Assembly (NCBI RefSeq): GCF_002277955.1
Contig: NZ_CP018477.1
Span: forward strand, 2,811,206 to 2,875,205
Origin: Thermogutta terrifontis
GTDB taxonomy: Bacteria; Planctomycetota; Planctomycetia; Pirellulales; Thermoguttaceae
Length of the DNA: 64,000 nucleotides
Reading direction: 5' to 3'
In this document: positions 1-64,000 of the stretch, in pieces
Numbering within the stretch: the stretch's first letter is position 1
Layout of the letters: each line of letters opens with the position of its first letter
The notes under the pieces: model-generated
The model's database searches: none
What the model saw: the letters and a program-made list of their open reading frames with translations, nothing else
Told to the model about the DNA's origin: nothing
Program-made: the position numbers and the translations under genes

Positions 1-1
1 T

Positions 2-1045
2 GGAGAGGTTCCGGATGCCCGGTTGGTGGCCTGCTACGACGTCGTTAAGGAGTCCGCCGAACGACTGGCAAGTGAATTTGGATGTAAAGCCTATCACGAT
101 CTGGACGCGTTCCTGTCAGATCCTGACCTGCACGTGGTGACTGTGGCGACCCCGAGCGGAGCCCACATGGAACCGGCCGTGGCGGCTGCTCGGGCAGGAA
201 AACACGTGATCGTGGAAAAACCCTTGGAAATCACGCTGGAGCGGTGCGACGCGATTATTCGCGCTTGCGAGGAGGCCAAGGTGGTTCTCTCCACAATCTT
301 TCCTTCGCGATTCCACGATTCGAGTCAAACCTTGAAGCGGGCCATCGATCAGCAGCGCTTTGGTCGACTGACACTGGGTGACGCGTACGTCAAATGGTGG
401 CGAACCCAGCAATACTACGATAGCGGCGCGTGGCGTGGAACCTGGCAGCTTGACGGTGGTGGGGCCTTGATGAACCAGGCCATTCACAGTGTGGATCTTC
501 TGGCCTGGCTGATGGGACCTGTGAGCGAGATTCAGGCGGCCACAGCCCTATTGGCCCATGAAAGGATCGAAGTGGAGGATGTCGCCGTTGCCGTGCTCCG
601 TTTTCAAAATGGGGCCTTGGGAGTGCTCGAAGCGACAACCGCCGCGTATCCCGGCTACCTGAAGAGAATTGAGATTCACGGCAACCGCGGCTCGGCGGTG
701 ATGGAAGAAGAAGACATCGTCAAATGGGATTTTGCGGAGGAGCATCCCGACGATCAGATCATCAAAGAAAAGATGAAAGCCCGGGTCAGTGGGGGTGGTG
801 GGGCTTCTGATCCGGCGGCGATCGGTCATCATGGCCACGCGCGGCAATTCACGGACGTGGCGAAGGCTATTCGGGAGGGTACCCGACCGCTCATCGACGG
901 GTACGAGGGGCGGCGATCCGTGGAGATCATCCTCGCTGTGTACAAAGCGGCGGAAGAAGGACGGGTGGTGAAACTCCCGTTGGAAAAAGACCCAGACCTT
1001 CAGGCACGCAAGGTGGGAGTCGGCAATCTCCGGCGGGCATCGTAG
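2..1045 (+). CDS. Gfo/Idh/MocA-family oxidoreductase, 5' end cut by window
   Basis: NAD(P)-dependent sugar or inositol dehydrogenase family. The reading frame is open to the left edge of the window (in-frame codons GEVPDARLVACYDV), so the N-terminal Rossmann glycine motif lies outside. Visible family marks are the segment HVIVEKPLE, which contains the EKP motif near the active site, and a C-terminal alpha/beta half with GGGALMNQAIHSVDLLAWLMG, the usual substrate-binding helix with its H-x-x-D-L pattern. A TTG at position 23 could be called as a start but is probably internal. The substrate cannot be told from sequence. Planctomycetes carry many paralogues of this family. No partner gene is close on the same strand; the next gene starts 394 bp downstream. 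Confidence 0.85.
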   Translation, partial: GEVPDARLVACYDVVKESAERLASEFGCKAYHDLDAFLSDPDLHVVTVATPSGAHMEPAVAAARAGKHVIVEKPLEITLERCDAIIRACEEAKVVLSTIFPSRFHDSSQTLKRAIDQQRFGRLTLGDAYVKWWRTQQYYDSGAWRGTWQLDGGGALMNQAIHSVDLLAWLMGPVSEIQAATALLAHERIEVEDVAVAVLRFQNGALGVLEATTAAYPGYLKRIEIHGNRGSAVMEEEDIVKWDFAEEHPDDQIIKEKMKARVSGGGGASDPAAIGHHGHARQFTDVAKAIREGTRPLIDGYEGRRSVEIILAVYKAAEEGRVVKLPLEKDPDLQARKVGVGNLRRAS

Positions 1046-1438
1046 GAATGGGTCGCCTCTCCGGCGTGAGGAGTCCAGAAAGCCACCCACGGCGATGTTC
1101 GGAAAAGCTGAAAGCGTTCTGGTAAAAGCAATACTGTCGAATGTCGGGGCCTCTGGGGTGACCTGCCGCGCGAACTGATCGTGGTATGAGGGTGAGTTAC
1201 CAAATATCGGAGTGGTACATCGGGTTCTAGCGCTTCATTGGAAGAATGGTTGGCAGAGGTTTCGTGGAAAGATGGTCTTGGCGGAACGGCTTATAATTGA
1301 TTAATTTGATCAGCCCGAAATGACGCAGGCCGCACGTTCCCCTTGTTCAAATGTCTGGCGAAGAGCCTGTGGAGGACTGTTCTTTGCTGGCGGTGGCCCT
1401 TGAAACGAGTTTTCGGCGAGAATGCAAGGGAAATTGCA
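1046..1438. other. Intergenic region with a possible -10 box
   Basis: No convincing gene. A perfect TATAAT lies at 1292-1297, about 140 bp before the E2 start, and could be a -10 box for that gene; no good -35 is seen at 16-18 bp. An AAGGG about 8 bp before the ATG at 1439 serves as ribosome binding site. Confidence 0.35.
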
Positions 1439-2785
1439 ATGACGGTAGAGTTTAAAATTCCCAACCTTGGTGAAAATGTATCCTCCGGCGATATTGTTAA
1501 CGTGCTGGTCAGAGAGGGAGACACCATTGTCGGCAATCAGCCGGTGGTGGAATTGGAAACCGATAAGGCAGTGGTAGAGATTCCCTGTCCGTACGCGGGG
1601 AAGATCAGCAAGGTGCTCGTCAAAAAGGGAGACACAGTCAAGGTTGGTCAAACGATTTTAATCGTTGAAGAAGAAGGGGCTGGCGCGGCGGTAGTCCCCT
1701 CGGCACCCTCCGCCGCCGGGGAAGTTAAAGAGGCGGAGAAACCGGCTCCCGCCGTTGAAACAACGGTTTCTGAAAAACAGGCAGGACCTGCTCCACCGCC
1801 CGCGGCCGAGGTTCCAAGGGCTCCGAGTGAGCCGTCCGTGAGTGCCGGGCGACCGGCCGATGATGGACGGTCAACGACGGAACCGATTCCGGCGGGGCCG
1901 GCCGTCCGGCGACTGGCACGCGAGCTGGGCGTGGATCTGCGAACGGTTACGGGCACCGGGCGGTTCGGACGCATAACTCCGGAAGACGTTCAAAAAGCCG
2001 CAACAGGGTTGGTTGCCGGTCGGGTGGGTGTTGGCGTGCCCAGCCCTGTGGTTCCGCCTGGGGAACCGGATCGCGATAACTGGGGCAGTATCCGCCGAGA
2101 AAAGATGAGCAAGATCCGCAAGACCATTGCGGCGCAGATGACCAAGTCGTGGACCACCATTCCACGCGTGACCAATTTCGATGACGCCGATGTGACAGAT
2201 CTGGAGAATCTCCGAAAGTCTGTGCCACCCGACTTCGTTGGACCGGGGATTAAGTTGACGATGATGCCGTTCATTATGCGGGCAGTGGCCATTGCGCTGC
2301 GTCATCATCCGCTTTTGAACGCGTCCATAGACGAACAGAACGAGCAGATTGTTTACAAAGAGTATGTCAACTTGGGGATTGCCGTGGACACACCGCGAGG
2401 GCTGGTCGTGCCCGTGGTTCGTAACGCGGACAAGCTATCGATTCCAGAGCTTGCCCGAGCCCTGGCGACGGTGGCTCAAAAAGCCCGCAATGTGGACTTT
2501 ACCGTGGATGATTTGCGTGGCGGTACGTTCACAATCAGTAACCTTGGGGCCGTCGGTGGAACTTACAGCACACCGATCATCAACTATCCGGAGGTGGCCA
2601 TCCTGTTGGTCGGACGTTCCCGGTGGATGCCGGTCGTTCGTGATGGGCAGATCGTCCCACGTTACATGATGCCGCTGAGCCTTTCTTATGACCATCGTCT
2701 GGTGGATGGGGCAACGGCGGCCCGGTTCTTAAATGAGGTCATCGATTGGCTGCAATCGCCGGGAAAACTATTGCTGGTGAGCTGA
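1439..2785 (+). CDS. Dihydrolipoamide acyltransferase, E2 of a 2-oxoacid dehydrogenase complex
   Basis: E2 core enzyme that transfers an acyl group from lipoyl-lysine to CoA. From the chosen ATG the protein has 448 residues. An N-terminal lipoyl domain (about 1-77) holds the modified lysine K43 in ETDKAVVEIP. A Pro/Ala-rich linker follows (about 85-150), then a peripheral subunit-binding domain (about 154-188, VRRLARELGVDL) and the catalytic domain (about 215-448) ending with the active-site DHRLVDGA (H419, D423). The frame is open 32 codons further up, but that part is unlike an E2; the ATG at 1439 begins directly with the lipoyl domain and has AAGGG upstream. The E3 gene follows after 160 bp. 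Pyruvate versus branched-chain specificity cannot be decided without E1, which is not adjacent here. Confidence 0.93.
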   Translation: MTVEFKIPNLGENVSSGDIVNVLVREGDTIVGNQPVVELETDKAVVEIPCPYAGKISKVLVKKGDTVKVGQTILIVEEEGAGAAVVPSAPSAAGEVKEAEKPAPAVETTVSEKQAGPAPPPAAEVPRAPSEPSVSAGRPADDGRSTTEPIPAGPAVRRLARELGVDLRTVTGTGRFGRITPEDVQKAATGLVAGRVGVGVPSPVVPPGEPDRDNWGSIRREKMSKIRKTIAAQMTKSWTTIPRVTNFDDADVTDLENLRKSVPPDFVGPGIKLTMMPFIMRAVAIALRHHPLLNASIDEQNEQIVYKEYVNLGIAVDTPRGLVVPVVRNADKLSIPELARALATVAQKARNVDFTVDDLRGGTFTISNLGAVGGTYSTPIINYPEVAILLVGRSRWMPVVRDGQIVPRYMMPLSLSYDHRLVDGATAARFLNEVIDWLQSPGKLLLVS

Positions 2786-2945
2786 TTGACCGGCAGAGAT
2801 CACACTGGCCCAGCGACCGTAATACGCGCGAGAATCCAGGTCGTCACTTGCGAAAAGACAGGCGGCAATCTTGTGTAAGCAACCAGGCCGTCTTCGAGGG
2901 CGAAAAGCATCGTGGGGATAGAGAGGAGAAGGAGAATTGTCATCC

Positions 2946-4376
2946 ATGGATCGTCAACTTGTGGTGCTGGGCGGAGGCCCGGGCGGATACGCGGCAGCTT
3001 TCCTGGCAGCGGACCTTGGCTTCCAGGTCACCATCGTGGACCAGGAGTCCCGACTTGGAGGAGTGTGTCTGCTGCGAGGATGTATTCCATCCAAAGCCCT
3101 CCTCCATGTAGCGAGGGCCATGCAGGAAGTCCACGAGCTCAGGGAATGGGGAGTCGAGTATGGAAATCCCAAAATCGATATTCAAAAGCTCCGGGCTCGT
3201 AAGGAACAGGTGCTGACCACCCTGACCTCCGGACTAGCTCAACTGGCTAAAAAGAGAAAGGTTGAGGTGATCCAAGCCCGGGCAAGGTTCAGGGATTCCC
3301 ACACTCTGGAGTTACATGCGGTCAATGGAAAAGCAGTCCCTGAACCACAGTTAAGATTCGAGCACTGTATTATTGCGGCAGGTTCGCGGCCGGCGATTCC
3401 CAGTGTGTTTCAAATCGATAGTCCATTGGTTATGGATTCAACTGCCGCCCTCGAGCTCGCGGCAGTTCCAAAATCGCTCCTCGTGGTCGGCGGTGGGTAC
3501 ATCGGTTTGGAAATGGGAGCAGTTTACGCGGCGTTGGGAAGCCGGGTGACGGTGGTCGAGCTGACGGACGGACTTCTACCCGGTGCCGACCGCGATCTCG
3601 TGCGACCGCTCGCCAAGCGGCTCGAATCGTTGTTTGAGGCCGTCCACCTTAAGACCAAGGTTGTCCGGCTGAAGGTGGCCAGCGAAGGTATTGAGGCGAC
3701 CTTCGAAGGTGATGTGCAGAAGACGAGCACGTTCGAGCGAGTCCTTGTGGCCGTGGGACGACGGCCCAACAGCGATCAACTTGGGCTGGAAAATACGAAA
3801 GTGCATGTCAACGAGCATGGCTTCATTGCAGTTGACCATCAACTACGAACCAGTGATCCCAGCATTTCAGCCATTGGAGATATTGTCGGTCAGCCGATGC
3901 TGGCTCACAAAGCAGCCCACGAGGGAAAAGTTGCCGTCGAGGTGCTCGCGGGACATTCTGCCGCGGTTTTTGAGCCGCGTGCCATTCCAGCAGTGGTTTT
4001 CACCGATCCCGAGATCGCGTGGACAGGCCTGACAGAAACTGAGGCCAAACAGAAAGGAATCACCTACGAGGTGGCCGCGTTTCCCTGGGCCGCCAGTGGT
4101 CGCGCTCAATCTGTCGGACGCACGGAGGGACTGACCAAATGGTTGGTCGATCCGGTCTCAGAACGTGTTTTGGGGTGTGGAATCGTCGGCCCCAATGCCG
4201 GCGACCTCATCGGAGAGGCCACGCTGGCCGTGGAAATGGGAGCCTCCGTGCGCGACGTCGCGGAGACGATCCATCCCCATCCTACGTTGTGCGAAACGCT
4301 CAGCTTTGCAGCCGAGGTGTTTTTGGGAACGGCCACGGACATTTACCGTCCCCGAACGACCAAGGCATCGGGTTGA
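2946..4376 (+). CDS. lpdA: Dihydrolipoamide dehydrogenase (E3)
   Basis: FAD-dependent E3 that reoxidises dihydrolipoamide with NAD+. The FAD-binding GGGPGGY is at residues 9-15 and the redox disulfide is C41/C46 in GGVCLLRGCIPSK. A second Rossmann motif, VVGGGYIGLEMG, binds NAD. The C-terminal dimerisation domain has the catalytic HPHPTLCET (His-Glu pair). The length of about 476 residues is normal. A TTG at 2937 is possible, but the ATG at 2946 places GGAG of AAGGAGAA at a better distance, so it is preferred. It lies 160 bp after the E2 gene on the same strand, and the two probably form one unit. A low-symmetry LLRG between the active cysteines replaces the commoner LNVG, which is tolerated in the family. 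Confidence 0.94.
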   Translation: MDRQLVVLGGGPGGYAAAFLAADLGFQVTIVDQESRLGGVCLLRGCIPSKALLHVARAMQEVHELREWGVEYGNPKIDIQKLRARKEQVLTTLTSGLAQLAKKRKVEVIQARARFRDSHTLELHAVNGKAVPEPQLRFEHCIIAAGSRPAIPSVFQIDSPLVMDSTAALELAAVPKSLLVVGGGYIGLEMGAVYAALGSRVTVVELTDGLLPGADRDLVRPLAKRLESLFEAVHLKTKVVRLKVASEGIEATFEGDVQKTSTFERVLVAVGRRPNSDQLGLENTKVHVNEHGFIAVDHQLRTSDPSISAIGDIVGQPMLAHKAAHEGKVAVEVLAGHSAAVFEPRAIPAVVFTDPEIAWTGLTETEAKQKGITYEVAAFPWAASGRAQSVGRTEGLTKWLVDPVSERVLGCGIVGPNAGDLIGEATLAVEMGASVRDVAETIHPHPTLCETLSFAAEVFLGTATDIYRPRTTKASG

Positions 4377-4644
4377 CCGTTCGAAAGTGGGCAGCCGCGG
4401 GGTCAACGATGTGTGCAAAACCACGGAGGACGTGCCAAATTCGTATCAGAGTGCTGCCGCGATCCGCTGCACTCCAGGGCGAGGCGATATCAAACAGCTT
4501 CCAAGAGAAGACAAGATAAGCAACACAGCCGGACGGCATCGTATGCTAGCAGTGATGTCACGGGGCGTAAAGTCTAATTGGTGACCCAAGAGGCGTCACA
4601 GCAGCAACCACATTTGAGCCTCCGAAGAGTCGAATCTGCGCGGA

Positions 4645-4905
4645 TCAAATGTCCACGTCAGGGCCGAACGGCCAGGTGACCGCGTGGGTGGACTTCCACC
4701 GGTAATTGACCAGATGAGATTGACCAAACGACTCGGTGTGCTCGCCGTTATTTGACGCTTGGTCGCCTGGCTTCGCACCACCGTCGGCCTGAAAAGCCGC
4801 ACCGCAGTGATGGCACGTGACATACTTGCCGAGATAGTCCATGCGGACCTGGACCCGGCGTCCGCATGTTGGACATCCCTGAATGAAATACAATCCGTGC
4901 GCCAT
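4645..4905 (-). CDS. Small zinc-ribbon protein, planctomycete type
   Basis: A protein of 86 residues starting MAHGLYFIQGCPTCG. Two CxxC knuckles, C11/C14 and C31/C34, predict a single zinc ribbon; the C-terminal half is low-complexity and polar. The frame is open 27 codons further upstream, but AGGAGG lies 8 bp before the ATG at 4905, which decides the start. The same knuckle layout recurs at the N-termini of the proteins at 24394 and 18837 in this window, so it seems a domain this lineage uses repeatedly. Function is unknown; a role in nucleic-acid or protein binding is only a guess. Intergenic stretches on either side (4377-4644 and 4906-5246) show no genes. Confidence 0.7.
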   Translation of the reverse strand: MAHGLYFIQGCPTCGRRVQVRMDYLGKYVTCHHCGAAFQADGGAKPGDQASNNGEHTESFGQSHLVNYRWKSTHAVTWPFGPDVDI

Positions 4906-5246
4906 CCGTCGCTCCTCCTTTTCCTCTAAAGATAACTTCCTCTGCGAATTATCGTAGCTTTCTGTTGTCATGACGACAATCCCCACCGCATCTGCACCTT
5001 GGGTCGCAACTGTAGTTGGAAAGTTCCTTCCCTGACGACGTAACCCCGTTGGCGTACCTTAAGTAAGAGGCTTGTCAACGAGACGAGGTTCGCGACCGAC
5101 TAGACTCGTATTCTGAGCGTCAAGCGCTGCGACAGAGCACAAGCTTTATTATGATCAAAACTGGCACCAACTGCAAATGTCCCTTTGATACAGACAAAAT
5201 GGGCGTGCCAGAAATGCTGGTTCGTAATGGGATACCCGGCGGAGAG

Positions 5247-7367
5247 TTACGGGGTTTTCTCGCCAGGAAGTTGCTGGAGGACGCTCCAATACTGCCGGAT
5301 GAGGCCTATGTTGCTCGATTGCCTTGCCAGGGTCAAACCGGCCTGGGCCAGCCTACGGGCTTCTTCCCGGCGGTTTTCTCGGAGAGCGCGATCCACAAGA
5401 GGAAGCAGCACCTTGGCAATACTCTGGCTTTCTGCGGGACGGAACCTGTGCCCTGCCCAGGATTCCGCGAGTTGAGCGGCTTCCGTCCAGAAGTCGACTT
5501 GAAAGACTCTGGAGAGCCGGTCGATTGCGTTGATTCCCGAATCGGCCAGCCCGTACCTCTCGGCCAGTCGGAGAACCTCTCGAAACACCCGATATCGTAT
5601 AGCAGGAGCAAGCGCAGGATTCTCAGCGGCTGCCATCAGGTCCTGCGCCAGAGCCTGGGCATCTGGGATTGACGCGATTTGTTTGATTCTTGCCCCGAAT
5701 TGTTGCTCCAACCATCTGTCCGCTTCAAGCACTTCCGCGCCACTTGCTGGGACGGGTAGCCGGCTGGTGCCGCTACCACCGTTCGGCCTGTATCGAAGCG
5801 CCTCCGCGATCAACTCGATATCTCCACCTTGTGCCCGGGCACGCTCCAGAAGTCTTTGAGCCTCGGCCAAATCGCCCTTAGGGTCCACGGCCAGGAATGC
5901 TGCCAGCAAGATGTCGCTGTCTGGTCCTGGGTGCAGTCGCCGCCGCGCAAGGCTCTCAATAAGAATGGTGGGAATTTCGCGCAGGGCGTAGCGGCGATTC
6001 TGACCGGCTGCCCGAAGGACCAACGAATCGCGCGTAGCCTCGACTACGATCACATAGGTGTCGCCTACCGGAAGTTCCTCGGCGCTTTGCAACGAGGCGA
6101 CGATCTCCGCCATAATTTTCCAGAATTGCTCCACGTCCCGAACGAGTTGGTCCATTGCCTCGACAATTCGGCGATGACTGTCCGATCGCACCTGGGAAGC
6201 CAGCCGGTTGAGCCCCGCTCGGGCCCCCTCCAGATCGCGTTGTGCCAGCGATTCCCAGATTTGATTCATTGTGGTACGAAACTCTTCGGGTAAATCGCTG
6301 AACGCGGACGGATTCCGTGATTCGGCCGACGCCTGGGGGTGCTCCGAAGAATGCCCCGCCCCGCCGGCCGTGGTTTGTCCCGAATTCTCAGTTGCCTGCG
6401 GCGGAGGTGAAGCTTCGCCTCCCACGCCCGACGGAATGGCTAACATACTGCTTTCGCTTGGTGTGGGTGCCTGGGGAGCAGTTGGTGGAGTTGAAGAATT
6501 GTGCGAGCCAGAATTGGAAGCTTCCGCTCCGGGGTTCGATTTTTCGGCAGATGTCGTATTCTCGGACGGTTGGTCGATGAAAGTAGCAGATTCTTTGGCA
6601 CGCTTTTCGCGCTGCGGCGCTGCTCCGCCGATATCACCCTTTTGAGTCGCCGCATCTTTTGTGATGGGGCGTGTTCCAGGGGCCACAGGGAGATCGGCTG
6701 TCTGATCGCTCGGTTTGGAATCGCCACTCGTCGCGGGACTTGATAAGAGCAAGCTCACCCACCCTATGCGCGGTCGGAACGTCCGATAAGTGACGACTAT
6801 TGCCAAAACCAGAAAAGCGATCGCTCCCAGACGGCCCAGCACGGCAAGCCATCTTACAGAAGAAAGGGAATCGCCTTCTTCCAAAACAGTCATTTGCGAC
6901 GCAGGCGAAACTTTGTCTGGGGCGACCGTGGTGGGAGTCGGTATTGAATCGGGCTTTGTGACGGCGGCAACTTGACTCACTTTGCTTTCCGCAAGAGGCC
7001 TTGGGGATTCTTCCGTTCGCTGGCTTTGGGTGGGCCATGTGAAGTGGAGCGACGTGACGTTTCCAGCCTCCAGTTGCTGGTCGTAGATTTTTTTCTTTTG
7101 GGGGTCGCACAACCATTCTTTGGCGTTGCGAATGGTGTCAAGCAACTCGGTCCATTCGGCGACATGTTCTCCGGGTCGAATTTGCCGCACATGAGCCAGC
7201 ATGTTGTCCGCTAGCTGTGCAATCAGTTTAGTGTCGGGTTCAAACAAGGGCACGCCGAAGAGGGCGTAGTAATTGTTTGGGATTCGACCCGGTGGAAATC
7301 CCAACCAAGTTTGGAACGGATTAAAGGGAGATCGAGGATCCGAAGGCGGGTTAGCGGACTTGGACAT
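5247..7367 (-). CDS. J-domain-like membrane protein of unknown function
   Basis: A protein of 706 residues. Residues about 31-99 (NNYYALFGVP to IYDQQLEAG) resemble a DnaJ-type helical module, but the catalytic HPD tripeptide is absent, so it is at best a degenerate J-like domain. A Pro/Ser-rich stretch follows, then one clear transmembrane segment (about 172-195, WLAVLGRLGAIAFLVLAIVV), another long low-complexity Ser/Pro/Glu region (about 200-360), and a helical C-terminal half (about 365-706) with repeat-like, possibly TPR-like, helices. The layout suggests a cytoplasmic N-terminus and an exported C-terminal part. It lies 62 bp downstream of the sulfatase gene on the same strand and may be cotranscribed. 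Such multidomain proteins are common in planctomycetes and mostly uncharacterised. Confidence 0.7.
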   Translation of the reverse strand: MSKSANPPSDPRSPFNPFQTWLGFPPGRIPNNYYALFGVPLFEPDTKLIAQLADNMLAHVRQIRPGEHVAEWTELLDTIRNAKEWLCDPQKKKIYDQQLEAGNVTSLHFTWPTQSQRTEESPRPLAESKVSQVAAVTKPDSIPTPTTVAPDKVSPASQMTVLEEGDSLSSVRWLAVLGRLGAIAFLVLAIVVTYRTFRPRIGWVSLLLSSPATSGDSKPSDQTADLPVAPGTRPITKDAATQKGDIGGAAPQREKRAKESATFIDQPSENTTSAEKSNPGAEASNSGSHNSSTPPTAPQAPTPSESSMLAIPSGVGGEASPPPQATENSGQTTAGGAGHSSEHPQASAESRNPSAFSDLPEEFRTTMNQIWESLAQRDLEGARAGLNRLASQVRSDSHRRIVEAMDQLVRDVEQFWKIMAEIVASLQSAEELPVGDTYVIVVEATRDSLVLRAAGQNRRYALREIPTILIESLARRRLHPGPDSDILLAAFLAVDPKGDLAEAQRLLERARAQGGDIELIAEALRYRPNGGSGTSRLPVPASGAEVLEADRWLEQQFGARIKQIASIPDAQALAQDLMAAAENPALAPAIRYRVFREVLRLAERYGLADSGINAIDRLSRVFQVDFWTEAAQLAESWAGHRFRPAESQSIAKVLLPLVDRALRENRREEARRLAQAGLTLARQSSNIGLIRQYWSVLQQLPGEKTP

Positions 7368-7429
7368 GGTAGCAGTATCGCCCCTGCTGATAAAGCGTTC
7401 TCTGTTCCGGGTGCAATTTGCGAGTGTGC

Positions 7430-8935
7430 TTACGGGTAACTGGCTTCCACGTCGAGAGGCTGACCTGGCTTCCAGTGAAAACGTGGATCCCCCTCCTCCA
7501 GTCGGCCCACAGGCCTCGCTCCTCGCGGCTTCATTTTCTTTGCGGAATCTCCTAAATCCTCGCGCATGGCGTCTGCCAGCCTTTGGATTTGCGCAACAAT
7601 GTCTGGATGTTCTGCCGCTACATCCTGGGTTTCACCGGGATCTTTTTCCATGTCGAAGAGGGCCAGGCCGATATGAGCCCTTTCATAGGGTACAGGCATT
7701 CCGTCCTTCCCGCCGGGCTGTCCGCCCAGAGTGGGATACTCATGAGGAAAGTGAAGCTTCCATTTGCCCATCCGCACAGCATGCAAAGCATCGCCCCAGT
7801 AAAAATAGAGTGCTTCGTGAGGGGATTTTGCCTCCGGCTCGCCAACGATGAGTGGCCAGATGTTTTTACCATCGATTTTGTGGGGCGGCAGTTGCGCATT
7901 AATGCGATAGGCAATTGTGGGCAAAATGTCGATGGTCATCACGGGCTCCCGACAAACCGTCCCTGCTGGCACCGTCCCAGGTTGCCACATGACGCAGGAA
8001 ACCCGGCAGCCACCATCGAACATTGTTCCCTTCCCCTCGCGCAGCGGTTTTGCCGATCCCGCGTGGTCCCCGTAGCTCAGCCATGGACCATTATCCGAAG
8101 TGAAGATCACCAGCGTTCGGGAGGCGAGGCCCAATTCCCGGATGGTGTCCAAAATCTGTCCCACCGACCAATCCACCTCCATCATCACGTCTCCGAACAG
8201 CCCACGCTGGGTTTTACCGCGAAACTTGTCGGAAACGTGCAGAGGTACGTGGACCATGCTGTGTGCCAGGTAGAGAAGGAACGGACGATCCTTGTTCTTC
8301 CGGATAAAACTCACGGCACGCTCGGTGTACCAGGTCGTCAGCATGTTTTGATCTTCGTGGGTTACCTCGGGATCAATCACCCGATTCCCCTCCATAAGCG
8401 GCAGGTTTGGGAAATTCTTACCCGAAGTCGGATGGTAGGGCCACATGTCGTTGGAGTAGGGAAGTCCAAAGTATTCGTCAAATCCCTGGTTGAGAGGCAA
8501 GAATTTTGGGTGATGCCCCAGATGCCATTTACCGATGCAACTGGTGACATATCCTTTTTGCTTCACAATTTCCGCGAGGGTCACTTCTTGAGGATCCAAT
8601 CCGATCTGCGCTCCTGGTCCCAGTGCACCGAAGATTCCGACGCGTACGTTGTAACATCCCGTCATCAAACTGGCACGAGAAGCTGAACATACCGCCTGCG
8701 AGACATAGAAATCAGTGAAAATTCGGCCCTCTCGAGCCATTCGATCGATATTGGGTGTTTCGTAACCTTCCGCACCAAATGGGCCAATATCCGCGTAGCC
8801 CATGTCGTCCATGAAAATGATCACGAAATTCGGCAACTGAGCCTCGGCGGCGGGCTCGGCGGCACTCACCCCACCCGTGCTGCCGATAAGAATGAGGCAC
8901 CCAATCATCCACGCCCAGTGGATTGGATTCCACAT
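7430..8935 (-). CDS. Secreted sulfatase (formylglycine-dependent arylsulfatase family)
   Basis: Hydrolyses sulfate esters, probably of sulfated polysaccharides or glycosides. From the ATG at 8935 the protein has 501 residues and begins with a signal peptide (about 1-26, ending GGVSAA). The metal-binding pair D43/D44 sits in [13 protein letters not shown]. The C-x-A-S-R signature is [11 protein letters not shown], with C83 to be converted to formylglycine. Downstream metal and sulfate ligands are seen in IGKWHLGH and FTSDNGPW. The frame extends 15 codons upstream, but GGGGAGG about 7 bp before the 8935 ATG and the clean signal peptide decide the start. No dedicated sulfatase-maturating enzyme is next to it. 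Substrate is not predictable. Confidence 0.92.
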
Positions 8936-9096
8936 CGCTAATCCTCCCCTGTATAAAGTGACAATGGACGCAAGCAACAAAAGACCCTGTTTATTCTCAA
9001 AAGGGCTTCTCAGGGATTTAAAACACGCAATGCGAATGTGTCAAAGAATTGAGCATGGCACTCTGGGATTCGGTCAATGCTCTGGTTGCTTCTAAT

Positions 9097-9450
9097 TCAT
9101 TCCGTTGTCCCGAGAAATTTTGAGAATATGTCCAAGCCCGGAAGCGGCAGCCCGCCCGTAAACTCTGTCACGAGCTGCATGTGGCGTTCTCGGGCCTTCT
9201 GGATAGCATCTCGCATGGCCCCCACGAGCAGCTCTTCCAGCAAATCTTTGTCCTCCGGTTTCAAAAGTGCTGGTTCGATCGTCACGCGGCGAGGGTCGGC
9301 AAGACCATCGACTTCCACTTTGACCAGCCCGCCCCCGGCGCTGCCCACAATCCGCTCTTCCTTCAGCCGGGCCATGACGCCTTCCAGCTTTTCGCTGATA
9401 TCTTTCGCGTTTCGCAGCAAAGCAGTGAGTTGCGCGAGTTCTTTAAGCAT
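9097..9450 (-). CDS. ybaB: YbaB/EbfC nucleoid-associated protein
   Basis: A small DNA-binding protein of 117 residues that forms tweezer-like dimers on DNA. The N-terminal amphipathic helix (residues about 1-33) is followed by the family beta-hairpin AGGGLVKVEVDGLADPRRV and a C-terminal helix rich in charged residues. AGGAAG lies 9 bp before the ATG. In many bacteria ybaB directly follows dnaX, and here it is also the next gene after dnaX on the same strand, which supports the call. Unusually a 735-bp gap with dispersed repeats separates the two, so it may need its own promoter. Confidence 0.9.
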   Translation of the reverse strand: MLKELAQLTALLRNAKDISEKLEGVMARLKEERIVGSAGGGLVKVEVDGLADPRRVTIEPALLKPEDKDLLEELLVGAMRDAIQKARERHMQLVTEFTGGLPLPGLDIFSKFLGTTE

Positions 9451-10185
9451 GGTTGAGAACTTCCTGGCTTTTTCTCCGTCGGTGCTGGATGCGAAGTTCC
9501 AGATACTGGGTGCTCGTCCGATGTTCCTTCCAGAATACAGCTTGGTGGAGAGAGTGTCATTAACCGCTCGGAGATATTTTAACGCAAAACCACAAGCCTG
9601 GCACCCGCAACAGAGCTTGACACGTCCCCATTTTTTCTCTGGGGATGGGAACGCGGACGTCCGCGCGGGTTTGCGTCAGCCCGGAGAAACCTGCTTGTCA
9701 GGTCCGCCTCTCCACGTTGGATGCTCCGGTTTGAATCGGCGGGCACCACATGCGCGCCCCACCGTGTTCGACGGGCGCCGTGGAAGGTGTCCCTCCAATC
9801 GGCGCGGGTTCCACGCCGAGCGAGCGTCCCGGTTGCATCCGAATCATGTAAGGGATTGGAGAGGTTGGTTCAATCCGGACCACGGTACTGGTAGGGGCAA
9901 TTCATGAATCGCCCCTACAACACTTTGCGCTCATGGCATGTCACATGTTTTCGCAAACGTGGGAATGGCTCAGCGACAAAGCCCCTCGTCAGGTAGCAGG
10001 GGTCGTCATCCAGGAGCCAAGTTTAGAAGAAAGCCGTTGGAACCGCGTGTTTGGCAGGGGCAATTATCTGCTAACCGGGCATTCCCACTTTTTGAGCTGG
10101 GTATGCCGTTCGACGAGCGAGAGAATTGTCCCCCAAGTTACCAGTGGTGGTTTGTTCCCTTCGCACCGCCAAAACGTCAGTCAAA
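9451..10185. repeat. Gene-free gap with dispersed palindromes between dnaX and ybaB
   Basis: No convincing gene. It contains a 28-bp near-perfect palindrome at 9891-9918 (arms GTAGGGGC and GCCCCTAC around ATTCATGAAT) and, near 9688-9702, the motif ACCTGCTTGTCAGGT. Both motifs recur at 49.2-49.6 kb. The short ORFs that run through are not supported by codon or domain features. Confidence 0.6.
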
Positions 10186-12171
10186 TTAATCCTCGAAATC
10201 GTCGCTTTCATCCTCCATGGAATCGGCGGCTTCCCCGACCTCCATTTCCGGTGGTGTTTCGGCAGGCTGATCGACAGGTTTTTTAGTCGGCGGTAAAATG
10301 GCCACTGGCCTTGCCCCGAAGATCTCCACGGTCTTCCGAATCATGGGTTCCTGAAGCACATCGAAGAGAGAACGCTCCCCTGCGGTAACCGGTCGAGATG
10401 AGGTTGCCCCACCTCCATCCTCAGAAACCACGAAATCAAGCTTTACAGGATGTCCGACGATTTGCCTGAGCGCTCGGTTGAATTTCTCCTGATTTTCGGG
10501 ACGACTGCAGTAGTCACACGAGAACTTCTGATCTTTCCGAAACGTCACGACCAGTTTGCCGCCATCCTCGAGATGGAGGTTGTGATACGCCTTCGCGTGG
10601 TCCGCCGCCATTCCGCCCACTGATTCATAAACGTGTTTCCAGACAGCCGCCAGATTATCGGGGGTGAGTTGCGTCACATGTCCGCCTGGTTCCATCGCTT
10701 CTGTTTTCACAGAACCGGCTCCAAAGGCTTTCTCCCGCTGGAGAGCAACCTCCTGTTTCGCGCTTTCGATGGCTTGCCTGGAATTGGCTAAAGGTTGAGC
10801 CGGAAAACCGGCATCCGGGAGGCCTTCCGGAGACCGCGAGGGATGTGAACCGGTACTGCGCGGCAGGACGGTGCCGGTCTGGGGAGGACTCGCACTCTGC
10901 GATCTGCCACTTGCAATTGTTGGAGCCCCGACAACGATCTGTTGAAGGCTTTCAATTTGGCCGCTTTTTAGAATGTCCACCAAATGATGGACATGCAGGA
11001 GGTCGCCCAGGCGGCTGATTCGCACCAAAGCCAGCTCTGCCAAGACGCGGTCGTAAGTGACGGCGCGCATTCTCGCCAGAGTGTGGTCCAAAATCTGCAT
11101 CGCGGCGAGTAAACGTGGAAGCCCCCAATTTCGGGCAATTTGTTGCACGCGCTGACCATCCTCGGTTTGTGCCGTGAGGAACAGTTGCGAGGAGCTTCCC
11201 ACTTCCGCCACCATGCAGTCTCGCAAGAAGGTAAGAAACTGCTCGAGCAGCAAGGCCGGATCAGCCCCCTCCGTGATGGCCTGGTGAAAAATCTCCACCA
11301 CCCGGCCGACGTTTCCATCGGCTGCGGATTCCGCCAGGGCTTCCAAAACATCCGAGCGCGTCATTCCGAGGAGATCGAAAACATCCTGAAGCCTGATCTC
11401 CTTGTCGGCAAAGGCGAGCAACTGCTCCAGGAGGGACTGCGCATCCCGCATCGATCCGCCGGCCCGCTGCGCCAGCAGTTCCAGAACCCCGGCTTCCGCC
11501 GAGATATTCTCAGCTTCAAGGATCTGTTTTAAACGGGCAACAATCGTGTGGCTCTCGATACCTGCGAAGTCAAACCGCTGGCACCGAGAAAGAATCGTCA
11601 CCGGAACTTTGTTAGGCTCGGTGGTGCAGAAGATGAACTTGACATGCTCGGGAGGCTCTTCCAGCGTCTTCAGCAACGCGTTAAAGGCCTCTTTTGTGAG
11701 CATGTGAACTTCGTCGATGATGTAAATCTTGAACCGGGCCCGGCTGGGACGAACGACGACATTCTGACGGAGTTGGCGAATCTCCTCGATACCCCGGTTG
11801 CTCGCCCCGTCGATCTCCAAAACGTCGATGTCTTCCCCGGCGCTGATGCTGCGGCAAATGTCGCATTGATTACACGGCTCAGTCGTCGGGCCCTTCACGC
11901 AATTGAGAGCTTTGGAGAAGATCCGCGCCGTGGATGTTTTTCCTACTCCACGAGCCCCTGTGAAAAGATAGGCGTGGCCAATTCGCCCCGTCTTGATGGC
12001 ATTTTTCAGAGCGGTCGCGACATGCTCCTGGCCGACGAGCTCGTCAAAGGTTTGCGGTCGGTATCGCCGAGCGACGACGAGGTAACCGCTGCTTGGCCTA
12101 GGTTGCGATTCCGCTACGGACTGAGGGGATTCTTGCTTCTGTTTCGAACGAGCTGCCATGTTTCCCCGCAT
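10186..12171 (-). CDS. dnaX: DNA polymerase III subunit gamma/tau
   Basis: Clamp-loader ATPase of the replicase. The 661-residue protein has an N-terminal AAA+ domain with Walker A GARGVGKT (72-79), a zinc module with C91, C100, C103 and C106, Walker B-type DEVH (153-156), the SRC motif before the lid, and a long C-terminal tau-like tail with an acidic end (DSMEDESDDFED). The start could be M1 or M5 (MAARSK); both precede a low-complexity leader of about 28 residues. An SRP RNA gene lies about 120 bp upstream on the same strand and ybaB lies downstream, a common bacterial neighbourhood. The only A-rich heptamer-like run (near 10286) is at the extreme 3' end, so a programmed frameshift product is not supported. 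Confidence 0.95.
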   Translation of the reverse strand: MRGNMAARSKQKQESPQSVAESQPRPSSGYLVVARRYRPQTFDELVGQEHVATALKNAIKTGRIGHAYLFTGARGVGKTSTARIFSKALNCVKGPTTEPCNQCDICRSISAGEDIDVLEIDGASNRGIEEIRQLRQNVVVRPSRARFKIYIIDEVHMLTKEAFNALLKTLEEPPEHVKFIFCTTEPNKVPVTILSRCQRFDFAGIESHTIVARLKQILEAENISAEAGVLELLAQRAGGSMRDAQSLLEQLLAFADKEIRLQDVFDLLGMTRSDVLEALAESAADGNVGRVVEIFHQAITEGADPALLLEQFLTFLRDCMVAEVGSSSQLFLTAQTEDGQRVQQIARNWGLPRLLAAMQILDHTLARMRAVTYDRVLAELALVRISRLGDLLHVHHLVDILKSGQIESLQQIVVGAPTIASGRSQSASPPQTGTVLPRSTGSHPSRSPEGLPDAGFPAQPLANSRQAIESAKQEVALQREKAFGAGSVKTEAMEPGGHVTQLTPDNLAAVWKHVYESVGGMAADHAKAYHNLHLEDGGKLVVTFRKDQKFSCDYCSRPENQEKFNRALRQIVGHPVKLDFVVSEDGGGATSSRPVTAGERSLFDVLQEPMIRKTVEIFGARPVAILPPTKKPVDQPAETPPEMEVGEAADSMEDESDDFED

Positions 12172-12290
12172 TTCCCGCCACGCGGAGATTGCATCCCCCG
12201 ATGATTCCTTTTGCCTTCGCCAGGGGGATGTCTACTTTCGAGGGGTAACCCCTGGGTTGAGATCCGCGTTTCCGCGCTCACGGTAACCGA

Positions 12291-12402
12291 CCCGTGGCGA
12301 GAGGCCCGCTACACATGGAGATCACTGCTTATGGCTGCTGACTTTCGTCCCTGACCAGGTTCGCAGCTCCCCATTGTAGGGACCTCTCGCCTCGGGCCCG
12401 TC
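12291..12402 (-). ncRNA. ffs: Signal recognition particle RNA (small bacterial 4.5S type)
   Basis: The minus strand carries the domain IV core GGTCAGG-GAC-GAAA-GTC-AGCAGCC: the two conserved asymmetric-loop strands around a GNRA tetraloop, which is GAAA here instead of the usual GGAA. The ends pair through GGCGAGAGG with CCTCTCGCC (12296-12304 and 12383-12391), extended by CCCG/CGGG. The size of about 110 nt fits the short 4.5S form without an Alu domain. It lies directly upstream of dnaX, a frequent location for ffs. Exact ends are estimates from the stem and promoter. Confidence 0.9.
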
Positions 12403-12413
12403 ACCTGTCCTTA

Positions 12414-12442
12414 TTGTTACGTGTCCTCCCCTGTTAAGTCAA
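12414..12442 (-). promoter_or_regulatory. Candidate promoter of the SRP RNA gene
   Basis: On the minus strand TTGACT (12437-12442) is followed after 17 bp by TAACAA (12414-12419). The predicted start, about 7 bp further, falls at the first bases of the SRP RNA stem. The -35 is strong and the -10 weak. Confidence 0.5.
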
Positions 12443-12690
12443 AGGGGACTCCCTCCGTTGGGGTGTCTTTCTTTCGCAACGAGAACTCGCACGAGCAGCT
12501 TTTCCGTGATATTTTTGAATAACGTTTCGCGATGAGCACGCAACTATTGGCAGCCGTTAGGTGGTTGAAAGCTTGAACGGGGCAAAAATGAACTCAAGAA
12601 TCTGGAAAAAACCGTCGTTTCTGGACGTGGAAAGAGTTTGCGGGCACTGGAAAAGCAGGTAATTCACTATCATCAAGGGAGCTTCAGGCC

Positions 12691-13509
12691 GTGGTTCGGA
12701 AGGTTGTCATTCTCGCGCGGGGACTCGGGACGCGGATGCAAAAGGAAGATCAATCGGTAGTTCTGGACGAGCAACAGACTCAGGCCGCCCGAAAAGGATT
12801 AAAGGCACTCATTCCCCTCGCCAACGGACGGGTTTTTTTGGACTATTTGCTTTCATCGGTGGCAGATGCGGGCTACAGCGAGGCGTGCCTGGTGGTAGCT
12901 CCCGAGCATGAGGAGCTTCGCCGCCGGTATCAGGAAGAAATACCTCTCCGGCGATTAAAAATCACCTTCGCGGTTCAGGAGAAGCCGTTGGGGACAGCTA
13001 ATGCCGTGGCGGCAGCGGAAGAATTTGCCGGCGATGATGACTTCATCATGATTAATTCCGACAACTACTATCCTGTTGCAGCATTGACCGGCCTCCGCGA
13101 GCTGAAAGGAGCCGGAGTGGCCCTCTTTGATCAGGACACCATGCTCACGCGGAGCAACATTGCGGCGGAGCGCATCAAAGCGTTTGCCGTGGGACTTGTG
13201 GGAAGCGATGGGCGACTTGTTCGCATTCTGGAAAAACCTACCGCGGAAGTGCTGAGCCAATTGCGGCGCCCTTTGTGGCTGAGCATGAATTGCTGGCGTT
13301 TTCGGCCATCAATCTTCGAAGCCTGTCGACGGATTGATCTTTCGCCCCGGGGGGAATACGAAATCACTGACGCAGTCCAGTATGCGATCGATCGATTGGG
13401 CGAAGAATTTCGGACGGTTCTCGTGCGAGAACCTGTTTTCGATATGACAAGTCGGTCGGACATTCCGAGCATGGCGGCGAGATTGGCCGATGTTCCTGTT
13501 GTGCTGTAA
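12691..13509 (+). CDS. Sugar-phosphate nucleotidyltransferase
   Basis: A glucose-1-phosphate thymidylyl/uridylyltransferase-like enzyme that would make an NDP-sugar. The N-terminus VVILARGLGTRM is the nucleotide-binding signature (usually LAAGxGTRM, here with R in place of the second A). A lysine-rich KALIPL segment follows, then the metal-binding region DDDFIMINSDNYYP and a later EKP. At 272 residues it is short, a bare catalytic domain without the left-handed beta-helix seen in longer relatives. The start is GTG with AAGGGAG about 10 bp upstream. It stands alone between the ffs promoter and a convergent gene. The exact sugar and nucleotide are not predictable. Confidence 0.8.
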   Translation: MVRKVVILARGLGTRMQKEDQSVVLDEQQTQAARKGLKALIPLANGRVFLDYLLSSVADAGYSEACLVVAPEHEELRRRYQEEIPLRRLKITFAVQEKPLGTANAVAAAEEFAGDDDFIMINSDNYYPVAALTGLRELKGAGVALFDQDTMLTRSNIAAERIKAFAVGLVGSDGRLVRILEKPTAEVLSQLRRPLWLSMNCWRFRPSIFEACRRIDLSPRGEYEITDAVQYAIDRLGEEFRTVLVREPVFDMTSRSDIPSMAARLADVPVVL

Positions 13510-13569
13510 GCCCGGCGCGACCCGGCAACAGGCAGCCCCCAGCACTGTCCTGCTCATGGTTTTCGATGG

Positions 13570-14715
13570 CTACTTGGTGACGTATTCGACGATATTCCGT
13601 TCCAGATTGCCCCAGTTTCGCCCAAAACTTGCTTCAAAGTCCCTGATGCGGGCTGCACTTGGGTAGGCTTGAAACGGCGGCCTGTTCTGGACGCACCGAA
13701 GATACCCGACGAACTGGGAAAGATGCCGGTCGCTCAAATAGGAAACTGCAGCCCAGGAGGCCAGGTAGGCCTTTCGTGGCTGGATATCGAACCAGCCGTC
13801 GCTCGCCACGATGTTCTGAAGCCACCCTGGAGGAAGCCCGGACAGCGACTGAACGGCAATTCGCCGCAGCGAATTACTCGCGGCTAATGAGGGCAAGTCG
13901 GTGCCACCTTGAGGACTGTCCTCGAACATCATGGCCAGTCCCTCCGCGAGCCAGGATGGCGTCGCGGTGAATCGACCAAGCAACCCGGTGTTGGCCGCGA
14001 ACTGGTGAAATGCCTCGTGCCGAAGCACATTCTCTGTCGATTCCGAACCGACAGTTGACCACGCTGGGTTTTGGGTAGCTTGCCGATCAAAGGTGAGGCA
14101 GCGGTTCGACAACACGTCATAAAGGCCAAGTACCTGGGACTCATGTGATTTGAAGCGGCGAAACTCGGGCGAATTCTCAAATGCTCTTCTGTCCCGATAA
14201 ACGACCGCGACAAGTGGGAAAACAGGTTTTGTGACCGGCAGTTTGCGCTGTGCTGCGAACCGCCATGCCTCACGAAACAGTGATTCGAAAACGGAACCCC
14301 ACTGCGAATTTGCGCTGGCCGGCAGAACGACGAGGTAGTGCGTCGTGCTCTCTACCCGGTATTCGGTACCGAATTCGCGTTGCAGCTGCGACCGAACGTC
14401 ATGAATGGGCAGCGGCACCAAAGTATCCGATGTTTTGCGAAAATCAGCAGCCAGGGAGCGGGGGATATGTTTTACTGAGCCATCCCGAGTCAGGAGAATG
14501 ATCTCGGAAGAGCTCCAGGTCAGGATCATGCCCTCTGTCCGGATTTCACCCACGCGGCATTCGACCATACCTGGGAGTGGGCCCACGGGTACGTCGCCTG
14601 CGCACGTCGTCCCTGCCAGGCCGCGCAACGGCAGGCAAATGGCCAGGATCAGTACAAACCTGGTCTTGTTGGACGGTCTCGCATAGTCTATGGGGTTTTT
14701 AATACTTCCGGCCAT
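13570..14715 (-). CDS. Secreted DUF1570-type putative metallopeptidase
   Basis: A protein of 381 residues with an N-terminal signal or anchor segment (about 19-39, FVLILAICLPLRGLAG). The zinc-peptidase motif HEAFH (H233, E234, H237) is followed by WLAEGLA with the likely third ligand E258, the gluzincin arrangement that marks the DUF1570 family common in planctomycetes. The N-terminal half (about 45-110) is a small beta domain with text such as VECRVGEIRTEGMILTW. Substrate is unknown. It is convergent with the nucleotidyltransferase (60-bp gap) and upstream it is preceded by the HhH gene on the same strand with a 130-bp AT-rich gap. Confidence 0.78.
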   Translation of the reverse strand: MAGSIKNPIDYARPSNKTRFVLILAICLPLRGLAGTTCAGDVPVGPLPGMVECRVGEIRTEGMILTWSSSEIILLTRDGSVKHIPRSLAADFRKTSDTLVPLPIHDVRSQLQREFGTEYRVESTTHYLVVLPASANSQWGSVFESLFREAWRFAAQRKLPVTKPVFPLVAVVYRDRRAFENSPEFRRFKSHESQVLGLYDVLSNRCLTFDRQATQNPAWSTVGSESTENVLRHEAFHQFAANTGLLGRFTATPSWLAEGLAMMFEDSPQGGTDLPSLAASNSLRRIAVQSLSGLPPGWLQNIVASDGWFDIQPRKAYLASWAAVSYLSDRHLSQFVGYLRCVQNRPPFQAYPSAARIRDFEASFGRNWGNLERNIVEYVTK

Positions 14716-14845
14716 ATTCGCAGGCTTTTAATTAATTCGAGAAAAGCTGAGTCGACATTGCTTTTCTGTAATGAGCATCCGTAATCGCACTTTTTTCATT
14801 AATCACATTATAAAGCGTTGTATGACAAAAGAATGATGAAAATAA

Positions 14846-15439
14846 CTAACCGTTCGGACGGGCCACGTGGCGCTGCTCAGGAGTAATGTTTCCGCCGTTG
14901 TTTTCAGGGAATTTTAGAAATGGTTGAATTCCTCGCAGAATCCCCGGACCGATGCCCCGAATTCGCAGCAGGTCCTCTGCTCTCGTGAAGGGGCCGTGCT
15001 TCTCGCGGTCTGCGACGATTCTTTGCGAGAGAATCGGTCCAATGCGGGGCAGAAGCGTTAATTCCGGCCAATCCGCCGAGTTGATGTCCACGAGGAACTC
15101 ACATGCTCGTCGCGAACACGCAGCCTCCGGCTGCCAGCCCAACCCGTAAGGCAGGACAATCCACAGCACTCCGTTAAGTACAATCCACAAACACAAGGCG
15201 ATTTTCGCAAACTGTCGATTAACGTACTCCGTCCACCAATCCGCCAGACGAATACTGCGGATCTCATCACTTAACAAACCAATAAACTGCAGGCCCTTGA
15301 CGAGAGCACTTTGTACGATGCGGAATAATAAGGATAAATAAAGGTGACATAGTCTGACGCCGCGTGCGACCAGTTGCGCGGCGAGTGAAAACCATGGGGA
15401 CAGTACGCGGCTGATCCTAAAGAACAGACCGGACTTCAT
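14846..15439 (-). CDS. Helix-hairpin-helix (ComEA-like) membrane-anchored protein
   Basis: A protein of 197 residues. One transmembrane segment lies at about 76-100 (FAKIALCLWIVLNGVLWIVL). A tandem helix-hairpin-helix region follows at about 113-175, with the typical DINSADWPELTLLPRIGP and RIRGIGPGILRGI. ComEA proteins of this design bind incoming DNA in the periplasm during transformation; whether that is the job here is inference. The N-terminal 70 residues have further hydrophobic stretches. Its ATG overlaps the stop of the upstream 1133-residue gene in an ATGA arrangement, so translation is probably coupled. Confidence 0.75.
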   Translation of the reverse strand: MKSGLFFRISRVLSPWFSLAAQLVARGVRLCHLYLSLLFRIVQSALVKGLQFIGLLSDEIRSIRLADWWTEYVNRQFAKIALCLWIVLNGVLWIVLPYGLGWQPEAACSRRACEFLVDINSADWPELTLLPRIGPILSQRIVADREKHGPFTRAEDLLRIRGIGPGILRGIQPFLKFPENNGGNITPEQRHVARPNG

Positions 15440-18400
15440 TGCGAACCCTTAGAAAGTCGTTGGAGAAACCGCTGAACTTCATTCTGGGCCGTAGCGTCTT
15501 GGTACACAATTGCGGTTTGGCCATCTTCGGTGAAGAAAATCCGCCCTATTCCGCCCTGCTCGTACCAGGTCTGAGGCTGACACTCTTTGACAACACGTTC
15601 TCGCAAAGCCCCGACCGTCAACCCTTGCTGGAGTACCTCCCTAAGTGGATAGGCGCGAAGATATGGCCGATCAAAACGATTGTGTGTTGTTATGAGAAGG
15701 GTTTTGTCGTTCAGAATATAAACGGTCGCATTGATCGTTTCTGCCAGCCTCTGCACGACTTTAAAAAAGGGTTTTTCGTGAGCGGAGCAGGTTACCGGCA
15801 CAGAGGGATGCACTTCCTCAGAGAGGAGCAAAGGCCAATCAACGAGTATTTGAACCTGCGTCAGACGATTGAGCGCGGCGAGTATGTCGACAAGTGGAGT
15901 CGGCTCGTAGTAATTCATCGAGATAATCTGCTGGAGGGCCGAGTTCTCCGCAGCGGCTTCCGAGAGCGATTGCGGCGGAAAGCGTTGTTCGAGGAAGTTG
16001 CGAATCGTTAAAACGTGAATAAACGGGCCTTGGAAAATCCGTTCGTTATTGTTCGACTGATATTTTATCCCCGAGTCAGACGGACCGAACGTGCTATCCA
16101 GTGTTGTGATGATCGCTTGGAGTAACTTGTCTGAAACAAGCGCAGATGGGTCCGTAATGTGACAGCTGACGTTGTTACTGACTCTTTCGGGACGGCACAA
16201 CACCACCAGATTGCCGCAGGAGACGACAGTCCAGTCGTGCTGGCCGGCAATCTCCTCCAGAATCTGTTGTATCGTCTTTTTGCCCGGCTGGAGGGCCACA
16301 GTTCCCAGGTCGGAAGGATTGTCCCAGAGCAGGGTTTCCGGGTCTACGCAAATGGGTATGGAACTCCATTCGGTCAGGCGTGCAAGCGCGAGGGCGAGGG
16401 GAATCCCCGGCCAGGACTCTATTTGCACCTGAACCTTCAGCCCCGCGATCGAAGTGTTTGCCGCATCACCGCGTGGTGGAAAATTCTGGCCGCAGGGTGT
16501 TTCGCCAGGCCAATGCTGGACCGTGCGAGGTGAACTTTCATGGCCGGCACCGGGTTGTGGTTGGACGGATGGCTGACTGCTTAAGGGTTTACCAGGCCAT
16601 GCGGGCGCCACCGTTTCCAAGTTAATCGCTTCTCCCCCTGCGATAGTAGCGAGTTGTTCCATGACGTGCGAATCAACGTCGCGGCGGATAAATCGTACAG
16701 AACCGTCGGCCATCACGGCGAGCATACCGTCAGGCAAGGCAGAACCGAAACCGTCAGGCCCTTTTACGTACGGAGGCTTGGTCAGCCCTCGGGCCGTAGC
16801 TGTTCCGCCTGCCGCCCATGGACCAAGGTGGTTCTCGGCTGGTAGAAGGGCCAGCGTGTTGGAGAGCCCATCTTTCACATCCTCCTTTCTGACTGCCTGA
16901 CGGAAGTTAAAAAGGCCTGCCCGGGGACTGGAAAGAGGAAGGTTCCCGGAGTCGGGGCCGACGCCAGTAACACCGACGATGTGGGCGTCGTAGTATCCGG
17001 CAATACGTTGCGTTGCACCGAGGAGAGGGTTGGTCACTTCTGGAAGAAACCGTTTGGTGACCGGTTGATTTTGCGGGGCATTCCACGAATAGCCCGGCTG
17101 AAGACTCTTCGACCATTCGGCGTAACCGAGGTGAGGAAGGATTTCTGAAATCCAGCTCAGTCTGGTTTCGGGAGGCAAAAGATCCCCGCCGATCGCGGCC
17201 CGTGGAAAGCTCGTCTGGCGTTCGGCATATCGGCTAAGACTCCCGCCGAGTGTTTCTGCGTGGAGAAAGGCCTGGGTTGTGGCAAGGGCGTGCCAGAGCT
17301 GGGCGAAAGCCTCGCCGGTTGTCGCCACATTTTGAATGGAACCGGACTGTTGGTCGGAAGACCACTCAATCGCGACCGTCGCCTCTTCCGCTACAACTGT
17401 GCTATGTTCCAGAAATGACTTGACTGCCGTGATTGTGTGAGACCATCCCTCTGGGGTCATTCCTGCGGGTGCCGTTTTCGCAAGCAGGTTTTCCTCCTTT
17501 TCAGCCGATTTCACCTCTTCCAGGGCCTGAAGTCGGAGTTTCTCAAGTTGATCATGGAGGGAGGCGGCATCTTCTTTTCGGCGACACGACAGGCGGACGG
17601 TCAACCTATTTTGATCGCCGGAGAGGGCCCATCCGGCAAAGAAGGTGTCACTTTTCTGTTGCAGGGTTTGCAGAAGTCCAAACGCTTGCGGAAAACCGGC
17701 CAGCCATTTTGCCCCGAACACAGAACAAACGCTGTGAGACTGCCCCAGGAAGAACACCTGGAAATGCCGGGCGTCATTGAGAACATTTGCCAGCGGATGC
17801 TGTGACTTTTTTTCGGATTTTTCGGTGGTTGCGTGCTGCCGTAAAATCCGATCCAGGAAGTCAACGTCGCCCACCAAAAGGGTGTGAGAATCCAGGACCG
17901 CAAACACAAGGTTCCGCGCTGAATCGGGGAGGCGTCGGAGTGTAATGTCGGCGTAACGCGTCAGCTCCTGTCCAAATTGATTGAGCGAATCGACCTGCTG
18001 GTCGGACGCGAGTTCAAAAATGCAGGCGTAGGGCTGTCTCCATTTGCCAAAAACCAGGTGTGTGGCGAGGCTTTCCGTTTTCAATCCCATCGCACGCTGG
18101 CAGTCAGCCGCGAACGTCCGATAAGCCTCCAGTTCTAGCGGTACCTGAAGAAATTGCAGAAGTGCATCAGCCGGTGGCACCTTGTCGTCCATACCGAAAA
18201 CTTCTGTGATATCTTCCCCGGCTGCCTCCAGGATCCACTGGCCCGGGGGCACCGGTTTGGCCTCTTGAATTTGTTCGGCGGTCGCGGGTTCACGCTCTTC
18301 CTGCGGAACTGGGGCAGGCTCCACCGGTCCAGCACGTCGGGGCACAAGAAATCGAAGGCTGATTCCTGTAATGCAAGCCGCGAGCACGAGTAAGGCAACG

Positions 18401-18837
18401 ACCGCTATCCATCTGCGGCGGCCACTTGCCCCCTCATTTGTGGTGGTAATCGTTGCTGATTCTTCGACGCCGGACGATGATAGTACGCTTGGCTCCGCGG
18501 GCTTTTCACCGGTTTCCGCCCGTGGGCTCTCCGCCGAACCACCCGATGGTGTTGGGCGTTCCGGGGCCCCTGTCTCCGCAGTTTGAGCAGCATGTTTTTC
18601 CAACGACGGGCCAGCTTTCGGACTTTCCTCAAGCGGACTTTCCGCAAAGTGCTGTCCGTCAGGAGAATCCGACCGGCTGCCGGTTGACGCCGGTGGTTGC
18701 CAACCTGGCGGAGGTGTCACCTGGACCAGACTGCCGCACCTGGGGCACGGCCAAATCGCGCCGATAGCCTCAAGGCGTCGGACGCGGAGCCTTGCCAGGC
18801 ATGTAGGACATTCGATTGTGAAAAGACTCTCAGCCAC
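15436..18837 (-). CDS. Large zinc-ribbon, membrane-anchored protein with DUF1559-like part
   Basis: A protein of 1133 residues. It starts with a zinc ribbon (C10, C13, C31, C34), then a Ser/Pro/Glu-rich linker, and one transmembrane helix at about 143-164 (WIAVVALLVLAACITGISL). The large exported part has a mixed alpha/beta region. Around residues 640-740 there is text typical of the planctomycete DUF1559 C-terminal module (KEDVKDGLSNTLALLPAENH, then GMLAVMADGSVRFI). A C-terminal third has two STN/secretin-like repeats (LARLTEWSSIPICVDPETLL; LNRLTQVQILVDWPLLL). No catalytic motif is seen. It is coupled by ATGA overlap to the HhH gene; together they may form an envelope assembly, which is inference. 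Confidence 0.7.
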   Translation of the reverse strand: MAESLFTIECPTCLARLRVRRLEAIGAIWPCPRCGSLVQVTPPPGWQPPASTGSRSDSPDGQHFAESPLEESPKAGPSLEKHAAQTAETGAPERPTPSGGSAESPRAETGEKPAEPSVLSSSGVEESATITTTNEGASGRRRWIAVVALLVLAACITGISLRFLVPRRAGPVEPAPVPQEEREPATAEQIQEAKPVPPGQWILEAAGEDITEVFGMDDKVPPADALLQFLQVPLELEAYRTFAADCQRAMGLKTESLATHLVFGKWRQPYACIFELASDQQVDSLNQFGQELTRYADITLRRLPDSARNLVFAVLDSHTLLVGDVDFLDRILRQHATTEKSEKKSQHPLANVLNDARHFQVFFLGQSHSVCSVFGAKWLAGFPQAFGLLQTLQQKSDTFFAGWALSGDQNRLTVRLSCRRKEDAASLHDQLEKLRLQALEEVKSAEKEENLLAKTAPAGMTPEGWSHTITAVKSFLEHSTVVAEEATVAIEWSSDQQSGSIQNVATTGEAFAQLWHALATTQAFLHAETLGGSLSRYAERQTSFPRAAIGGDLLPPETRLSWISEILPHLGYAEWSKSLQPGYSWNAPQNQPVTKRFLPEVTNPLLGATQRIAGYYDAHIVGVTGVGPDSGNLPLSSPRAGLFNFRQAVRKEDVKDGLSNTLALLPAENHLGPWAAGGTATARGLTKPPYVKGPDGFGSALPDGMLAVMADGSVRFIRRDVDSHVMEQLATIAGGEAINLETVAPAWPGKPLSSQPSVQPQPGAGHESSPRTVQHWPGETPCGQNFPPRGDAANTSIAGLKVQVQIESWPGIPLALALARLTEWSSIPICVDPETLLWDNPSDLGTVALQPGKKTIQQILEEIAGQHDWTVVSCGNLVVLCRPERVSNNVSCHITDPSALVSDKLLQAIITTLDSTFGPSDSGIKYQSNNNERIFQGPFIHVLTIRNFLEQRFPPQSLSEAAAENSALQQIISMNYYEPTPLVDILAALNRLTQVQILVDWPLLLSEEVHPSVPVTCSAHEKPFFKVVQRLAETINATVYILNDKTLLITTHNRFDRPYLRAYPLREVLQQGLTVGALRERVVKECQPQTWYEQGGIGRIFFTEDGQTAIVYQDATAQNEVQRFLQRLSKGSQ

Positions 18838-19047
18838 CGACTAACCTGCTGGAGAAGTTCGCGACCGAATTGACGCTCCCACTCGTTACGGGCAATACTA
18901 TCTGAACCTAGCACACGGGCGGTGGCAAGGGAGTGCCCATTGCCAAGTTTTTCAGGCGGAATACGCTGAAATCATATTGGCTTGAACAACCGTGTCAGAG
19001 ACGCGGAGAAACTCTCGCAAGATTGAAGTTGCAGGAGAACAGTTCGA

Positions 19048-20403
19048 ATGCTTAAGATCCCCTGGGTCGATTGTCGGTCGGAGGACCCGGCTCATTTACT
19101 CTCCTCCCTGCGCCGAAAACTGGGTGTTCAGGGAGACATTGTGAGTCCTGCGTCTCGGGCTAAAACGAAAGAAGTTTTCGGGGAGGAATTGACCCCCAGC
19201 CAGGTGGTGGAACGCATCTGTCGCGACGTGCAGAAACGCGGCCTCGCTGCCGTTCTGGATTACTGCGCGAGAATCGACAACGTCAAACTCGACGCAGAGA
19301 GCATCCGCGTGCCGGCCGATGAGCTTGAGAAGGCTCATCGCGATGCGGATCCGCATTTCCTCGCCGCGGTGCGTCGCATCCGTGCCAACGTTGAGCACTA
19401 TCAGAAAGCCATTCTCCACCGGGATGTGGTGGTCGAAACGGTGGGAGGCTACCTCAGAGAGCGATACCGTCCAGTCCGGCGGGTGGCGGTTTGCGTTCCT
19501 GGTGGCGCGGCGGCTTACCCTTCTACCTTGCTCATGACGGTGGTACCGGCGCAATGTGCCGGCGTCAAGGAGATAGCCGTCCTTGTGCCGCCGACCAAAT
19601 TCGGAGCCTACAACCCCGACATTCTGGCCACCTGTTTCGAGTTGGGTGTCAATGAAGTGTATCGTTTGGGAGGCGCTCACGGCGTCGCCGCCTTGGCCTA
19701 CGGCACCGAGTCCACACCCAAGGTGGATAAGATCGTGGGACCGGGCAATTTATTTGTTGCTCTAGCGAAAAAATATGTGTTCGGGGAAGTGGACATCGAT
19801 TCGATTGCCGGTCCCAGCGAGGTGGTCGTCATTGTGGATGGTACCGCTACGCCCGAGTTTGTGGCTTTCGATCTCATGGCTCAGGCCGAACACTCGCCAG
19901 GCTCGAGTGTCCTTATCGGATGGGAGGAAAACATTCTTCGCGATACATTGAGCGTGCTTGAGGCTCGCCTGCACGATATGGAACGGGGTGACCTTGCGCG
20001 ATCGGCCCTGGAAGAATTTGGTGCGGTTATTCTTGCCAAAAATGCTGAGCAAGCCTGTGAACTGACCAATGAGATTGCACCCGAGCACGTCCACATCGCG
20101 ACTGCGAACCCGGAAGCCCTCGCGGAGAAAATTGATAATGCGGGAGCTATTTTCCTGGGACATTTCACGCCGGTAGCACTGGGCGACTACGCGGCCGGAC
20201 CATCCCATGTGCTTCCCACGGGGGGAACAGCCCGATTTGCCGGTCCTCTATCCGCCAACGAGTTTCTCCACGCCACGAGCGTGCTCCACTTTACTCAGGA
20301 CGGTCTGGAACACCTTGCTGAGGACGTGATCATGCTCGCTCGAAGGGAAGGACTGACGGCTCACCTGGCAAGCGTGGAAATAAGACGTAGGCGGGCTAGA
20401 TGA
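19048..20403 (+). CDS. hisD: Histidinol dehydrogenase
   Basis: Catalyses the last two oxidations of histidine biosynthesis, L-histidinol to L-histidine, with NAD+ and zinc. The 451-residue protein is of usual length. Family segments are present: VCVPGGAAAYPSTLLMTVVP, the substrate/Zn region IDSIAGPSEVVVIVD, QAEHSPGSSV with the ligand pair Q and H, and the C-terminal APEHVHI plus GPSHVLPTGGTARF. It heads a three-gene his group on the plus strand, with hisC starting 128 bp and hisB about 1.26 kb downstream. No leader peptide with a histidine run is visible upstream. Confidence 0.96.
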   Translation: MLKIPWVDCRSEDPAHLLSSLRRKLGVQGDIVSPASRAKTKEVFGEELTPSQVVERICRDVQKRGLAAVLDYCARIDNVKLDAESIRVPADELEKAHRDADPHFLAAVRRIRANVEHYQKAILHRDVVVETVGGYLRERYRPVRRVAVCVPGGAAAYPSTLLMTVVPAQCAGVKEIAVLVPPTKFGAYNPDILATCFELGVNEVYRLGGAHGVAALAYGTESTPKVDKIVGPGNLFVALAKKYVFGEVDIDSIAGPSEVVVIVDGTATPEFVAFDLMAQAEHSPGSSVLIGWEENILRDTLSVLEARLHDMERGDLARSALEEFGAVILAKNAEQACELTNEIAPEHVHIATANPEALAEKIDNAGAIFLGHFTPVALGDYAAGPSHVLPTGGTARFAGPLSANEFLHATSVLHFTQDGLEHLAEDVIMLARREGLTAHLASVEIRRRRAR

Positions 20404-20531
20404 GTCAACGGCCGCAAGAAAATTAGCCCGGGGCTCTTCTTTGCGATTGGCCTTTTTCCTGTAGAGCGCTGCACAGGTTGGAATGGTGCTCACAGAATAG
20501 ACGTCACGTGAAGTTAATTCGAGAGCGGTTT

Positions 20532-21608
20532 ATGTCGAGAAGTGCTGTTGATTTTATTCGCAAAAATATTCTTGAGATGGCGGGATACGTTCCGGGTGAG
20601 CAGCCGCAGGAAGCGGGTTACGTCAAGCTCAATACAAACGAAAACCCGTACCCGCCCTCGCCCGCCGTTGGGGATGCCATTGTTGAGGTATTACGGCGCG
20701 GACTGCAGAAATATCCAGATCCATTGGCAACGGTGTTCCGGGTAGAGGCGGCCAAGCTTCTGGGAGTGGAGCCGGACTGGATTCTCACGGGAAACGGAAG
20801 CGACGATATTCTGACGATTGTCACCCGGGCTTTTGTGGGGGAAGGCGACTATATTCGACTGGCTTATCCCAGCTATATTCTCTATCGTGTTCTCTCGCAG
20901 CTGCAAAATGGCGCGTGGGAAGAGGTCTTTTTTCAGGGTGATTGGACTCTGACCAATGACTTTCTGGCGTCTAATCCGCGATTGAAATTGATATTTCTGG
21001 CAAATCCGAACAGCCCGTCGGGAACAATGATCCCTCCGGCTGTGATATCGAGGTGGATTGAACAACTTCCATGTCCTATCCTCATAGATGAGGCCTATGT
21101 CGATTTTGCTGCCGAGAGTTGCGTCGATCTGGTGAAACTGAGCGATCGCGTAATGGTTTCCCGGAGCCTCAGTAAATCGTATGCCCTGGCGGGCCTGCGG
21201 TTTGGATATCTGGTCGCGCAACCGCATATCATTGAACAACTTCGCAAGGTAAAGGACTCTTACAATTGCGATGCCCTCTCGATCGCTGGAGCTACCGCTG
21301 CGATTCGGGATCAGAATTGGTTGCTGGAGACGACCCGAAAGGTCATCCGGACACGAGAACGAATGACGGAGGAATTGCGCGCTCTGGGATTTGACGTGGT
21401 ACCATCTCAGGCGAACTTCGTTTGGTGCACGAGGAAAGACAGGCCGGTAAAACCCATTTATGAAGAGCTCAAAAGACGTAAGGTCTTAGTGCGTTATATG
21501 GACTACCCGGGTTGGGGCGATGGGCTGCGGATATCCGTGGGAACTGACAGCGAGGTAGACTGTTTGCTGGAACGATTACAAGAAGTTTTAAGCACGGACG
21601 GGAAATAA
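20532..21608 (+). CDS. hisC: Histidinol-phosphate aminotransferase
   Basis: PLP-dependent class I/II aminotransferase that converts imidazole-acetol phosphate to histidinol phosphate. From the ATG at 20532 (MSRSAVDFIR) the protein has 358 residues. Family marks are KLNTNENPYPPSP at the N-terminus, GNGSDDIL (phosphate binding), NPNSPSG, IDEAYVDF, and the Schiff-base lysine K215 in SRSLSKSYALAGLR. The open frame begins 18 codons earlier, but that leader lacks family similarity. It sits between hisD and hisB, which fixes its role better than sequence alone, since paralogues of this fold act on other substrates. Confidence 0.94.
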   Translation: MSRSAVDFIRKNILEMAGYVPGEQPQEAGYVKLNTNENPYPPSPAVGDAIVEVLRRGLQKYPDPLATVFRVEAAKLLGVEPDWILTGNGSDDILTIVTRAFVGEGDYIRLAYPSYILYRVLSQLQNGAWEEVFFQGDWTLTNDFLASNPRLKLIFLANPNSPSGTMIPPAVISRWIEQLPCPILIDEAYVDFAAESCVDLVKLSDRVMVSRSLSKSYALAGLRFGYLVAQPHIIEQLRKVKDSYNCDALSIAGATAAIRDQNWLLETTRKVIRTRERMTEELRALGFDVVPSQANFVWCTRKDRPVKPIYEELKRRKVLVRYMDYPGWGDGLRISVGTDSEVDCLLERLQEVLSTDGK

Positions 21609-21665
21609 ACGTATCCCGTCGCATCGGCCTCCGGTTGAGCACTGAACCCCAGGAGATACAAATTC

Positions 21666-22253
21666 ATGGAAAGAACCGCCGAAATTACTCGGAACACCCT
21701 CGAAACGAACATAACCGTCCGGGTCTGCCTGGATGGCCAGGGTTGCGGCGATATTGAGACGGGCATCGGGTTCTTTGATCATATGCTTCACCTGCTGGCT
21801 CGTCATTCGAGCATCGACCTGTACATTCGATGTCGTGGGGATCTGCACGTCGATCAGCACCACAGTGTGGAGGATGTTGGCCTTGCCCTGGGGCAGGCCG
21901 TTGCAGAGGCTCTGGGAGATAAGAGCGACATTCGTCGCTACGGCCATTTTACGCTCCCGATGGATGAGACGCTTGTGACGGCTGCGATTGATCTGAGTGG
22001 TCGTCCGTATCTCGTTTATAACGTACCCATTTCCCAGCCGTTTATCGGGCAATTTCAAAGTGAATTGGTTCGCGAGTTTTTCCAGGCCTTTGCAAATCAG
22101 GCAGGTGCCAACGTGCATTTACTGCTCCATTACGGCACCAACAGCCATCACGTTGCGGAGGCCACGTTCAAGGCCTTTGCCCGGGCGCTCCGCATGGCCG
22201 TGGAAAAAGATCCCCGAGGGTCCGGCATTCCGAGCACCAAGGGCACACTGTAA
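21666..22253 (+). CDS. hisB: Imidazoleglycerol-phosphate dehydratase
   Basis: Manganese enzyme of histidine biosynthesis that dehydrates imidazoleglycerol phosphate. The 195-residue protein is a stand-alone dehydratase without the phosphatase domain fused in E. coli HisB. The metal-binding repeats are present: [17 protein letters not shown] and [14 protein letters not shown] in the first half, and [20 protein letters not shown] in the second. AGGAG lies about 9 bp before the ATG. It ends the hisD-hisC-hisB run; the next gene is convergent. Confidence 0.96.
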
Positions 22254-22299
22254 AAGAGCAATGCGATACCTCGAGTTTGCGGCTTCTGTCTCGCTGGAA

Positions 22300-23730
22300 T
22301 CAGTCCTGCCTGAACCAGGGTGCCGAACGAAGATTCTGCTTTTTCTCTTCTATTTGAAAGACCCGCCGTGCATTTTCGTGCATGATTGGGTCAACAAGCC
22401 GGAGCGCATCGTCTAGGCTCAGCCATCCTTCTTCCACCAGTTCGCAAAGGGCCAGGGCAATCCCTTGTCGGGCAATGAGGGCGTGACCAAGAACAGGCTC
22501 CACAGGGCGGTAGTCGCCGCCGAACGTGAAGATCTTGTTGGCGGGCGCGGTAACGAGGAACTTCTTGAGAAAGTCCTTGGCAGCCACCGGGTTGATGATC
22601 CAACTCCAGCACATGTCCACGTAGGCGTTCGTGTAATGTTTGGCTACGCTGATCAGTTCCTCGTAATAAGGATAGCAAATATGCATGAAGACAAACGTTG
22701 TCTCCGGCGACAGGCGGCAAAGATCACAGGCTGCGCTGGCATTATGGAGAAGTCGTGAAAGTGGCATGTAATTATCGCCCGCATAGTAGCCTGTATGGAG
22801 TTTCACGGGAAGGTGATTCTCTGTCGCTTTTCGGACGGCATACCAGAACAGGTGATCTTCCAAGGCTTTTTGTTCCTCCGGGCTGAGCACCTCGCCACGA
22901 AGGCGTTTCGCGAATATGGGTTCCGCCCGTTCTTGAGGCACCTTTTCGTAATCGATGTTACGGCTATACGCGTTTTGCGATTTAACGGCCACGGCATATC
23001 GTGAATAACGTTCGAACCACCAGTCGATGACCCGATACCAGTCACTCAGAGTCGTGACCTGGATACCCGTCGGTGATCCGAATGCCCGCAGGTTGGGACC
23101 GGCAAACATCCCCACGATGCTGATGTCCTGCAGCAGCAGGAGGGGCTGGCGCGACTCGTGGAAGGTCCCGGTATTGACCTGACAGGAGTCAATCTTCGCA
23201 AGATCGCACAAAATGTGTTGATAGAAACCGGGGCGACGCGTGGTTTCGAATTTTTCGGGAAGTTGGAGGACGGTTTTCTCCGATAGATCCTCGATCCCGT
23301 AAAGTTCCTTCATGGCAATCCGGACGGCCAGGCCATAGCCAGTATTGCGGACAGCTGGCCAGTAAGGGGCGAGAATACGCCACTTTTCCTCGGGTGCTCC
23401 CGGTTGCTGGAAGAAGGAATCGTATTCCGCTCGCGTCATTCCTGCAGAGCGCAGGTCAGAATCAAGATAATGGTGCAAAATAACCGTCCACTGCTCCTGG
23501 GTTTTGCCCCCCGGTCCGCGCAGGACATCCTGTTCGTCAGGAAGATGTTCGTGGCTATCAATCAGAGGCGTTTCCCAAACTTTCGTAAATATTGTTCGCC
23601 TAACGTCACTGGCTCCTGGTATTTTGGGGACTTCCACGGTTGGCATTCCGCCGGACGTAGTCCCCAGAAAGCCCATGGTTCCCAGGGTCCCCAGCACTTT
23701 CAGCGTTTCCCGACGTGTGAAGTGAGTCAT
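22300..23730 (-). CDS. Tat-targeted amidohydrolase-family (TIM barrel) protein
   Basis: A protein of 476 residues from the ATG at 23730, which has GGGAGGA about 7 bp upstream; a longer frame adds five residues. The N-terminus MTHFTRRETLKVLGTLG is a twin-arginine signal. The mature part opens with PLIDSHEHLPDEQD, the first metal-binding strand of the amidohydrolase-2/uronate-isomerase-like barrel; later strands show KLHTGYYAGDN, FVFMHICYPY and FTFGGDYRPVEPV. The substrate is unknown, but the family hydrolyses or isomerises small organic acids and sugars. It lies convergent to hisB with a 46-bp gap. Export of such an enzyme fits the planctomycete habit of Tat-dependent carbohydrate metabolism. 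Confidence 0.78.
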   Translation of the reverse strand: MTHFTRRETLKVLGTLGTMGFLGTTSGGMPTVEVPKIPGASDVRRTIFTKVWETPLIDSHEHLPDEQDVLRGPGGKTQEQWTVILHHYLDSDLRSAGMTRAEYDSFFQQPGAPEEKWRILAPYWPAVRNTGYGLAVRIAMKELYGIEDLSEKTVLQLPEKFETTRRPGFYQHILCDLAKIDSCQVNTGTFHESRQPLLLLQDISIVGMFAGPNLRAFGSPTGIQVTTLSDWYRVIDWWFERYSRYAVAVKSQNAYSRNIDYEKVPQERAEPIFAKRLRGEVLSPEEQKALEDHLFWYAVRKATENHLPVKLHTGYYAGDNYMPLSRLLHNASAACDLCRLSPETTFVFMHICYPYYEELISVAKHYTNAYVDMCWSWIINPVAAKDFLKKFLVTAPANKIFTFGGDYRPVEPVLGHALIARQGIALALCELVEEGWLSLDDALRLVDPIMHENARRVFQIEEKKQNLRSAPWFRQD

Positions 23731-24393
23731 GACCTCTCCTCCCAAAGCCTGTAAGATGACGGCCGTTCAACCCTTCGCCGGACAAGATTGTAACAATTGG
23801 GAGATAGCCCCGCGAGTTAGACTCAAGTTTAGCCCCTTTGAAGTTAGCCGCTCGATGAGAATGTAAGTCGGGCGTGAGCAAATTAGCGGTTTGCGTGACA
23901 AGCTTGTCAACAACCTCGGCGGCTTTTCGGAGGATCCCCAGGATTGGTTTGACATTTCCAGGCAAAGCGGTTTCTGTCTCTTTTCGTCTCACCCGACGCC
24001 CGGTAGAGGCAATTTGCAGATTGCCTTCACAGCACACTGATCACGTCCAAACTCGTCAGATATCAACGGGAACAATTCATGACCTATCGATGACCCAAAC
24101 AGGCTAAGTATGAAGCGACGCAAGCGCGACACTGTATCCCACCTCCGAGGGTCGAAGGTGGCCGATTCGCCGAAAAGCAGAGGTAGGAGAGTTTTTCCGG
24201 AGCGTTCCGAAAAGAACCGGCCTTTTTGCCAGTTCTCCCCCGGCTAGCCCGTCGCTGAACCAACTCCACGCGACTTAAAGTGTCGTACCTGGGACGCTGT
24301 GCGTTTATAATGAAAGAGGGTGACAGCCTCGCCCCGCGCCGGGTATCGTGCGACGCGTTGGTGACGGGCTGGGAACTGCCGGGCGTTCGTAAC
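23731..24393. other. Intergenic region without a supported gene
   Basis: Divergent promoter region of about 660 bp. Short hairpins are present, for example CCACCT...AGGTGG near 24140-24162, and a GTGACAAGCTTGTCAAC palindrome near 23895. None matches an RNA family I recognise. Confidence 0.4.
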
Positions 24394-25227
24394 ATGGGAA
24401 TTCGCTTTTACTGCCCCAACGGTCACAAGCTGCATGTCAAGGCTTTTCAAGCCGGCATGCGCGGTATTTGTCCTTACTGCGGGGCCAAGGTCCAGATTCC
24501 CCTTCACAGCACCCGGCCGAGCACGAAGGAATTGAAAGCCCAAAGGGCGGCACAGCGCCAGGCTTTGCAGTCATCCGCTGGTCCGCAGGGTTCCTCCTCC
24601 CCTTCTGGGCTTCAGATCCCAGACCAGACTGCACCTTTTTCTCCAGCCAGGACCGATTCTGCGCCGGCAACTCCTTTTGAAAACCTGACGGACTTTCTGG
24701 AACCAACTCCCACACAGAATCCGCCCGAGCCACCGGGTGAATTTCGGGCCATGCCGGTCCCACTTGACGCATCACTTCGAGGCCCTTCAGAGACAGCACC
24801 AGCTTCGGACGTTGTGCTTACAAATAAGCCAGAGCCGCCGCCTTTATTGACGGAGAAGCCTCTGGTAGATCCTCTGTCGGACCCGGACGTGGCCTGGTAT
24901 GTGCGTCCGCCGGCCGGGGGACAGTACGGACCGGCTGCACCCGAAGTTATTCGAGTGTGGATCGCGGAGGGGAGAATCACGCCGGATACGCTTGTGTGGC
25001 GAGAAGGCTGGCGCGATTGGCGAGAAGCACGCGAGGTCTTCCCATCCTTGGGTGGGGCAGAGTTTCCGCGTGTGTCCCCGGACGAACTGCCCGAGATGCG
25101 CTTCATCCGCGCGGCTGAAAAGCCCCGGCGAATGCAAACTTTGGCTATCGCCATCGGTATCATGGCGGCTCTTGTGTTGGCAGGACTTGCCGTGTGGTTT
25201 TTCCTGCAACCGTCCACAGGCCAGTAA
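24394..25227 (+). CDS. Zinc-ribbon/GYF-like membrane protein
   Basis: From the ATG at 24394 the protein has 277 residues. It begins MGIRFYCPNGHKL, a zinc knuckle (C7, H11, C26, C29) like the short protein at 4905. A Pro/Ala/Ser-rich linker follows, then a GYF_2-like module at about 166-215 (WYVRPPAGGQYGPA...EGRITPDTLVWREGW), and a single C-terminal transmembrane helix at about 251-271. GYF_2 modules bind proline-rich peptides, so a scaffold role at the membrane is plausible but unproven. The open frame starts 38 codons earlier; that leader is unlike the family, and no good ribosome binding site separates the choices. Confidence 0.72.
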   Translation: MGIRFYCPNGHKLHVKAFQAGMRGICPYCGAKVQIPLHSTRPSTKELKAQRAAQRQALQSSAGPQGSSSPSGLQIPDQTAPFSPARTDSAPATPFENLTDFLEPTPTQNPPEPPGEFRAMPVPLDASLRGPSETAPASDVVLTNKPEPPPLLTEKPLVDPLSDPDVAWYVRPPAGGQYGPAAPEVIRVWIAEGRITPDTLVWREGWRDWREAREVFPSLGGAEFPRVSPDELPEMRFIRAAEKPRRMQTLAIAIGIMAALVLAGLAVWFFLQPSTGQ

Positions 25228-25420
25228 ATCAGACTCTGGATCGATCGCAGCTCAGAAAAGGCGGTTCTAAAAAAGGCCTGCCCGAGGGGTACTCATCCTT
25301 GACGATTATTTGCAGCAGATGATAATTACCCGCGTTGGTTCTGTGTTGTGTTAGTTTCCGTAGAACGTATTCGTTCAGCCGCGTGTGACGAAAGCGAAAG
25401 TTTGTCTGGGAGGAACTAAC

Positions 25421-26320
25421 ATGGATCATCGGCCTTTATTACCCCGTCGGGAGTTTATCCAGCAATCCGGTGGTGTGCTGGCGGTGTTGGCTGGCATGGG
25501 CGCCCCGGGAGCACAATCGGTCTCGGCTTTTGAAACTGCTAATTCAGAAAGAAAGAAGCCGTCTTTTCGGCTGGCACTCGCTTCGTACACTTTGCGAAAA
25601 TTTCCATTGCCGCAAGCCCTGGAGATGACCAAGCGAGTGGGTCTCAAGCACATCTGCCTCAAGTCATTCCATCTCCCCCTTGATGCGTCGCCCGAGCAAA
25701 TCAACGAAGCTAAAAAGCAGGTTGCGGGTGCGGGAATCGACCTCTACGCCGGAGGCGTTATCACGATGGCCAATGAGCAGGAGGTGGTTCAAGCATTCGA
25801 TTATGCCAAGCAGGCGGGAATGCGGATGATTGTGGCATCTCCACGTCCGGACGTGCTTCCTCTGGTGGAAAAGAAAGTGCGGGAGACGTCCATTGCGGTG
25901 GCGATCCATAATCACGGGCCAGGCGACAAGTTTTTCCCTACGCCCGAGAGCGTGTATGAGCAGGTGAAGGGCCTTGATGCACGCATTGGGCTTTGCATGG
26001 ACGTGGGGCACACCGCCCGAATCGGGGCGGATCCGGTGGCGGATGCACGTCGTTTTGCAGACCGACTTCTCGACGTGCACATTAAGGACATCAACGTGGC
26101 GGCCCCGTCCGGAAAGTGCGTCGAATGTGGGCGAGGTGTCCTTGATCTGCCCGGCTTCCTGCGGATGCTCATCGACATTGGGTATGGTGGGATGGTATCC
26201 TTCGAGTACGAAAAAGATGAGAACGACCCGCTGCCGGGACTGGCTGAATCAGTCGGCTACGTTCGGGGAGTTCTGGACACAATCCTGGGAATACAGGATC
26301 GAAGCATTCAGCTCGGCTGA
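25421..26320 (+). CDS. Tat-targeted sugar phosphate isomerase/epimerase-like protein
   Basis: Xylose-isomerase-like TIM barrel of 299 residues. The N-terminus RREFIQQSGGVLAVLAGMG is a twin-arginine signal. The barrel shows the family metal and substrate positions: AIHNHGPGDK, LCMDVGHTARIGADP, DVHIKDINV and FEYEKDENDP. Homologues isomerise or epimerise sugars or inositols. The ATG at 25421 has GGAGG about 7 bp upstream and is preferred to a start 12 codons earlier. It is isolated from other sugar genes apart from the general abundance of such proteins here. Confidence 0.82.
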   Translation: MDHRPLLPRREFIQQSGGVLAVLAGMGAPGAQSVSAFETANSERKKPSFRLALASYTLRKFPLPQALEMTKRVGLKHICLKSFHLPLDASPEQINEAKKQVAGAGIDLYAGGVITMANEQEVVQAFDYAKQAGMRMIVASPRPDVLPLVEKKVRETSIAVAIHNHGPGDKFFPTPESVYEQVKGLDARIGLCMDVGHTARIGADPVADARRFADRLLDVHIKDINVAAPSGKCVECGRGVLDLPGFLRMLIDIGYGGMVSFEYEKDENDPLPGLAESVGYVRGVLDTILGIQDRSIQLG

Positions 26321-26360
26321 GGGTGGAGCGAGCAATCGAGGCCGCCAGCCGTTCTTCCAT

Positions 26361-27056
26361 TCATGTTCGGTCTGCTGACAAAACTTTGAGCGCGATCGAT
26401 CGCCAGTAGGGTGGTAGCGGGGCCTCTACCGTTTTCGGTGTTTTTTCAACGGGGTGGAGAAATGTGATCTGCTTGGCATGCAGAGCAATCCCTGTCGGGA
26501 ACAGGTTTTTTGCGCCATATTTTCGGTCACCCAAAATGGGATGGCCACAGGAGCTGAGCTGGATTCGGATCTGGTGCTTTCGACCAGTCTGGGGGGCTAG
26601 TTCCAACAGGCTGCACTGAGGGGAGGCCTCCAGCAGCCTGTAAGAAAGGACCGCTTCTTCCGCGTCCGGGTCTTTTGCATGCGTGATGTGAACCCGGCGA
26701 AACCGAGGATCGTGTTTGATCCAGTGCAGAAGCGTGCCCTCTGGCTTCGGCCATTTTCCCTCCACAATCGCCCAGTAGATCTTGGATACCGTTCGCTGAC
26801 GAAACTGTTCTGCCAGTCGGGCAGCCGCTTTCGACGTTTTTGCCAAAAGAACCGCCCCCGTGACGGGCGTATCCAGACGACTCACGATCCCGAGAAACAC
26901 GTTGCCGGGCTTGGAGTCGCGCTCTTTGATCATTCTTTTCAGCCATGTGAGAAGGGTCTCCTGCCCCTCGGGAAGCCCCATGGTGACCCAGCCTGCCGGC
27001 TTGTTGACCACCAGAACATGACGATCTTCATACAGGATGGTTGGTTCAAGTTTCAT
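26361..27056 (-). CDS. RluA-family RNA pseudouridine synthase
   Basis: Converts uridine to pseudouridine in rRNA or tRNA. From the ATG at 27056 the protein has 231 residues and lacks an S4 domain. Motifs are ILYEDRHVLVVNKPAGW, the catalytic SRLDTPVTGAVLLAKT (Asp in RLD), and the C-terminal PQTGRKHQIRIQLSSCGHPILGD, which is typical of the RluA group. An upstream in-frame start would add 20 residues without family similarity. It is convergent with the isomerase gene, with 40 bp between them. The target site cannot be read from sequence. Confidence 0.9.
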   Translation of the reverse strand: MKLEPTILYEDRHVLVVNKPAGWVTMGLPEGQETLLTWLKRMIKERDSKPGNVFLGIVSRLDTPVTGAVLLAKTSKAAARLAEQFRQRTVSKIYWAIVEGKWPKPEGTLLHWIKHDPRFRRVHITHAKDPDAEEAVLSYRLLEASPQCSLLELAPQTGRKHQIRIQLSSCGHPILGDRKYGAKNLFPTGIALHAKQITFLHPVEKTPKTVEAPLPPYWRSIALKVLSADRT

Positions 27057-27116
27057 CCGGATGAACGTAGTGCGGACAAAGTGCGACGACGAAACGGTGG
27101 GCATCCACTGCACCAT

Positions 27117-27674
27117 ATTATCGACTCTTTTCCCTTTCTAGGATGATCCTTGCAAGTTTTTCAAGTGGATAGATTGCTAACCCTTCCCCGCTTTGCCTCT
27201 GCGGCTGGGAATGGACACGGCCCGCAACGCGGCTTTGCGCAGGGGTGAAACTCAGGCCGGCAGGACCTGCTATTCGGCTTCATATGGCAAGCCTGGATAA
27301 TCCATTTCACCGACCTGGATGCGTATGCTTAGTTGAGTTGCTGTCAAAACTTAAGGGCAATGTATGAATTGCTCCTCCGACAGGCTTGATGAGTTGTCCC
27401 TACAACACACTACGTGTTCGGCCTTTTACAAGTCCTCGGAAAAAGCGGATGTGCGACCGACGAGAGTGCGATATCCTCACCGTATCAGCAATAGGCTGCC
27501 AGGTACACCTGCGTTTGCGATCAACAGGCCGTTGAGATTCGTTTCCAGAGTATTGTCCGCGCTCTCGGCCGTTACTATACTGGAACCGCACATTAGGCGT
27601 GGACGCTACACACTGAACTCAGTTTTTAAATCTGCGTTTGATTGAAAGGCATGAGCGAAAAGGAGGGGAAGTCG
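27117..27674. other. Intergenic region with a diverged dispersed palindrome
   Basis: No supported gene. At about 27354-27408 lie the strings GGGCAATGTATGAATTGCTCC and TTGTCCCTACAACAC, which resemble the palindrome at 9891-9918 and its right flank (CGCCCCTACAACAC). It looks like an eroded copy. Confidence 0.4.
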
Positions 27675-29009
27675 ATGAAGGCTCTTTCCAGGTGTCCTAT
27701 CGCAGCTTGCTTGGTAGCCGCTGGGTTATGGCTGGGTTACGGTCATTTGCTGGCGGAGCAGGCCCCGCCCCCGCCTGTGGCTGTGCTTAAAGTACAGAGT
27801 CCTCAGCCAGGCGCAGTGGTATCGGGGAATTTGGCGATCCGTGTCGAGGTTGAACAACCCGCCGGCGCCTCACTTCCAAAGAGGATGTTCGCCGGGTTTG
27901 GTGGGCCCCCGTGGGCAGAATTGAAAAACCAAGACAGCGTCTGGGTTGGTGAGATCGACACGACACTCGTTCCCAATGGATCTCAAAATCTCCGGATCGT
28001 GACCGATAATCGCCGGGTGACGGCCACCGTCGGGGTGACGGTCAACAATCCGTTACGGGTGTGGTTTGCTGATTTACACAGTCATACGTCGTATTCGGAT
28101 GGAACGTACTTTCCCGCCGACGCGTACAGTTATGCCCGAGATGTCGCCAAAGTGGACGTGTTCTGTCTCACCGACCATCTCGAATCACTGGACGAAAACG
28201 AGTGGACCGACATTCAAGAGGTGGCATGGGAGGCCAACGAGTTGGGAAAATTTACTGCCCTCATTGGGTTGGAATGGACAAGACAATGGGGACATCTGTG
28301 CATCTATAATCCGCCGACTTTTCGCTGGCCAAGCGATCCGGAGGCGTTTTACCGCGCCGCGGCCGAAGCCAAAGTTGTCCTCAAATTCAATCATCCAGGT
28401 GACGGAACCAAGTCCCATGGCGGCCTGGCGTATTCCGAATTGGGCGATAAGGTGGTCCAACTGATGGAAGTGCGAAACCCCGACGAGGAAAAGGCTTTTC
28501 GGCGGGCCCTTCGACTGGGCTGGCACCTGGCACCGGACGGCTCCACCGACACCCATTCGCCCAATTGGGGGAATGTGCGAACCTGGACGGGCATTCTGGC
28601 TCCCGGTTTGTCGGTACGCAATATTCTCGATGCCCTGGCGAACCGCCGTTGTTTTTCCACAGGAGATCGAAACTGCACCGTATACTTCGAGGTCAATGGC
28701 CTGCCTATGGGGACAATCCGCAGCCTGCCTGTGGAAAAGGTGGATGTCTCGCTGGTGATCTCGGACCCGGATGAAACTGACAGTATCGCGAAGGTGGAGC
28801 TGTACGTGGACGACGAACTCGCGGAGAGCTTCGAACCGAAACAGCCAAACGTGAGTTGGCGTAAAGAGCTTGCTTTGCCACCAGGGCCGCACTACCTATG
28901 GGCCAAGGTTATCCAGTCCGACAGCAACTCAATTTGGTGCGCTCCTGTCTGGATCACTGTGCGTGATTCGAAGCAGGGAGGCGACCAGCCCTCGGCTCCG
29001 CAGTCTTGA
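27675..29009 (+). CDS. Secreted PHP-domain metallohydrolase (CehA/McbA-like)
   Basis: A protein of 444 residues from the ATG at 27675, which has GGAGGGG about 7 bp upstream. A signal peptide (about 1-27) is followed by a small beta domain, then the PHP region with DLHSHTSYSDGT (metal-binding HxH and D), DVFCLTDHLESLDENEW, and a late STDTHSPNWGN. A C-terminal beta-sandwich closes the protein. The CehA/McbA group includes phosphoesterases and carbamate-type hydrolases; the substrate here is unknown. Its 3' end overlaps that of the convergent ceramidase-like gene by 56 bp. Confidence 0.82.
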   Translation: MKALSRCPIAACLVAAGLWLGYGHLLAEQAPPPPVAVLKVQSPQPGAVVSGNLAIRVEVEQPAGASLPKRMFAGFGGPPWAELKNQDSVWVGEIDTTLVPNGSQNLRIVTDNRRVTATVGVTVNNPLRVWFADLHSHTSYSDGTYFPADAYSYARDVAKVDVFCLTDHLESLDENEWTDIQEVAWEANELGKFTALIGLEWTRQWGHLCIYNPPTFRWPSDPEAFYRAAAEAKVVLKFNHPGDGTKSHGGLAYSELGDKVVQLMEVRNPDEEKAFRRALRLGWHLAPDGSTDTHSPNWGNVRTWTGILAPGLSVRNILDALANRRCFSTGDRNCTVYFEVNGLPMGTIRSLPVEKVDVSLVISDPDETDSIAKVELYVDDELAESFEPKQPNVSWRKELALPPGPHYLWAKVIQSDSNSIWCAPVWITVRDSKQGGDQPSAPQS

Positions 29010-30393
29010 GCTCGGTTATCAGCGATTGAACTGCCGCTAGGATTTTCTGCTCGATCTCCGGTTCCCACCGGGTGGCCGGCAAGCCATAGACTGCAAATGC
29101 ACCGCTTTCATAGCCGCCTTCTTCCCACACTCGCCGGGAAGGAATGTAGGCCATTACGTCGTTTGCGTAGCCGGCCACCCAAATTGTGGGCGCAACCGTG
29201 TTTTGCAAAATGTTAACGTAATCAACAACAACTTCGCCACCCAGTGCCACCCAGTAGTGATCGTCTCCGAGCCGCCAGACCTGCACGAGATACGGATAGG
29301 TGTCCGCCCATTGCTTGCCGGCTGCCTTTTCTGCTAGAAGCCGATTGGCCCATCTGGCCTGGTACCCGCCGGCCTGAACTGCTCGCTTCAGCGCGGTGTC
29401 GTCCACCAACTCGAACCGAAGATCGACCGTAGTAAACGCTGTTTTCAATTTTGGAGTGAGTGTTTGACCTGCCTTCCCCCAAGTGGATAGGACGGCACTG
29501 GCGAGTTGGTCGCCATATTTCTGGCACAGTTCTATCGAACGGCGCGGGATGGGGTTTTGATCGGCCCCACAACCGGCAAAAAACATTGCTGTGACGCCCG
29601 GCATAGCCTTTTCGACCGAAAGCTGTGCGAACCCTGGGTAATCACCGCACCATTGATAGATGGCCAGGGTCGTCGCATGGCAGGCGTATCCAAAAACTAC
29701 GGCCAGGGGTTTCCCAGATGTGTCCATCACCCAGAAACCGGGCACCCGATGATTGACGGGCCCCCGCGGTTCTTCACCCCGGGCCAGGAGCGTTGGCACC
29801 TCGCTCTCTTTATTGTTTCGCCGATTGACAGCAAAATGGGCTTCACTTTCAAACGCCGATAGGGTAGCAGGACGAAGCGTCTGGAAAGCATGCTTGACCG
29901 TTGCGACGGCCCCTTGCTCCAGTTGACGCGTGTAGCGGGTGATGAGCTCTTTTTGCGCCTCGTCCAGCGGGTAAATATCGTAAAGTGCATTTTCCAGGAC
30001 CGGTCCACAGTGGGTATGGCTGGCGGCAAGCATGATCTGATCTCGTTCCAGCCTAAGTTGCTCGTGCAGCTCCTGACAAATTTTCTCGCTTACGTGTCGC
30101 GGAAATCCCAGAAGGTCCGCAGTGATCAAAACCGCACGGTGTCCCTTCTGGTCTTCCAAGACCAGAGCCTTCAGCCACAAGTCGTGGATCTTTCCTTCAG
30201 ACGGCCGCTCCCGTGCGGCATATCCAGCCATCCACTGGCCAACCGGAGGCGTGATCACCTGCCGCGCCACACCCGCTCGCCAGGTGCGGCCTACACCTTC
30301 GAAAGCAAGGATGGCCGGGCCCGATAGACCGCCCAATACCCCAACAAGGACCGCAGCCCCAATCAAGGCGAAAGACGCAAATCTTCGCATCAT
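28954..30393 (-). CDS. Neutral/alkaline ceramidase-like secreted hydrolase
   Basis: A protein of 479 residues from the ATG at 30393 (MMRRFASFAL), with GGAG 8 bp upstream and a signal peptide of about 28 residues. A frame extending 74 codons further up has no family similarity. Marks of the neutral ceramidase N-terminal domain are AGVARQVITPPVG, ITADLLGFP, AASHTHCGP (metal-binding HTH) and FGYACHATTL. Bacterial homologues split amide-linked lipids, but many environmental members have unknown substrates. It shares a 56-bp tail overlap with the convergent PHP gene, so the two messages are mutually antisense at their ends. Confidence 0.8.
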   Translation of the reverse strand: MMRRFASFALIGAAVLVGVLGGLSGPAILAFEGVGRTWRAGVARQVITPPVGQWMAGYAARERPSEGKIHDLWLKALVLEDQKGHRAVLITADLLGFPRHVSEKICQELHEQLRLERDQIMLAASHTHCGPVLENALYDIYPLDEAQKELITRYTRQLEQGAVATVKHAFQTLRPATLSAFESEAHFAVNRRNNKESEVPTLLARGEEPRGPVNHRVPGFWVMDTSGKPLAVVFGYACHATTLAIYQWCGDYPGFAQLSVEKAMPGVTAMFFAGCGADQNPIPRRSIELCQKYGDQLASAVLSTWGKAGQTLTPKLKTAFTTVDLRFELVDDTALKRAVQAGGYQARWANRLLAEKAAGKQWADTYPYLVQVWRLGDDHYWVALGGEVVVDYVNILQNTVAPTIWVAGYANDVMAYIPSRRVWEEGGYESGAFAVYGLPATRWEPEIEQKILAAVQSLITELKTAEPRAGRLPASNHAQ

Positions 30394-30574
30394 GTTGGCG
30401 ACTCCGCGTGTGAATGTGACCCAACCCGTGTCGAAAACAAAACGAGGACATGCATCTGCGTCATGGTGCTTTTCGCGAATCGCGACCCCATTGTTGACGT
30501 AAGACGTGAAATTGGTCAAGATACTTTCGCGGATGAGTCCCCTGAATTTCTTGAACCAGTAGGGAGGTATCGCT

Positions 30575-31948
30575 ATGGCCCGCCGAAATAATCGTCGGCA
30601 GTTTTTGGTGAACACGGGTGTTCTGGGGCTGGGTAGTATCGGTAGCGGATCGCTGATGACCGCGTTCTCTCAACAAGTTAATGTTCCCAATGTGGTCCCA
30701 GAGCTTCAGGAAAAACCGGCCCTCCTCGGTGGTAAGCCCGTTCTGTCCCGTTCCTGGCCTTCCTGGCCGATGGTCCATAAATCGGACGAAGATGCGATTA
30801 TGGAGGTGCTGCGGGCGGGCCGGTGGTATCGTAACCGCTCCGTCGAAGAATTCGAAGAACGATATGCGGAATTGAATTCAGCGAGGTTTTGCATTGCGAC
30901 TTCCAGCGGAACGACAGCCCTCTTCACATCCCTGGGAGCTCTGGGAATCGGACCCGGCGATGAAGTGATCGTCCCTCCCTTCACATTCATGGCGACTGTG
31001 ACCGTAGTTCTCCTGCACTACGCTTTACCCGTTTTTGTGGATTCCGACCTCGAAACATTCCTGATGGACCCCAAGAAACTGGAAGCCGCCATCACGCCCC
31101 GCACCAAGGCGATCATTCCCGTTCACATTGGCGGCAATGTGGCGAATCTCGATGAGATTCTTGCCGTGGCAGAACGGCACAAAATTCCTGTTGTCGGCGA
31201 TGCGTGCCAGGCCCACCTCGCCGAATGGCGCGGCAAAAGTGCCGGAAGCTGGGGAACCACAGGCTGCTACAGCTTTCAGCTCAGCAAGAATTTATGTTCA
31301 GGGGAAGGAGGCGCGATCCTCACCAACGATGAAGCAATCGCGGATGCCTGTTTTGCCTTCCACAATTGTTATCGGAAGCGTCCAAAGGCGGCTCCTACAG
31401 CCGATTTTAGCTTCGGACGAAATGGCAATTTCCGAATGACGGAATTTCAGGGGGCCCTGCTTCTAAGTCAGATGGAAGGAATTCGAGAACGGGCGGATCT
31501 CCGCAGCGACAATGCCGCCTATCTCACAAAGCTGCTTTCGGAAATCCCGGGTATTTCACCGGCACGGCAATATCCGCAGTGCACACGCAACGCCTACCAT
31601 CTCTTTATGTTTCGCTATGACCCGGCGGAATTCTCGGATCTCCCCCGCAACCGCTTCGTCAACGCCCTTCGCGCTGAGGGTGTCCCCTGTTCGCCGGGAT
31701 ATAGCCCGTTGAATAAGGAAAAGTTCCTCCTCGACGCACTCCGGTCAGAGCCTTATCTGCGGGTTTACGGCCGCGAAGTTATCGATGCATGGCTCCAGAA
31801 AAATGAATGTCCTGAGAACGACAAGCTGTGCGAGCATTCCGTCTGGTTCTATCAAAATGTGTTACTGACTGACCATCAGACCATGGACAAAATCGCTCTG
31901 GCCATCAACAAAATCAAAAAACATGCCGGTGACCTTCGCAAGGGATGA
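30575..31948 (+). CDS. DegT/DnrJ/EryC1/StrS aminotransferase-fold protein with Tat signal
   Basis: A PLP-dependent sugar aminotransferase-type protein of 457 residues. The N-terminus MARRNNRRQFLVNTGVLGLG is a twin-arginine signal, unusual for this cytoplasmic fold. The PLP lysine K238 is in CYSFQLSKNLCSGEGGA, with TSSGTTAL and VVGDACQAH as other cofactor contacts. AGGGAGG lies about 7 bp before the ATG. It is divergent from the ceramidase-like gene. If exported, it would have to be folded with PLP first, which Tat allows. It might act on extracytoplasmic sugars or have lost aminotransferase activity. Confidence 0.85.
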   Translation: MARRNNRRQFLVNTGVLGLGSIGSGSLMTAFSQQVNVPNVVPELQEKPALLGGKPVLSRSWPSWPMVHKSDEDAIMEVLRAGRWYRNRSVEEFEERYAELNSARFCIATSSGTTALFTSLGALGIGPGDEVIVPPFTFMATVTVVLLHYALPVFVDSDLETFLMDPKKLEAAITPRTKAIIPVHIGGNVANLDEILAVAERHKIPVVGDACQAHLAEWRGKSAGSWGTTGCYSFQLSKNLCSGEGGAILTNDEAIADACFAFHNCYRKRPKAAPTADFSFGRNGNFRMTEFQGALLLSQMEGIRERADLRSDNAAYLTKLLSEIPGISPARQYPQCTRNAYHLFMFRYDPAEFSDLPRNRFVNALRAEGVPCSPGYSPLNKEKFLLDALRSEPYLRVYGREVIDAWLQKNECPENDKLCEHSVWFYQNVLLTDHQTMDKIALAINKIKKHAGDLRKG

Positions 31949-32037
31949 TACAGGGCCGCTTCCCCTTGACAGGCACCGACACATGAGCGCGGGGGACCAC
32001 GTTTGCTTACGCGTGGCAGCGTGTGAACGTCACCTTG

Positions 32038-33990
32038 TTATGAGCGTCGCACGGTAAAGTAGCGCGTCATTGTTTTCGTGTGATTATCCTTGCGAAATTC
32101 CACGCGCACTTCTCCGCGCTCACCACGGGGAGTCGCGCGACATCCAAACCAGCCGTCGTCCCGCACAGAAATCGGAGTCCCATTCACCAGGACTTCCGTT
32201 CCCGTTTCCACCACACCACGGACCTCCAGATTGATGGGACCATGGATAAGGGTCGTGCCCTCTGGTGGTTGAGTGACAACTAGACCAAGAGGCGGTTGAT
32301 CCAGGGCTTCAATTTCGTCGGCAATAAGTTTTCGAGTTTGCCAGATTACCGAACTCTCTCGAGTTACAGAGCCCAAGTCGGGAACCACGCGTCGGACAAG
32401 CTCCAGCGGTCGCTGACGGGGATCAATAAATCGCGCGGCCTCACCTAAACGGGTGCGAATTTGTTCTATCTTGCTTTGAAGTAGGTAGAGGTATTCAAAA
32501 TCCTCGAGACTTTCGCGCTGGATTTCCCACCGAATGGAGTCGAGTGGACCGTCACGGCCGGGATAGACGACATGCGTGTCGCCCGGAGGAAGGTTTTCGC
32601 GCGGCACCCCAAAGGGATTTTCACCCCAAAAGTTCCATCCCCAATGGAGATACCCTTTCAGATCGTAGCGATAGTTGATCCAGTGAAGCACCCGCACAGA
32701 TGTTCCTGGGAAGTCGAGAAAACGGTTCGGATACACGTTTCCGAACGGATGGCAGCAGATATAGTACCACAGCTCGGCCGAGTTTCGGCGTTTTTCAAAC
32801 GCTTCGCGCCATGCATCGTACTGAGAAAGCTTGGGAACCCAGATTTCGAGAAAGCCGTCAAAATCCGTTGTTTCAATGGCGTCAATTCTGCGGAGTCGAG
32901 GGGCCGCTTGATGGACGAGAGCCGAAGCCTCACGCCAGGAGCCCACATTCATAATGGCCGGCTCATCGCTCACATGGATCATGGCCTTGGATAGCCAACC
33001 CTTTTCTTCCAGATGACGTTCCAGATTTTCCAAAAATGGCTTCAGTCCTTCTGAATACTCAAGCGTTACATAGGATCCAGTCTTGGCATCCCTCGCACGA
33101 AGCCGCGACAGAACCACCCGATTGCCCCAACCTCCCTCTGGGTAACCAACATGAGAAATCTCAATCCCGTCGCTGACCCCCGCTCGGAAAAAAGTTTCCA
33201 CAAACCGATCGAAGCGGCTGTAATCGAAGGAGAGTGAGCCGTCTTCCCGACGAACAACTTCGATGAGCGACCATGGAGTGAGCACGACGTTCTGCCGATG
33301 CTCGGCCATGTCGCGGGCATATCGTTCCAGAATCGACCAAAATGCGTCACTATACAGTTCAACACCATGGGCCTTTGCAATATTGCCCAGATTAAACCAG
33401 TTCGTGACAAAAAGATGCCTTTCCCCAGGCAGAGCGAAACTGAAAACCCTCAAAGTCATGGGCAATTGTGTTTCCTGTTTATCGAGCGAAACAGTCACCG
33501 TACCGGAATAGGAACCGGGCTTGGCATCTTCAGGCACAAACACCGTGATCCAGATCGGTTGTGCCTGACCGGGCGGCAGTGCGATCGTGGAGTCTTCCAG
33601 GAGGGGATCAGGTATCTCGCACGGTGCTGCGGCAACGCGAATAAGTTCCGAGTCTGGGGTATTCTTATTGAGGAGAATGTAGCCCACGAATCGTACACGA
33701 ATATGCTCTGCCGAAATTCGGTCTATCTGGTTTTCATGCAGAAGGTCGGAAATCTTGACAGTAAGCTCTTTGACAGGTTCAGGAGTCCTCACCACGAACT
33801 GTGCCGATTCATACTCATTGCGGGCGGATTCGAGCTGAAATTCCTGGGACGCCTTGTCTGACGGTCGGGCATCTCGCAAAACCTTCGTGTGGACGTCTTC
33901 GACCCACACCTCGGCTACGACCCCGTTCAGCCAGGGCGTCCACAGTGTGCACAGCAAGCCGATGGTGGTGAGGGATCCTGCAAGTCTCAT
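32038..33990 (-). CDS. Secreted DUF4091/GH123-like glycoside hydrolase candidate
   Basis: A protein of 650 residues with a signal peptide (about 1-26). The N-terminal beta-sandwich (about 30-190) starts VWVEDVHTKVLRDARP and contains FQLESARNEYESAQFVV. The central TIM-barrel-like region has SDEPAIMNVGSW, a candidate acidic active site. The DUF4091 part carries YRYDLKGYLHWGWNFWGENPFG. A C-terminal Ig-like domain follows (about 565-650). Families with this design include GH123 beta-N-acetylgalactosaminidases, but the match here is by overall layout only. It is convergent with the DegT-type gene. Confidence 0.75.
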   Translation of the reverse strand: MRLAGSLTTIGLLCTLWTPWLNGVVAEVWVEDVHTKVLRDARPSDKASQEFQLESARNEYESAQFVVRTPEPVKELTVKISDLLHENQIDRISAEHIRVRFVGYILLNKNTPDSELIRVAAAPCEIPDPLLEDSTIALPPGQAQPIWITVFVPEDAKPGSYSGTVTVSLDKQETQLPMTLRVFSFALPGERHLFVTNWFNLGNIAKAHGVELYSDAFWSILERYARDMAEHRQNVVLTPWSLIEVVRREDGSLSFDYSRFDRFVETFFRAGVSDGIEISHVGYPEGGWGNRVVLSRLRARDAKTGSYVTLEYSEGLKPFLENLERHLEEKGWLSKAMIHVSDEPAIMNVGSWREASALVHQAAPRLRRIDAIETTDFDGFLEIWVPKLSQYDAWREAFEKRRNSAELWYYICCHPFGNVYPNRFLDFPGTSVRVLHWINYRYDLKGYLHWGWNFWGENPFGVPRENLPPGDTHVVYPGRDGPLDSIRWEIQRESLEDFEYLYLLQSKIEQIRTRLGEAARFIDPRQRPLELVRRVVPDLGSVTRESSVIWQTRKLIADEIEALDQPPLGLVVTQPPEGTTLIHGPINLEVRGVVETGTEVLVNGTPISVRDDGWFGCRATPRGERGEVRVEFRKDNHTKTMTRYFTVRRS

Positions 33991-34265
33991 GGCTTTCGCT
34001 CCTCTAGATGACCGTAATGCTGAACCAGCCGCTCCTAATCGCCGCTGTTATTCTAAAGAATACAGATCGCTGCCAAAAGTGGACCGATCATAGTTCGGTA
34101 CTTGCGCTACTCCATGCACAGCGATTAAAGGCCTCCATCAACAGAGCGTGTGCTCGTTGGAAGACAATGGATTATCCAACGTCGAAAGGCGGACGAAAAA
34201 TGCACGCTCCTGCGAGAACCAGGACGGCTTGCTCGTCGTGCGTATTTTCTGCAACTGAATAAAGT

Positions 34266-35633
34266 TTGCAGGAAGGCCGTCGCCGCACTTGTATAGTGTT
34301 TTCATTCCACTCCGGACTGCAAGGAACAGATCAAAAAAGGGTGATCGCGGCACCTATAAGCCGGTTCCATGGTGACTTTTCCTGGGAGGCGCGTTCATCG
34401 TGCCCGCCAGATGAGAGCGGAGGATCCAGCGCTGGCGAGTGGACACGACCGGCACCGTGTTCTGAATACCGGGATAAGAGTCTGGTCCCACTGGGCGGAA
34501 TCGCGCTTCTTTTTGGTTTCCACCCATCGAACAAACCCTCCGAGGCTGGAGCGCTGGACGTTTTTTCCGAACACGTCTTTCAAGTGTGTGTCCCACTGGG
34601 CCACCTCCTCCAGGTCACTGCACACGATCATCGTGGCACGGTGCTGGCGATTAAGGCCGACGAGGTGCGGAAGCTGGTGGGACTGACCGCGCCGGGGCCC
34701 GATGATGAAGTACTCCAGTTGCCGGGGCAAGCAGGTGGCGAGGAGGCCCCGCTGCCTTTTCAGTACGAACGCGAAGGGGCTACGGCGGTTGAGTATGCTC
34801 TTCCCCCGGGACTCCCACCGAACCCCCATCCCATGCAGGTTGTCCATTTGAAGGAAGGGTCGTATATTTGGGCGCCCAGCAAGAAGAATCCTGAAGTTTT
34901 CCGCTGGCAATCCCTGCAAGAGGCGATGCAGCATCGGCTGTTCGTCTCGCCGGTGGTGGAGGGGAAAAAGACAGCCCAGGAGGCGTTGGAGGGCATCAAG
35001 TCGGAAACGCACCAGAAGGCCGTTCAGAAGTATCACCGCATCCTGGGGATGGCCGATTTGCATCCCACGACGGTGCATGACGCGGTGGGGCAATTCGGTG
35101 AACCCGAGCACTCATTCATGGCCACTTTTGGGAAGTTTGAAAAGGACAAACTGACACTGGCGGCATGTACGATGGGATTGGTATCGGAAAAGCCGCAGCT
35201 CGGCGTGGCCATGTTTGAGCGGATTCCCAGGCTAAGGAAATACGGGATGCTGACGGCCCGCATTGCCAAACCGCTAGAGGAGATTGATAAGGTCATGCGG
35301 GAAGTCCAAGAGAAAACGGGGATTTACGGCTGGACAGTGGTGCCCTATGAGGGTTTCTTTGAGATTGTTTTGTGTGCCGACAAAGATCAACTAGATGTGG
35401 CAAAAAAGGATATTCAAGAGAATTTCAGAGGTAGCAAACTCAAGAAATATGGTGGCAAATTGCACTATATCGGGGAGGACGATAGGGAGCACGCTGCGGA
35501 AACCTACATCAAGAACATCATGGCCATAGCCGGCAGTAAGGCCGAATATTACTTAAAGCTGGTATCCCATAATGTCCCGAAAGAAGTGTTTACCCAATTA
35601 GCACAGAAAAATGCGACAAAACCGGGGAGCTAA
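34266..35633 (+). CDS. Unrecognised protein beside the CRISPR array, start uncertain
   Basis: I do not recognise a family. The frame is open from a TTG at 34266 (455 codons). The first about 90 codons read like chance translation; convincing protein text begins near FSEHVFQVCVPLGHLL (about residue 98). A GTG at 34341 is another possible start. The body includes GMADLHPTTVHDAVGQFGEPEH, and a C-terminal half rich in Lys and Glu with no membrane segment. The next gene starts 3 bp after its stop, with GGGGAG as ribosome binding site, so the two form one unit. The second half, from about 35.3 kb, is visibly more AT-rich than its neighbours, which hints at transfer. No homologous partner is seen elsewhere in the window. 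Confidence 0.55.
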   Translation: MQEGRRRTCIVFSFHSGLQGTDQKRVIAAPISRFHGDFSWEARSSCPPDESGGSSAGEWTRPAPCSEYRDKSLVPLGGIALLFGFHPSNKPSEAGALDVFSEHVFQVCVPLGHLLQVTAHDHRGTVLAIKADEVRKLVGLTAPGPDDEVLQLPGQAGGEEAPLPFQYEREGATAVEYALPPGLPPNPHPMQVVHLKEGSYIWAPSKKNPEVFRWQSLQEAMQHRLFVSPVVEGKKTAQEALEGIKSETHQKAVQKYHRILGMADLHPTTVHDAVGQFGEPEHSFMATFGKFEKDKLTLAACTMGLVSEKPQLGVAMFERIPRLRKYGMLTARIAKPLEEIDKVMREVQEKTGIYGWTVVPYEGFFEIVLCADKDQLDVAKKDIQENFRGSKLKKYGGKLHYIGEDDREHAAETYIKNIMAIAGSKAEYYLKLVSHNVPKEVFTQLAQKNATKPGS

Positions 35634-35636
35634 CCG

Positions 35637-36140
35637 ATGAGTAACAGAAACCACAAACGGAACATACTCAGCGCTGAACAGATAAGAGCTCTTGAAAAGG
35701 AACGCGACCTATTGTGGGAAAAAATTTTTGCTATTAACGAAGAGGCCAAACGATATGTCCAGTCCATTCTTGATTCGGTCGGGAATAAGCCAGTTGTGAG
35801 GAATCCTCATCCAGAAAAGAATCCAATGTATGATATTCACAAATCTATGCGTTTTTTTGAGGATAATCCTTGGTTTTGGCAAATCAAAGATGACGACGAA
35901 CCTAAACTCAAGGCAATGAAATCCGCCCTAAGGCATACATTCATTCACGAGTACCTATTAACTCCTGAAGAAGATAAGGAATTGGAGCGTATCCTCGCGA
36001 AAGCGGATCCGCTTGAGCGACGAATAGATGTTATTAACAAGATGCTCTGGGAAGGCTTAACACAAGAGGAGGCCGAGGCCGAGGTTGCCGAAGAGGAGCG
36101 AGAAGAGGAAGAAGGTGGGGACGCGGTGCTTTTCGTATGA
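35637..36140 (+). CDS. Unrecognised 167-residue acidic-tailed protein
   Basis: No family recognised. The protein is mostly helical by composition, with a probable coiled coil near the start (ILSAEQIRALEKERDLLWEK) and a strongly acidic end (EVAEEEREEEEGG). It has no signal peptide or membrane segment. GGGGAG lies 7 bp before the ATG and the upstream gene stops 3 bp earlier, so the pair is cotranscribed. A strong terminator follows 55 bp downstream. Base composition is AT-rich relative to flanking chromosome. Position directly before the CRISPR array makes a defence or counter-defence link thinkable, but nothing in the protein shows it. Confidence 0.65.
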   Translation: MSNRNHKRNILSAEQIRALEKERDLLWEKIFAINEEAKRYVQSILDSVGNKPVVRNPHPEKNPMYDIHKSMRFFEDNPWFWQIKDDDEPKLKAMKSALRHTFIHEYLLTPEEDKELERILAKADPLERRIDVINKMLWEGLTQEEAEAEVAEEEREEEEGGDAVLFV

Positions 36141-36194
36141 GTGATCCAGCAAGCTGAAACTGAACTTCTCTGTTCGTGTTGCCCTCCACGAAGG

Positions 36195-36232
36195 CCGCCT
36201 GTGCCCCCCGTGCACAGGCGGTTCTTTTTTTC
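36195..36232 (+). terminator. Rho-independent terminator after the two-gene unit
   Basis: CCGCCTGTGC and GCACAGGCGG form a perfect 10-bp stem with a short C-rich loop, followed by TTCTTTTTTT. It closes the unit at 34.3-36.1 kb and insulates it from the array. Confidence 0.85.
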
Positions 36233-36394
36233 GCCCCATGAGCCTGGCGACTTCCTGGCTGCCCCCAAGGGTGGACATTGGAAGATAAAAGCACACCCCC
36301 TGATCGAGCTATTGACTCCGGTCTGCCTGTTTCTGGTATTAGTCGTGTAATCGCACAACTATAGGTGGAAAAGCATGGCGACCATTACTCTCGA

Positions 36395-36430
36395 TAAACA
36401 ACTGGATAGTGAACAAGTGCTCGATACACT
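36395..36430 (+). repeat. Degenerate CRISPR repeat remnant
   Basis: The last 13 bases (36418-36430, GTGCTCGATACACT-like) match the 3' end of the repeat, CGCTCGGATACACT, with one base missing and one or two changes. The 5' two thirds are no longer similar. Exactly 30 bp, one spacer length, separate it from repeat 1. This fits an old terminal repeat that has decayed. Confidence 0.5.
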
Positions 36431-36460
36431 CGCGCGCGTCATTACGAGAACGCATTCTAC

Positions 36461-39400
36461 GCTGTGGTTTGCGGGGAATCGTCGCTCGGATACACTTGAG
36501 AGCGTCAAGTTGAACGTTACAAGCGAGCTGTGGTTTGCGGGGAATCGTCGCTCGGATACACTCACTTTCCCATAAATAGTACAAGATTGTTGCTGTGGTT
36601 TGCGGGGAATCGTCGCTCGGATACACTGAGGGATGTCTCTGGAAAGGCCTCGACCAAGCTGTGGTTTGCGGGGAATCGTCGCTCGGATACACTTACTCCG
36701 AATTGTGCTACTGCGGGCGCAAAGCTGTGGTTTGCGGGGAATCGTCGCTCGGATACACTGAGGGATGTCTCTGGAAAGGCCTCGACCAAGCTGTGGTTTG
36801 CGGGGAATCGTCGCTCGGATACACTTTCGCCGCTGCACTCGTGGCATAGGTACGCGCTGTGGTTTGCGGGGAATCGTCGCTCGGATACACTGAGGGATGT
36901 CTCTGGAAAGGCCTCGACCAAGCTGTGGTTTGCGGGGAATCGTCGCTCGGATACACTTACTCCGAATTGTGCTACTGCGGGCGCAAAGCTGTGGTTTGCG
37001 GGGAATCGTCGCTCGGATACACTATCTCCCATTCGTTGAAGGATGCCCCGAATGCTGTGGTTTGCGGGGAATCGTCGCTCGGATACACTTTCGCCGCTGC
37101 ACTCGTGGCATAGGTACGCGCTGTGGTTTGCGGGGAATCGTCGCTCGGATACACTCACGGCTCTGAACTCGCTGCGGCCATTGCGGCTGTGGTTTGCGGG
37201 GAATCGTCGCTCGGATACACTTGGGCTTCCTGAGCTTGTCGCGCCGCTTCGCTGTGGTTTGCGGGGAATCGTCGCTCGGATACACTACGCGGCGTACTCC
37301 GCCCGCGTCAGCTGGCGCTGTGGTTTGCGGGGAATCGTCGCTCGGATACACTTCGCTAATCTACGACCGGGCGCCGGTGAGGCTGTGGTTTGCGGGGAAT
37401 CGTCGCTCGGATACACTGTACCGCGGGAGTTGCTCTGGTCGCATCGGCTGTGGTTTGCGGGGAATCGTCGCTCGGATACACTTGGCCGGATGCTCCCGTA
37501 CGACGAATCAGTGCTGTGGTTTGCGGGGAATCGTCGCTCGGATACACTTCAATGACTTTCGCCTGTTCATCCGAAAGGCTGTGGTTTGCGGGGAATCGTC
37601 GCTCGGATACACTTCAATGACTTTCGCCTGTTCATCCGAAAGGCTGTGGTTTGCGGGGAATCGTCGCTCGGATACACTACACGCGATGTGCGGCGTCGGT
37701 CTTTTGTTGCTGTGGTTTGCGGGGAATCGTCGCTCGGATACACTTCTATCGTTCTTGGAATGGGATAGGCATCCGCTGTGGTTTGCGGGGAATCGTCGCT
37801 CGGATACACTTGTGAGCCCGACGTTCCAGGATTGACTGCAGCTGTGGTTTGCGGGGAATCGTCGCTCGGATACACTGTGTCCCGGGAAGTCCTGGAGGGC
37901 ATGATGCTGTGGTTTGCGGGGAATCGTCGCTCGGATACACTCCTTCGTCGATCCCGTTCTCATCGCGCGTGCTGTGGTTTGCGGGGAATCGTCGCTCGGA
38001 TACACTCTTTACTGTCGTCAATCGCTGTGTTTTTAGCTGTGGTTTGCGGGGAATCGTCGCTCGGATACACTCCTGTGCCGTCGCGAGTGCGCCTGCCCTA
38101 CGCTGTGGTTTGCGGGGAATCGTCGCTCGGATACACTATTATCTTGCGTGTGTTAGCGCCGAATACCGCTGTGGTTTGCGGGGAATCGTCGCTCGGATAC
38201 ACTCGCATGATGCGTTTGCGTGCCTACCAGAAAGCTGTGGTTTGCGGGGAATCGTCGCTCGGATACACTCGAAACGTGATCCACTACTTTCGAGCGATGG
38301 CTGTGGTTTGCGGGGAATCGTCGCTCGGATACACTGCTTTGAGTTTGTAGTTAACCGGTTCTGCCAGCTGTGGTTTGCGGGGAATCGTCGCTCGGATACA
38401 CTTGGCTATCGGGATCGAGACACAGGACGTTGCTGTGGTTTGCGGGGAATCGTCGCTCGGATACACTTATTTCGCGCTCTGGCTGGCAAAGCACAAGGCT
38501 GTGGTTTGCGGGGAATCGTCGCTCGGATACACTGGCTGAGGCGAGATGATCGAAACTGGGGCAGCTGTGGTTTGCGGGGAATCGTCGCTCGGATACACTA
38601 GCCCGCGATTCTTGGAAGAGGCCGAAGAGCTGTGGTTTGCGGGGAATCGTCGCTCGGATACACTAGCCCGCGATTCTTGGAAGAGGCCGAAGAGCTGTGG
38701 TTTGCGGGGAATCGTCGCTCGGATACACTTATACTTTTCCCCCAGATGACGTAGGTCTTGCTGTGGTTTGCGGGGAATCGTCGCTCGGATACACTTGAAA
38801 AGGGGGACGCAGGGCGGGAGAAAAGCTGTGGTTTGCGGGGAATCGTCGCTCGGATACACTAACGTGAACGTCTGGGGGATAGAGGAACAGCTGTGGTTTG
38901 CGGGGAATCGTCGCTCGGATACACTGTGTCCCGGGAAGTCCTGGAGGGCATGATGCTGTGGTTTGCGGGGAATCGTCGCTCGGATACACTTTGCCGCTTT
39001 TTTCAAGGATAAACCTTGACGCTGTGGTTTGCGGGGAATCGTCGCTCGGATACACTATGGATTGACGTGACCGCTTCCGACAGTGCGCTGTGGTTTGCGG
39101 GGAATCGTCGCTCGGATACACTGCGAACTGCTGGCATTCACTGTCTGGAGCTGTGGTTTGCGGGGAATCGTCGCTCGGATACACTATCGCGTGATCGGAA
39201 CGTCTAATAATTTGAGCTGTGGTTTGCGGGGAATCGTCGCTCGGATACACTATGGCAGCACTCATCCAGGAAATGCAGCGCGCTGTGGTTTGCGGGGAAT
39301 CGTCGCTCGGATACACTGAATCGTGGTGCGAACAAGATTTCCCGGTGGCTGTGGTTTGCGGGGAATCGTCGCTCGGATACACTGTGAACCGGAATAGGGC

Positions 39401-41754
39401 GGCACCCCAGGGTGCTGTGGTTTGCGGGGAATCGTCGCTCGGATACACTAGGTGCCCGGTTCGGTGACGGCCGGGGGGGCTGTGGTTTGCGGGGAATCGT
39501 CGCTCGGATACACTAAGCCGCCGTGCAGAGATTGCTCTTCGATCGCTGTGGTTTGCGGGGAATCGTCGCTCGGATACACTTGTGCCGGTCACCGGTTCGC
39601 AGCCGACGAGCTGTGGTTTGCGGGGAATCGTCGCTCGGATACACTCCGCGATCCAGGGATCTCAAAATGGGAATCGCTGTGGTTTGCGGGGAATCGTCGC
39701 TCGGATACACTCGCGTGCCATTCGATTTGCGACAACGGATTGCTGTGGTTTGCGGGGAATCGTCGCTCGGATACACTTACTCGTTCCACGCCGGACTGGA
39801 CGTTGTGCTGTGGTTTGCGGGGAATCGTCGCTCGGATACACTTCTGCACCCGGGCCGTGCTCAATCTGGCGGCGCTGTGGTTTGCGGGGAATCGTCGCTC
39901 GGATACACTGCGCCGCCATGGAAGGACACGCTTTTCAACGCTGTGGTTTGCGGGGAATCGTCGCTCGGATACACTGCTCCCCTCTGTCGAGCTGCCACAG
40001 GCTGTGCTGTGGTTTGCGGGGAATCGTCGCTCGGATACACTAAACCATCCGCAGCGCTCGCACCAGACAATGCTGTGGTTTGCGGGGAATCGTCGCTCGG
40101 ATACACTCCTGCGGCTGTCCTTGTCCCTGCCCAGGCTGCTGTGGTTTGCGGGGAATCGTCGCTCGGATACACTGCCGCTTGATGTTGGCCTTGATTGCGG
40201 CTTGCTGTGGTTTGCGGGGAATCGTCGCTCGGATACACTCCATCAACACGGGCAAGTTCGTGGAAGTGCGCTGTGGTTTGCGGGGAATCGTCGCTCGGAT
40301 ACACTAAGGCCGATTGGGATGTTGATGAGGCCCATGCTGTGGTTTGCGGGGAATCGTCGCTCGGATACACTAACACTCTGGGGACACAGTGACGAGACCG
40401 TGCTGTGGTTTGCGGGGAATCGTCGCTCGGATACACTCGGTCGCATGGGCCTCCGTGGTCAGTGTCGCTGTGGTTTGCGGGGAATCGTCGCTCGGATACA
40501 CTCGAGCCCCAGCGCCGAATCCTACGACGTACTGCTGTGGTTTGCGGGGAATCGTCGCTCGGATACACTGGGAGCACTGGACTTCGATTCGCTGTTCGGC
40601 TGTGGTTTGCGGGGAATCGTCGCTCGGATACACTGAGGGACGATGCCCTCATCGACGTTATCGTGCTGTGGTTTGCGGGGAATCGTCGCTCGGATACACT
40701 ACTCGTCGATTTTGTCGAGCCACGCCGCAGGCTGTGGTTTGCGGGGAATCGTCGCTCGGATACACTAAAATACTTGTTCTTAGGAACGTCTACTCGCTGT
40801 GGTTTGCGGGGAATCGTCGCTCGGATACACTGGCGTTTTCCTGTATCCCCCTGAAGTTTAGCTGTGGTTTGCGGGGAATCGTCGCTCGGATACACTGAAG
40901 GGGGGAGTGAACAGGCCGGTCTGGCAGCTGTGGTTTGCGGGGAATCGTCGCTCGGATACACTTCAGGATACTCCAGCGCTTCAGAGATCTGGCTGTGGTT
41001 TGCGGGGAATCGTCGCTCGGATACACTCAAGGGTGAGGTCAAGGGTGAGGTCAACCCGCTGTGGTTTGCGGGGAATCGTCGCTCGGATACACTATCTTTT
41101 CGCCGTCACCTGCCGCGGAGAAAGCTGTGGTTTGCGGGGAATCGTCGCTCGGATACACTAGCTGATTCTGGTGGAGGGGACGGAAATCTGCTGTGGTTTG
41201 CGGGGAATCGTCGCTCGGATACACTAGGGGATGGGTGATGGGGAACTCCCGGGGCGCTGTGGTTTGCGGGGAATCGTCGCTCGGATACACTCGATCTCCC
41301 CGTTTAACGGCTTCCCATGAGGCTGTGGTTTGCGGGGAATCGTCGCTCGGATACACTAATGCCCGTGTTCAGCGCCCGCGCAACCGCGCTGTGGTTTGCG
41401 GGGAATCGTCGCTCGGATACACTCCCGCACCTACAAGGGGAAGCACGTCTTTGGCTGTGGTTTGCGGGGAATCGTCGCTCGGATACACTCACGGAAGGAC
41501 TGACCTTTCTACTCTTTCGGCTGTGGTTTGCGGGGAATCGTCGCTCGGATACACTTAATCCTGCGAGAAGAATTGCTCACAAAGCAGCTGTGGTTTGCGG
41601 GGAATCGTCGCTCGGATACACTCCTTGCGAAATGACACGACTCGCCCTCTTAGCTGTGGTTTGCGGGGAATCGTCGCTCGGATACACTTTGGCCTTTTTG
41701 GAGGAGTGGCGAAATTTTGCTGTGGTTTGCGGGGAATCGTCGCTCGGATACACT
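36461..41754 (+). CRISPR. Type II-C CRISPR array: 81 repeats of 36 bp, 80 spacers
   Basis: The repeat starts GCTGTGGTTTGCGGGGAATC and ends GTCGCTCGGATACACT. I located 81 copies by hand, the first at 36461-36496 and the last at 41719-41754, and saw no variant copy. Spacers are 27-31 bp, mostly 29 or 30; the shortest, 27 bp, is at 39123-39149. Several spacers are repeated: 36628, 36760 and 36892 carry one sequence; 36694 equals 36958; 36826 equals 37090; 37549 equals 37614; 38600 equals 38665; 37877 equals 38926. The anti-repeat in the tracrRNA shows that crRNAs read from the plus strand. cas2 lies 49 bp beyond the last repeat in the opposite direction. Because the repeat has no stop codon in several frames, long false ORFs cross the array on both strands. 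Confidence 0.99.
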
Positions 41755-41803
41755 ACCTGCGACCAACTTCGTTAAAAGAACACAACTTGCGACACGCCCA
41801 TGC

Positions 41804-42145
41804 TCAAAAAAGCATGAGCTGCCGAGGTGCTTTTTCATTCTCCTGGCGAATTTTTCCCACATAGTTTTCCATTTTTCCAAATTGCCGGTCAGTAACGGGT
41901 AACAGCCGAACAGCGCCTTTCGGCGGTAGGTTCGCTCGGATCTCCTGCCGATAGGGATGCATTGCCTCTTCACTTGGAAATGGCCTGGCGTACACAGAGT
42001 ACTGTAACTGACAAAACCCCATTTCCAGCAAACGTTTGCGGAAACGTGTGTACTCCCTCCTCGCCTTCCGGTCGTCCATGGGCAGATCAAACAAAACAAA
42101 AAGCCACATGATCTTGTAACCTGACGGGAGATCACCGCGAGGCAT
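41804..42145 (-). CDS. cas2: CRISPR-associated endoribonuclease Cas2
   Basis: Partner of Cas1 in spacer integration. From the ATG at 42145 the protein has 113 residues. The ferredoxin-like core begins YKIMWLFVLFDLPMDDRKARR, with the conserved Asp after the first strand, followed by FRKRLLEMGFCQLQYSVYAR. Starts 10 codons earlier or 12 later are also open; GGAG 5 bp upstream favours 42145. It overlaps the 3' end of cas1 by 14 bp. A short hairpin, CATGCT/AGCATG with a T6 loop, overlaps its stop codon (41799-41816). It is transcribed against the array. Confidence 0.93.
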   Translation of the reverse strand: MPRGDLPSGYKIMWLFVLFDLPMDDRKARREYTRFRKRLLEMGFCQLQYSVYARPFPSEEAMHPYRQEIRANLPPKGAVRLLPVTDRQFGKMENYVGKIRQENEKAPRQLMLF

Positions 42146-43040
42146 GGCAGCTCCAATCGGGCAACAGCAAGTCACGGCGTTTTTTTAAGAACACGTCCGC
42201 AAGCGAGGCGGCAATTCGACTGAGTACATCAAACAGCGTTCGTCTTTCACCCTCGAAGAAATATCGCTCCTCGAGAAACCCAAGTAAACGCGATTTCACC
42301 TCTGGTGTGAGTTCTGCATCTGCTGGGAACTCCCTCAATAACGCAACCACCAATAGATCCACGCGAGGGCGAAACGGCTCCATCAAATCGTCGGCCAGAC
42401 AAAACGGATTGTACCGATTATGGTGATGAATCCCCAAACTTGGATGGAGGCCCACTCCTGTTATGGCTCGCGCAGTTACAGCCCGTAAAATGGCATAACC
42501 ATAATTCAAAAAGCGATTCTGATCATTCCGATCGGGATCTCTGCGAAACGTTCGATCCTGGAAAAGGTATTGCCAGTATCGACGAGACGCCATTGCTTCC
42601 ACATTCGAGGTGTCGCCCGACCGAACTCTCGCAGCCAGTCGCGCTAAGCCATAATCCCGCCCGTGCAATTCTTGAAGAACAGCAGCCTGGGATTGAATCT
42701 TGCTGCGGACGATTTGCTGCCATAATCTTTTTCGAGTGGGCAACGAGGCCTGTGCCTGGGCCGCCAGTCGTTCAGTTTGAACATGATGGTTCACGAGAGG
42801 GAACATTGTTCCCACGGGCCGGCTCGTCGCATCGCATATCACGCAGACAGCCCCAGCCTCGGCAAGGCCCGCCAGAACCGGCTGGGTCAATGTGATGCAC
42901 GGGTTGGCCGCAATCAGAACCGCAAGCTCTGCCAAAGGCAGAGTCACCTCCAGCTCATCTCCCGTCTTGATGACGAGTTGTCGATGACGGACCGACAGTT
43001 TCGCCGGTTTGTTTGCCAGTTCGACGACGTGATTAATCAT
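42132..43040 (-). CDS. cas1: CRISPR-associated integrase Cas1 (type II)
   Basis: Metal-dependent integrase that inserts new spacers. The 302-residue protein has the expected catalytic residues: E148 in TSNVEAMASRRYW, H205 in LHPSLGIHHHNRYNPF and the acidic DDLMEPFRPRVD (about 217-228), whose E221 completes the site. These positions closely match type II Cas1 proteins. The ATG overlaps the end of cas9 by 8 bp and the gene end overlaps cas2, so cas9-cas1-cas2 is one tight operon. No csn2 or cas4 accompanies it, which is the mark of subtype II-C. Confidence 0.97.
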   Translation of the reverse strand: MINHVVELANKPAKLSVRHRQLVIKTGDELEVTLPLAELAVLIAANPCITLTQPVLAGLAEAGAVCVICDATSRPVGTMFPLVNHHVQTERLAAQAQASLPTRKRLWQQIVRSKIQSQAAVLQELHGRDYGLARLAARVRSGDTSNVEAMASRRYWQYLFQDRTFRRDPDRNDQNRFLNYGYAILRAVTARAITGVGLHPSLGIHHHNRYNPFCLADDLMEPFRPRVDLLVVALLREFPADAELTPEVKSRLLGFLEERYFFEGERRTLFDVLSRIAASLADVFLKKRRDLLLPDWSCHASR

Positions 43041-46000
43041 TCGCCGGAAGGACCTCGCCCAAAGGTGTCACCATCACCTTCCGTGCGCGACGCTGGAAAA
43101 GCTGACGATACGTAGCGCGTATTCGCTCCCGTTGCTCTCTTATCAAGGTAATTGGACGAGCGTCGTGAGGCAAGCGCAATTCCAAATTATCGTCGGAAAT
43201 TCCAACCACCCGGAGAAGTTGCTTTTGGCCATCATCGTTGATCCATTCGATGTATTCGCTTTTGGCCAGCGAGAATTTGAATCGGGTGTTTGGGCCGTGA
43301 TCGCGGCAAACTACCGGCTCACCCCGTTTCTTACGCTCGTATGCTTCGTACAAACTGACGATCTTGCCCTTCCAACGGACCTCTTGACCTTGCCCATCGA
43401 GCAAAGCATAAATCTCGATGTGGTGATTGTTTCCAGGCACGACGTAACGTTGGCGAGGACCATCCCCTACCGCAATGACGGAGCTGCTCACCCAAATTCG
43501 AGCGGATTTAACAGGCAAAGCGGTGTTATTTTTTCCGCGAATAATCGGGAGGTTGGCGTCAGTGGCAAACGCCTTTTTGGGATCCGATGTCCCAAGCTGC
43601 TTCAATTTTTCCTTCACTAAGTCCCGAACAGTTGGATCGACGATCCTTTCGACTTCATGGGAGGACATTTCCCTGAGAGGCTTGCGAACCTTGGTCTTCC
43701 CCTGTTCCGTGGGCGGTGCGTAATATGTTTGGTCGTGGAGGGCTCCAGAAAGACGCCGGCTGACTCGGAACGAAACCACAATCCCCTCCACATGCCGTTG
43801 CACATCGCTCAGGAAAGTACTCCATGGGGGATCAAGCCGGACAGCCACTCGTGGCCAGGCCTTCAAAAGGCGCGATGCTTCGTGGGCGAACCGCTGGATC
43901 ATTGAGGGTTCCGTGAGTGCCACAACTATCGCGTCAATCGCATGATGACGGTGATCGTAACGATTCTTTTCGGGACTCCCTCCTAAAATCGCGTTGAGAT
44001 TCCATGCACGTCGGAAGAGGCCGGTTAAACCACCGGCAACTGTAAAGACCCGCTGTTGCCCGGTCGGGTCAATTCTTCCCCCATATAAATGTCCTAAATA
44101 ATCGGCGGCTGCCTTAGAGATCCACCGGGTATCACTCAGCTGTCGGAGTGCGAAGTCGGGTGGTATTTCTTCTGCTTGAAAGCGAACAAGCTTCTGCCGC
44201 GCGAATGGGCCACGAAAGTTTCTCACTCGGGTGATTATCTCCTGCCAGCGCACCGGATCAGTGGCGTAAGCCTCGTACGGAGTGCGGCCCGCCTTGACTG
44301 AACGATTCTCTTGGTGATAGCACAGGGTCTTATTCATGAACGAATCGTCAAGCGAGCGATGCAGCGGCCAGATATGCTCCACATCAAACTCGGGATGATC
44401 CCCCAACAATGCTTGAGTTGTGATCTGCTTGCCCGTGTACGGACATATCCAATTGCATTCTTCAGCCAACAGATATTTCTCAATATCCCTGGGCGCGGCT
44501 GTCCGACCGAGTTCCTGCAGCACCCTCTGCGCCGCCTCCTCCCGCCGTTTTTGCTGCTCCCGCATCCGCTTCGAAATCTCCTCACGCTCCTTGCGAGAAC
44601 GTTTCAATTCTCGAGCCACTTCCACTCGAATGCATCGAGGTATCCCATACTTGCGGATAATCGCGTTAACCACCTTGCGCAGTTCGGTGAGAGCTCTGAT
44701 CAGCAGCGGATTTCTCACCGTCGGTAGAACCTGCCGAACCGGCGGTAGCTCAGCATGTTGATTAATCTTCCGTTGTGTCCCACCATAAACTTTTTGTATC
44801 GCTGCATTGAGACGCTCGCCCTGCTCCAGTAACGGCAGAAGCCTTCGAATAGCCCGGCGACTGAAGCTGTGGTAGCCTTGCTCTAACGGCAGTCCAGCGA
44901 GTTGAGACGCAACTTCGCGGTTAAACCCCCAAACCCTATGCAGATGCTCCTCAAGGGTATCAGCGCGAAGAAATGCTATCAAAGTATCTACCAGCGCTTT
45001 TTGTCTTTCCCTACCCAAATCCTCCCACGTAGCATCACCTATGACTTTTCTAATTTGGGCAGAAGTTCTATTACCCGGCAGCTTTTTCTCACCACCACGT
45101 TCCAGATTGCATTCCCAACCTTCACCTTTTTTGCCCGTGGGAATTCCGAGAGTCTTTTTAATCAGAGTGAAACTCAGGTCTTCGTTTCGTTCCGCCAGAT
45201 CATAGAGTTTCTGCCTTTCTTCCGGCGACAGCACACGGCGCTGACCTTGTGGATCGGTGAACTCAAGATCATTAATTCGCTGCATATACCGAATTCTCTG
45301 TGCTTCAAGAGAGGCCATTGGCGCACGCCTGAAAGGATAGATATATTCGACCTGTCCGTTGGGACGTTTCCGCGGGAGCACTTCCAATGGGCAGCGTCCC
45401 ACAAGGCCGTGCTGCAATTTGAGAGGTCGTTGAAAAAAGATCGCCTTGTAGAGTCGTGCTTTCTTGCTATCCGTAAGAGAATTCGGATGATGGGAACGTT
45501 GTGCGTTCCATATCTGTTCGAACTCGTCCTGGAACATTTTCCGAGAGGTGTAACGATTACGAATTCTTTGCTCGTGCGGATTGAGCCGCGAGAAAAACTC
45601 GCCCAGCGTACGCGCACCCGATTTCTGAATTTCATCCTGAAGCTGCGAAATCCCTTGCTTCACGACGCCGAGTTCTTCATCCTTATTCTTCTCAAGTGTG
45701 CGCCGGTTGCTGAGAAATCCGCGACGTTGGGCAAGGTGGAAAAAGACGCGGCCCAACAACTCGGGTGGCAGTGGATGATCAAGTGCTGCGGCTCGGAGAC
45801 GGTAAATGAACGTGTGAGCTAGAAGGCCGTCGTTATTTGCACCCGGAACATTTGTCCGCAGCCATTCTTGGGCTTTTTGATCGAGCGTTTCAAGATACGC
45901 TTTGCGAGCGGTACTCGACCGCGGCCCGGTTAGAAAGAGGCCCATTTCCTGAAGCACCCGATATGTTCGTCTAAGACGCTGAGCCCGGCGAAACATTTGG

Positions 46001-46221
46001 CGGCGCAGTTGCCTTGCTTGACGCCGCGATTGACCAGGTGGTTCCTCTTTTCCTTTTTCGACCTCTTCCAAACTCGCGTTGCTGAGTTCCCAACACCGAA
46101 CCCCTGCTCCGAGCAACGACTGCCCACCATCGTTATCAATTTCAATGGCTGCCCAACCTAGGGATACAACCCCGAGGTCAATTCCCAAGACGTAGTCTAC
46201 CTGGCCGTTCTTTGTTTTCAT
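43033..46221 (-). CDS. cas9: CRISPR-associated endonuclease Cas9, compact type II-C
   Basis: RNA-guided DNA endonuclease of 1062 residues, close to other compact II-C enzymes. All catalytic parts are intact. RuvC-I has D15 in YVLGIDLGVVSLGWAA. An Arg-rich bridge helix spans about 64-90. RuvC-II has E534 in CIRVEVARELKRS. The HNH domain has CPYTGKQ, H616 in FDVEHIWPLH, and N639 in HQENRS. RuvC-III has H760 and D763 in HHAIDAIVVAL. The C-terminal part (about 800-1062), which should hold the wedge and PAM-interacting domains, is least conserved by eye. The gene begins the cas9-cas1-cas2 operon and is divergent from the tracrRNA gene, with about 100 bp between them. PAM preference cannot be read from sequence. 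Confidence 0.98.
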   Translation of the reverse strand: MKTKNGQVDYVLGIDLGVVSLGWAAIEIDNDGGQSLLGAGVRCWELSNASLEEVEKGKEEPPGQSRRQARQLRRQMFRRAQRLRRTYRVLQEMGLFLTGPRSSTARKAYLETLDQKAQEWLRTNVPGANNDGLLAHTFIYRLRAAALDHPLPPELLGRVFFHLAQRRGFLSNRRTLEKNKDEELGVVKQGISQLQDEIQKSGARTLGEFFSRLNPHEQRIRNRYTSRKMFQDEFEQIWNAQRSHHPNSLTDSKKARLYKAIFFQRPLKLQHGLVGRCPLEVLPRKRPNGQVEYIYPFRRAPMASLEAQRIRYMQRINDLEFTDPQGQRRVLSPEERQKLYDLAERNEDLSFTLIKKTLGIPTGKKGEGWECNLERGGEKKLPGNRTSAQIRKVIGDATWEDLGRERQKALVDTLIAFLRADTLEEHLHRVWGFNREVASQLAGLPLEQGYHSFSRRAIRRLLPLLEQGERLNAAIQKVYGGTQRKINQHAELPPVRQVLPTVRNPLLIRALTELRKVVNAIIRKYGIPRCIRVEVARELKRSRKEREEISKRMREQQKRREEAAQRVLQELGRTAAPRDIEKYLLAEECNWICPYTGKQITTQALLGDHPEFDVEHIWPLHRSLDDSFMNKTLCYHQENRSVKAGRTPYEAYATDPVRWQEIITRVRNFRGPFARQKLVRFQAEEIPPDFALRQLSDTRWISKAAADYLGHLYGGRIDPTGQQRVFTVAGGLTGLFRRAWNLNAILGGSPEKNRYDHRHHAIDAIVVALTEPSMIQRFAHEASRLLKAWPRVAVRLDPPWSTFLSDVQRHVEGIVVSFRVSRRLSGALHDQTYYAPPTEQGKTKVRKPLREMSSHEVERIVDPTVRDLVKEKLKQLGTSDPKKAFATDANLPIIRGKNNTALPVKSARIWVSSSVIAVGDGPRQRYVVPGNNHHIEIYALLDGQGQEVRWKGKIVSLYEAYERKKRGEPVVCRDHGPNTRFKFSLAKSEYIEWINDDGQKQLLRVVGISDDNLELRLPHDARPITLIREQRERIRATYRQLFQRRARKVMVTPLGEVLPAND

Positions 46222-46262
46222 GATTGTCCCATTTCCTCTATCAACTCACATTACTGAAAAAC

Positions 46263-46288
46263 TCCTCCCATTTTAGCTCAATGGGGAG
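46263..46288. promoter_or_regulatory. Inverted repeat between cas9 and tracrRNA
   Basis: CTCCCATTTTAGCTCAATGGGGAG forms a stem of about 7 bp (CTCCCAT with ATGGGGAG). It ends next to the -35 box of the tracrRNA promoter and lies in the cas9 leader on the other strand. It could be an operator or a leader hairpin; the function is unknown. Confidence 0.4.
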
Positions 46289-46317
46289 TTGACAACCACT
46301 GCGATTCGTTTTACTAT
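46289..46317 (+). promoter_or_regulatory. tracrRNA promoter
   Basis: A perfect -35 TTGACA (46289-46294) and a -10 TACTAT (46312-46317) are spaced by 17 bp. Seven bases further is A46325, exactly the first base of the anti-repeat. This agreement makes the call strong. Confidence 0.85.
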
Positions 46318-46324
46318 GGAATCC

Positions 46325-46447
46325 AGTGTATCCGAGCGACGGTTCCACGCAAATCACAGTAAGGTGATTCCGTGTGGAATCGCCGTACGGTAAACCCAGC
46401 ATGCTGGGTGCCGTTAACGCCCTCAGCCTGTGGCGGGGGCGTTTTTT
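46325..46447 (+). ncRNA. tracrRNA of the type II-C system
   Basis: Trans-activating RNA that pairs with the crRNA repeat and docks it in Cas9. The anti-repeat (46325-46360) matches the reverse complement of the array repeat at 32 of 36 positions. It is followed by a 9-bp hairpin, GGTGATTCC-GTGT-GGAATCGCC (46363-46384), then a second hairpin with CCCAGC/GCTGGG inside ACGG/CCGT, and a terminator hairpin (about 46417-46442, ACGCCC with GGGCGT) ending in T6 at 46442-46447. The predicted RNA is about 123 nt. It is divergent from cas9. Ends are predicted from promoter and terminator, not mapped. Confidence 0.95.
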
Positions 46448-47107
46448 ATGCGCTTCAGCTCGCGCTTATCAACGCGAACAGTTTCGGTCCGTCCTATTTG
46501 AGAAGGGGCAATTTTCCCGATATACAAGACTGTGCTCACTGGCCGTCGTCTATTGTAACTCAACAGCGGGGATCATCACACTTCTTTGTGACGGCACGAT
46601 TCGAGTCTTTCCGTCCTAACGCCGACGTCCCGCCCGGTCTCTATTCAACACGCCGTGGTAGGCCCTGGGGAGATTTTAGACCATCGCTCACCCCGTTGTG
46701 TCTTCACGGATGAAGTGGCACAAACCGTGCAAATTCGTTGCTGTACTCAGTTCTTATGAACCCATCGGCTTTTAATTCCATGCTGCAAACCCCGGTCGGT
46801 GTGTGTGATCCTTTCAACTCTATTAAAAAGGAATCCGCCGATGTGGAAAGCGACCATCAATCGTTAAATAGACCGAGACGAGTTAATTTCCTGCAATGTG
46901 TTACTGTAGATCGCGCCGCCGCTCGGTTGCTGCGGAACGCATGAGATGTAGCAACACGGAAGAACATGTCAAACGGCAAGCCGATCGCAGGTAGAAATAC
47001 AATATATCCATCATTTACAGTTAAACTTTAAAAATATAAGCATGTGACGCCTGAAGCACGGTAGTAGCCACCTTTCCCAAGGTAATGAACGTGAGCTGTT
47101 ACGGGTT
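46448..47107. other. Gene-poor region after tracrRNA
   Basis: About 660 bp. Short open frames here have no recognisable domains or ribosome binding sites. Composition becomes AT-rich near 46980-47040. Nothing else seen. Confidence 0.4.
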
Positions 47108-47401
47108 TCAGGAGAAGCGAGATAAAGTTTTCGTTTGAAGTAAACGACCAATAAACGCTGTCGCGCTTCCTTGCCGAGCCATCACGCATGAGGAATTCGT
47201 TTTGTCGTCCAGGATTTGATACCCAAAATCCGGTTCCCCCAGGTAGCGATGGCTCCGATCCCGATTAGTCGCTACGCCTGAGAGTTCCGTGTCGAACTGC
47301 CCCACGATCTGGTTACCATCGTAGCCGGACACCCATATCGGCATATTCACCAAGCCGTCGAAACCTGCCGTTGCCCACGTCCGCCGCTGGTCCTTTTTCA
47401 T
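47108..47401 (-). CDS. Doubtful 97-residue hypothetical protein or gene remnant
   Basis: An open frame of 97 codons starting MKKDQRRTWATAGFDG. No domain is recognised and no clear ribosome binding site is seen. The text is protein-like in places (PIWVSGYDGNQIVGQFD), so it may be the remnant of a larger gene. It lies alone in a gene-poor gap. Confidence 0.25.
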   Translation of the reverse strand: MKKDQRRTWATAGFDGLVNMPIWVSGYDGNQIVGQFDTELSGVATNRDRSHRYLGEPDFGYQILDDKTNSSCVMARQGSATAFIGRLLQTKTLSRFS

Positions 47402-47631
47402 CTCGCCACCGTTCCGTCCTGTCCGACTGGCGATATCCTCTCGCTTTGTGTCCTTTAATCAGCAACCACGACCACCGCATAAGTGTATGATGATGTTGAA
47501 GAGATCGTGCGGAGGTGCCTGCGAAGGCAATTGCGGGAAATCGGCGGCGACGGCCATCGCTGACTGACCGGGAATGAGGATATCAGGAAGATCACCCGCC
47601 AAACCCAGTCCGTAACCGCGGGAGGCACCCC

Positions 47632-48915
47632 ATGAGAAGCGTCGTCATTTCATCAATGACCGTGCTGTGCGTCGCGATGTCCGTTGCTCAACAGGATACC
47701 GGTTCCGACTCGGTGGGCCTTGCCAGCTTCGGCGGCTTCCAGGCAGCGATCTCGATAGGCCCCGCCGCTGCCGCGACAGACCCCGAAACGCCCCCGTACT
47801 TGGCCGCCGGGCCGTTCCTCGTGGAAAGCCTTCTGGCTGACTGGTACGACCAACAGCGAAACCGAACCATCCCGGTCAAGGTGTATTATCCGACGGAGCA
47901 TGGCCAACCGGCACCGGGACCGATGCCCGTCATCCTGTTTTCCCACGGCTTAGGCGGGAGTCGCGAGGCTGCCGCCTATCTTGGTCGTCACTGGGCAAGC
48001 CACGGGTATGTGTCGATCCATCTCCAACATCCCGGAAGCGACGAGTCCATCTGGCGGGACAAGGGCCAACCGATGGAGGCCCTTCGAAAAGCGGCGCAAA
48101 ACCCCCGCGCGGCCCTGGAGCGAATAGCCGACGTGCGGTTTGTGCTCGATCGGCTGGAACAACTTCAGAGGGAACCCGGCCCTTTGAACGGTCGATTGGA
48201 TCTGGAGCGGATCGGCATGTCGGGGCACTCCTTTGGGGCCCATACCACCTTGATCGTGGCCGGTCAGGTTGCCGTGTTGCCCGGAGGACGGGAAATCTCC
48301 CAGGCCGATCCGCGTATCAAAGCCGCCGTGGTCCTCAGTCCCCCTGTGCCCCAGCAACCGGGTCAGCGTGAAAAGGCCTTCCGAAAAATCGCCATCCCCT
48401 GTTTCTACATGACCGGCACGGAGGACGACAGTCCGATCGGCGAAACCCGCAAGGAGGACCGCCGCGTCCCGTTCGATCTCTCTGCTGATTTGGCAGATCG
48501 CTATTTGGTGATCTTTGCCGGGGGTGATCATATGATCTTTTCGGGACGCGAGCGTCCCCTTTTTGGGACGCCGGGAACGACAAGAGGCGGTTTGCTGTCT
48601 CTTCGTCGGGCACGGGAGAAAGACGAGGTCTTTCATCGCCTGATCTGTGCCGCCACGACTGCCTTTTGGGACGCTTATCTCCGCGGGGACGAAAAAGCCA
48701 GGCAGTGGCTGGCCGAAGGTGGATTCGAGAAAATCCTGGGGAGCGATGGTACCTTCGAGAAAAAGTTGATTGCGCCCCCTGTGTCGCGGGCAAACGCTGT
48801 TAACACAAACAGTGACGGCATACTGACGCTTGACGAAGTGAGAGCCTATTTTGGCAGGCGTTTTTCGAGAAGATCGCCCACTGCATCCATACCGCAACCG
48901 ACGGAGAAACCATGA
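47632..48915 (+). CDS. Secreted alpha/beta hydrolase (esterase-like) with C-terminal EF-hand-like loop
   Basis: A protein of 427 residues with GGAGG about 7 bp before the ATG and a signal peptide (about 1-20). The hydrolase fold shows MPVILFSHGLGGS (oxyanion strand), the nucleophile elbow GMSGHSFGAH with S200, and GGDHMIFSGRE near the catalytic His. This resembles platelet-activating-factor acetylhydrolase or chlorophyllase-like esterases rather than a lipase with a lid. The C-terminus carries NTNSDGILTLDEVRAYF, a single calcium-binding EF-hand-like loop, as in dockerin-type planctomycete proteins. A small ORF overlaps its stop by ATGA. Confidence 0.8.
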   Translation: MRSVVISSMTVLCVAMSVAQQDTGSDSVGLASFGGFQAAISIGPAAAATDPETPPYLAAGPFLVESLLADWYDQQRNRTIPVKVYYPTEHGQPAPGPMPVILFSHGLGGSREAAAYLGRHWASHGYVSIHLQHPGSDESIWRDKGQPMEALRKAAQNPRAALERIADVRFVLDRLEQLQREPGPLNGRLDLERIGMSGHSFGAHTTLIVAGQVAVLPGGREISQADPRIKAAVVLSPPVPQQPGQREKAFRKIAIPCFYMTGTEDDSPIGETRKEDRRVPFDLSADLADRYLVIFAGGDHMIFSGRERPLFGTPGTTRGGLLSLRRAREKDEVFHRLICAATTAFWDAYLRGDEKARQWLAEGGFEKILGSDGTFEKKLIAPPVSRANAVNTNSDGILTLDEVRAYFGRRFSRRSPTASIPQPTEKP

Positions 48916-49061
48916 GAACTGCTTTGGTTCTTCTTGCGCTGATCGGTGGTGAATTGATTGGCGAGGCGGAAAGCGATCCGCCTTATCAGCGATCCGACAA
49001 GAATGCCGTCGGCAAGACGATGTCAGAAACACTTGGCGCGGCGGCGGGAGCACTTATGTGA
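48912..49061 (+). CDS. Small ORF coupled to the esterase gene
   Basis: A frame of 49 codons starting MRTALVLLALIGGELIGEAE, a short hydrophobic, signal-like leader. Its ATG overlaps the upstream TGA, and GGAG lies just upstream. A terminator follows 38 bp downstream. It could be a small secreted peptide or the 5' stump of a truncated gene. No family recognised. Confidence 0.4.
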   Translation: MRTALVLLALIGGELIGEAESDPPYQRSDKNAVGKTMSETLGAAAGALM

Positions 49062-49098
49062 ACTGCAAAAATGCTGAATCGAAACCGGCTGACAACAT

Positions 49099-49142
49099 CC
49101 GCGGCCAATCCCTCCACTCGGGTTGGCCGCGGGCGGTTCTTT
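49099..49142 (+). terminator. Rho-independent terminator after the esterase unit
   Basis: CCGCGGCCAA (49099-49108) pairs with TTGGCCGCGG (49123-49132), followed by GCGGTTCTTTT. The tail resembles that of the terminator at 36195. Confidence 0.75.
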
Positions 49143-49159
49143 TGCGCGGGCCCGGCGGC

Positions 49160-49620
49160 AATTCATGACTGTTGGATAGGTATATCTGGTACGACCAATT
49201 CATGACGGATAATCGGTCGGGACGATTCATGAATCGCCCCTACCAGTGACCATTGAGAGCTCCAGTTCTGTGTGGAGCAGCCTGTCCGTCCAAGTCCCAA
49301 CAGACGGACCTGACAAGCAGGTCCCTCCATTGTGTGGATTGGAGGATCGGGTGCCTCCCGAACGGTCACCCTGGTTCCAGCCGGGCCGATGGCACGGTTG
49401 TGAAGGCTAAAGCCTTGACCGAAAAGCGGCGATGAATCGCCGCACTCCATGGAGTGCGGGGCTTTAGCCCCGCTTTCAGCGCGGGACTTCAGTCCCCGCT
49501 GAAATGGAATTCATGATCGAACGTTGATAAGCGGACCTGACAAGCAGGTCCCTCCGAAGGCGGACGTGAACCGGAGGGGCACGCTTGTCGTGCCCGGTCT
49601 GAGCTTGAACCTTATTCTGT
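49160..49620. repeat. Mosaic of imperfect palindromes, non-coding
   Basis: A run of short dyads with no credible gene. They include CGATTCATGAATCG (about 49223-49236), two copies of GGACCTGACAAGCAGGTCC (near 49312 and 49532), GCGGCGATGAATCGCCGC (about 49424-49441), CACTCCATGGAGTG, GCGGGGCTTTAGCCCCGC, GCGGGGACT/AGTCCCGC and GGGCACGCTTGTCGTGCCC. Two of these families recur at 9.7-9.9 kb. Each is separated by a few tens of bases. Confidence 0.7.
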
Positions 49621-49818
49621 GAGTCTTCCTGATTCGCCCAGTTTCGATTTCTTGAGTTACTCCCTCGCTAAAAGAGTTTACAACACAAACGGCTCGGAAA
49701 ACTCCCATCGCTGCGGATTGGCCGTTGTCTTCGCTTTCCACGTCACACGGTCGAGAAGTGAATTGAATAAGAGTTGCCAGCCAGTCCGGTCAAGCAACCG
49801 TGAGCGCCCCGGAGGAAG

Positions 49819-50340
49819 GTGAGAACCCTCAGTTTGGTCAGCCTGGTTGAGGGGTATGCTATCGATCAGCTCCTGGCCCACTATCTTGCTTGCGGTTATC
49901 GGTTGCATCCTCTGCGGCCGGGGCCCAGGATGCCCATCCTAACTGGCCGGCCTGAATGTGTCAGCCGAGACGAAGCCGAGAGACTCAAGGCCACCACCGA
50001 CCCGGCGGTCAAGGAGTTACTGGCATTGCTCCAAGCTGGCTATCACAGAAGGGGAAGAGCTAGCCGGCTCGAACTGGCGGGGGACATGTTCAAACCGGTG
50101 AGTGTCGAGGTGTTTGGTCCCAAGGCCCTCGCTTCGATCAACGGCCCACCGCCTGCTTTGACATCGCGTTGCATCATCGTCCCGATGCTCAGAGATGATG
50201 CGGACAGCCTAAAGCCAAAACAGCGAATTCTGTCGGAGCAGGTGCAACCAATCCGGGACAGAAGTGTACTTGTGGACACTACGAGGTACCGTCAAGATAA
50301 GCGTCAAAGCGAATGCTCGTACCACCGTGTACACCAATGA
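49819..50340 (+). pseudogene. Remnant of a mobile-element primase-polymerase/helicase
   Basis: An open frame of 173 codons that reads as two collapsed pieces. The first (LAHYLACGYRLHPLRPGPRMPILTG) resembles the start of a bifunctional primase-polymerase domain (typically GW-L-PL-PGSK-P-L-GW). The second (VEVFGPKALASINGPPPALTSRCIIVPM) resembles the late part of DUF3631/DUF927-type helicases (VFGPKAIASIG-LP-TL-DRSI). The middle of such a protein, hundreds of residues, is missing, and the end is unrelated. I take it as a decayed replication gene from an earlier or adjacent element. Confidence 0.45.
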
Positions 50341-50559
50341 ATCACCTGGCGGAGAACACCAGGATTTACAGTCTTTCCTGCTTGATGCGCGTGCCAAACC
50401 ATGCTCAAAAAACAAGCGGAGGAAAAAGATTCGAACCAAATTCCTTAAGTGACGCTATAGAAAATACTTCCGACAAGTCCGGCCACTCTGGTGGCACAAA
50501 ATCCGGCACACTCTCTTCCGATCGTGGATCATGACGCTACAATAAAAGTGGATCCATAA

Positions 50560-50623
50560 GGGCGGGCTAGGGAAGCTAGCCCCGAACCCCCGCCGCCACA
50601 CGGGCTGCCCGCCCCTTTCTCTT
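50560..50623 (+). terminator. Long inverted repeat, possible terminator or leader structure
   Basis: GGGCGGGC (50560-50567) pairs with GCCCGCCC (50607-50614), followed by CTTTCTCTTTT. An inner stem, GCTAG/CTAGC, adds to it. It lies between the pseudogene and the first element gene. Confidence 0.5.
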
Positions 50624-50625
50624 TT

Positions 50626-51771
50626 GTGGTGTCCTTTCACGTGGGAGTGGCGCACGTGTCCGAAGGCTCTGTTCCTAATCACTCGCCCGGGGTGAGGCGT
50701 ACATGCCAGCCGGAAGTTAGAGAAGCTGTTTACCGTGCCGTCGAAACCTTCGACGCAATCAATCGGGCGATCGCAAAACCATTGACGATTATCAACGAGA
50801 CTTTTTCACAATTAAATCTCAAGTATAAAGAGGATTTGAACCGCATCCTTGAGGCTCATAACCAGGCTTATAAGCAATGTGAGGATGAGGCTCGTAAGAA
50901 GATTGAGGACTATAAGAAACAATGGCAGCAAATTTATGGCTGCCCGCATCCGCGAACCATTGAGGACTGGCAACAGCTAGCCGCTCGCGCTGGCATAAAT
51001 GGGGAGACGGTCTATCGCGGCGAATGGACACTAAGTGAGGTGGCCCCGATTATCGAGGGTTATTTGCTTCGACTGAAAGATATTAGCGCGCAACTCCAAC
51101 TGCAAAACTTAGCGTTGGTGGAGTCACAGCGCCGACTGGCTGGTGTGGGGATGGCCCAACCTACAGAAACGGACGCCCTGGCCAAGCCTCCCGGGAAACC
51201 GGAACCGGATTTTTGCTTCCATCGGGATGGGGATGGCTGGTTTATCCGCGCGTTTGGCAAAGAAGGGCACTTCAAGAATCGGAAGGGCTTCATTTACCTG
51301 GCCGTGTTGATCGAAAGAGCGGGAAAACCTGTCCCGATGGCGGAGTTGGTCGGCAAGGCCGAAGGGCACTCCCCGGATCCGAAGCGAACATTGCTGGCGG
51401 AAAGTTGGCAACCGGTCCTGGACAGGGAAGCGAAAAAGAGTTTGAAAGATCATCTTGTCAAATTGACGGCGGACATCAAGCAAGCCGAAGAGCGGGGGGA
51501 CGTCACACTTGCCGAGATGCTCCGCAAAGAATTTCGCGAAGTGACAAATCATCTCCGCGTCGATACAACGCCCACCGGGAAGTCACGGCAGTTTGCCCGG
51601 AGCGTAGACAAGATGCGGTCGCAGATCACCAACGCGCTCTCGCGGGCGTATCAAATTTTGCATGATGGCAATATGCCTGAGCTGGCCGATCACCTAAAGG
51701 TGTGCATAAGCTGCCAGGGTGATGCTTTTATCTACCTCTCTTCCCCACCCCTCCCATGGTTTCTGGGTTAG
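50626..51771 (+). CDS. Element protein with coiled coil and C-terminal winged-helix-like module
   Basis: An open frame of 381 codons; the true start may be later, since the first about 25 residues look non-protein. Residues about 45-110 are strongly helical and charged (NETFSQLNLKYKEDLNRILE), a probable coiled coil. Residues about 195-360 resemble a C-terminal module found in many bacterial regulatory ATPases: a short beta hairpin with KNRKGFIYLAVLIERAGK, then a helix with KSLKDHLVKLTADIKQAEE and RSVDKMRSQITNALSRA. That module is winged-helix-like, so DNA binding is possible. No ATPase domain is present. It opens the integrative element. Confidence 0.55.
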   Translation: MVSFHVGVAHVSEGSVPNHSPGVRRTCQPEVREAVYRAVETFDAINRAIAKPLTIINETFSQLNLKYKEDLNRILEAHNQAYKQCEDEARKKIEDYKKQWQQIYGCPHPRTIEDWQQLAARAGINGETVYRGEWTLSEVAPIIEGYLLRLKDISAQLQLQNLALVESQRRLAGVGMAQPTETDALAKPPGKPEPDFCFHRDGDGWFIRAFGKEGHFKNRKGFIYLAVLIERAGKPVPMAELVGKAEGHSPDPKRTLLAESWQPVLDREAKKSLKDHLVKLTADIKQAEERGDVTLAEMLRKEFREVTNHLRVDTTPTGKSRQFARSVDKMRSQITNALSRAYQILHDGNMPELADHLKVCISCQGDAFIYLSSPPLPWFLG

Positions 51772-51781
51772 ACAGGCGGTA

Positions 51782-51818
51782 GTTACGCAAAACGTAACTT
51801 TGTTACGTCAAACGTAAC
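51782..51818. promoter_or_regulatory. Twin GTTACG-N5-CGTAAC palindromes
   Basis: Two 17-bp dyads, GTTACGCAAAACGTAAC (51782-51798) and GTTACGTCAAACGTAAC (51802-51818), are centred 20 bp apart, about two helical turns. They precede the HTH gene by about 80 bp and look like a double operator or iterons. Confidence 0.7.
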
Positions 51819-51822
51819 GCGT

Positions 51823-51885
51823 TCCTTTGTAGAAGCGGCGGCACAGTGCCAGCCGCGGCATTCCAGAACCAATTTCTACAAAGGA
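51823..51885 (+). promoter_or_regulatory. 12-bp inverted repeat that hides the ribosome binding site of the HTH gene
   Basis: TCCTTTGTAGAA (51823-51834) and TTCTACAAAGGA (51874-51885) are perfectly complementary, and a nested GCGGC-GGCAC/GTGCC-GCCGC stem lies between them. The right arm contains the AAGGAG that serves the ATG at 51896. In RNA the structure would block translation initiation. Confidence 0.65.
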
Positions 51886-51895
51886 GCGCAGAACC

Positions 51896-52135
51896 ATGCT
51901 GGAAAGACTTCTTCTCACCCCCCGGGAAGCCGCTTATCGCCTTGGAATCAGCACCCGGCATTTGTGGAACCTCACCAGCCCACGCGGGCCAATTCCGGTC
52001 GTCAAGCTTGGCCGGAAGACCTTTTATCGCCCGCAAGACCTGGAAAACTTCGTGGCCGAAATGGCCCGGCAATCAGCGGAAACCGTTGAAAGCCAGCCGG
52101 GTGCACAACACGGAGGCGCGACCGCCGATGGCTGA
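51896..52135 (+). CDS. AlpA/excisionase-like helix-turn-helix protein
   Basis: A protein of 79 residues. LLTPREAAYRLGISTRHLWNLTSPRGPIPVVKLGRKTFYRPQDLENFV is a MerR/AlpA-type winged HTH of the kind used as excisionase or early activator in integrative elements. AAGGAG lies about 9 bp before the ATG and is inside the 12-bp inverted repeat described separately. The stop overlaps the next gene by 8 bp. A role in excision is inferred from family and position. Confidence 0.8.
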   Translation: MLERLLLTPREAAYRLGISTRHLWNLTSPRGPIPVVKLGRKTFYRPQDLENFVAEMARQSAETVESQPGAQHGGATADG

Positions 52136-52490
52136 GCGTCACGTTGCAATTCGCCAAGCATCGCCAAAGCCCCGGGACGGCCAGCGGGTGCCGGTGCTTG
52201 TGGTAGCATGGCCCCCGATCCGCGAGAACGGCCCTTGGACTCTGGAGGTGCGGGCACCCCGGGAGGTCGTCACCGCCCGGATTGTCGTTCCGCCCATCGC
52301 ATTCCTCGATGACCCGCGAGCGGAGTTGCTGGCTGAAGATTTCATCACGCAACAGATTCCCAAGACCATGCACGATCTTCTGCTCCCGGCGGCGGTTGTC
52401 GCGTCGGACAATCTCCGCCCGGTTACACCGAGTGAGTTTCTGGATGCCCAGGAGTATGCCACTTTGATACGGAGTCTTGTGAATGCCTGA
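52128..52490 (+). CDS. Small unrecognised element protein
   Basis: A protein of 120 residues starting MAERHVAIRQASPKPRDG. It overlaps the HTH gene before it by 8 bp and the helicase gene after it by 8 bp, so it is embedded in one operon. No domain is recognised. The text is protein-like with conserved-looking hydrophobic strands (RVPVLVVAWPPI) and a helical end. Confidence 0.6.
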   Translation: MAERHVAIRQASPKPRDGQRVPVLVVAWPPIRENGPWTLEVRAPREVVTARIVVPPIAFLDDPRAELLAEDFITQQIPKTMHDLLLPAAVVASDNLRPVTPSEFLDAQEYATLIRSLVNA

Positions 52491-54162
52491 TCACTACCCA
52501 GCAACTCTCAAGGCCACAGCAAGCAACGGCGAAATTGTGGTAACACTGAAAGGCGGTCCTCTTCCCAAACCTATCACTCATTCTGTTCCAGTGAAGGATC
52601 GAACGGCCTGGCGTGAATTGGCGGACCGATTCCACCGTCAATTTGGGATCGATATGGGCGACACACTCAATGTACTCCTCGAGGCGGTCCACGAGGCAAA
52701 AACACAGGGCAGGGATGCCCACCCGGTGGATCCCCCGGTGGAATCCCCGCCCGTGGATACGCCGGCCGATTTCCCGCCTAAAACCAACAACACAGAATCG
52801 GAGTTTGATTTTCAACCCGTCATCATCAACCTCGAAGAGGTTGTAGCGACCCCGGTGGAATGGCTCTGGGATAAACGCATTCCGTTAGGCCGGATCACAC
52901 TCTTAGTTGGCAAGCCAGGCCAAGGCAAGAGTTTTCTGACGTGTGACTTTGCGGCCCGTGTGACCACCGGGACGCCGTGGCCGGACGGTTCACCCTGTCA
53001 GAAAGGTTCGGTTCTCATGCTCACACTGGAAGATGACCCGGCGGACACTATCCGCCCGCGACTAGACGCTATGCACGCCGACGTGACGCGAGTGCGAATT
53101 CTCAAGGCTGTAAACTACCGCGATATAGACGGTGCCCGGCGTCAACGAGGGCTGACGCTGGCTGATTTACCCGTGATTGAAAAGGCCCTGGAATCACTCC
53201 CCGATTGCCGACTTCTGGTGATTGACCCCATCGGGGATTTTCTTGGCAGGCAAGTGGATTCCCACCGTGACAACGAAGTCCGGGAAGTGCTCACTCCGCT
53301 GGCTGAGCTGGCCCGGCGGCGCAAGGTGGCCGTCCTGGTGGTCATGCACCGCCGGAAATCTACAGGTGAGGGTGGGGCTGATGAAACGGCCATGGGTTCG
53401 CGAGGTTTCACTGGAATTGCCCGAAGTGTTTGGCATGTGTCCAGGGATGCCAACGACAAAAAGCGGCGGCTATTCCTACCCGGGAAACAGAATCTCGCGG
53501 AGGAGCTGCCCGGCTTAGCTTTTCGGATTGTCGGTGACTCTCCGTGGACGCGTGTGGAATGGGAACGCGAACCCGTGAACATGAGCGCCGATGAGGGCCT
53601 CGAAGCGGAGCGGCAGGCGTCACGCCCCGGCCCCGAGGCCGACGCCCTGGAAGAGGCGAAGGCATTCCTGCTAACGGCATTGAGTGCCGGCCCGCGGTTG
53701 GCCAAAGACGTTAGGCAAGAATGGGCCGAGGCTCATTGCGGGAGCGACAAGACTCTTTACCGTGCCAAAAATGCGATCGGTGTTGTGTCTTACCGCCCAG
53801 AAAATCCTGGACCATGGTGGTGGCGTCTGCCCGACAGGGCAGATGGTCAAGCAGATAGTCAAAATCCCCTAACACAAAAAACTTGGCCATCTGGTCCATC
53901 TGTGGTCAAAAACGGGCTTTTTGAGCGCTCTAGAGGGGCAGATGGTCAAGATGTCCAAGTTATAGGAGAACTTGACCATGTGCTCAATGACCTCAAACCT
54001 AAACCCAGCGAGAACCCAACACCTACACCCCCCGAAAGTGGCGGGACGGATTCTGGGCAATCTGGACGGCCTCAACGTCCCGTGGTGGACATTGGTGAAC
54101 TGAATCGCCGACTGGCGGAAGCGGCCGAAGCCGGCGGCGATGCTTGGGTGGACTTCGCATGA
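52483..54162 (+). CDS. RepA-type hexameric helicase/ATPase (AAA_25)
   Basis: A replicative helicase-like protein of 559 residues. After an N-terminal region (about 1-105) comes the RecA-like core with EWLWDKRIPLGRITLLVGKPGQGKS (Walker A 143-150), LEDDPADTIRPRL, Walker B LLVIDPIGDFLG, and VVMHRRKS. The family includes plasmid RSF1010 RepA and many satellite replication proteins. The C-terminal part is Pro/Ser-rich and low-complexity. It begins 8 bp inside the previous gene. It probably replicates the excised element; no separate primase is visible in the block. Confidence 0.85.
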   Translation: MPDHYPATLKATASNGEIVVTLKGGPLPKPITHSVPVKDRTAWRELADRFHRQFGIDMGDTLNVLLEAVHEAKTQGRDAHPVDPPVESPPVDTPADFPPKTNNTESEFDFQPVIINLEEVVATPVEWLWDKRIPLGRITLLVGKPGQGKSFLTCDFAARVTTGTPWPDGSPCQKGSVLMLTLEDDPADTIRPRLDAMHADVTRVRILKAVNYRDIDGARRQRGLTLADLPVIEKALESLPDCRLLVIDPIGDFLGRQVDSHRDNEVREVLTPLAELARRRKVAVLVVMHRRKSTGEGGADETAMGSRGFTGIARSVWHVSRDANDKKRRLFLPGKQNLAEELPGLAFRIVGDSPWTRVEWEREPVNMSADEGLEAERQASRPGPEADALEEAKAFLLTALSAGPRLAKDVRQEWAEAHCGSDKTLYRAKNAIGVVSYRPENPGPWWWRLPDRADGQADSQNPLTQKTWPSGPSVVKNGLFERSRGADGQDVQVIGELDHVLNDLKPKPSENPTPTPPESGGTDSGQSGRPQRPVVDIGELNRRLAEAAEAGGDAWVDFA

Positions 54163-54177
54163 GCGGAGGCAATAGAC

Positions 54178-54675
54178 GTGAAGCACCCGAACACCCTGGA
54201 CATTAGCAATCACCCCGAAACCAGGCCGGAAAGCCCCCCATACTTCCTTCACTGGCTGAATCGTCCTGGTGTTAAGGTGGTATGGGAAAACGGCAAGCTC
54301 CGGCTTGGTGTGAAGCCCGGGGCGTTGTCGGCTGACGAAGCGGCGATCTTGCTCGCGCACAAAGAGGAAGTCGGCGGCTGGCTGTTACTCCACAAACTCT
54401 GGGAAGCGGGATATTCACTCCGGCTGCAACCGAGCGAATACGGCCCGGGATACGTTCTGATTCCGACTGGAAAGCCGTCGCAGCCCGTGGACTTCCCGGC
54501 CCTCTTTGAACTCTACGACACTTTCCACGACTCCGCGGTTGCCCTGCTACTGGACGCCTGCCGGTTGCTCAAGATCGATCCCATGGATTGGCCGAAGGCT
54601 GCCGAAAGATTCGTGAGGGAAGCGGCACTCCGCCGGGAAGAGTGCCCCCGACCGAAAAGGCCGGCGCGAGGCTGA
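54178..54675 (+). CDS. Small element protein with TubC-like docking segment
   Basis: A protein of 165 residues from a GTG start with GGAGG about 10 bp upstream. VVWENGKLRLGVKPGALSADEAAILLAHKEEV resembles the TubC N-terminal docking domain that recurs in proteins of mobile elements next to replication genes. The rest is unrecognised. It follows the helicase gene by 15 bp. Confidence 0.6.
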   Translation: MKHPNTLDISNHPETRPESPPYFLHWLNRPGVKVVWENGKLRLGVKPGALSADEAAILLAHKEEVGGWLLLHKLWEAGYSLRLQPSEYGPGYVLIPTGKPSQPVDFPALFELYDTFHDSAVALLLDACRLLKIDPMDWPKAAERFVREAALRREECPRPKRPARG

Positions 54676-54768
54676 AAAAGGACCCCATGGATACCCCTAT
54701 TTTGCATCGGGAAGCTAGGTTCCCGCACAAAAAAACGCCCCTGGAAAAACAGCATCAGGAGCCCTCTC

Positions 54769-55032
54769 ATGTCCCATCCGATCATCCCCATCGTTTTGGC
54801 CCGCTACGCCTGGCGGGTATGCCCACAATGTGGTGCCGAAGTGATCGTCAGAACCAGCAAGCAAGTGGGCCTGTATCGCATCCGCTATCTGAAGTGTCGG
54901 AGTTGCGGATGGGGGAAGAAAAACACTGTACCCGTACAATGCGACTCCCCCAACAGCCCGCAAAACAGTGCAGAGGCCCACTACAATGACGGTGAGAGCA
55001 AGGAGAAAGCCAATGCAGTACCTGAGCAATGA
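54769..55032 (+). CDS. Small zinc-ribbon protein of the element
   Basis: A protein of 87 residues with CPQCG (about 18-22) and CRSCG (about 43-47), a zinc ribbon typical of phage and satellite accessory proteins. AGGAG lies 8 bp upstream. Its end overlaps the next gene by 20 bp. Function unknown. Confidence 0.65.
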   Translation: MSHPIIPIVLARYAWRVCPQCGAEVIVRTSKQVGLYRIRYLKCRSCGWGKKNTVPVQCDSPNSPQNSAEAHYNDGESKEKANAVPEQ

Positions 55033-55402
55033 AGAATACGAAGCCATCGCCACCCTAGCATTAAAACGCTATGGGTTGACGCAAAGCCAGATTCAAACCT
55101 TGTTGGCTGCCCGCTGGCCGATGTTGGGAACAGGTCTTATCAGTGAGGCTGAGGGGCGTGGATTGATCATCACCCGCCAGGACATTGAGGATTGGTTGCG
55201 TGAGATCACGGGAGGGAAGTGGAGCGACGGGGAGCCAGTGACGCCCGAAAACACCTTTTTCTCCCTCCCTCTGGCCGAGTGCTTTTTTGAATGGTGCGTG
55301 AAAACAAAGCGGGCAAAGCCCACGCTCGTGAACCACCTCTTAGAACAAAACCCCCAATACAAAAACCGGATTTTGCAACTAGCCAACGCAAAATCAAACT
55401 GA
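55013..55402 (+). CDS. Small unrecognised element protein upstream of the capsid gene
   Basis: A protein of 129 residues starting MQYLSNEEYEAIATLALK, with AAGGAG about 7 bp before the ATG. It is predicted helical (LTQSQIQTLLAARWP; RQDIEDWLREITGG). It ends 3 bp before the capsid fusion gene, so it is in the same unit. A capsid-related role such as scaffold or size control is possible only by position. Confidence 0.6.
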   Translation: MQYLSNEEYEAIATLALKRYGLTQSQIQTLLAARWPMLGTGLISEAEGRGLIITRQDIEDWLREITGGKWSDGEPVTPENTFFSLPLAECFFEWCVKTKRAKPTLVNHLLEQNPQYKNRILQLANAKSN

Positions 55403-55405
55403 GAA

Positions 55406-57232
55406 ATGACGACCGCAACAAGAACCCTCCAACTAAAAGCCGCCCCGTTAATTGTTGAGGCCGAAAAGGAAAAGAAGCCAGTTAAGGTACGCATCACGGC
55501 CTACACCGGGGGCATCATGACTGTGCCGGGGTGGGGACCGGTCATCATCGATCTGCAGGGCCTTGATTTACCGCAGCGGGTTACTCTGCTCTTGGATCAC
55601 GAAGGCCGTACCGAAGCCACCATTGGTTGGGGAATACCTAAAACCGACGGAAAAACCTTAGTGATTGACGGTACGGTAACAGAAGCCACGGACGCCGGCA
55701 AACTCGTCATTGCTCTACTGAAAGATGACGTCCCCTTGCAGGCCAGTGTGGGTGTTGAAACGAACCAATACCGGCCGTTGAAGCCTGGGGATACCATCAC
55801 GGTCAACGGGCAAACAATCACTGTCGAATCAGACACTTTTCTTATCGAGGGTGGAATCCTCCGGGAAGTTTCAGTTGTCCCGCTGGGAGCGGACAAACAG
55901 ACGATGGTCACGTTAGCAGCAGGAGTGAGGAATATGACACACCAACCAGCTCCCCCTGAGAACTCGTCACCTGGTGAGACGATCGAGGCGAAATATATCC
56001 TGGACTTACTCTCTGTGTGCGGAGATGACATGAGCACATTCAGGCAAGCCATCGAAAACCGGTTGCCACTTGAGACCGCGAAAGCTCTCGCTGAGACCCG
56101 CCGCCGCCCGGTGATTCCTCCAGTACTCAATGCTGAGGTCAAGGACACACCCGCTTCCATCCTTGCCGCCGCCGCCTTGAAACTGCTTGGTAAAGAGTCA
56201 TTGGCGGAAAAGGAACTTGGTGCGGAGACTCTATCGGCGGCTGCCAGCTACAAGCCGCGAACCGCTCTTGATCTTTGCGGCATGGCTTGTCAAATGAGTT
56301 TGGGCTATGCCCCCCGGGGAACCAACGAGATTATTCGGGCGGCTTTCTCCACGACAGACTTGCCCGTTGCCCTGGGTGTGGCGGCCAACAAAATCGCCCT
56401 CGATGCCTACCAGCAAGCCCCCGCGACATGGAAATCCTTTGCCCGGATTGTGTCGGCCAAGGATTTCAAGGAACATACTGGTATCCGCTTGACCGGTGAC
56501 TTCAAACTTGAAGAGCTGGCCGCCCACGGCGAAATTAGGCACGCCAATGTGGGAGAGGAAACCATCACTTACAAGGTGACCACCTACGCCAAAATGCTCA
56601 TGCTGGACCGCCAACACATCATCAATGATGACATCGCGATCCTGGACCAAATCCCCACGATCTTCGGACGTGCCGCTGCGCGGAAGGTGGCCGATCTGGT
56701 TTACACGGTGCTTCTCAGTAATCCGGGCGGTTTTTTCTCCGCTGCCCACAGCAACCTGATTACTGGTGCGGAATCTGGGCTGAGTGTCGCCAGCCTTGCC
56801 GAAGCCATCGCGGCCCTACGCAAACAAACGGACGCCGACGGCTTGCCGCTGGACCTGGTGCCCCGTGTTCTTCTCGTCCCACCCGAACTGGAGGCGACCG
56901 CCCGGCAAGTGCTCAACAGTGTCGAACTCTACCGCTCGGGCGGAGACCAGCTCCCTGCTGGTAATCCCTTCGCTGGCCTGAACATCGCGTTAGAGGTCGA
57001 GCCACGGCTGAGTAATACGTACTTCCCTGGTAACAGCACCGCTGCCTGGTATCTGCTCTGCGGCCCTGCGGATGGTAGCTTCCTTGTGGCCTTCTTGAAT
57101 GGCCAACAGGGGCCAACCATCGAACCAGTGGACCCCGGAGCGGATAAGCTTGGCACCGGCTGGCGATGCTACATCGATATAGGAGCGGCTGCCGCGGACT
57201 GGCGGTGTGCCGTGAAAGCATCCGGTGCCTGA
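55406..57232 (+). CDS. HK97-type prohead protease-major capsid protein fusion
   Basis: A protein of 608 residues. The N-terminal about 170 residues match the prohead protease fold: VTLLLDHEGRTEATIGWG with H65 and VPLQASVGVE with S114, the expected His-Ser pair. A linker follows (about 190-260) and then a major-capsid-like part (about 270-608) with FTLxx-type delta region text such as LTGDFKLEELAAHGEIRHANVGEETITYKVTTYAKM split across strands, and RQHIINDDIAIL, typical of Mu gpT/HK97-like coat proteins. Fusion lets the protease ride with the coat. It ends at a strong terminator. No portal or terminase accompanies it. Confidence 0.85.
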   Translation: MTTATRTLQLKAAPLIVEAEKEKKPVKVRITAYTGGIMTVPGWGPVIIDLQGLDLPQRVTLLLDHEGRTEATIGWGIPKTDGKTLVIDGTVTEATDAGKLVIALLKDDVPLQASVGVETNQYRPLKPGDTITVNGQTITVESDTFLIEGGILREVSVVPLGADKQTMVTLAAGVRNMTHQPAPPENSSPGETIEAKYILDLLSVCGDDMSTFRQAIENRLPLETAKALAETRRRPVIPPVLNAEVKDTPASILAAAALKLLGKESLAEKELGAETLSAAASYKPRTALDLCGMACQMSLGYAPRGTNEIIRAAFSTTDLPVALGVAANKIALDAYQQAPATWKSFARIVSAKDFKEHTGIRLTGDFKLEELAAHGEIRHANVGEETITYKVTTYAKMLMLDRQHIINDDIAILDQIPTIFGRAAARKVADLVYTVLLSNPGGFFSAAHSNLITGAESGLSVASLAEAIAALRKQTDADGLPLDLVPRVLLVPPELEATARQVLNSVELYRSGGDQLPAGNPFAGLNIALEVEPRLSNTYFPGNSTAAWYLLCGPADGSFLVAFLNGQQGPTIEPVDPGADKLGTGWRCYIDIGAAAADWRCAVKASGA

Positions 57233-57264
57233 CAGGTCATAATCAGATCAGCTCCTTCTGGTTG

Positions 57265-57299
57265 GCCCGCCTGAGCAAAACACTCGGGCGGGTTTTTTT
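57265..57299 (+). terminator. Rho-independent terminator after the capsid gene
   Basis: CCCGCCTGAG pairs with CTCGGGCGGG around a short A-rich loop, followed by T7. It separates the capsid unit from the regulator-integrase unit. Confidence 0.85.
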
Positions 57300-57452
57300 G
57301 TACACCACCCAGCCGCTCTCACGGGTCCTTCCCAACGGTTTCGACCTGTCGAGGGCCGCGGGAACCCTCGGGCCTATCGGTAGACTTTGTTTCCGCGCTG
57401 AAAATGTGACGAGTATCCGGACTCTACCACCCTTCCCAGACTGTATCATTAC

Positions 57453-57461
57453 TGTTACAAT
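57453..57461 (+). promoter_or_regulatory. Extended -10 promoter of the regulator-integrase unit
   Basis: TG at 57453-57454, one base, then TACAAT at 57456-57461 form an extended -10 element. The ATG of the XRE-like gene lies about 30 bp downstream. The -35 region is weak. Confidence 0.5.
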
Positions 57462-57492
57462 ACTCAGGAAGCAGATTGGAGACTGAAAACCT

Positions 57493-57720
57493 ATGGCCAA
57501 GACCTGGAAGTCAATCCACAAAGCCCTTCGCGACTGCATTCTTTCCTGCGGCAAAAGCTACAGCCAGATTGCTCGGGAAACGGGGATATCTCGCCCAGCC
57601 TTGTACAGGCTACTTGCCGGCGGAGGCTTGTCATTAAAGCACACCGAAACCCTCATGCGATACTTTCGGTTGGTGATTGTTTCTGAAGCGTTTGACGAGT
57701 TAAAGCAGGAGCGGGGGTGA
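57493..57720 (+). CDS. XRE-like helix-turn-helix regulator
   Basis: A protein of 75 residues. KSYSQIARETGISRPALYRLLAGG is a lambda-repressor-type HTH. It has its own extended -10 promoter and its TGA overlaps the integrase ATG (TGATG), so the two are coupled. Likely a repressor or a regulator of integration; which operators it binds is unknown, though the twin palindromes at 51782-51818 are candidates. Confidence 0.75.
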   Translation: MAKTWKSIHKALRDCILSCGKSYSQIARETGISRPALYRLLAGGGLSLKHTETLMRYFRLVIVSEAFDELKQERG

Positions 57721-58961
57721 TGGCTACGTTAACCAAGGATAGAAAGGGGTGGCGAATCCGCTGGTACACCCGGGAAGGGGAACGAAAGAGCCTCCGCTTC
57801 GGAAGGTGTAGCGAGCGCGTGGCCAACCAACTTTTCGCGGTAACCTCCCGGCTTATCGATGCTACGGAGTGGGGCCTTCCCCCTGACCCTAAAGTGAAAG
57901 CCTGGTTGGAAAACCTACACCCTGAGTTTGTCTCCAAACTCCAGAAAGCAGGTTTACTGGAATCCGTCCGTCAAGTGACTCTCGGCCAAGCCGTTACGGA
58001 GTTTTTGGAGAGATCGCAACATTATGCCGCGTGGACTCTCTCTAACATTCACCAGGCTTTCAGATACCTGATAACCTTCTTTGGCGAAGACAGGCCATTG
58101 GGGTCGGTTACGGTTGCAGATGTTGAGGACTATAAGCGGTGGTTACTTTACGAGGCACAAACCAGGCGGGCGCGACGGGGCCTCTCCGAAGCCACAGCGG
58201 CTAAGCATCTTTCATGGGCGGGCACTCTCTACCGCGACTTTATCAAACGGAAAGTTGTCACGCACAACCCGTTTGATGGCGTCCAAAAGGGTTCCCAAGT
58301 CAATCGCGACCGTCGGGTCTATGTACCCGCTGCAATCATTGAAACGCTCATCGAGCGGGCCCCAAGTTTGGAGTGGAAACTGTTACTGGCAATGGCACGG
58401 TACATGGGGGTGCGAGTGCCCAGTGAGCCGTTCAGCATGACTTGGGATTGTGTCGATTGGGAGCGTTTATTGATCCGTGTACCATCACCCAAAACTGCGA
58501 AACAAGGGAAACCGTTCCGAATGGTGCCTATCTTTCCACCGGTTCGCCACCACCTGGAGGCTCTTTGGGAACAGGCGGAGGGGAAGACCTACATCTTCGA
58601 AGAGCTTCGTAAACGGGACTCCATGAAGAACGCGGATCAGGGAAAATGGAAGGCGATTAACCTTCGGGAACGACTCAGGCGGATGCTTATCAAGGCCGGC
58701 ATCGCCCCGTGGCCCAAACTTTGGCAGAATCTCCGATCAAGCGCTGAAATGGACCTCTTGGCCAGATTTCCGCCCGCCGCGGTTTACGAGTGGATTGGAC
58801 ACACAGCCGATGTGGCCCGGGGTCATTACTTCCAAATCAGACAAGCGGATATCGAAAAAGCCATCAGTGAGGAATGGGCACCCCCAGATCGAGCGGTGGA
58901 CCTAAAAGTTGCCCCGCAATCGCATACAAGGATGTACAAAGGGATACAAAACGCGAACTAG
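57720..58961 (+). CDS. Tyrosine site-specific integrase
   Basis: A protein of 413 residues from the ATG at 57720. An N-terminal SAM-like core-binding part (about 75-150) precedes the catalytic domain. Catalytic Arg I is in MGVRVPSEPFSMTWD, Arg II in WQNLRSSAEMDLL (the usual His of HxxR is Q/N, as in other planctomycete integrases), followed by EWIGHTADVARGHYFQI with the His and the Tyr nucleophile. It lies 92 bp from the 3' end of tRNA-Leu, facing it, as is usual for integrases that use a tRNA attachment site. Confidence 0.92.
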   Translation: MATLTKDRKGWRIRWYTREGERKSLRFGRCSERVANQLFAVTSRLIDATEWGLPPDPKVKAWLENLHPEFVSKLQKAGLLESVRQVTLGQAVTEFLERSQHYAAWTLSNIHQAFRYLITFFGEDRPLGSVTVADVEDYKRWLLYEAQTRRARRGLSEATAAKHLSWAGTLYRDFIKRKVVTHNPFDGVQKGSQVNRDRRVYVPAAIIETLIERAPSLEWKLLLAMARYMGVRVPSEPFSMTWDCVDWERLLIRVPSPKTAKQGKPFRMVPIFPPVRHHLEALWEQAEGKTYIFEELRKRDSMKNADQGKWKAINLRERLRRMLIKAGIAPWPKLWQNLRSSAEMDLLARFPPAAVYEWIGHTADVARGHYFQIRQADIEKAISEEWAPPDRAVDLKVAPQSHTRMYKGIQNAN

Positions 58962-59053
58962 CCCCTTAGGCACACTTTAGCGTAAATTGTTTCTGTACAT
59001 CACGTTACATCAATTTGCTTTCCTATGCCTAGCCCCCGTAAATACCCTAAGAT

Positions 59054-59136
59054 GCCCTGGAGAGGATTCGAACCTCCAAGGGGTTTCCCCCACATGGTCC
59101 TGAGCCATGCGCGTCTGCCAGTTCCGCCACCAGGGC
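59054..59136 (-). tRNA. tRNA-Leu, anticodon CAG
   Basis: The minus strand reads a full cloverleaf of 83 nt: acceptor GCCCTGG/CCAGGGC, anticodon stem CATGG/CCATG with loop CTCAGGA (anticodon CAG), a long variable arm TGGGGGAAACCCC, and T arm with GGTTCGAATCC. The long variable arm is typical of class II leucine tRNAs. CCA is not encoded, and the CCA-adding enzyme gene is 257 bp away. The 3' end faces the integrase and is the probable attachment site. Confidence 0.97.
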
Positions 59137-59392
59137 ATTGGATAGACCAGCCAAATTATATTCCTGGCCTCCGACACCTCATACCCCTAGCCGCATTGCC
59201 AGGAAAGCCAAGAGCCTACCCGAAAACCAAAAGCCGACGGCTGATTCCGCCAACTCAGAGGTTTTCGGATCGGTCCTGAGTGCCAGGCCGTTGGGCTGGG
59301 TTTCCTAAGCACTGTCACTTATCATTTTAATATTTGCCGGGCAAGTCGGGAAGCCTGGCCTTCTGCTCCATATATCAGCCATCAAGAGCCGC

Positions 59393-60673
59393 ATGTCATC
59401 TGAGCTCGATCCGAAAAAACAGCGCGAATTTGCCGTGTGGGTGGTGAAGCAGCTCCGTAAGGCAGGATTCATTGCCTACTGGGCGGGTGGCTGTGTTCGT
59501 GACCAACTTCTCGGACGTACTCCCAAAGATTACGACGTTGCCACCAATGCCCTGCCCGAGCAGGTACGGGAGATTTTCGGGCACCGGCGGACTTTTGCCG
59601 TCGGAGCGGCCTTTGGAGTCATCACGGTCAACGGACCGAAAGGCGCCGGTCAAATCGAGGTGGCCACCTTTCGATCTGATCTAGGCTACAGTGATGGTCG
59701 GCATCCGGACCGGGTGGTCTTTTCATCCCCCCGCGAGGACGCCCTGCGAAGAGATTTCACGATCAACGGACTGTTTTACGACCCCATTGAGGAGCGCGTC
59801 ATCGACTATGTGGGGGGTGTCGAGGACATCCGACAGCGAATCATTCGAGCCATCGGCGACCCCTACCAGCGGTTTGCGGAGGATAAGCTCCGGATGCTCC
59901 GTGCGGTGCGCTTCGTGGCAGAACTCCAATTTACCCTTGACCCCCACACAGCGGCCGCCATTCGCGATCTTGTCCACCAGATCCGCGAGGTGAGTCAGGA
60001 GCGAATTCTCATGGAGTTGGAGCGGCTTTTTGTGGCCCCCGGGCGTGTGGAGGGACTTCGCCTATTTCGCGAACTGGGGTTTCTGGATGTTCTTCTTCCA
60101 GAGTTAAAGCCTGATACGCAGGAGAGGGAACCGGTCTGGGCGCTCAACCTTCGCATTCTGGGGGCGTTACCAGATCCGGACTTCCCCGTCGCGTTCGCGG
60201 CGGTGGCCAGGAAGTTGGTCCAGCCGGGCGAACTGTCTCCCATCTGCAAGAGGCTGCGCATGTCGAACCAGGTCACGGACAAGATCGTGTGGCTGGTCGA
60301 ACACGAGGGGGACCTGGACCGTGCTCATCTCAGGCCGTGGTCGGAGGTGCAACCCCTTCTCATCTCCCCCTGGATCCACGATCTTCTCAAGCTGGCGGAA
60401 ACACGCGCCATTCAGGAAGGCCAAAATGATCTTGCCGGCTTTGAGTGGTGTCGGGAACGGCTCCGGTGGCCGCCGGAAAAGCTCAATCCCCCCTTTCTTC
60501 TCAAAGGGGACGACCTCCACGCCTTGGGATTGCCGCCGGGACCGATCTATCGGGAGATCCTTCAGGAAGTGCGCCGTGCCCAGTTGGACGGGGTGCTCCA
60601 ATCCCGCGAGGCAGCCCTCGAATGGGTCCAGCGAAAGTTAAAATCAATGAATGGCGTGGGAGAACGGAAGTAA
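59393..60673 (+). CDS. cca: CCA tRNA nucleotidyltransferase / poly(A) polymerase family protein
   Basis: A class II nucleotidyltransferase of 426 residues that adds CCA to tRNA 3' ends or poly(A) to RNA. The catalytic head has AYWAGGCVRDQLLGRTPKDYDVAT with metal ligands D46 and D48. EDALRRDFTINGLFYD and EDKLRMLRAVRFVAEL are the neck motifs. No HD domain is obvious. Since the tRNA-Leu gene upstream lacks an encoded CCA, a CCA-adding role is sensible, but the poly(A) alternative cannot be excluded by sequence alone. Confidence 0.88.
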   Translation: MSSELDPKKQREFAVWVVKQLRKAGFIAYWAGGCVRDQLLGRTPKDYDVATNALPEQVREIFGHRRTFAVGAAFGVITVNGPKGAGQIEVATFRSDLGYSDGRHPDRVVFSSPREDALRRDFTINGLFYDPIEERVIDYVGGVEDIRQRIIRAIGDPYQRFAEDKLRMLRAVRFVAELQFTLDPHTAAAIRDLVHQIREVSQERILMELERLFVAPGRVEGLRLFRELGFLDVLLPELKPDTQEREPVWALNLRILGALPDPDFPVAFAAVARKLVQPGELSPICKRLRMSNQVTDKIVWLVEHEGDLDRAHLRPWSEVQPLLISPWIHDLLKLAETRAIQEGQNDLAGFEWCRERLRWPPEKLNPPFLLKGDDLHALGLPPGPIYREILQEVRRAQLDGVLQSREAALEWVQRKLKSMNGVGERK

Positions 60674-60714
60674 CTTCGTTGCAGCCCAACGCGACGAGAG
60701 AGGCGAGGTTTACA

Positions 60715-60915
60715 ATGGGCAAGTCGGACAAAAACCTTAGCAAGCGGGATTCCCGAAAACTGGAAGCCCTCCGCAAGCGCTTGCGAGAACTGCAACAGCG
60801 ACTGGCGGGAGCCAAGAAGCAGCCGGACGACCCTCGGGAAATTGAGACGCTGACGAAGGAGATTGTGGCAGTGGAGGCTGAGATCGCTCGACTCACCGGA
60901 CAGCACGGCGGATGA
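60715..60915 (+). CDS. Small coiled-coil protein
   Basis: A protein of 66 residues, MGKSDKNLSKRDSRKLEALR onward, nearly all charged and helical, with heptad-like Leu spacing (LRKRLRELQQRLAG; LTKEIVAVEAEIARL). GAGG lies about 7 bp before the ATG. It starts 41 bp after cca on the same strand. Function unknown; the frame is open far upstream but that part overlaps cca and is not expected to be translated. Confidence 0.6.
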   Translation: MGKSDKNLSKRDSRKLEALRKRLRELQQRLAGAKKQPDDPREIETLTKEIVAVEAEIARLTGQHGG

Positions 60916-61047
60916 ACCAATGGGAGCGCCACGCCTGCGGGGCGTCGCCCGGTTAATCAGGTGACAGCCGGACATGGCTAAGTTCCTCCTGGAACGATCA
61001 TGGATCCAACCTCGGGTTAAAGACAGCAACGGGAAGGTCTGATAGAC

Positions 61048-62592
61048 ATGCAACCAAAGACTGGTGAGTTCGTGAAAATAGCGGCCTTGAAATCGCCGCA
61101 AGAGCTTCGCGACCGGATAGCGGCTCTGGGGTACAAATTGCCTGTGGACGATCAGCCGTTGTCCGCCGCGGAAGGCTCCCCGCTAGCCGAGCCATTTGAG
61201 GTGGCAGGCTTCAGAATCGGAAATCGCTGGTGCATCCACCCCATGGAGGGTTGGGATGGAACCGCGGACGGCCAGCCCAGCCAGCACACCATTCGGCGAT
61301 GGGAACACTTCGGCGCTTCGGGGGCGAAGCTCATTTGGGGAGGAGAGGCGTTCGCTGTCCGACGCGATGGCCGGGCCAATCCCAATCAGCTTTATTATCG
61401 GCCAGAAAACAAGGAAGCGATGCGGCATCTCCTCGCCCGGCTTCGCGAGGTGCATCGCGAATGTTTTGGCGAGCGCGCGACGGATGACCTTTTCGTAGGC
61501 CTTCAATTGACCCATTCGGGGCGGTTCTGCCGGCCCAATCGAAAGGACCGCGCGGAACCGCGGATCGTGTACCATCATCCCGTGCTGGACGAAAAGTTTG
61601 GGATTGATCCCCGGGATGACTCCGTGATTTTAAGGGACGAAGAAATTCCCCAACTCGTCGATGCTTATGTCGAGGCGGCCCGGATGGCGCGCGACGTGGG
61701 CTTTCAATTCGTTGATATCAAGGCGTGCCATGGATATTTGGGGCATGAATTTCTTTCGGCGTTCGAGCGTCCCGGGCCATACGGGGGCGATTTACCCGGG
61801 CGCTCGCGATTTCTCCGCGAGGTGATTCGCGCTGTTCGATCGGAATGTCCTGAACTCGTCATCGGGGTGCGACTCTCGGTTTTTGATTTTCCCCCGTTTC
61901 GCCCTGACCCCAGCCGGGCGGAACCTGGGAAATTGGGGCCCGGCATTCCCCACGAATACCCCGTCCCCTATCCGGGATTCGGTTGCAATCGCTGGAATCC
62001 GCTGGAGATTGACCTCAGCGAGCCAATCCGATTGCTGAAAGAACTCCACGAGGCTTGTGGAGTCGCGATGGTCAATCTGACAGCCGGTTCGCCTTACTAT
62101 AACCCTCATATTCAACGTCCCGCCCTGTATCCGCCATCGGATGGATACCAACCCCCGGAAGACCCGCTTCTGGGGTGTTTGCGGCAGATTGCGGTGGTCA
62201 GGCAGATCAAGCAAGCTTTACCCCGGCTGCCTGTGGTGGGTACTGCCTACACGTATTTTCAGGAATATCTGCCCCACGTCGCCCAGGCGGTTGTACGAGA
62301 AGGCTGGACGGATTTTGTGGGAATCGGGCGACTGGTACTGGCCTACTGGGAATTGCCGGGGGACGTTCTCGCTGGAAAGAACCTCCAGACCAAACGCCTG
62401 TGCCGAACCTTCAGCGACTGCACCACGGCACCGCGGAACGGCCTGATCAGCGGCTGTTACCCACTTGATCCCTACTACCGCGCACTGCCTGAAAATGAAA
62501 TCCTTCGCGAGATTAAAAGCGGGCTCCGCGGGCCACGACGCCAACCTGAAACCCCATCACAAAGTGTGACCCCTTCACCAGGAGGGCCATGA
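61048..62592 (+). CDS. Old Yellow Enzyme-family NADH:flavin oxidoreductase
   Basis: An FMN-dependent TIM-barrel oxidoreductase of 514 residues. The family text is clear: FRIGNRWCIHPMEGWDGTADG at the first strand, GAKLIWGGEAFAV, VGLQLTHSGRF, and VDIKACHGYLGHEFLSAF with the substrate-binding His. VGIGRLVLAYWELPG is the FMN phosphate region. The C-terminus has CTTAPRNGLISGCYPLDPYY, without the extra Fe-S/FAD domain of 2,4-dienoyl-CoA reductase. Substrate unknown. Its stop overlaps the next gene by ATGA. Confidence 0.88.
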   Translation: MQPKTGEFVKIAALKSPQELRDRIAALGYKLPVDDQPLSAAEGSPLAEPFEVAGFRIGNRWCIHPMEGWDGTADGQPSQHTIRRWEHFGASGAKLIWGGEAFAVRRDGRANPNQLYYRPENKEAMRHLLARLREVHRECFGERATDDLFVGLQLTHSGRFCRPNRKDRAEPRIVYHHPVLDEKFGIDPRDDSVILRDEEIPQLVDAYVEAARMARDVGFQFVDIKACHGYLGHEFLSAFERPGPYGGDLPGRSRFLREVIRAVRSECPELVIGVRLSVFDFPPFRPDPSRAEPGKLGPGIPHEYPVPYPGFGCNRWNPLEIDLSEPIRLLKELHEACGVAMVNLTAGSPYYNPHIQRPALYPPSDGYQPPEDPLLGCLRQIAVVRQIKQALPRLPVVGTAYTYFQEYLPHVAQAVVREGWTDFVGIGRLVLAYWELPGDVLAGKNLQTKRLCRTFSDCTTAPRNGLISGCYPLDPYYRALPENEILREIKSGLRGPRRQPETPSQSVTPSPGGP

Positions 62593-64000
62593 AAACGCGC
62601 TTTCACATTACACGGGGGCTCCGCCGGTTTGGGTGCTGTTCCTTCCTGGATCTTATCGCGCTGTGGATTCGGTTTCGCGGGCTGTTTTTCGCTCTCGGCG
62701 TGATTCTGGTTGCGGTGGCGGTGCCTCTGTCGGCCCGGTTGTCTGTGGACCGATCTCTCATCCGCATGCTTGCGGCAAACGATCCGGAACGTCAAACGTG
62801 GTCTGAATTTGAGCGTGTCTTTGGGACGCAAGATTTCGTCTTAATCGCTTATCGAGATCCCACACTTCTCGCCCCAAACGGAGAGGGCATTGCACGATTG
62901 GCCGGGGTGGCTCAACGGTTTCGTGCTGTCTCCGGAGTCAAAGACGTTTGGAGCTTAGACCAGCTCCTGGGGCCGGCGATTGTCACCCGATCTTCCCTTG
63001 CGGAATCCGTGCGTCGGCTGTTCGAGAACTACACCCACAACACCCAGGGCGATCTGGCGGCTCTCATCGTGCTTCTTGATTCGGCTTCGGATGACAGGCA
63101 GATTGACCACCGGACGGTGATCGACCAACTCAGCGCGGTCACATCGACTCTACCCCAAGGTGTGATTGTGGGACCACCCGTCGTAGTCGAAACTGGATTC
63201 CGGATGGTCGAGCGCGATGGTTCCCGGATCACGTGGACGGCGGGAGTACTTCTGGCCGGTGTCATCCTCATCTGTTCGGGAGAACTCCGCTGGGTCTTGA
63301 TAGCGCCCATTCTTATTGCTACCAGCGTGACAGGGGCCAAGGCCACATTTGGGCTGTTGGGAGGTTCGGGGAGTCTCATCGATTCCACGCTGGTAGCGGT
63401 GATTACAGTGATCACCGTGGCCACCCTCATGCATCTGGTTGTTCGGGTGGAAGACGCCAGGCGAAGGGGTGATTCAGCGGAGGCCGCAATCCGGGAGAGT
63501 ACCCGACGCCTCATTCTTCCGGTCGCCCTGGCCCTGGTGACTGACGCGATTGGTTTCGCGGCTTTAACAGTCTCCGGAATTACACCGGTGCGAAGCTTTG
63601 CCCTTGTGGCCATGCTGGCAGTGGGCTGGCTCCTGATCGCGATGATCTGCTTTTTCCCGGCCACGTTCATGGCGGCGGAAGCGATCACGATTCGAATACA
63701 ACGAGAAACACGCGGTTACTCTTCATCCTTCTCTTCTTTTCGTGCTGAGGCACTGAGACGCTTCGTCATTGACGCGGGACCGTTGCGATTGTTTCTGCGT
63801 CGGATACTGACAACCGCGTTGCGACACCGGTGGCTGGTCCTCGCTGGGGCGTCAGCTCTCATGATGGTAGGTACGTGGGGCTGGCTTCATGCGAAGTTCG
63901 AGACCGACTTCACCCGCAGCTTTCGCGAAGGCAGTGAGATTGTGCGGGCTTACGAGTTGCTCGATCGTGAGCTTGGGGGAGCTGGAGTCTGGGATATTGC
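62589..64000 (+). CDS. MMPL/RND-superfamily membrane protein, 3' end cut by window
   Basis: The frame starts at the ATG overlapping the previous TGA, with AGGAGG just upstream, and runs open to the window end (about 470 codons). Residues about 30-52 form the first transmembrane helix (FFALGVILVAVAVPL). An extracytoplasmic loop follows with VDRSLIRMLAANDPE and VKDVWSLDQLL, then a bundle of helices near 210-370 (WTAGVLLAGVILIC; LVAVITVITVATLMHLV; FALVAMLAVGWLLIAMICFF). A second repeat begins near FETDFTRSFREGSEIV at the edge. This is the layout of MMPL-type exporters of lipids or hopanoids; cargo is unknown. It may be cotranscribed with the oxidoreductase. Confidence 0.82.
   Translation, partial: MKTRFHITRGLRRFGCCSFLDLIALWIRFRGLFFALGVILVAVAVPLSARLSVDRSLIRMLAANDPERQTWSEFERVFGTQDFVLIAYRDPTLLAPNGEGIARLAGVAQRFRAVSGVKDVWSLDQLLGPAIVTRSSLAESVRRLFENYTHNTQGDLAALIVLLDSASDDRQIDHRTVIDQLSAVTSTLPQGVIVGPPVVVETGFRMVERDGSRITWTAGVLLAGVILICSGELRWVLIAPILIATSVTGAKATFGLLGGSGSLIDSTLVAVITVITVATLMHLVVRVEDARRRGDSAEAAIRESTRRLILPVALALVTDAIGFAALTVSGITPVRSFALVAMLAVGWLLIAMICFFPATFMAAEAITIRIQRETRGYSSSFSSFRAEALRRFVIDAGPLRLFLRRILTTALRHRWLVLAGASALMMVGTWGWLHAKFETDFTRSFREGSEIVRAYELLDRELGGAGVWDI

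Follow-up and report, generated by a model that had tools for sequence, protein, structure and literature searches.

Type II-C systems of Campylobacter and Flavobacterium possess cas9-cas1-cas2 without csn2 or cas4, a tracrRNA, 36-nt repeats, spacers of about 30 nt, an array transcribed toward its acquisition end and promoters borne by the repeats (PMC4283603, PMC12080349, PMC8092290). In published II-C systems, new spacers enter at the last repeat, and the oldest repeat comes first and is often mutated (PMC12080349). Moreover, thermostable II-C Cas9s are already known, and GeoCas9, a compact Cas9 (1087 aa) whose source bacterium grows best near 55 °C, has measured activity up to 70 °C (PMC5681539, PMC10707453).

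We analyzed a stretch of 64,000 nucleotides (the window) from Thermogutta terrifontis R1, a thermophilic hot-spring planctomycete with a reported growth optimum of 55–60 °C; the preliminary description of this DNA had rightly guessed at a thermophilic host. The locus at 36461–46447 resembles those of Campylobacter and Flavobacterium in gene set, tracrRNA and lengths of repeats and spacers, and there are signs here of the same direction of array transcription. We are highly confident, from its sequence, that it is a standard type II-C CRISPR-Cas9 immune system, probably an active one. Its working mode looks like regular II-C biology, with nothing new apparent. As described earlier, the system is complete, with array, cas2, cas1, a 1062-residue Cas9 and tracrRNA all present. 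The features are as follows.

36193..36223, plus strand: site resembling an intrinsic terminator ahead of the array, with 12 pairs and then a T-run
36417..36430, plus strand: probably what survives of a decayed repeat 0, GTGCTCGATACACT, equal to the repeat 3' end with two deletions
36461..41754, plus strand: CRISPR array of 81 repeats and 80 spacers, its crRNA strand (plus) running toward cas2
41755..41803, no strand: flank between the last repeat and cas2, a presumed leader, similar to the flank in Thermogutta sp. MAG-77
41804..42175, minus strand: cas2, 123 aa from GTG or 113 aa from ATG at 42145
42132..43040, minus strand: cas1 of the type II/NMENI family, 302 aa, with E148, H205 and E221
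43033..46221, minus strand: cas9, 1062 aa, with RuvC and HNH catalytic residues
46289..46317, plus strand: promoter-like site before the tracrRNA, TTGACA, 17 nt, TACTAT
about 46325–46447, plus strand: tracrRNA with anti-repeat, two hairpins and a terminator hairpin with T6

A II-C locus of Thermogutta sp. MAG-77 (L034, L037) has the same repeat, a Cas9 that is 86% identical, a near-identical tracrRNA and a similar cas2-side flank, and by eye its cas1-like and cas2-like sequences and array stand in the same order. It differs in that none of the six spacers examined equals a host spacer, and in that it is split over two contigs.

The three Cas proteins were recognized by profile searches, as the preliminary description had proposed to check. 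Cas9 matched TIGR01865 with 648 bits, Cas1 matched the type II model TIGR03639 with 267 bits (cut-off 120), and Cas2 matched its family with 60 bits; for cas2, the ATG is the likelier start. The catalytic residues named earlier are all in place in both Cas1 and Cas9, and D15, E534, H616, H760 and D763 of Cas9 are invariant in 19 of 19 aligned Cas9s (row 1 of that alignment begins at codon 2, so its numbering is one lower). The RuvC and HNH sites of Cas9, together with a tracrRNA whose anti-repeat is complementary to the repeat, are features of type II read from the sequence only.

The assignment to type II-C is supported, since the genes are cas9-cas1-cas2, Cas1 is of type II, Cas9 matches TIGR01865, no csn2 match was found in the genome and the only cas4 match is beside type I-B genes. 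In fact, the csn2 model TIGR01866 gave no match in the host genome, while the positive control plasmid NZ_CP093360 gave one. The locus gave no cas4 match, and the sole match in the genome (PF01930, at 4,627,731) adjoins the I-B genes about 1.77 Mb away, so the csn2 or cas4 gene whose presence nearby would have spoken against the earlier assignment did not turn up. The II-B model TIGR03031 had no match in the host. Type II-D (Cas9d) is marked by cas4 in the locus (PMC12669027). The present system does not fit it, with a Cas9d profile score of 167 bits, under the cut-off of 375, and no cas4 match in the locus.

We also placed the Cas9 in a quick tree of 51 rows drawn from outside the solved or characterised Cas9s. 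It falls within a branch of 28 rows (SH-aLRT 100), which is mostly planctomycete and also takes in one Acidobacteria row and the II-C Cas9 of Pigmentibacter. It stands apart from a II-A pair (one csn2-bearing row and one orphan, support 100) and from one II-B-like row; the grouping outside II-C that would have spoken against the earlier assignment was not seen. Joint support for the five named II-C rows is only 63, so II-C cannot be defined from the tree by itself. The tree has further limits: the II-B-like row sits on a very long branch, the II-A/II-B side is where long branches come together, and several of the deep forks are left open. Partial Cas9s (L020, L023, L036, L037 and L038) and two plasmid loci (L080, unannotated, and L083, a split gene) were excluded, and several rows, read with no fixed start, may include surplus residues at the N-terminus. 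The joint support of just 63 is what could favor another type II subtype (II-A, II-B or II-D). Set against the working csn2 control, the position of the only cas4 match beside I-B genes, the low Cas9d score, the missing II-B match and the grouping with the Pigmentibacter Cas9 rather than with the II-A pair or the II-B-like row, such an assignment is extremely improbable.

The array is regular far above chance. The 81 repeats reported earlier were counted again, each of 36 nt and without sequence differences among copies. The 80 spacers (73 distinct) are mostly of 30 nt (52) or 29 nt (23), with four of 31 nt and one of 27 nt. Several spacers recur in the array, and three recurring ones sit at its 36461 end. 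The crRNA strand, assigned via pairing with the anti-repeat, is opposite to that of the cas genes.

The sequence at 36417..36430, which precedes repeat 1 by exactly 30 nt, is probably what is left of repeat 0 and would mark the old end. It begins right at the end of a copied stretch of 127 bases (36290–36416), whose second copy lies 48 kb away and which disturbs this end of the array. The upstream gene is separated from the array by 320 bp, and the terminator-like site may belong to that gene. At the other end, the presumed leader and acquisition end is identical to the MAG-77 flank in 42 of 49 bases, the first 10 included. Among relatives, decay of the first repeat is seen in G315 and G347 and is absent in G303 and G308. 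The locus shows some sequence signs of the usual, already published II-C polarity. The last repeat, beside cas2, would be where Cas1-Cas2 adds new spacers, as suggested by the flank likeness to the sister species, the degraded first repeats and what has been published on II-C systems. The repeats end in TACACT, by eye a 4/6 match to TATAAT, and a plus-strand pre-crRNA would probably start at this -10-like element in the 3' end of each repeat; a promoter scan requiring 9 of 12 matches, which picked up nothing in the first four repeats, speaks against this. The repeat 3' end is GGATACACT in T. terrifontis and GGTAAAAT in C. jejuni; Campylobacter and Flavobacterium have repeat-borne promoters (PMC4283603, PMC12080349, PMC8092290), and in T. 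terrifontis just this weak motif was seen.

Alternatively, an ordinary leader promoter in the 36461 flank could transcribe the array, with acquisition at the same flank, which lies upstream with respect to the crRNA strand, offers the gap of 320 bp and is followed by an undecayed first repeat in G303 and G308. We consider this very unlikely. First, a scanner requiring 9 of 12 matches found no promoter-like site in 36100–36700, the first four repeats included. Second, the flank is partly the copy of the distant stretch. Third, G315 and G347 have degraded first repeats, and published II-C systems acquire spacers at the last repeat.

The tracrRNA would be transcribed from its own promoter, judging by the pattern of the site, and of the 19 relatives whose anti-repeat was matched, 15 also have TTGAC upstream of it. 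Its predicted fold has a z-score of -5.4, and its hairpins covary, with 16 of 22 predicted pairs kept despite two-sided changes in one or more of the 18 sequences compared. The pairing of anti-repeat and array repeat is seen in the sequence. RNase III trims the crRNA-tracrRNA duplex in systems of this kind, and the duplex here would be expected to be processed likewise. Cas9 with crRNA and tracrRNA would then cut matching DNA next to a PAM.

We further searched for the targets of the spacers. No phage match was obtained at E up to 1, and one weak plasmid match (E 0.4) was rejected as chance. Eight exact scans of viral contigs all gave zero. Their patterns were portions of seven spacers among the 73 distinct ones (61, 22/38, 3/5/7, 80, 79, 33/34 and 17/18) and, in one case, spacer 46 plus six bases of host flank. 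The array was also searched against 61 genomes of the family (at most four candidates scored per genome) and 392 planctomycete genomes (at most two). Among the matches listed in the 392, only the arrays of relatives and chance-level hits were found, the weak ones having E of 0.001–0.01, about the chance expectation, and lying partly on repeats; this search is of limited sensitivity, as a self-match of spacer 46 found among the 61 genomes is not listed in it. No convincing protospacer was found, hence we claim no PAM and, for the same reason, do not infer activity against a real invader. The self-match of spacer 46 in the host is too long for chance, but we make no functional claim for it as a self-target, because all three of its mismatches are PAM-proximal and we have no PAM to judge it by.

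The absence of convincing protospacers from the phage, plasmid, viral and planctomycete searches, the rearrangement of the old array end by the copied stretch and the recurrence of three spacers there would also suit sound cas genes in an idle system that is no longer expressed or no longer takes up spacers, its array being a fossil record. This is unlikely: 81 identical repeats and intact catalytic residues point to maintained function, and the lack of protospacers would be no surprise if sampling has covered few phages of thermophilic planctomycetes.

Several other features of the genome were checked. A comparison of the II-C and I-B arrays for shared spacers gave nothing beyond matches of 8 to 14 nt. 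Other HNH_4 matches in the genome were rejected as IscB-like on reading their ORFs. No attachment repeat was found for the element beside tRNA-Leu, only matches of 10–14 nt.

The Cas9 of the II-C system is likely active at 55–60 °C, because the host grows best there, and could be heat-stable, as suggested earlier; such activity is only expected here, whereas that of GeoCas9 has been measured (PMC5681539, PMC10707453). Unlike those of Campylobacter and Flavobacterium, the enzyme sits in the mostly planctomycete branch, which is little studied; in the open-licence literature we found no study of the T. terrifontis system or of any planctomycete Cas9. Against solved structures, its best matches were 8ja0, 6kc8 and 6jdq, with up to 255 bits and a best stretch of residues 139–778. 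These are presumably Neisseria II-C Cas9s. Among the structure matches listed, all best stretches end at or before residue 809, and beyond it the five alignments shown contain a single weak piece (806–888, 8.7 bits). The C-terminal quarter is thus hardly matched in the solved Cas9s listed. We tentatively propose, at less than even chances, that no member of its branch has been tested before this Cas9, that it is active at 55–65 °C and that, in view of the poorly matched C-terminal quarter, its PAM differs from the PAMs of characterised II-C enzymes. How useful it is would depend on which PAM it needs and on how heat-stable it proves when measured. The locus offers a compact Cas9 and a complete predicted guide RNA, ready to test, from a cultured bacterium. 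Cas9 matches were present in 33 of 294 sampled planctomycete genomes, the host counted.

The locus is an intact, ordinary type II-C CRISPR-Cas system, and the preliminary description of a complete compact type II-C Cas9 system at 36461-46447 stands. Its genes cas9, cas1 and cas2, whose ends overlap, lie on the strand opposite to the crRNA strand of the array. The other parts are as follows.

36461-41754: CRISPR array, 81 identical 36-nt repeats
46289-46317: promoter-like site of the tracrRNA, TTGACA-17-TACTAT
from 46325, + strand: tracrRNA, consisting of the anti-repeat, two hairpins and a terminator hairpin with a T6 end

In profile searches, Cas9 matched TIGR01865 at 648 bits, Cas1 matched the type II family TIGR03639 at 267 bits (cut-off 120) and Cas2 matched its family at 60 bits (cut-off 24.5). 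Pfam and PADLOC concur with all three calls, and every catalytic residue named in the preliminary description was found at its position. Among solved structures, the top matches of Cas9 (8ja0, 6kc8 and 6jdq) reach up to 255 bits, with the best stretch at residues 139-778. A csn2 or cas4 gene beside the locus would argue against II-C. The csn2 profile (TIGR01866) has no match in the host genome, a single contig of 4,810,751 bp of which the window covers 2,811,206-2,875,205, and the search works, because it detects the csn2 of a Nicoliella plasmid. The only Cas4 match (PF01930) is at 4,627,731 and is irrelevant to the II-C locus, because it is sited among the genes of a second system with its own array. 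Moreover, PF01867 finds two Cas1 genes in the genome, one per CRISPR locus.

G000:C1:4622134-4633181 (host genome, loci L098/L099): type I-B system with Cas7 (Cst2), Cas5, Cas3, Cas4, Cas1b and a 37-repeat array of a different repeat

No spacer is common to the I-B and II-C arrays.

We placed the host Cas9 in a quick tree of 51 rows, from which characterised Cas9s are absent. It groups with the Cas9 of Thermogutta sp. MAG-77 (support 100; 86% identity), whose II-C locus has the same repeat, and the two are nested in an 11-row branch from their own family and order (support 99). The next branch holds 28 mostly planctomycete rows (support 100), among them one row from Acidobacteria and the Cas9 of Pigmentibacter, which is of type II-C with cas1 and cas2 adjacent according to its record; the host enzyme does not group outside II-C in this tree. 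Apart from these, the csn2-bearing Nicoliella row pairs with an orphan row from Lactobacillus (support 100). The weak points are a very long II-B-like branch, several deeper forks left open and a support of only 63 for five II-C-named rows together. The tree sets the host Cas9 clearly apart from II-A and only roughly apart from II-B. Cas9 matches, some of them partial, occur in 33 of 294 sampled planctomycete genomes and in 17 of 61 genomes of the family, the host included in both counts. Two further Thermogutta genomes (97% and 87% complete) have no Cas9 match while MAG-77 has one, and therefore the gene is patchily distributed in the group.

The tracrRNA was also compared with relatives. Sites like TTGACA-17-TACTAT occur on average 0.3 times in the shuffled region. 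Of 42 relative loci, 19 have a non-array match to a pattern based on the host anti-repeat, and 15 of these 19 carry TTGAC within 50 bases upstream. The host and 17 of the 19 relatives were aligned (loci L015 and L045 were excluded), and two-sided changes that preserve pairing occur, in at least one of the 18 sequences, at 16 of the 22 predicted pairs, a count biased toward structure because the prediction was made on that same alignment. Covariation contributes little to the energy (-2.8 of -20.9 kcal/mol), and certain predicted pairs are lost in as many as 6 of the 18 sequences.

The suspicion that the host is thermophilic was borne out, since the published growth optimum of T. terrifontis is 55-60 °C. 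The points of interest in the system are the temperature range of its Cas9 and the PAM. Thermostable Cas9s are already known, for example GeoCas9, reported as active to 70 °C. Among open-licence papers we found no study of Thermogutta CRISPR/Cas9 or of any planctomycete Cas9. The main text of the R1 genome paper (CP018477) does not contain the word CRISPR, and that of a large Cas9 catalogue (PMC7606464) mentions neither planctomycetes nor Thermogutta.

With its crRNA strand on +, the array would be read in the direction of cas2 and opposite to the cas genes. For II-C arrays the literature already describes spacer addition at the last repeat, a promoter in each repeat and frequent mutation of the first repeat (PMC12080349; also PMC8092290, PMC4283603). 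Two features of the host favour such an acquisition end on the cas2 side, namely that 42 of 49 bases directly past the last repeat are common to the host and MAG-77, and that 14 nt which look like a degraded repeat (36417-36430) lie exactly 30 nt ahead of repeat 1. Where a relative's first repeat, counted along the crRNA, was visible, G303 and G308 keep it intact, G300 shows a single change, and in G315 (30/36) and G347 (29/36) it is degraded. In G300, G315 and G347 the array and cas9 are on separate contigs. On the other hand, the cas2-side flanks differ greatly in the other 16 relatives, and the old end of the host array is disturbed, because 127 bases (36290-36416) that recur unchanged 48 kb away (listed at G000:C1:2799458-2799683) end just ahead of the degraded repeat. 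Three ways of avoiding useless extra crRNA have been described for II-C arrays, and the degraded repeat together with an upstream terminator-like site would fit two of them. For two neighbouring ORFs (455 and 167 aa) that flank the array at 34266-36140, Pfam, NCBIfam, PADLOC and PHROGs all gave no match.

The array holds 80 spacers, 73 of them distinct. One is present three times (3, 5 and 7) and five are present twice (4/8, 6/10, 17/18, 22/38 and 33/34). Near the old end, at 36592-37119, three recurring spacers follow the order A B A C A B x C, a pattern that would fit recombination between identical repeats. Phages, plasmids, viral contigs (exact scans with parts of 7 of the 73 distinct spacers) and planctomycete genomes (392 compared) yielded no convincing protospacer, the exception within the genus being spacer 46 (39450-39478), which matches two sites.

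L067:2297-2325: host's own DNA, 26/29 bases, starting six bases past the tRNA-Val gene
L069:627-655: genus member G343, 27/29 bases, equally far past a tRNA-Lys gene

All three mismatches to the host DNA are at the PAM-proximal end, where mismatches should block cutting. Spacer 46 may derive from an element with such a stretch, or from a relative of the host. Spacer 61 (40438-40466) weakly matches the cas2-side spacer of MAG-77 (L034:3741-3770) on opposite strands, with 16 of 17 bases (E 0.10) or about 20 of 23 by eye; going by this similarity, the two might share a target, perhaps one conserved gene.

Beside tRNA-Leu (59051-59137), the stretch 49819-59137 probably holds an integrated mobile element or phage satellite. 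An attachment repeat was looked for and not found, and no II-C spacer matches the element beyond 12 nt. It carries the following genes.

52483-54162: primase/helicase-like ATPase
55406-57232: head protease fused with capsid
57717-58961: tyrosine integrase
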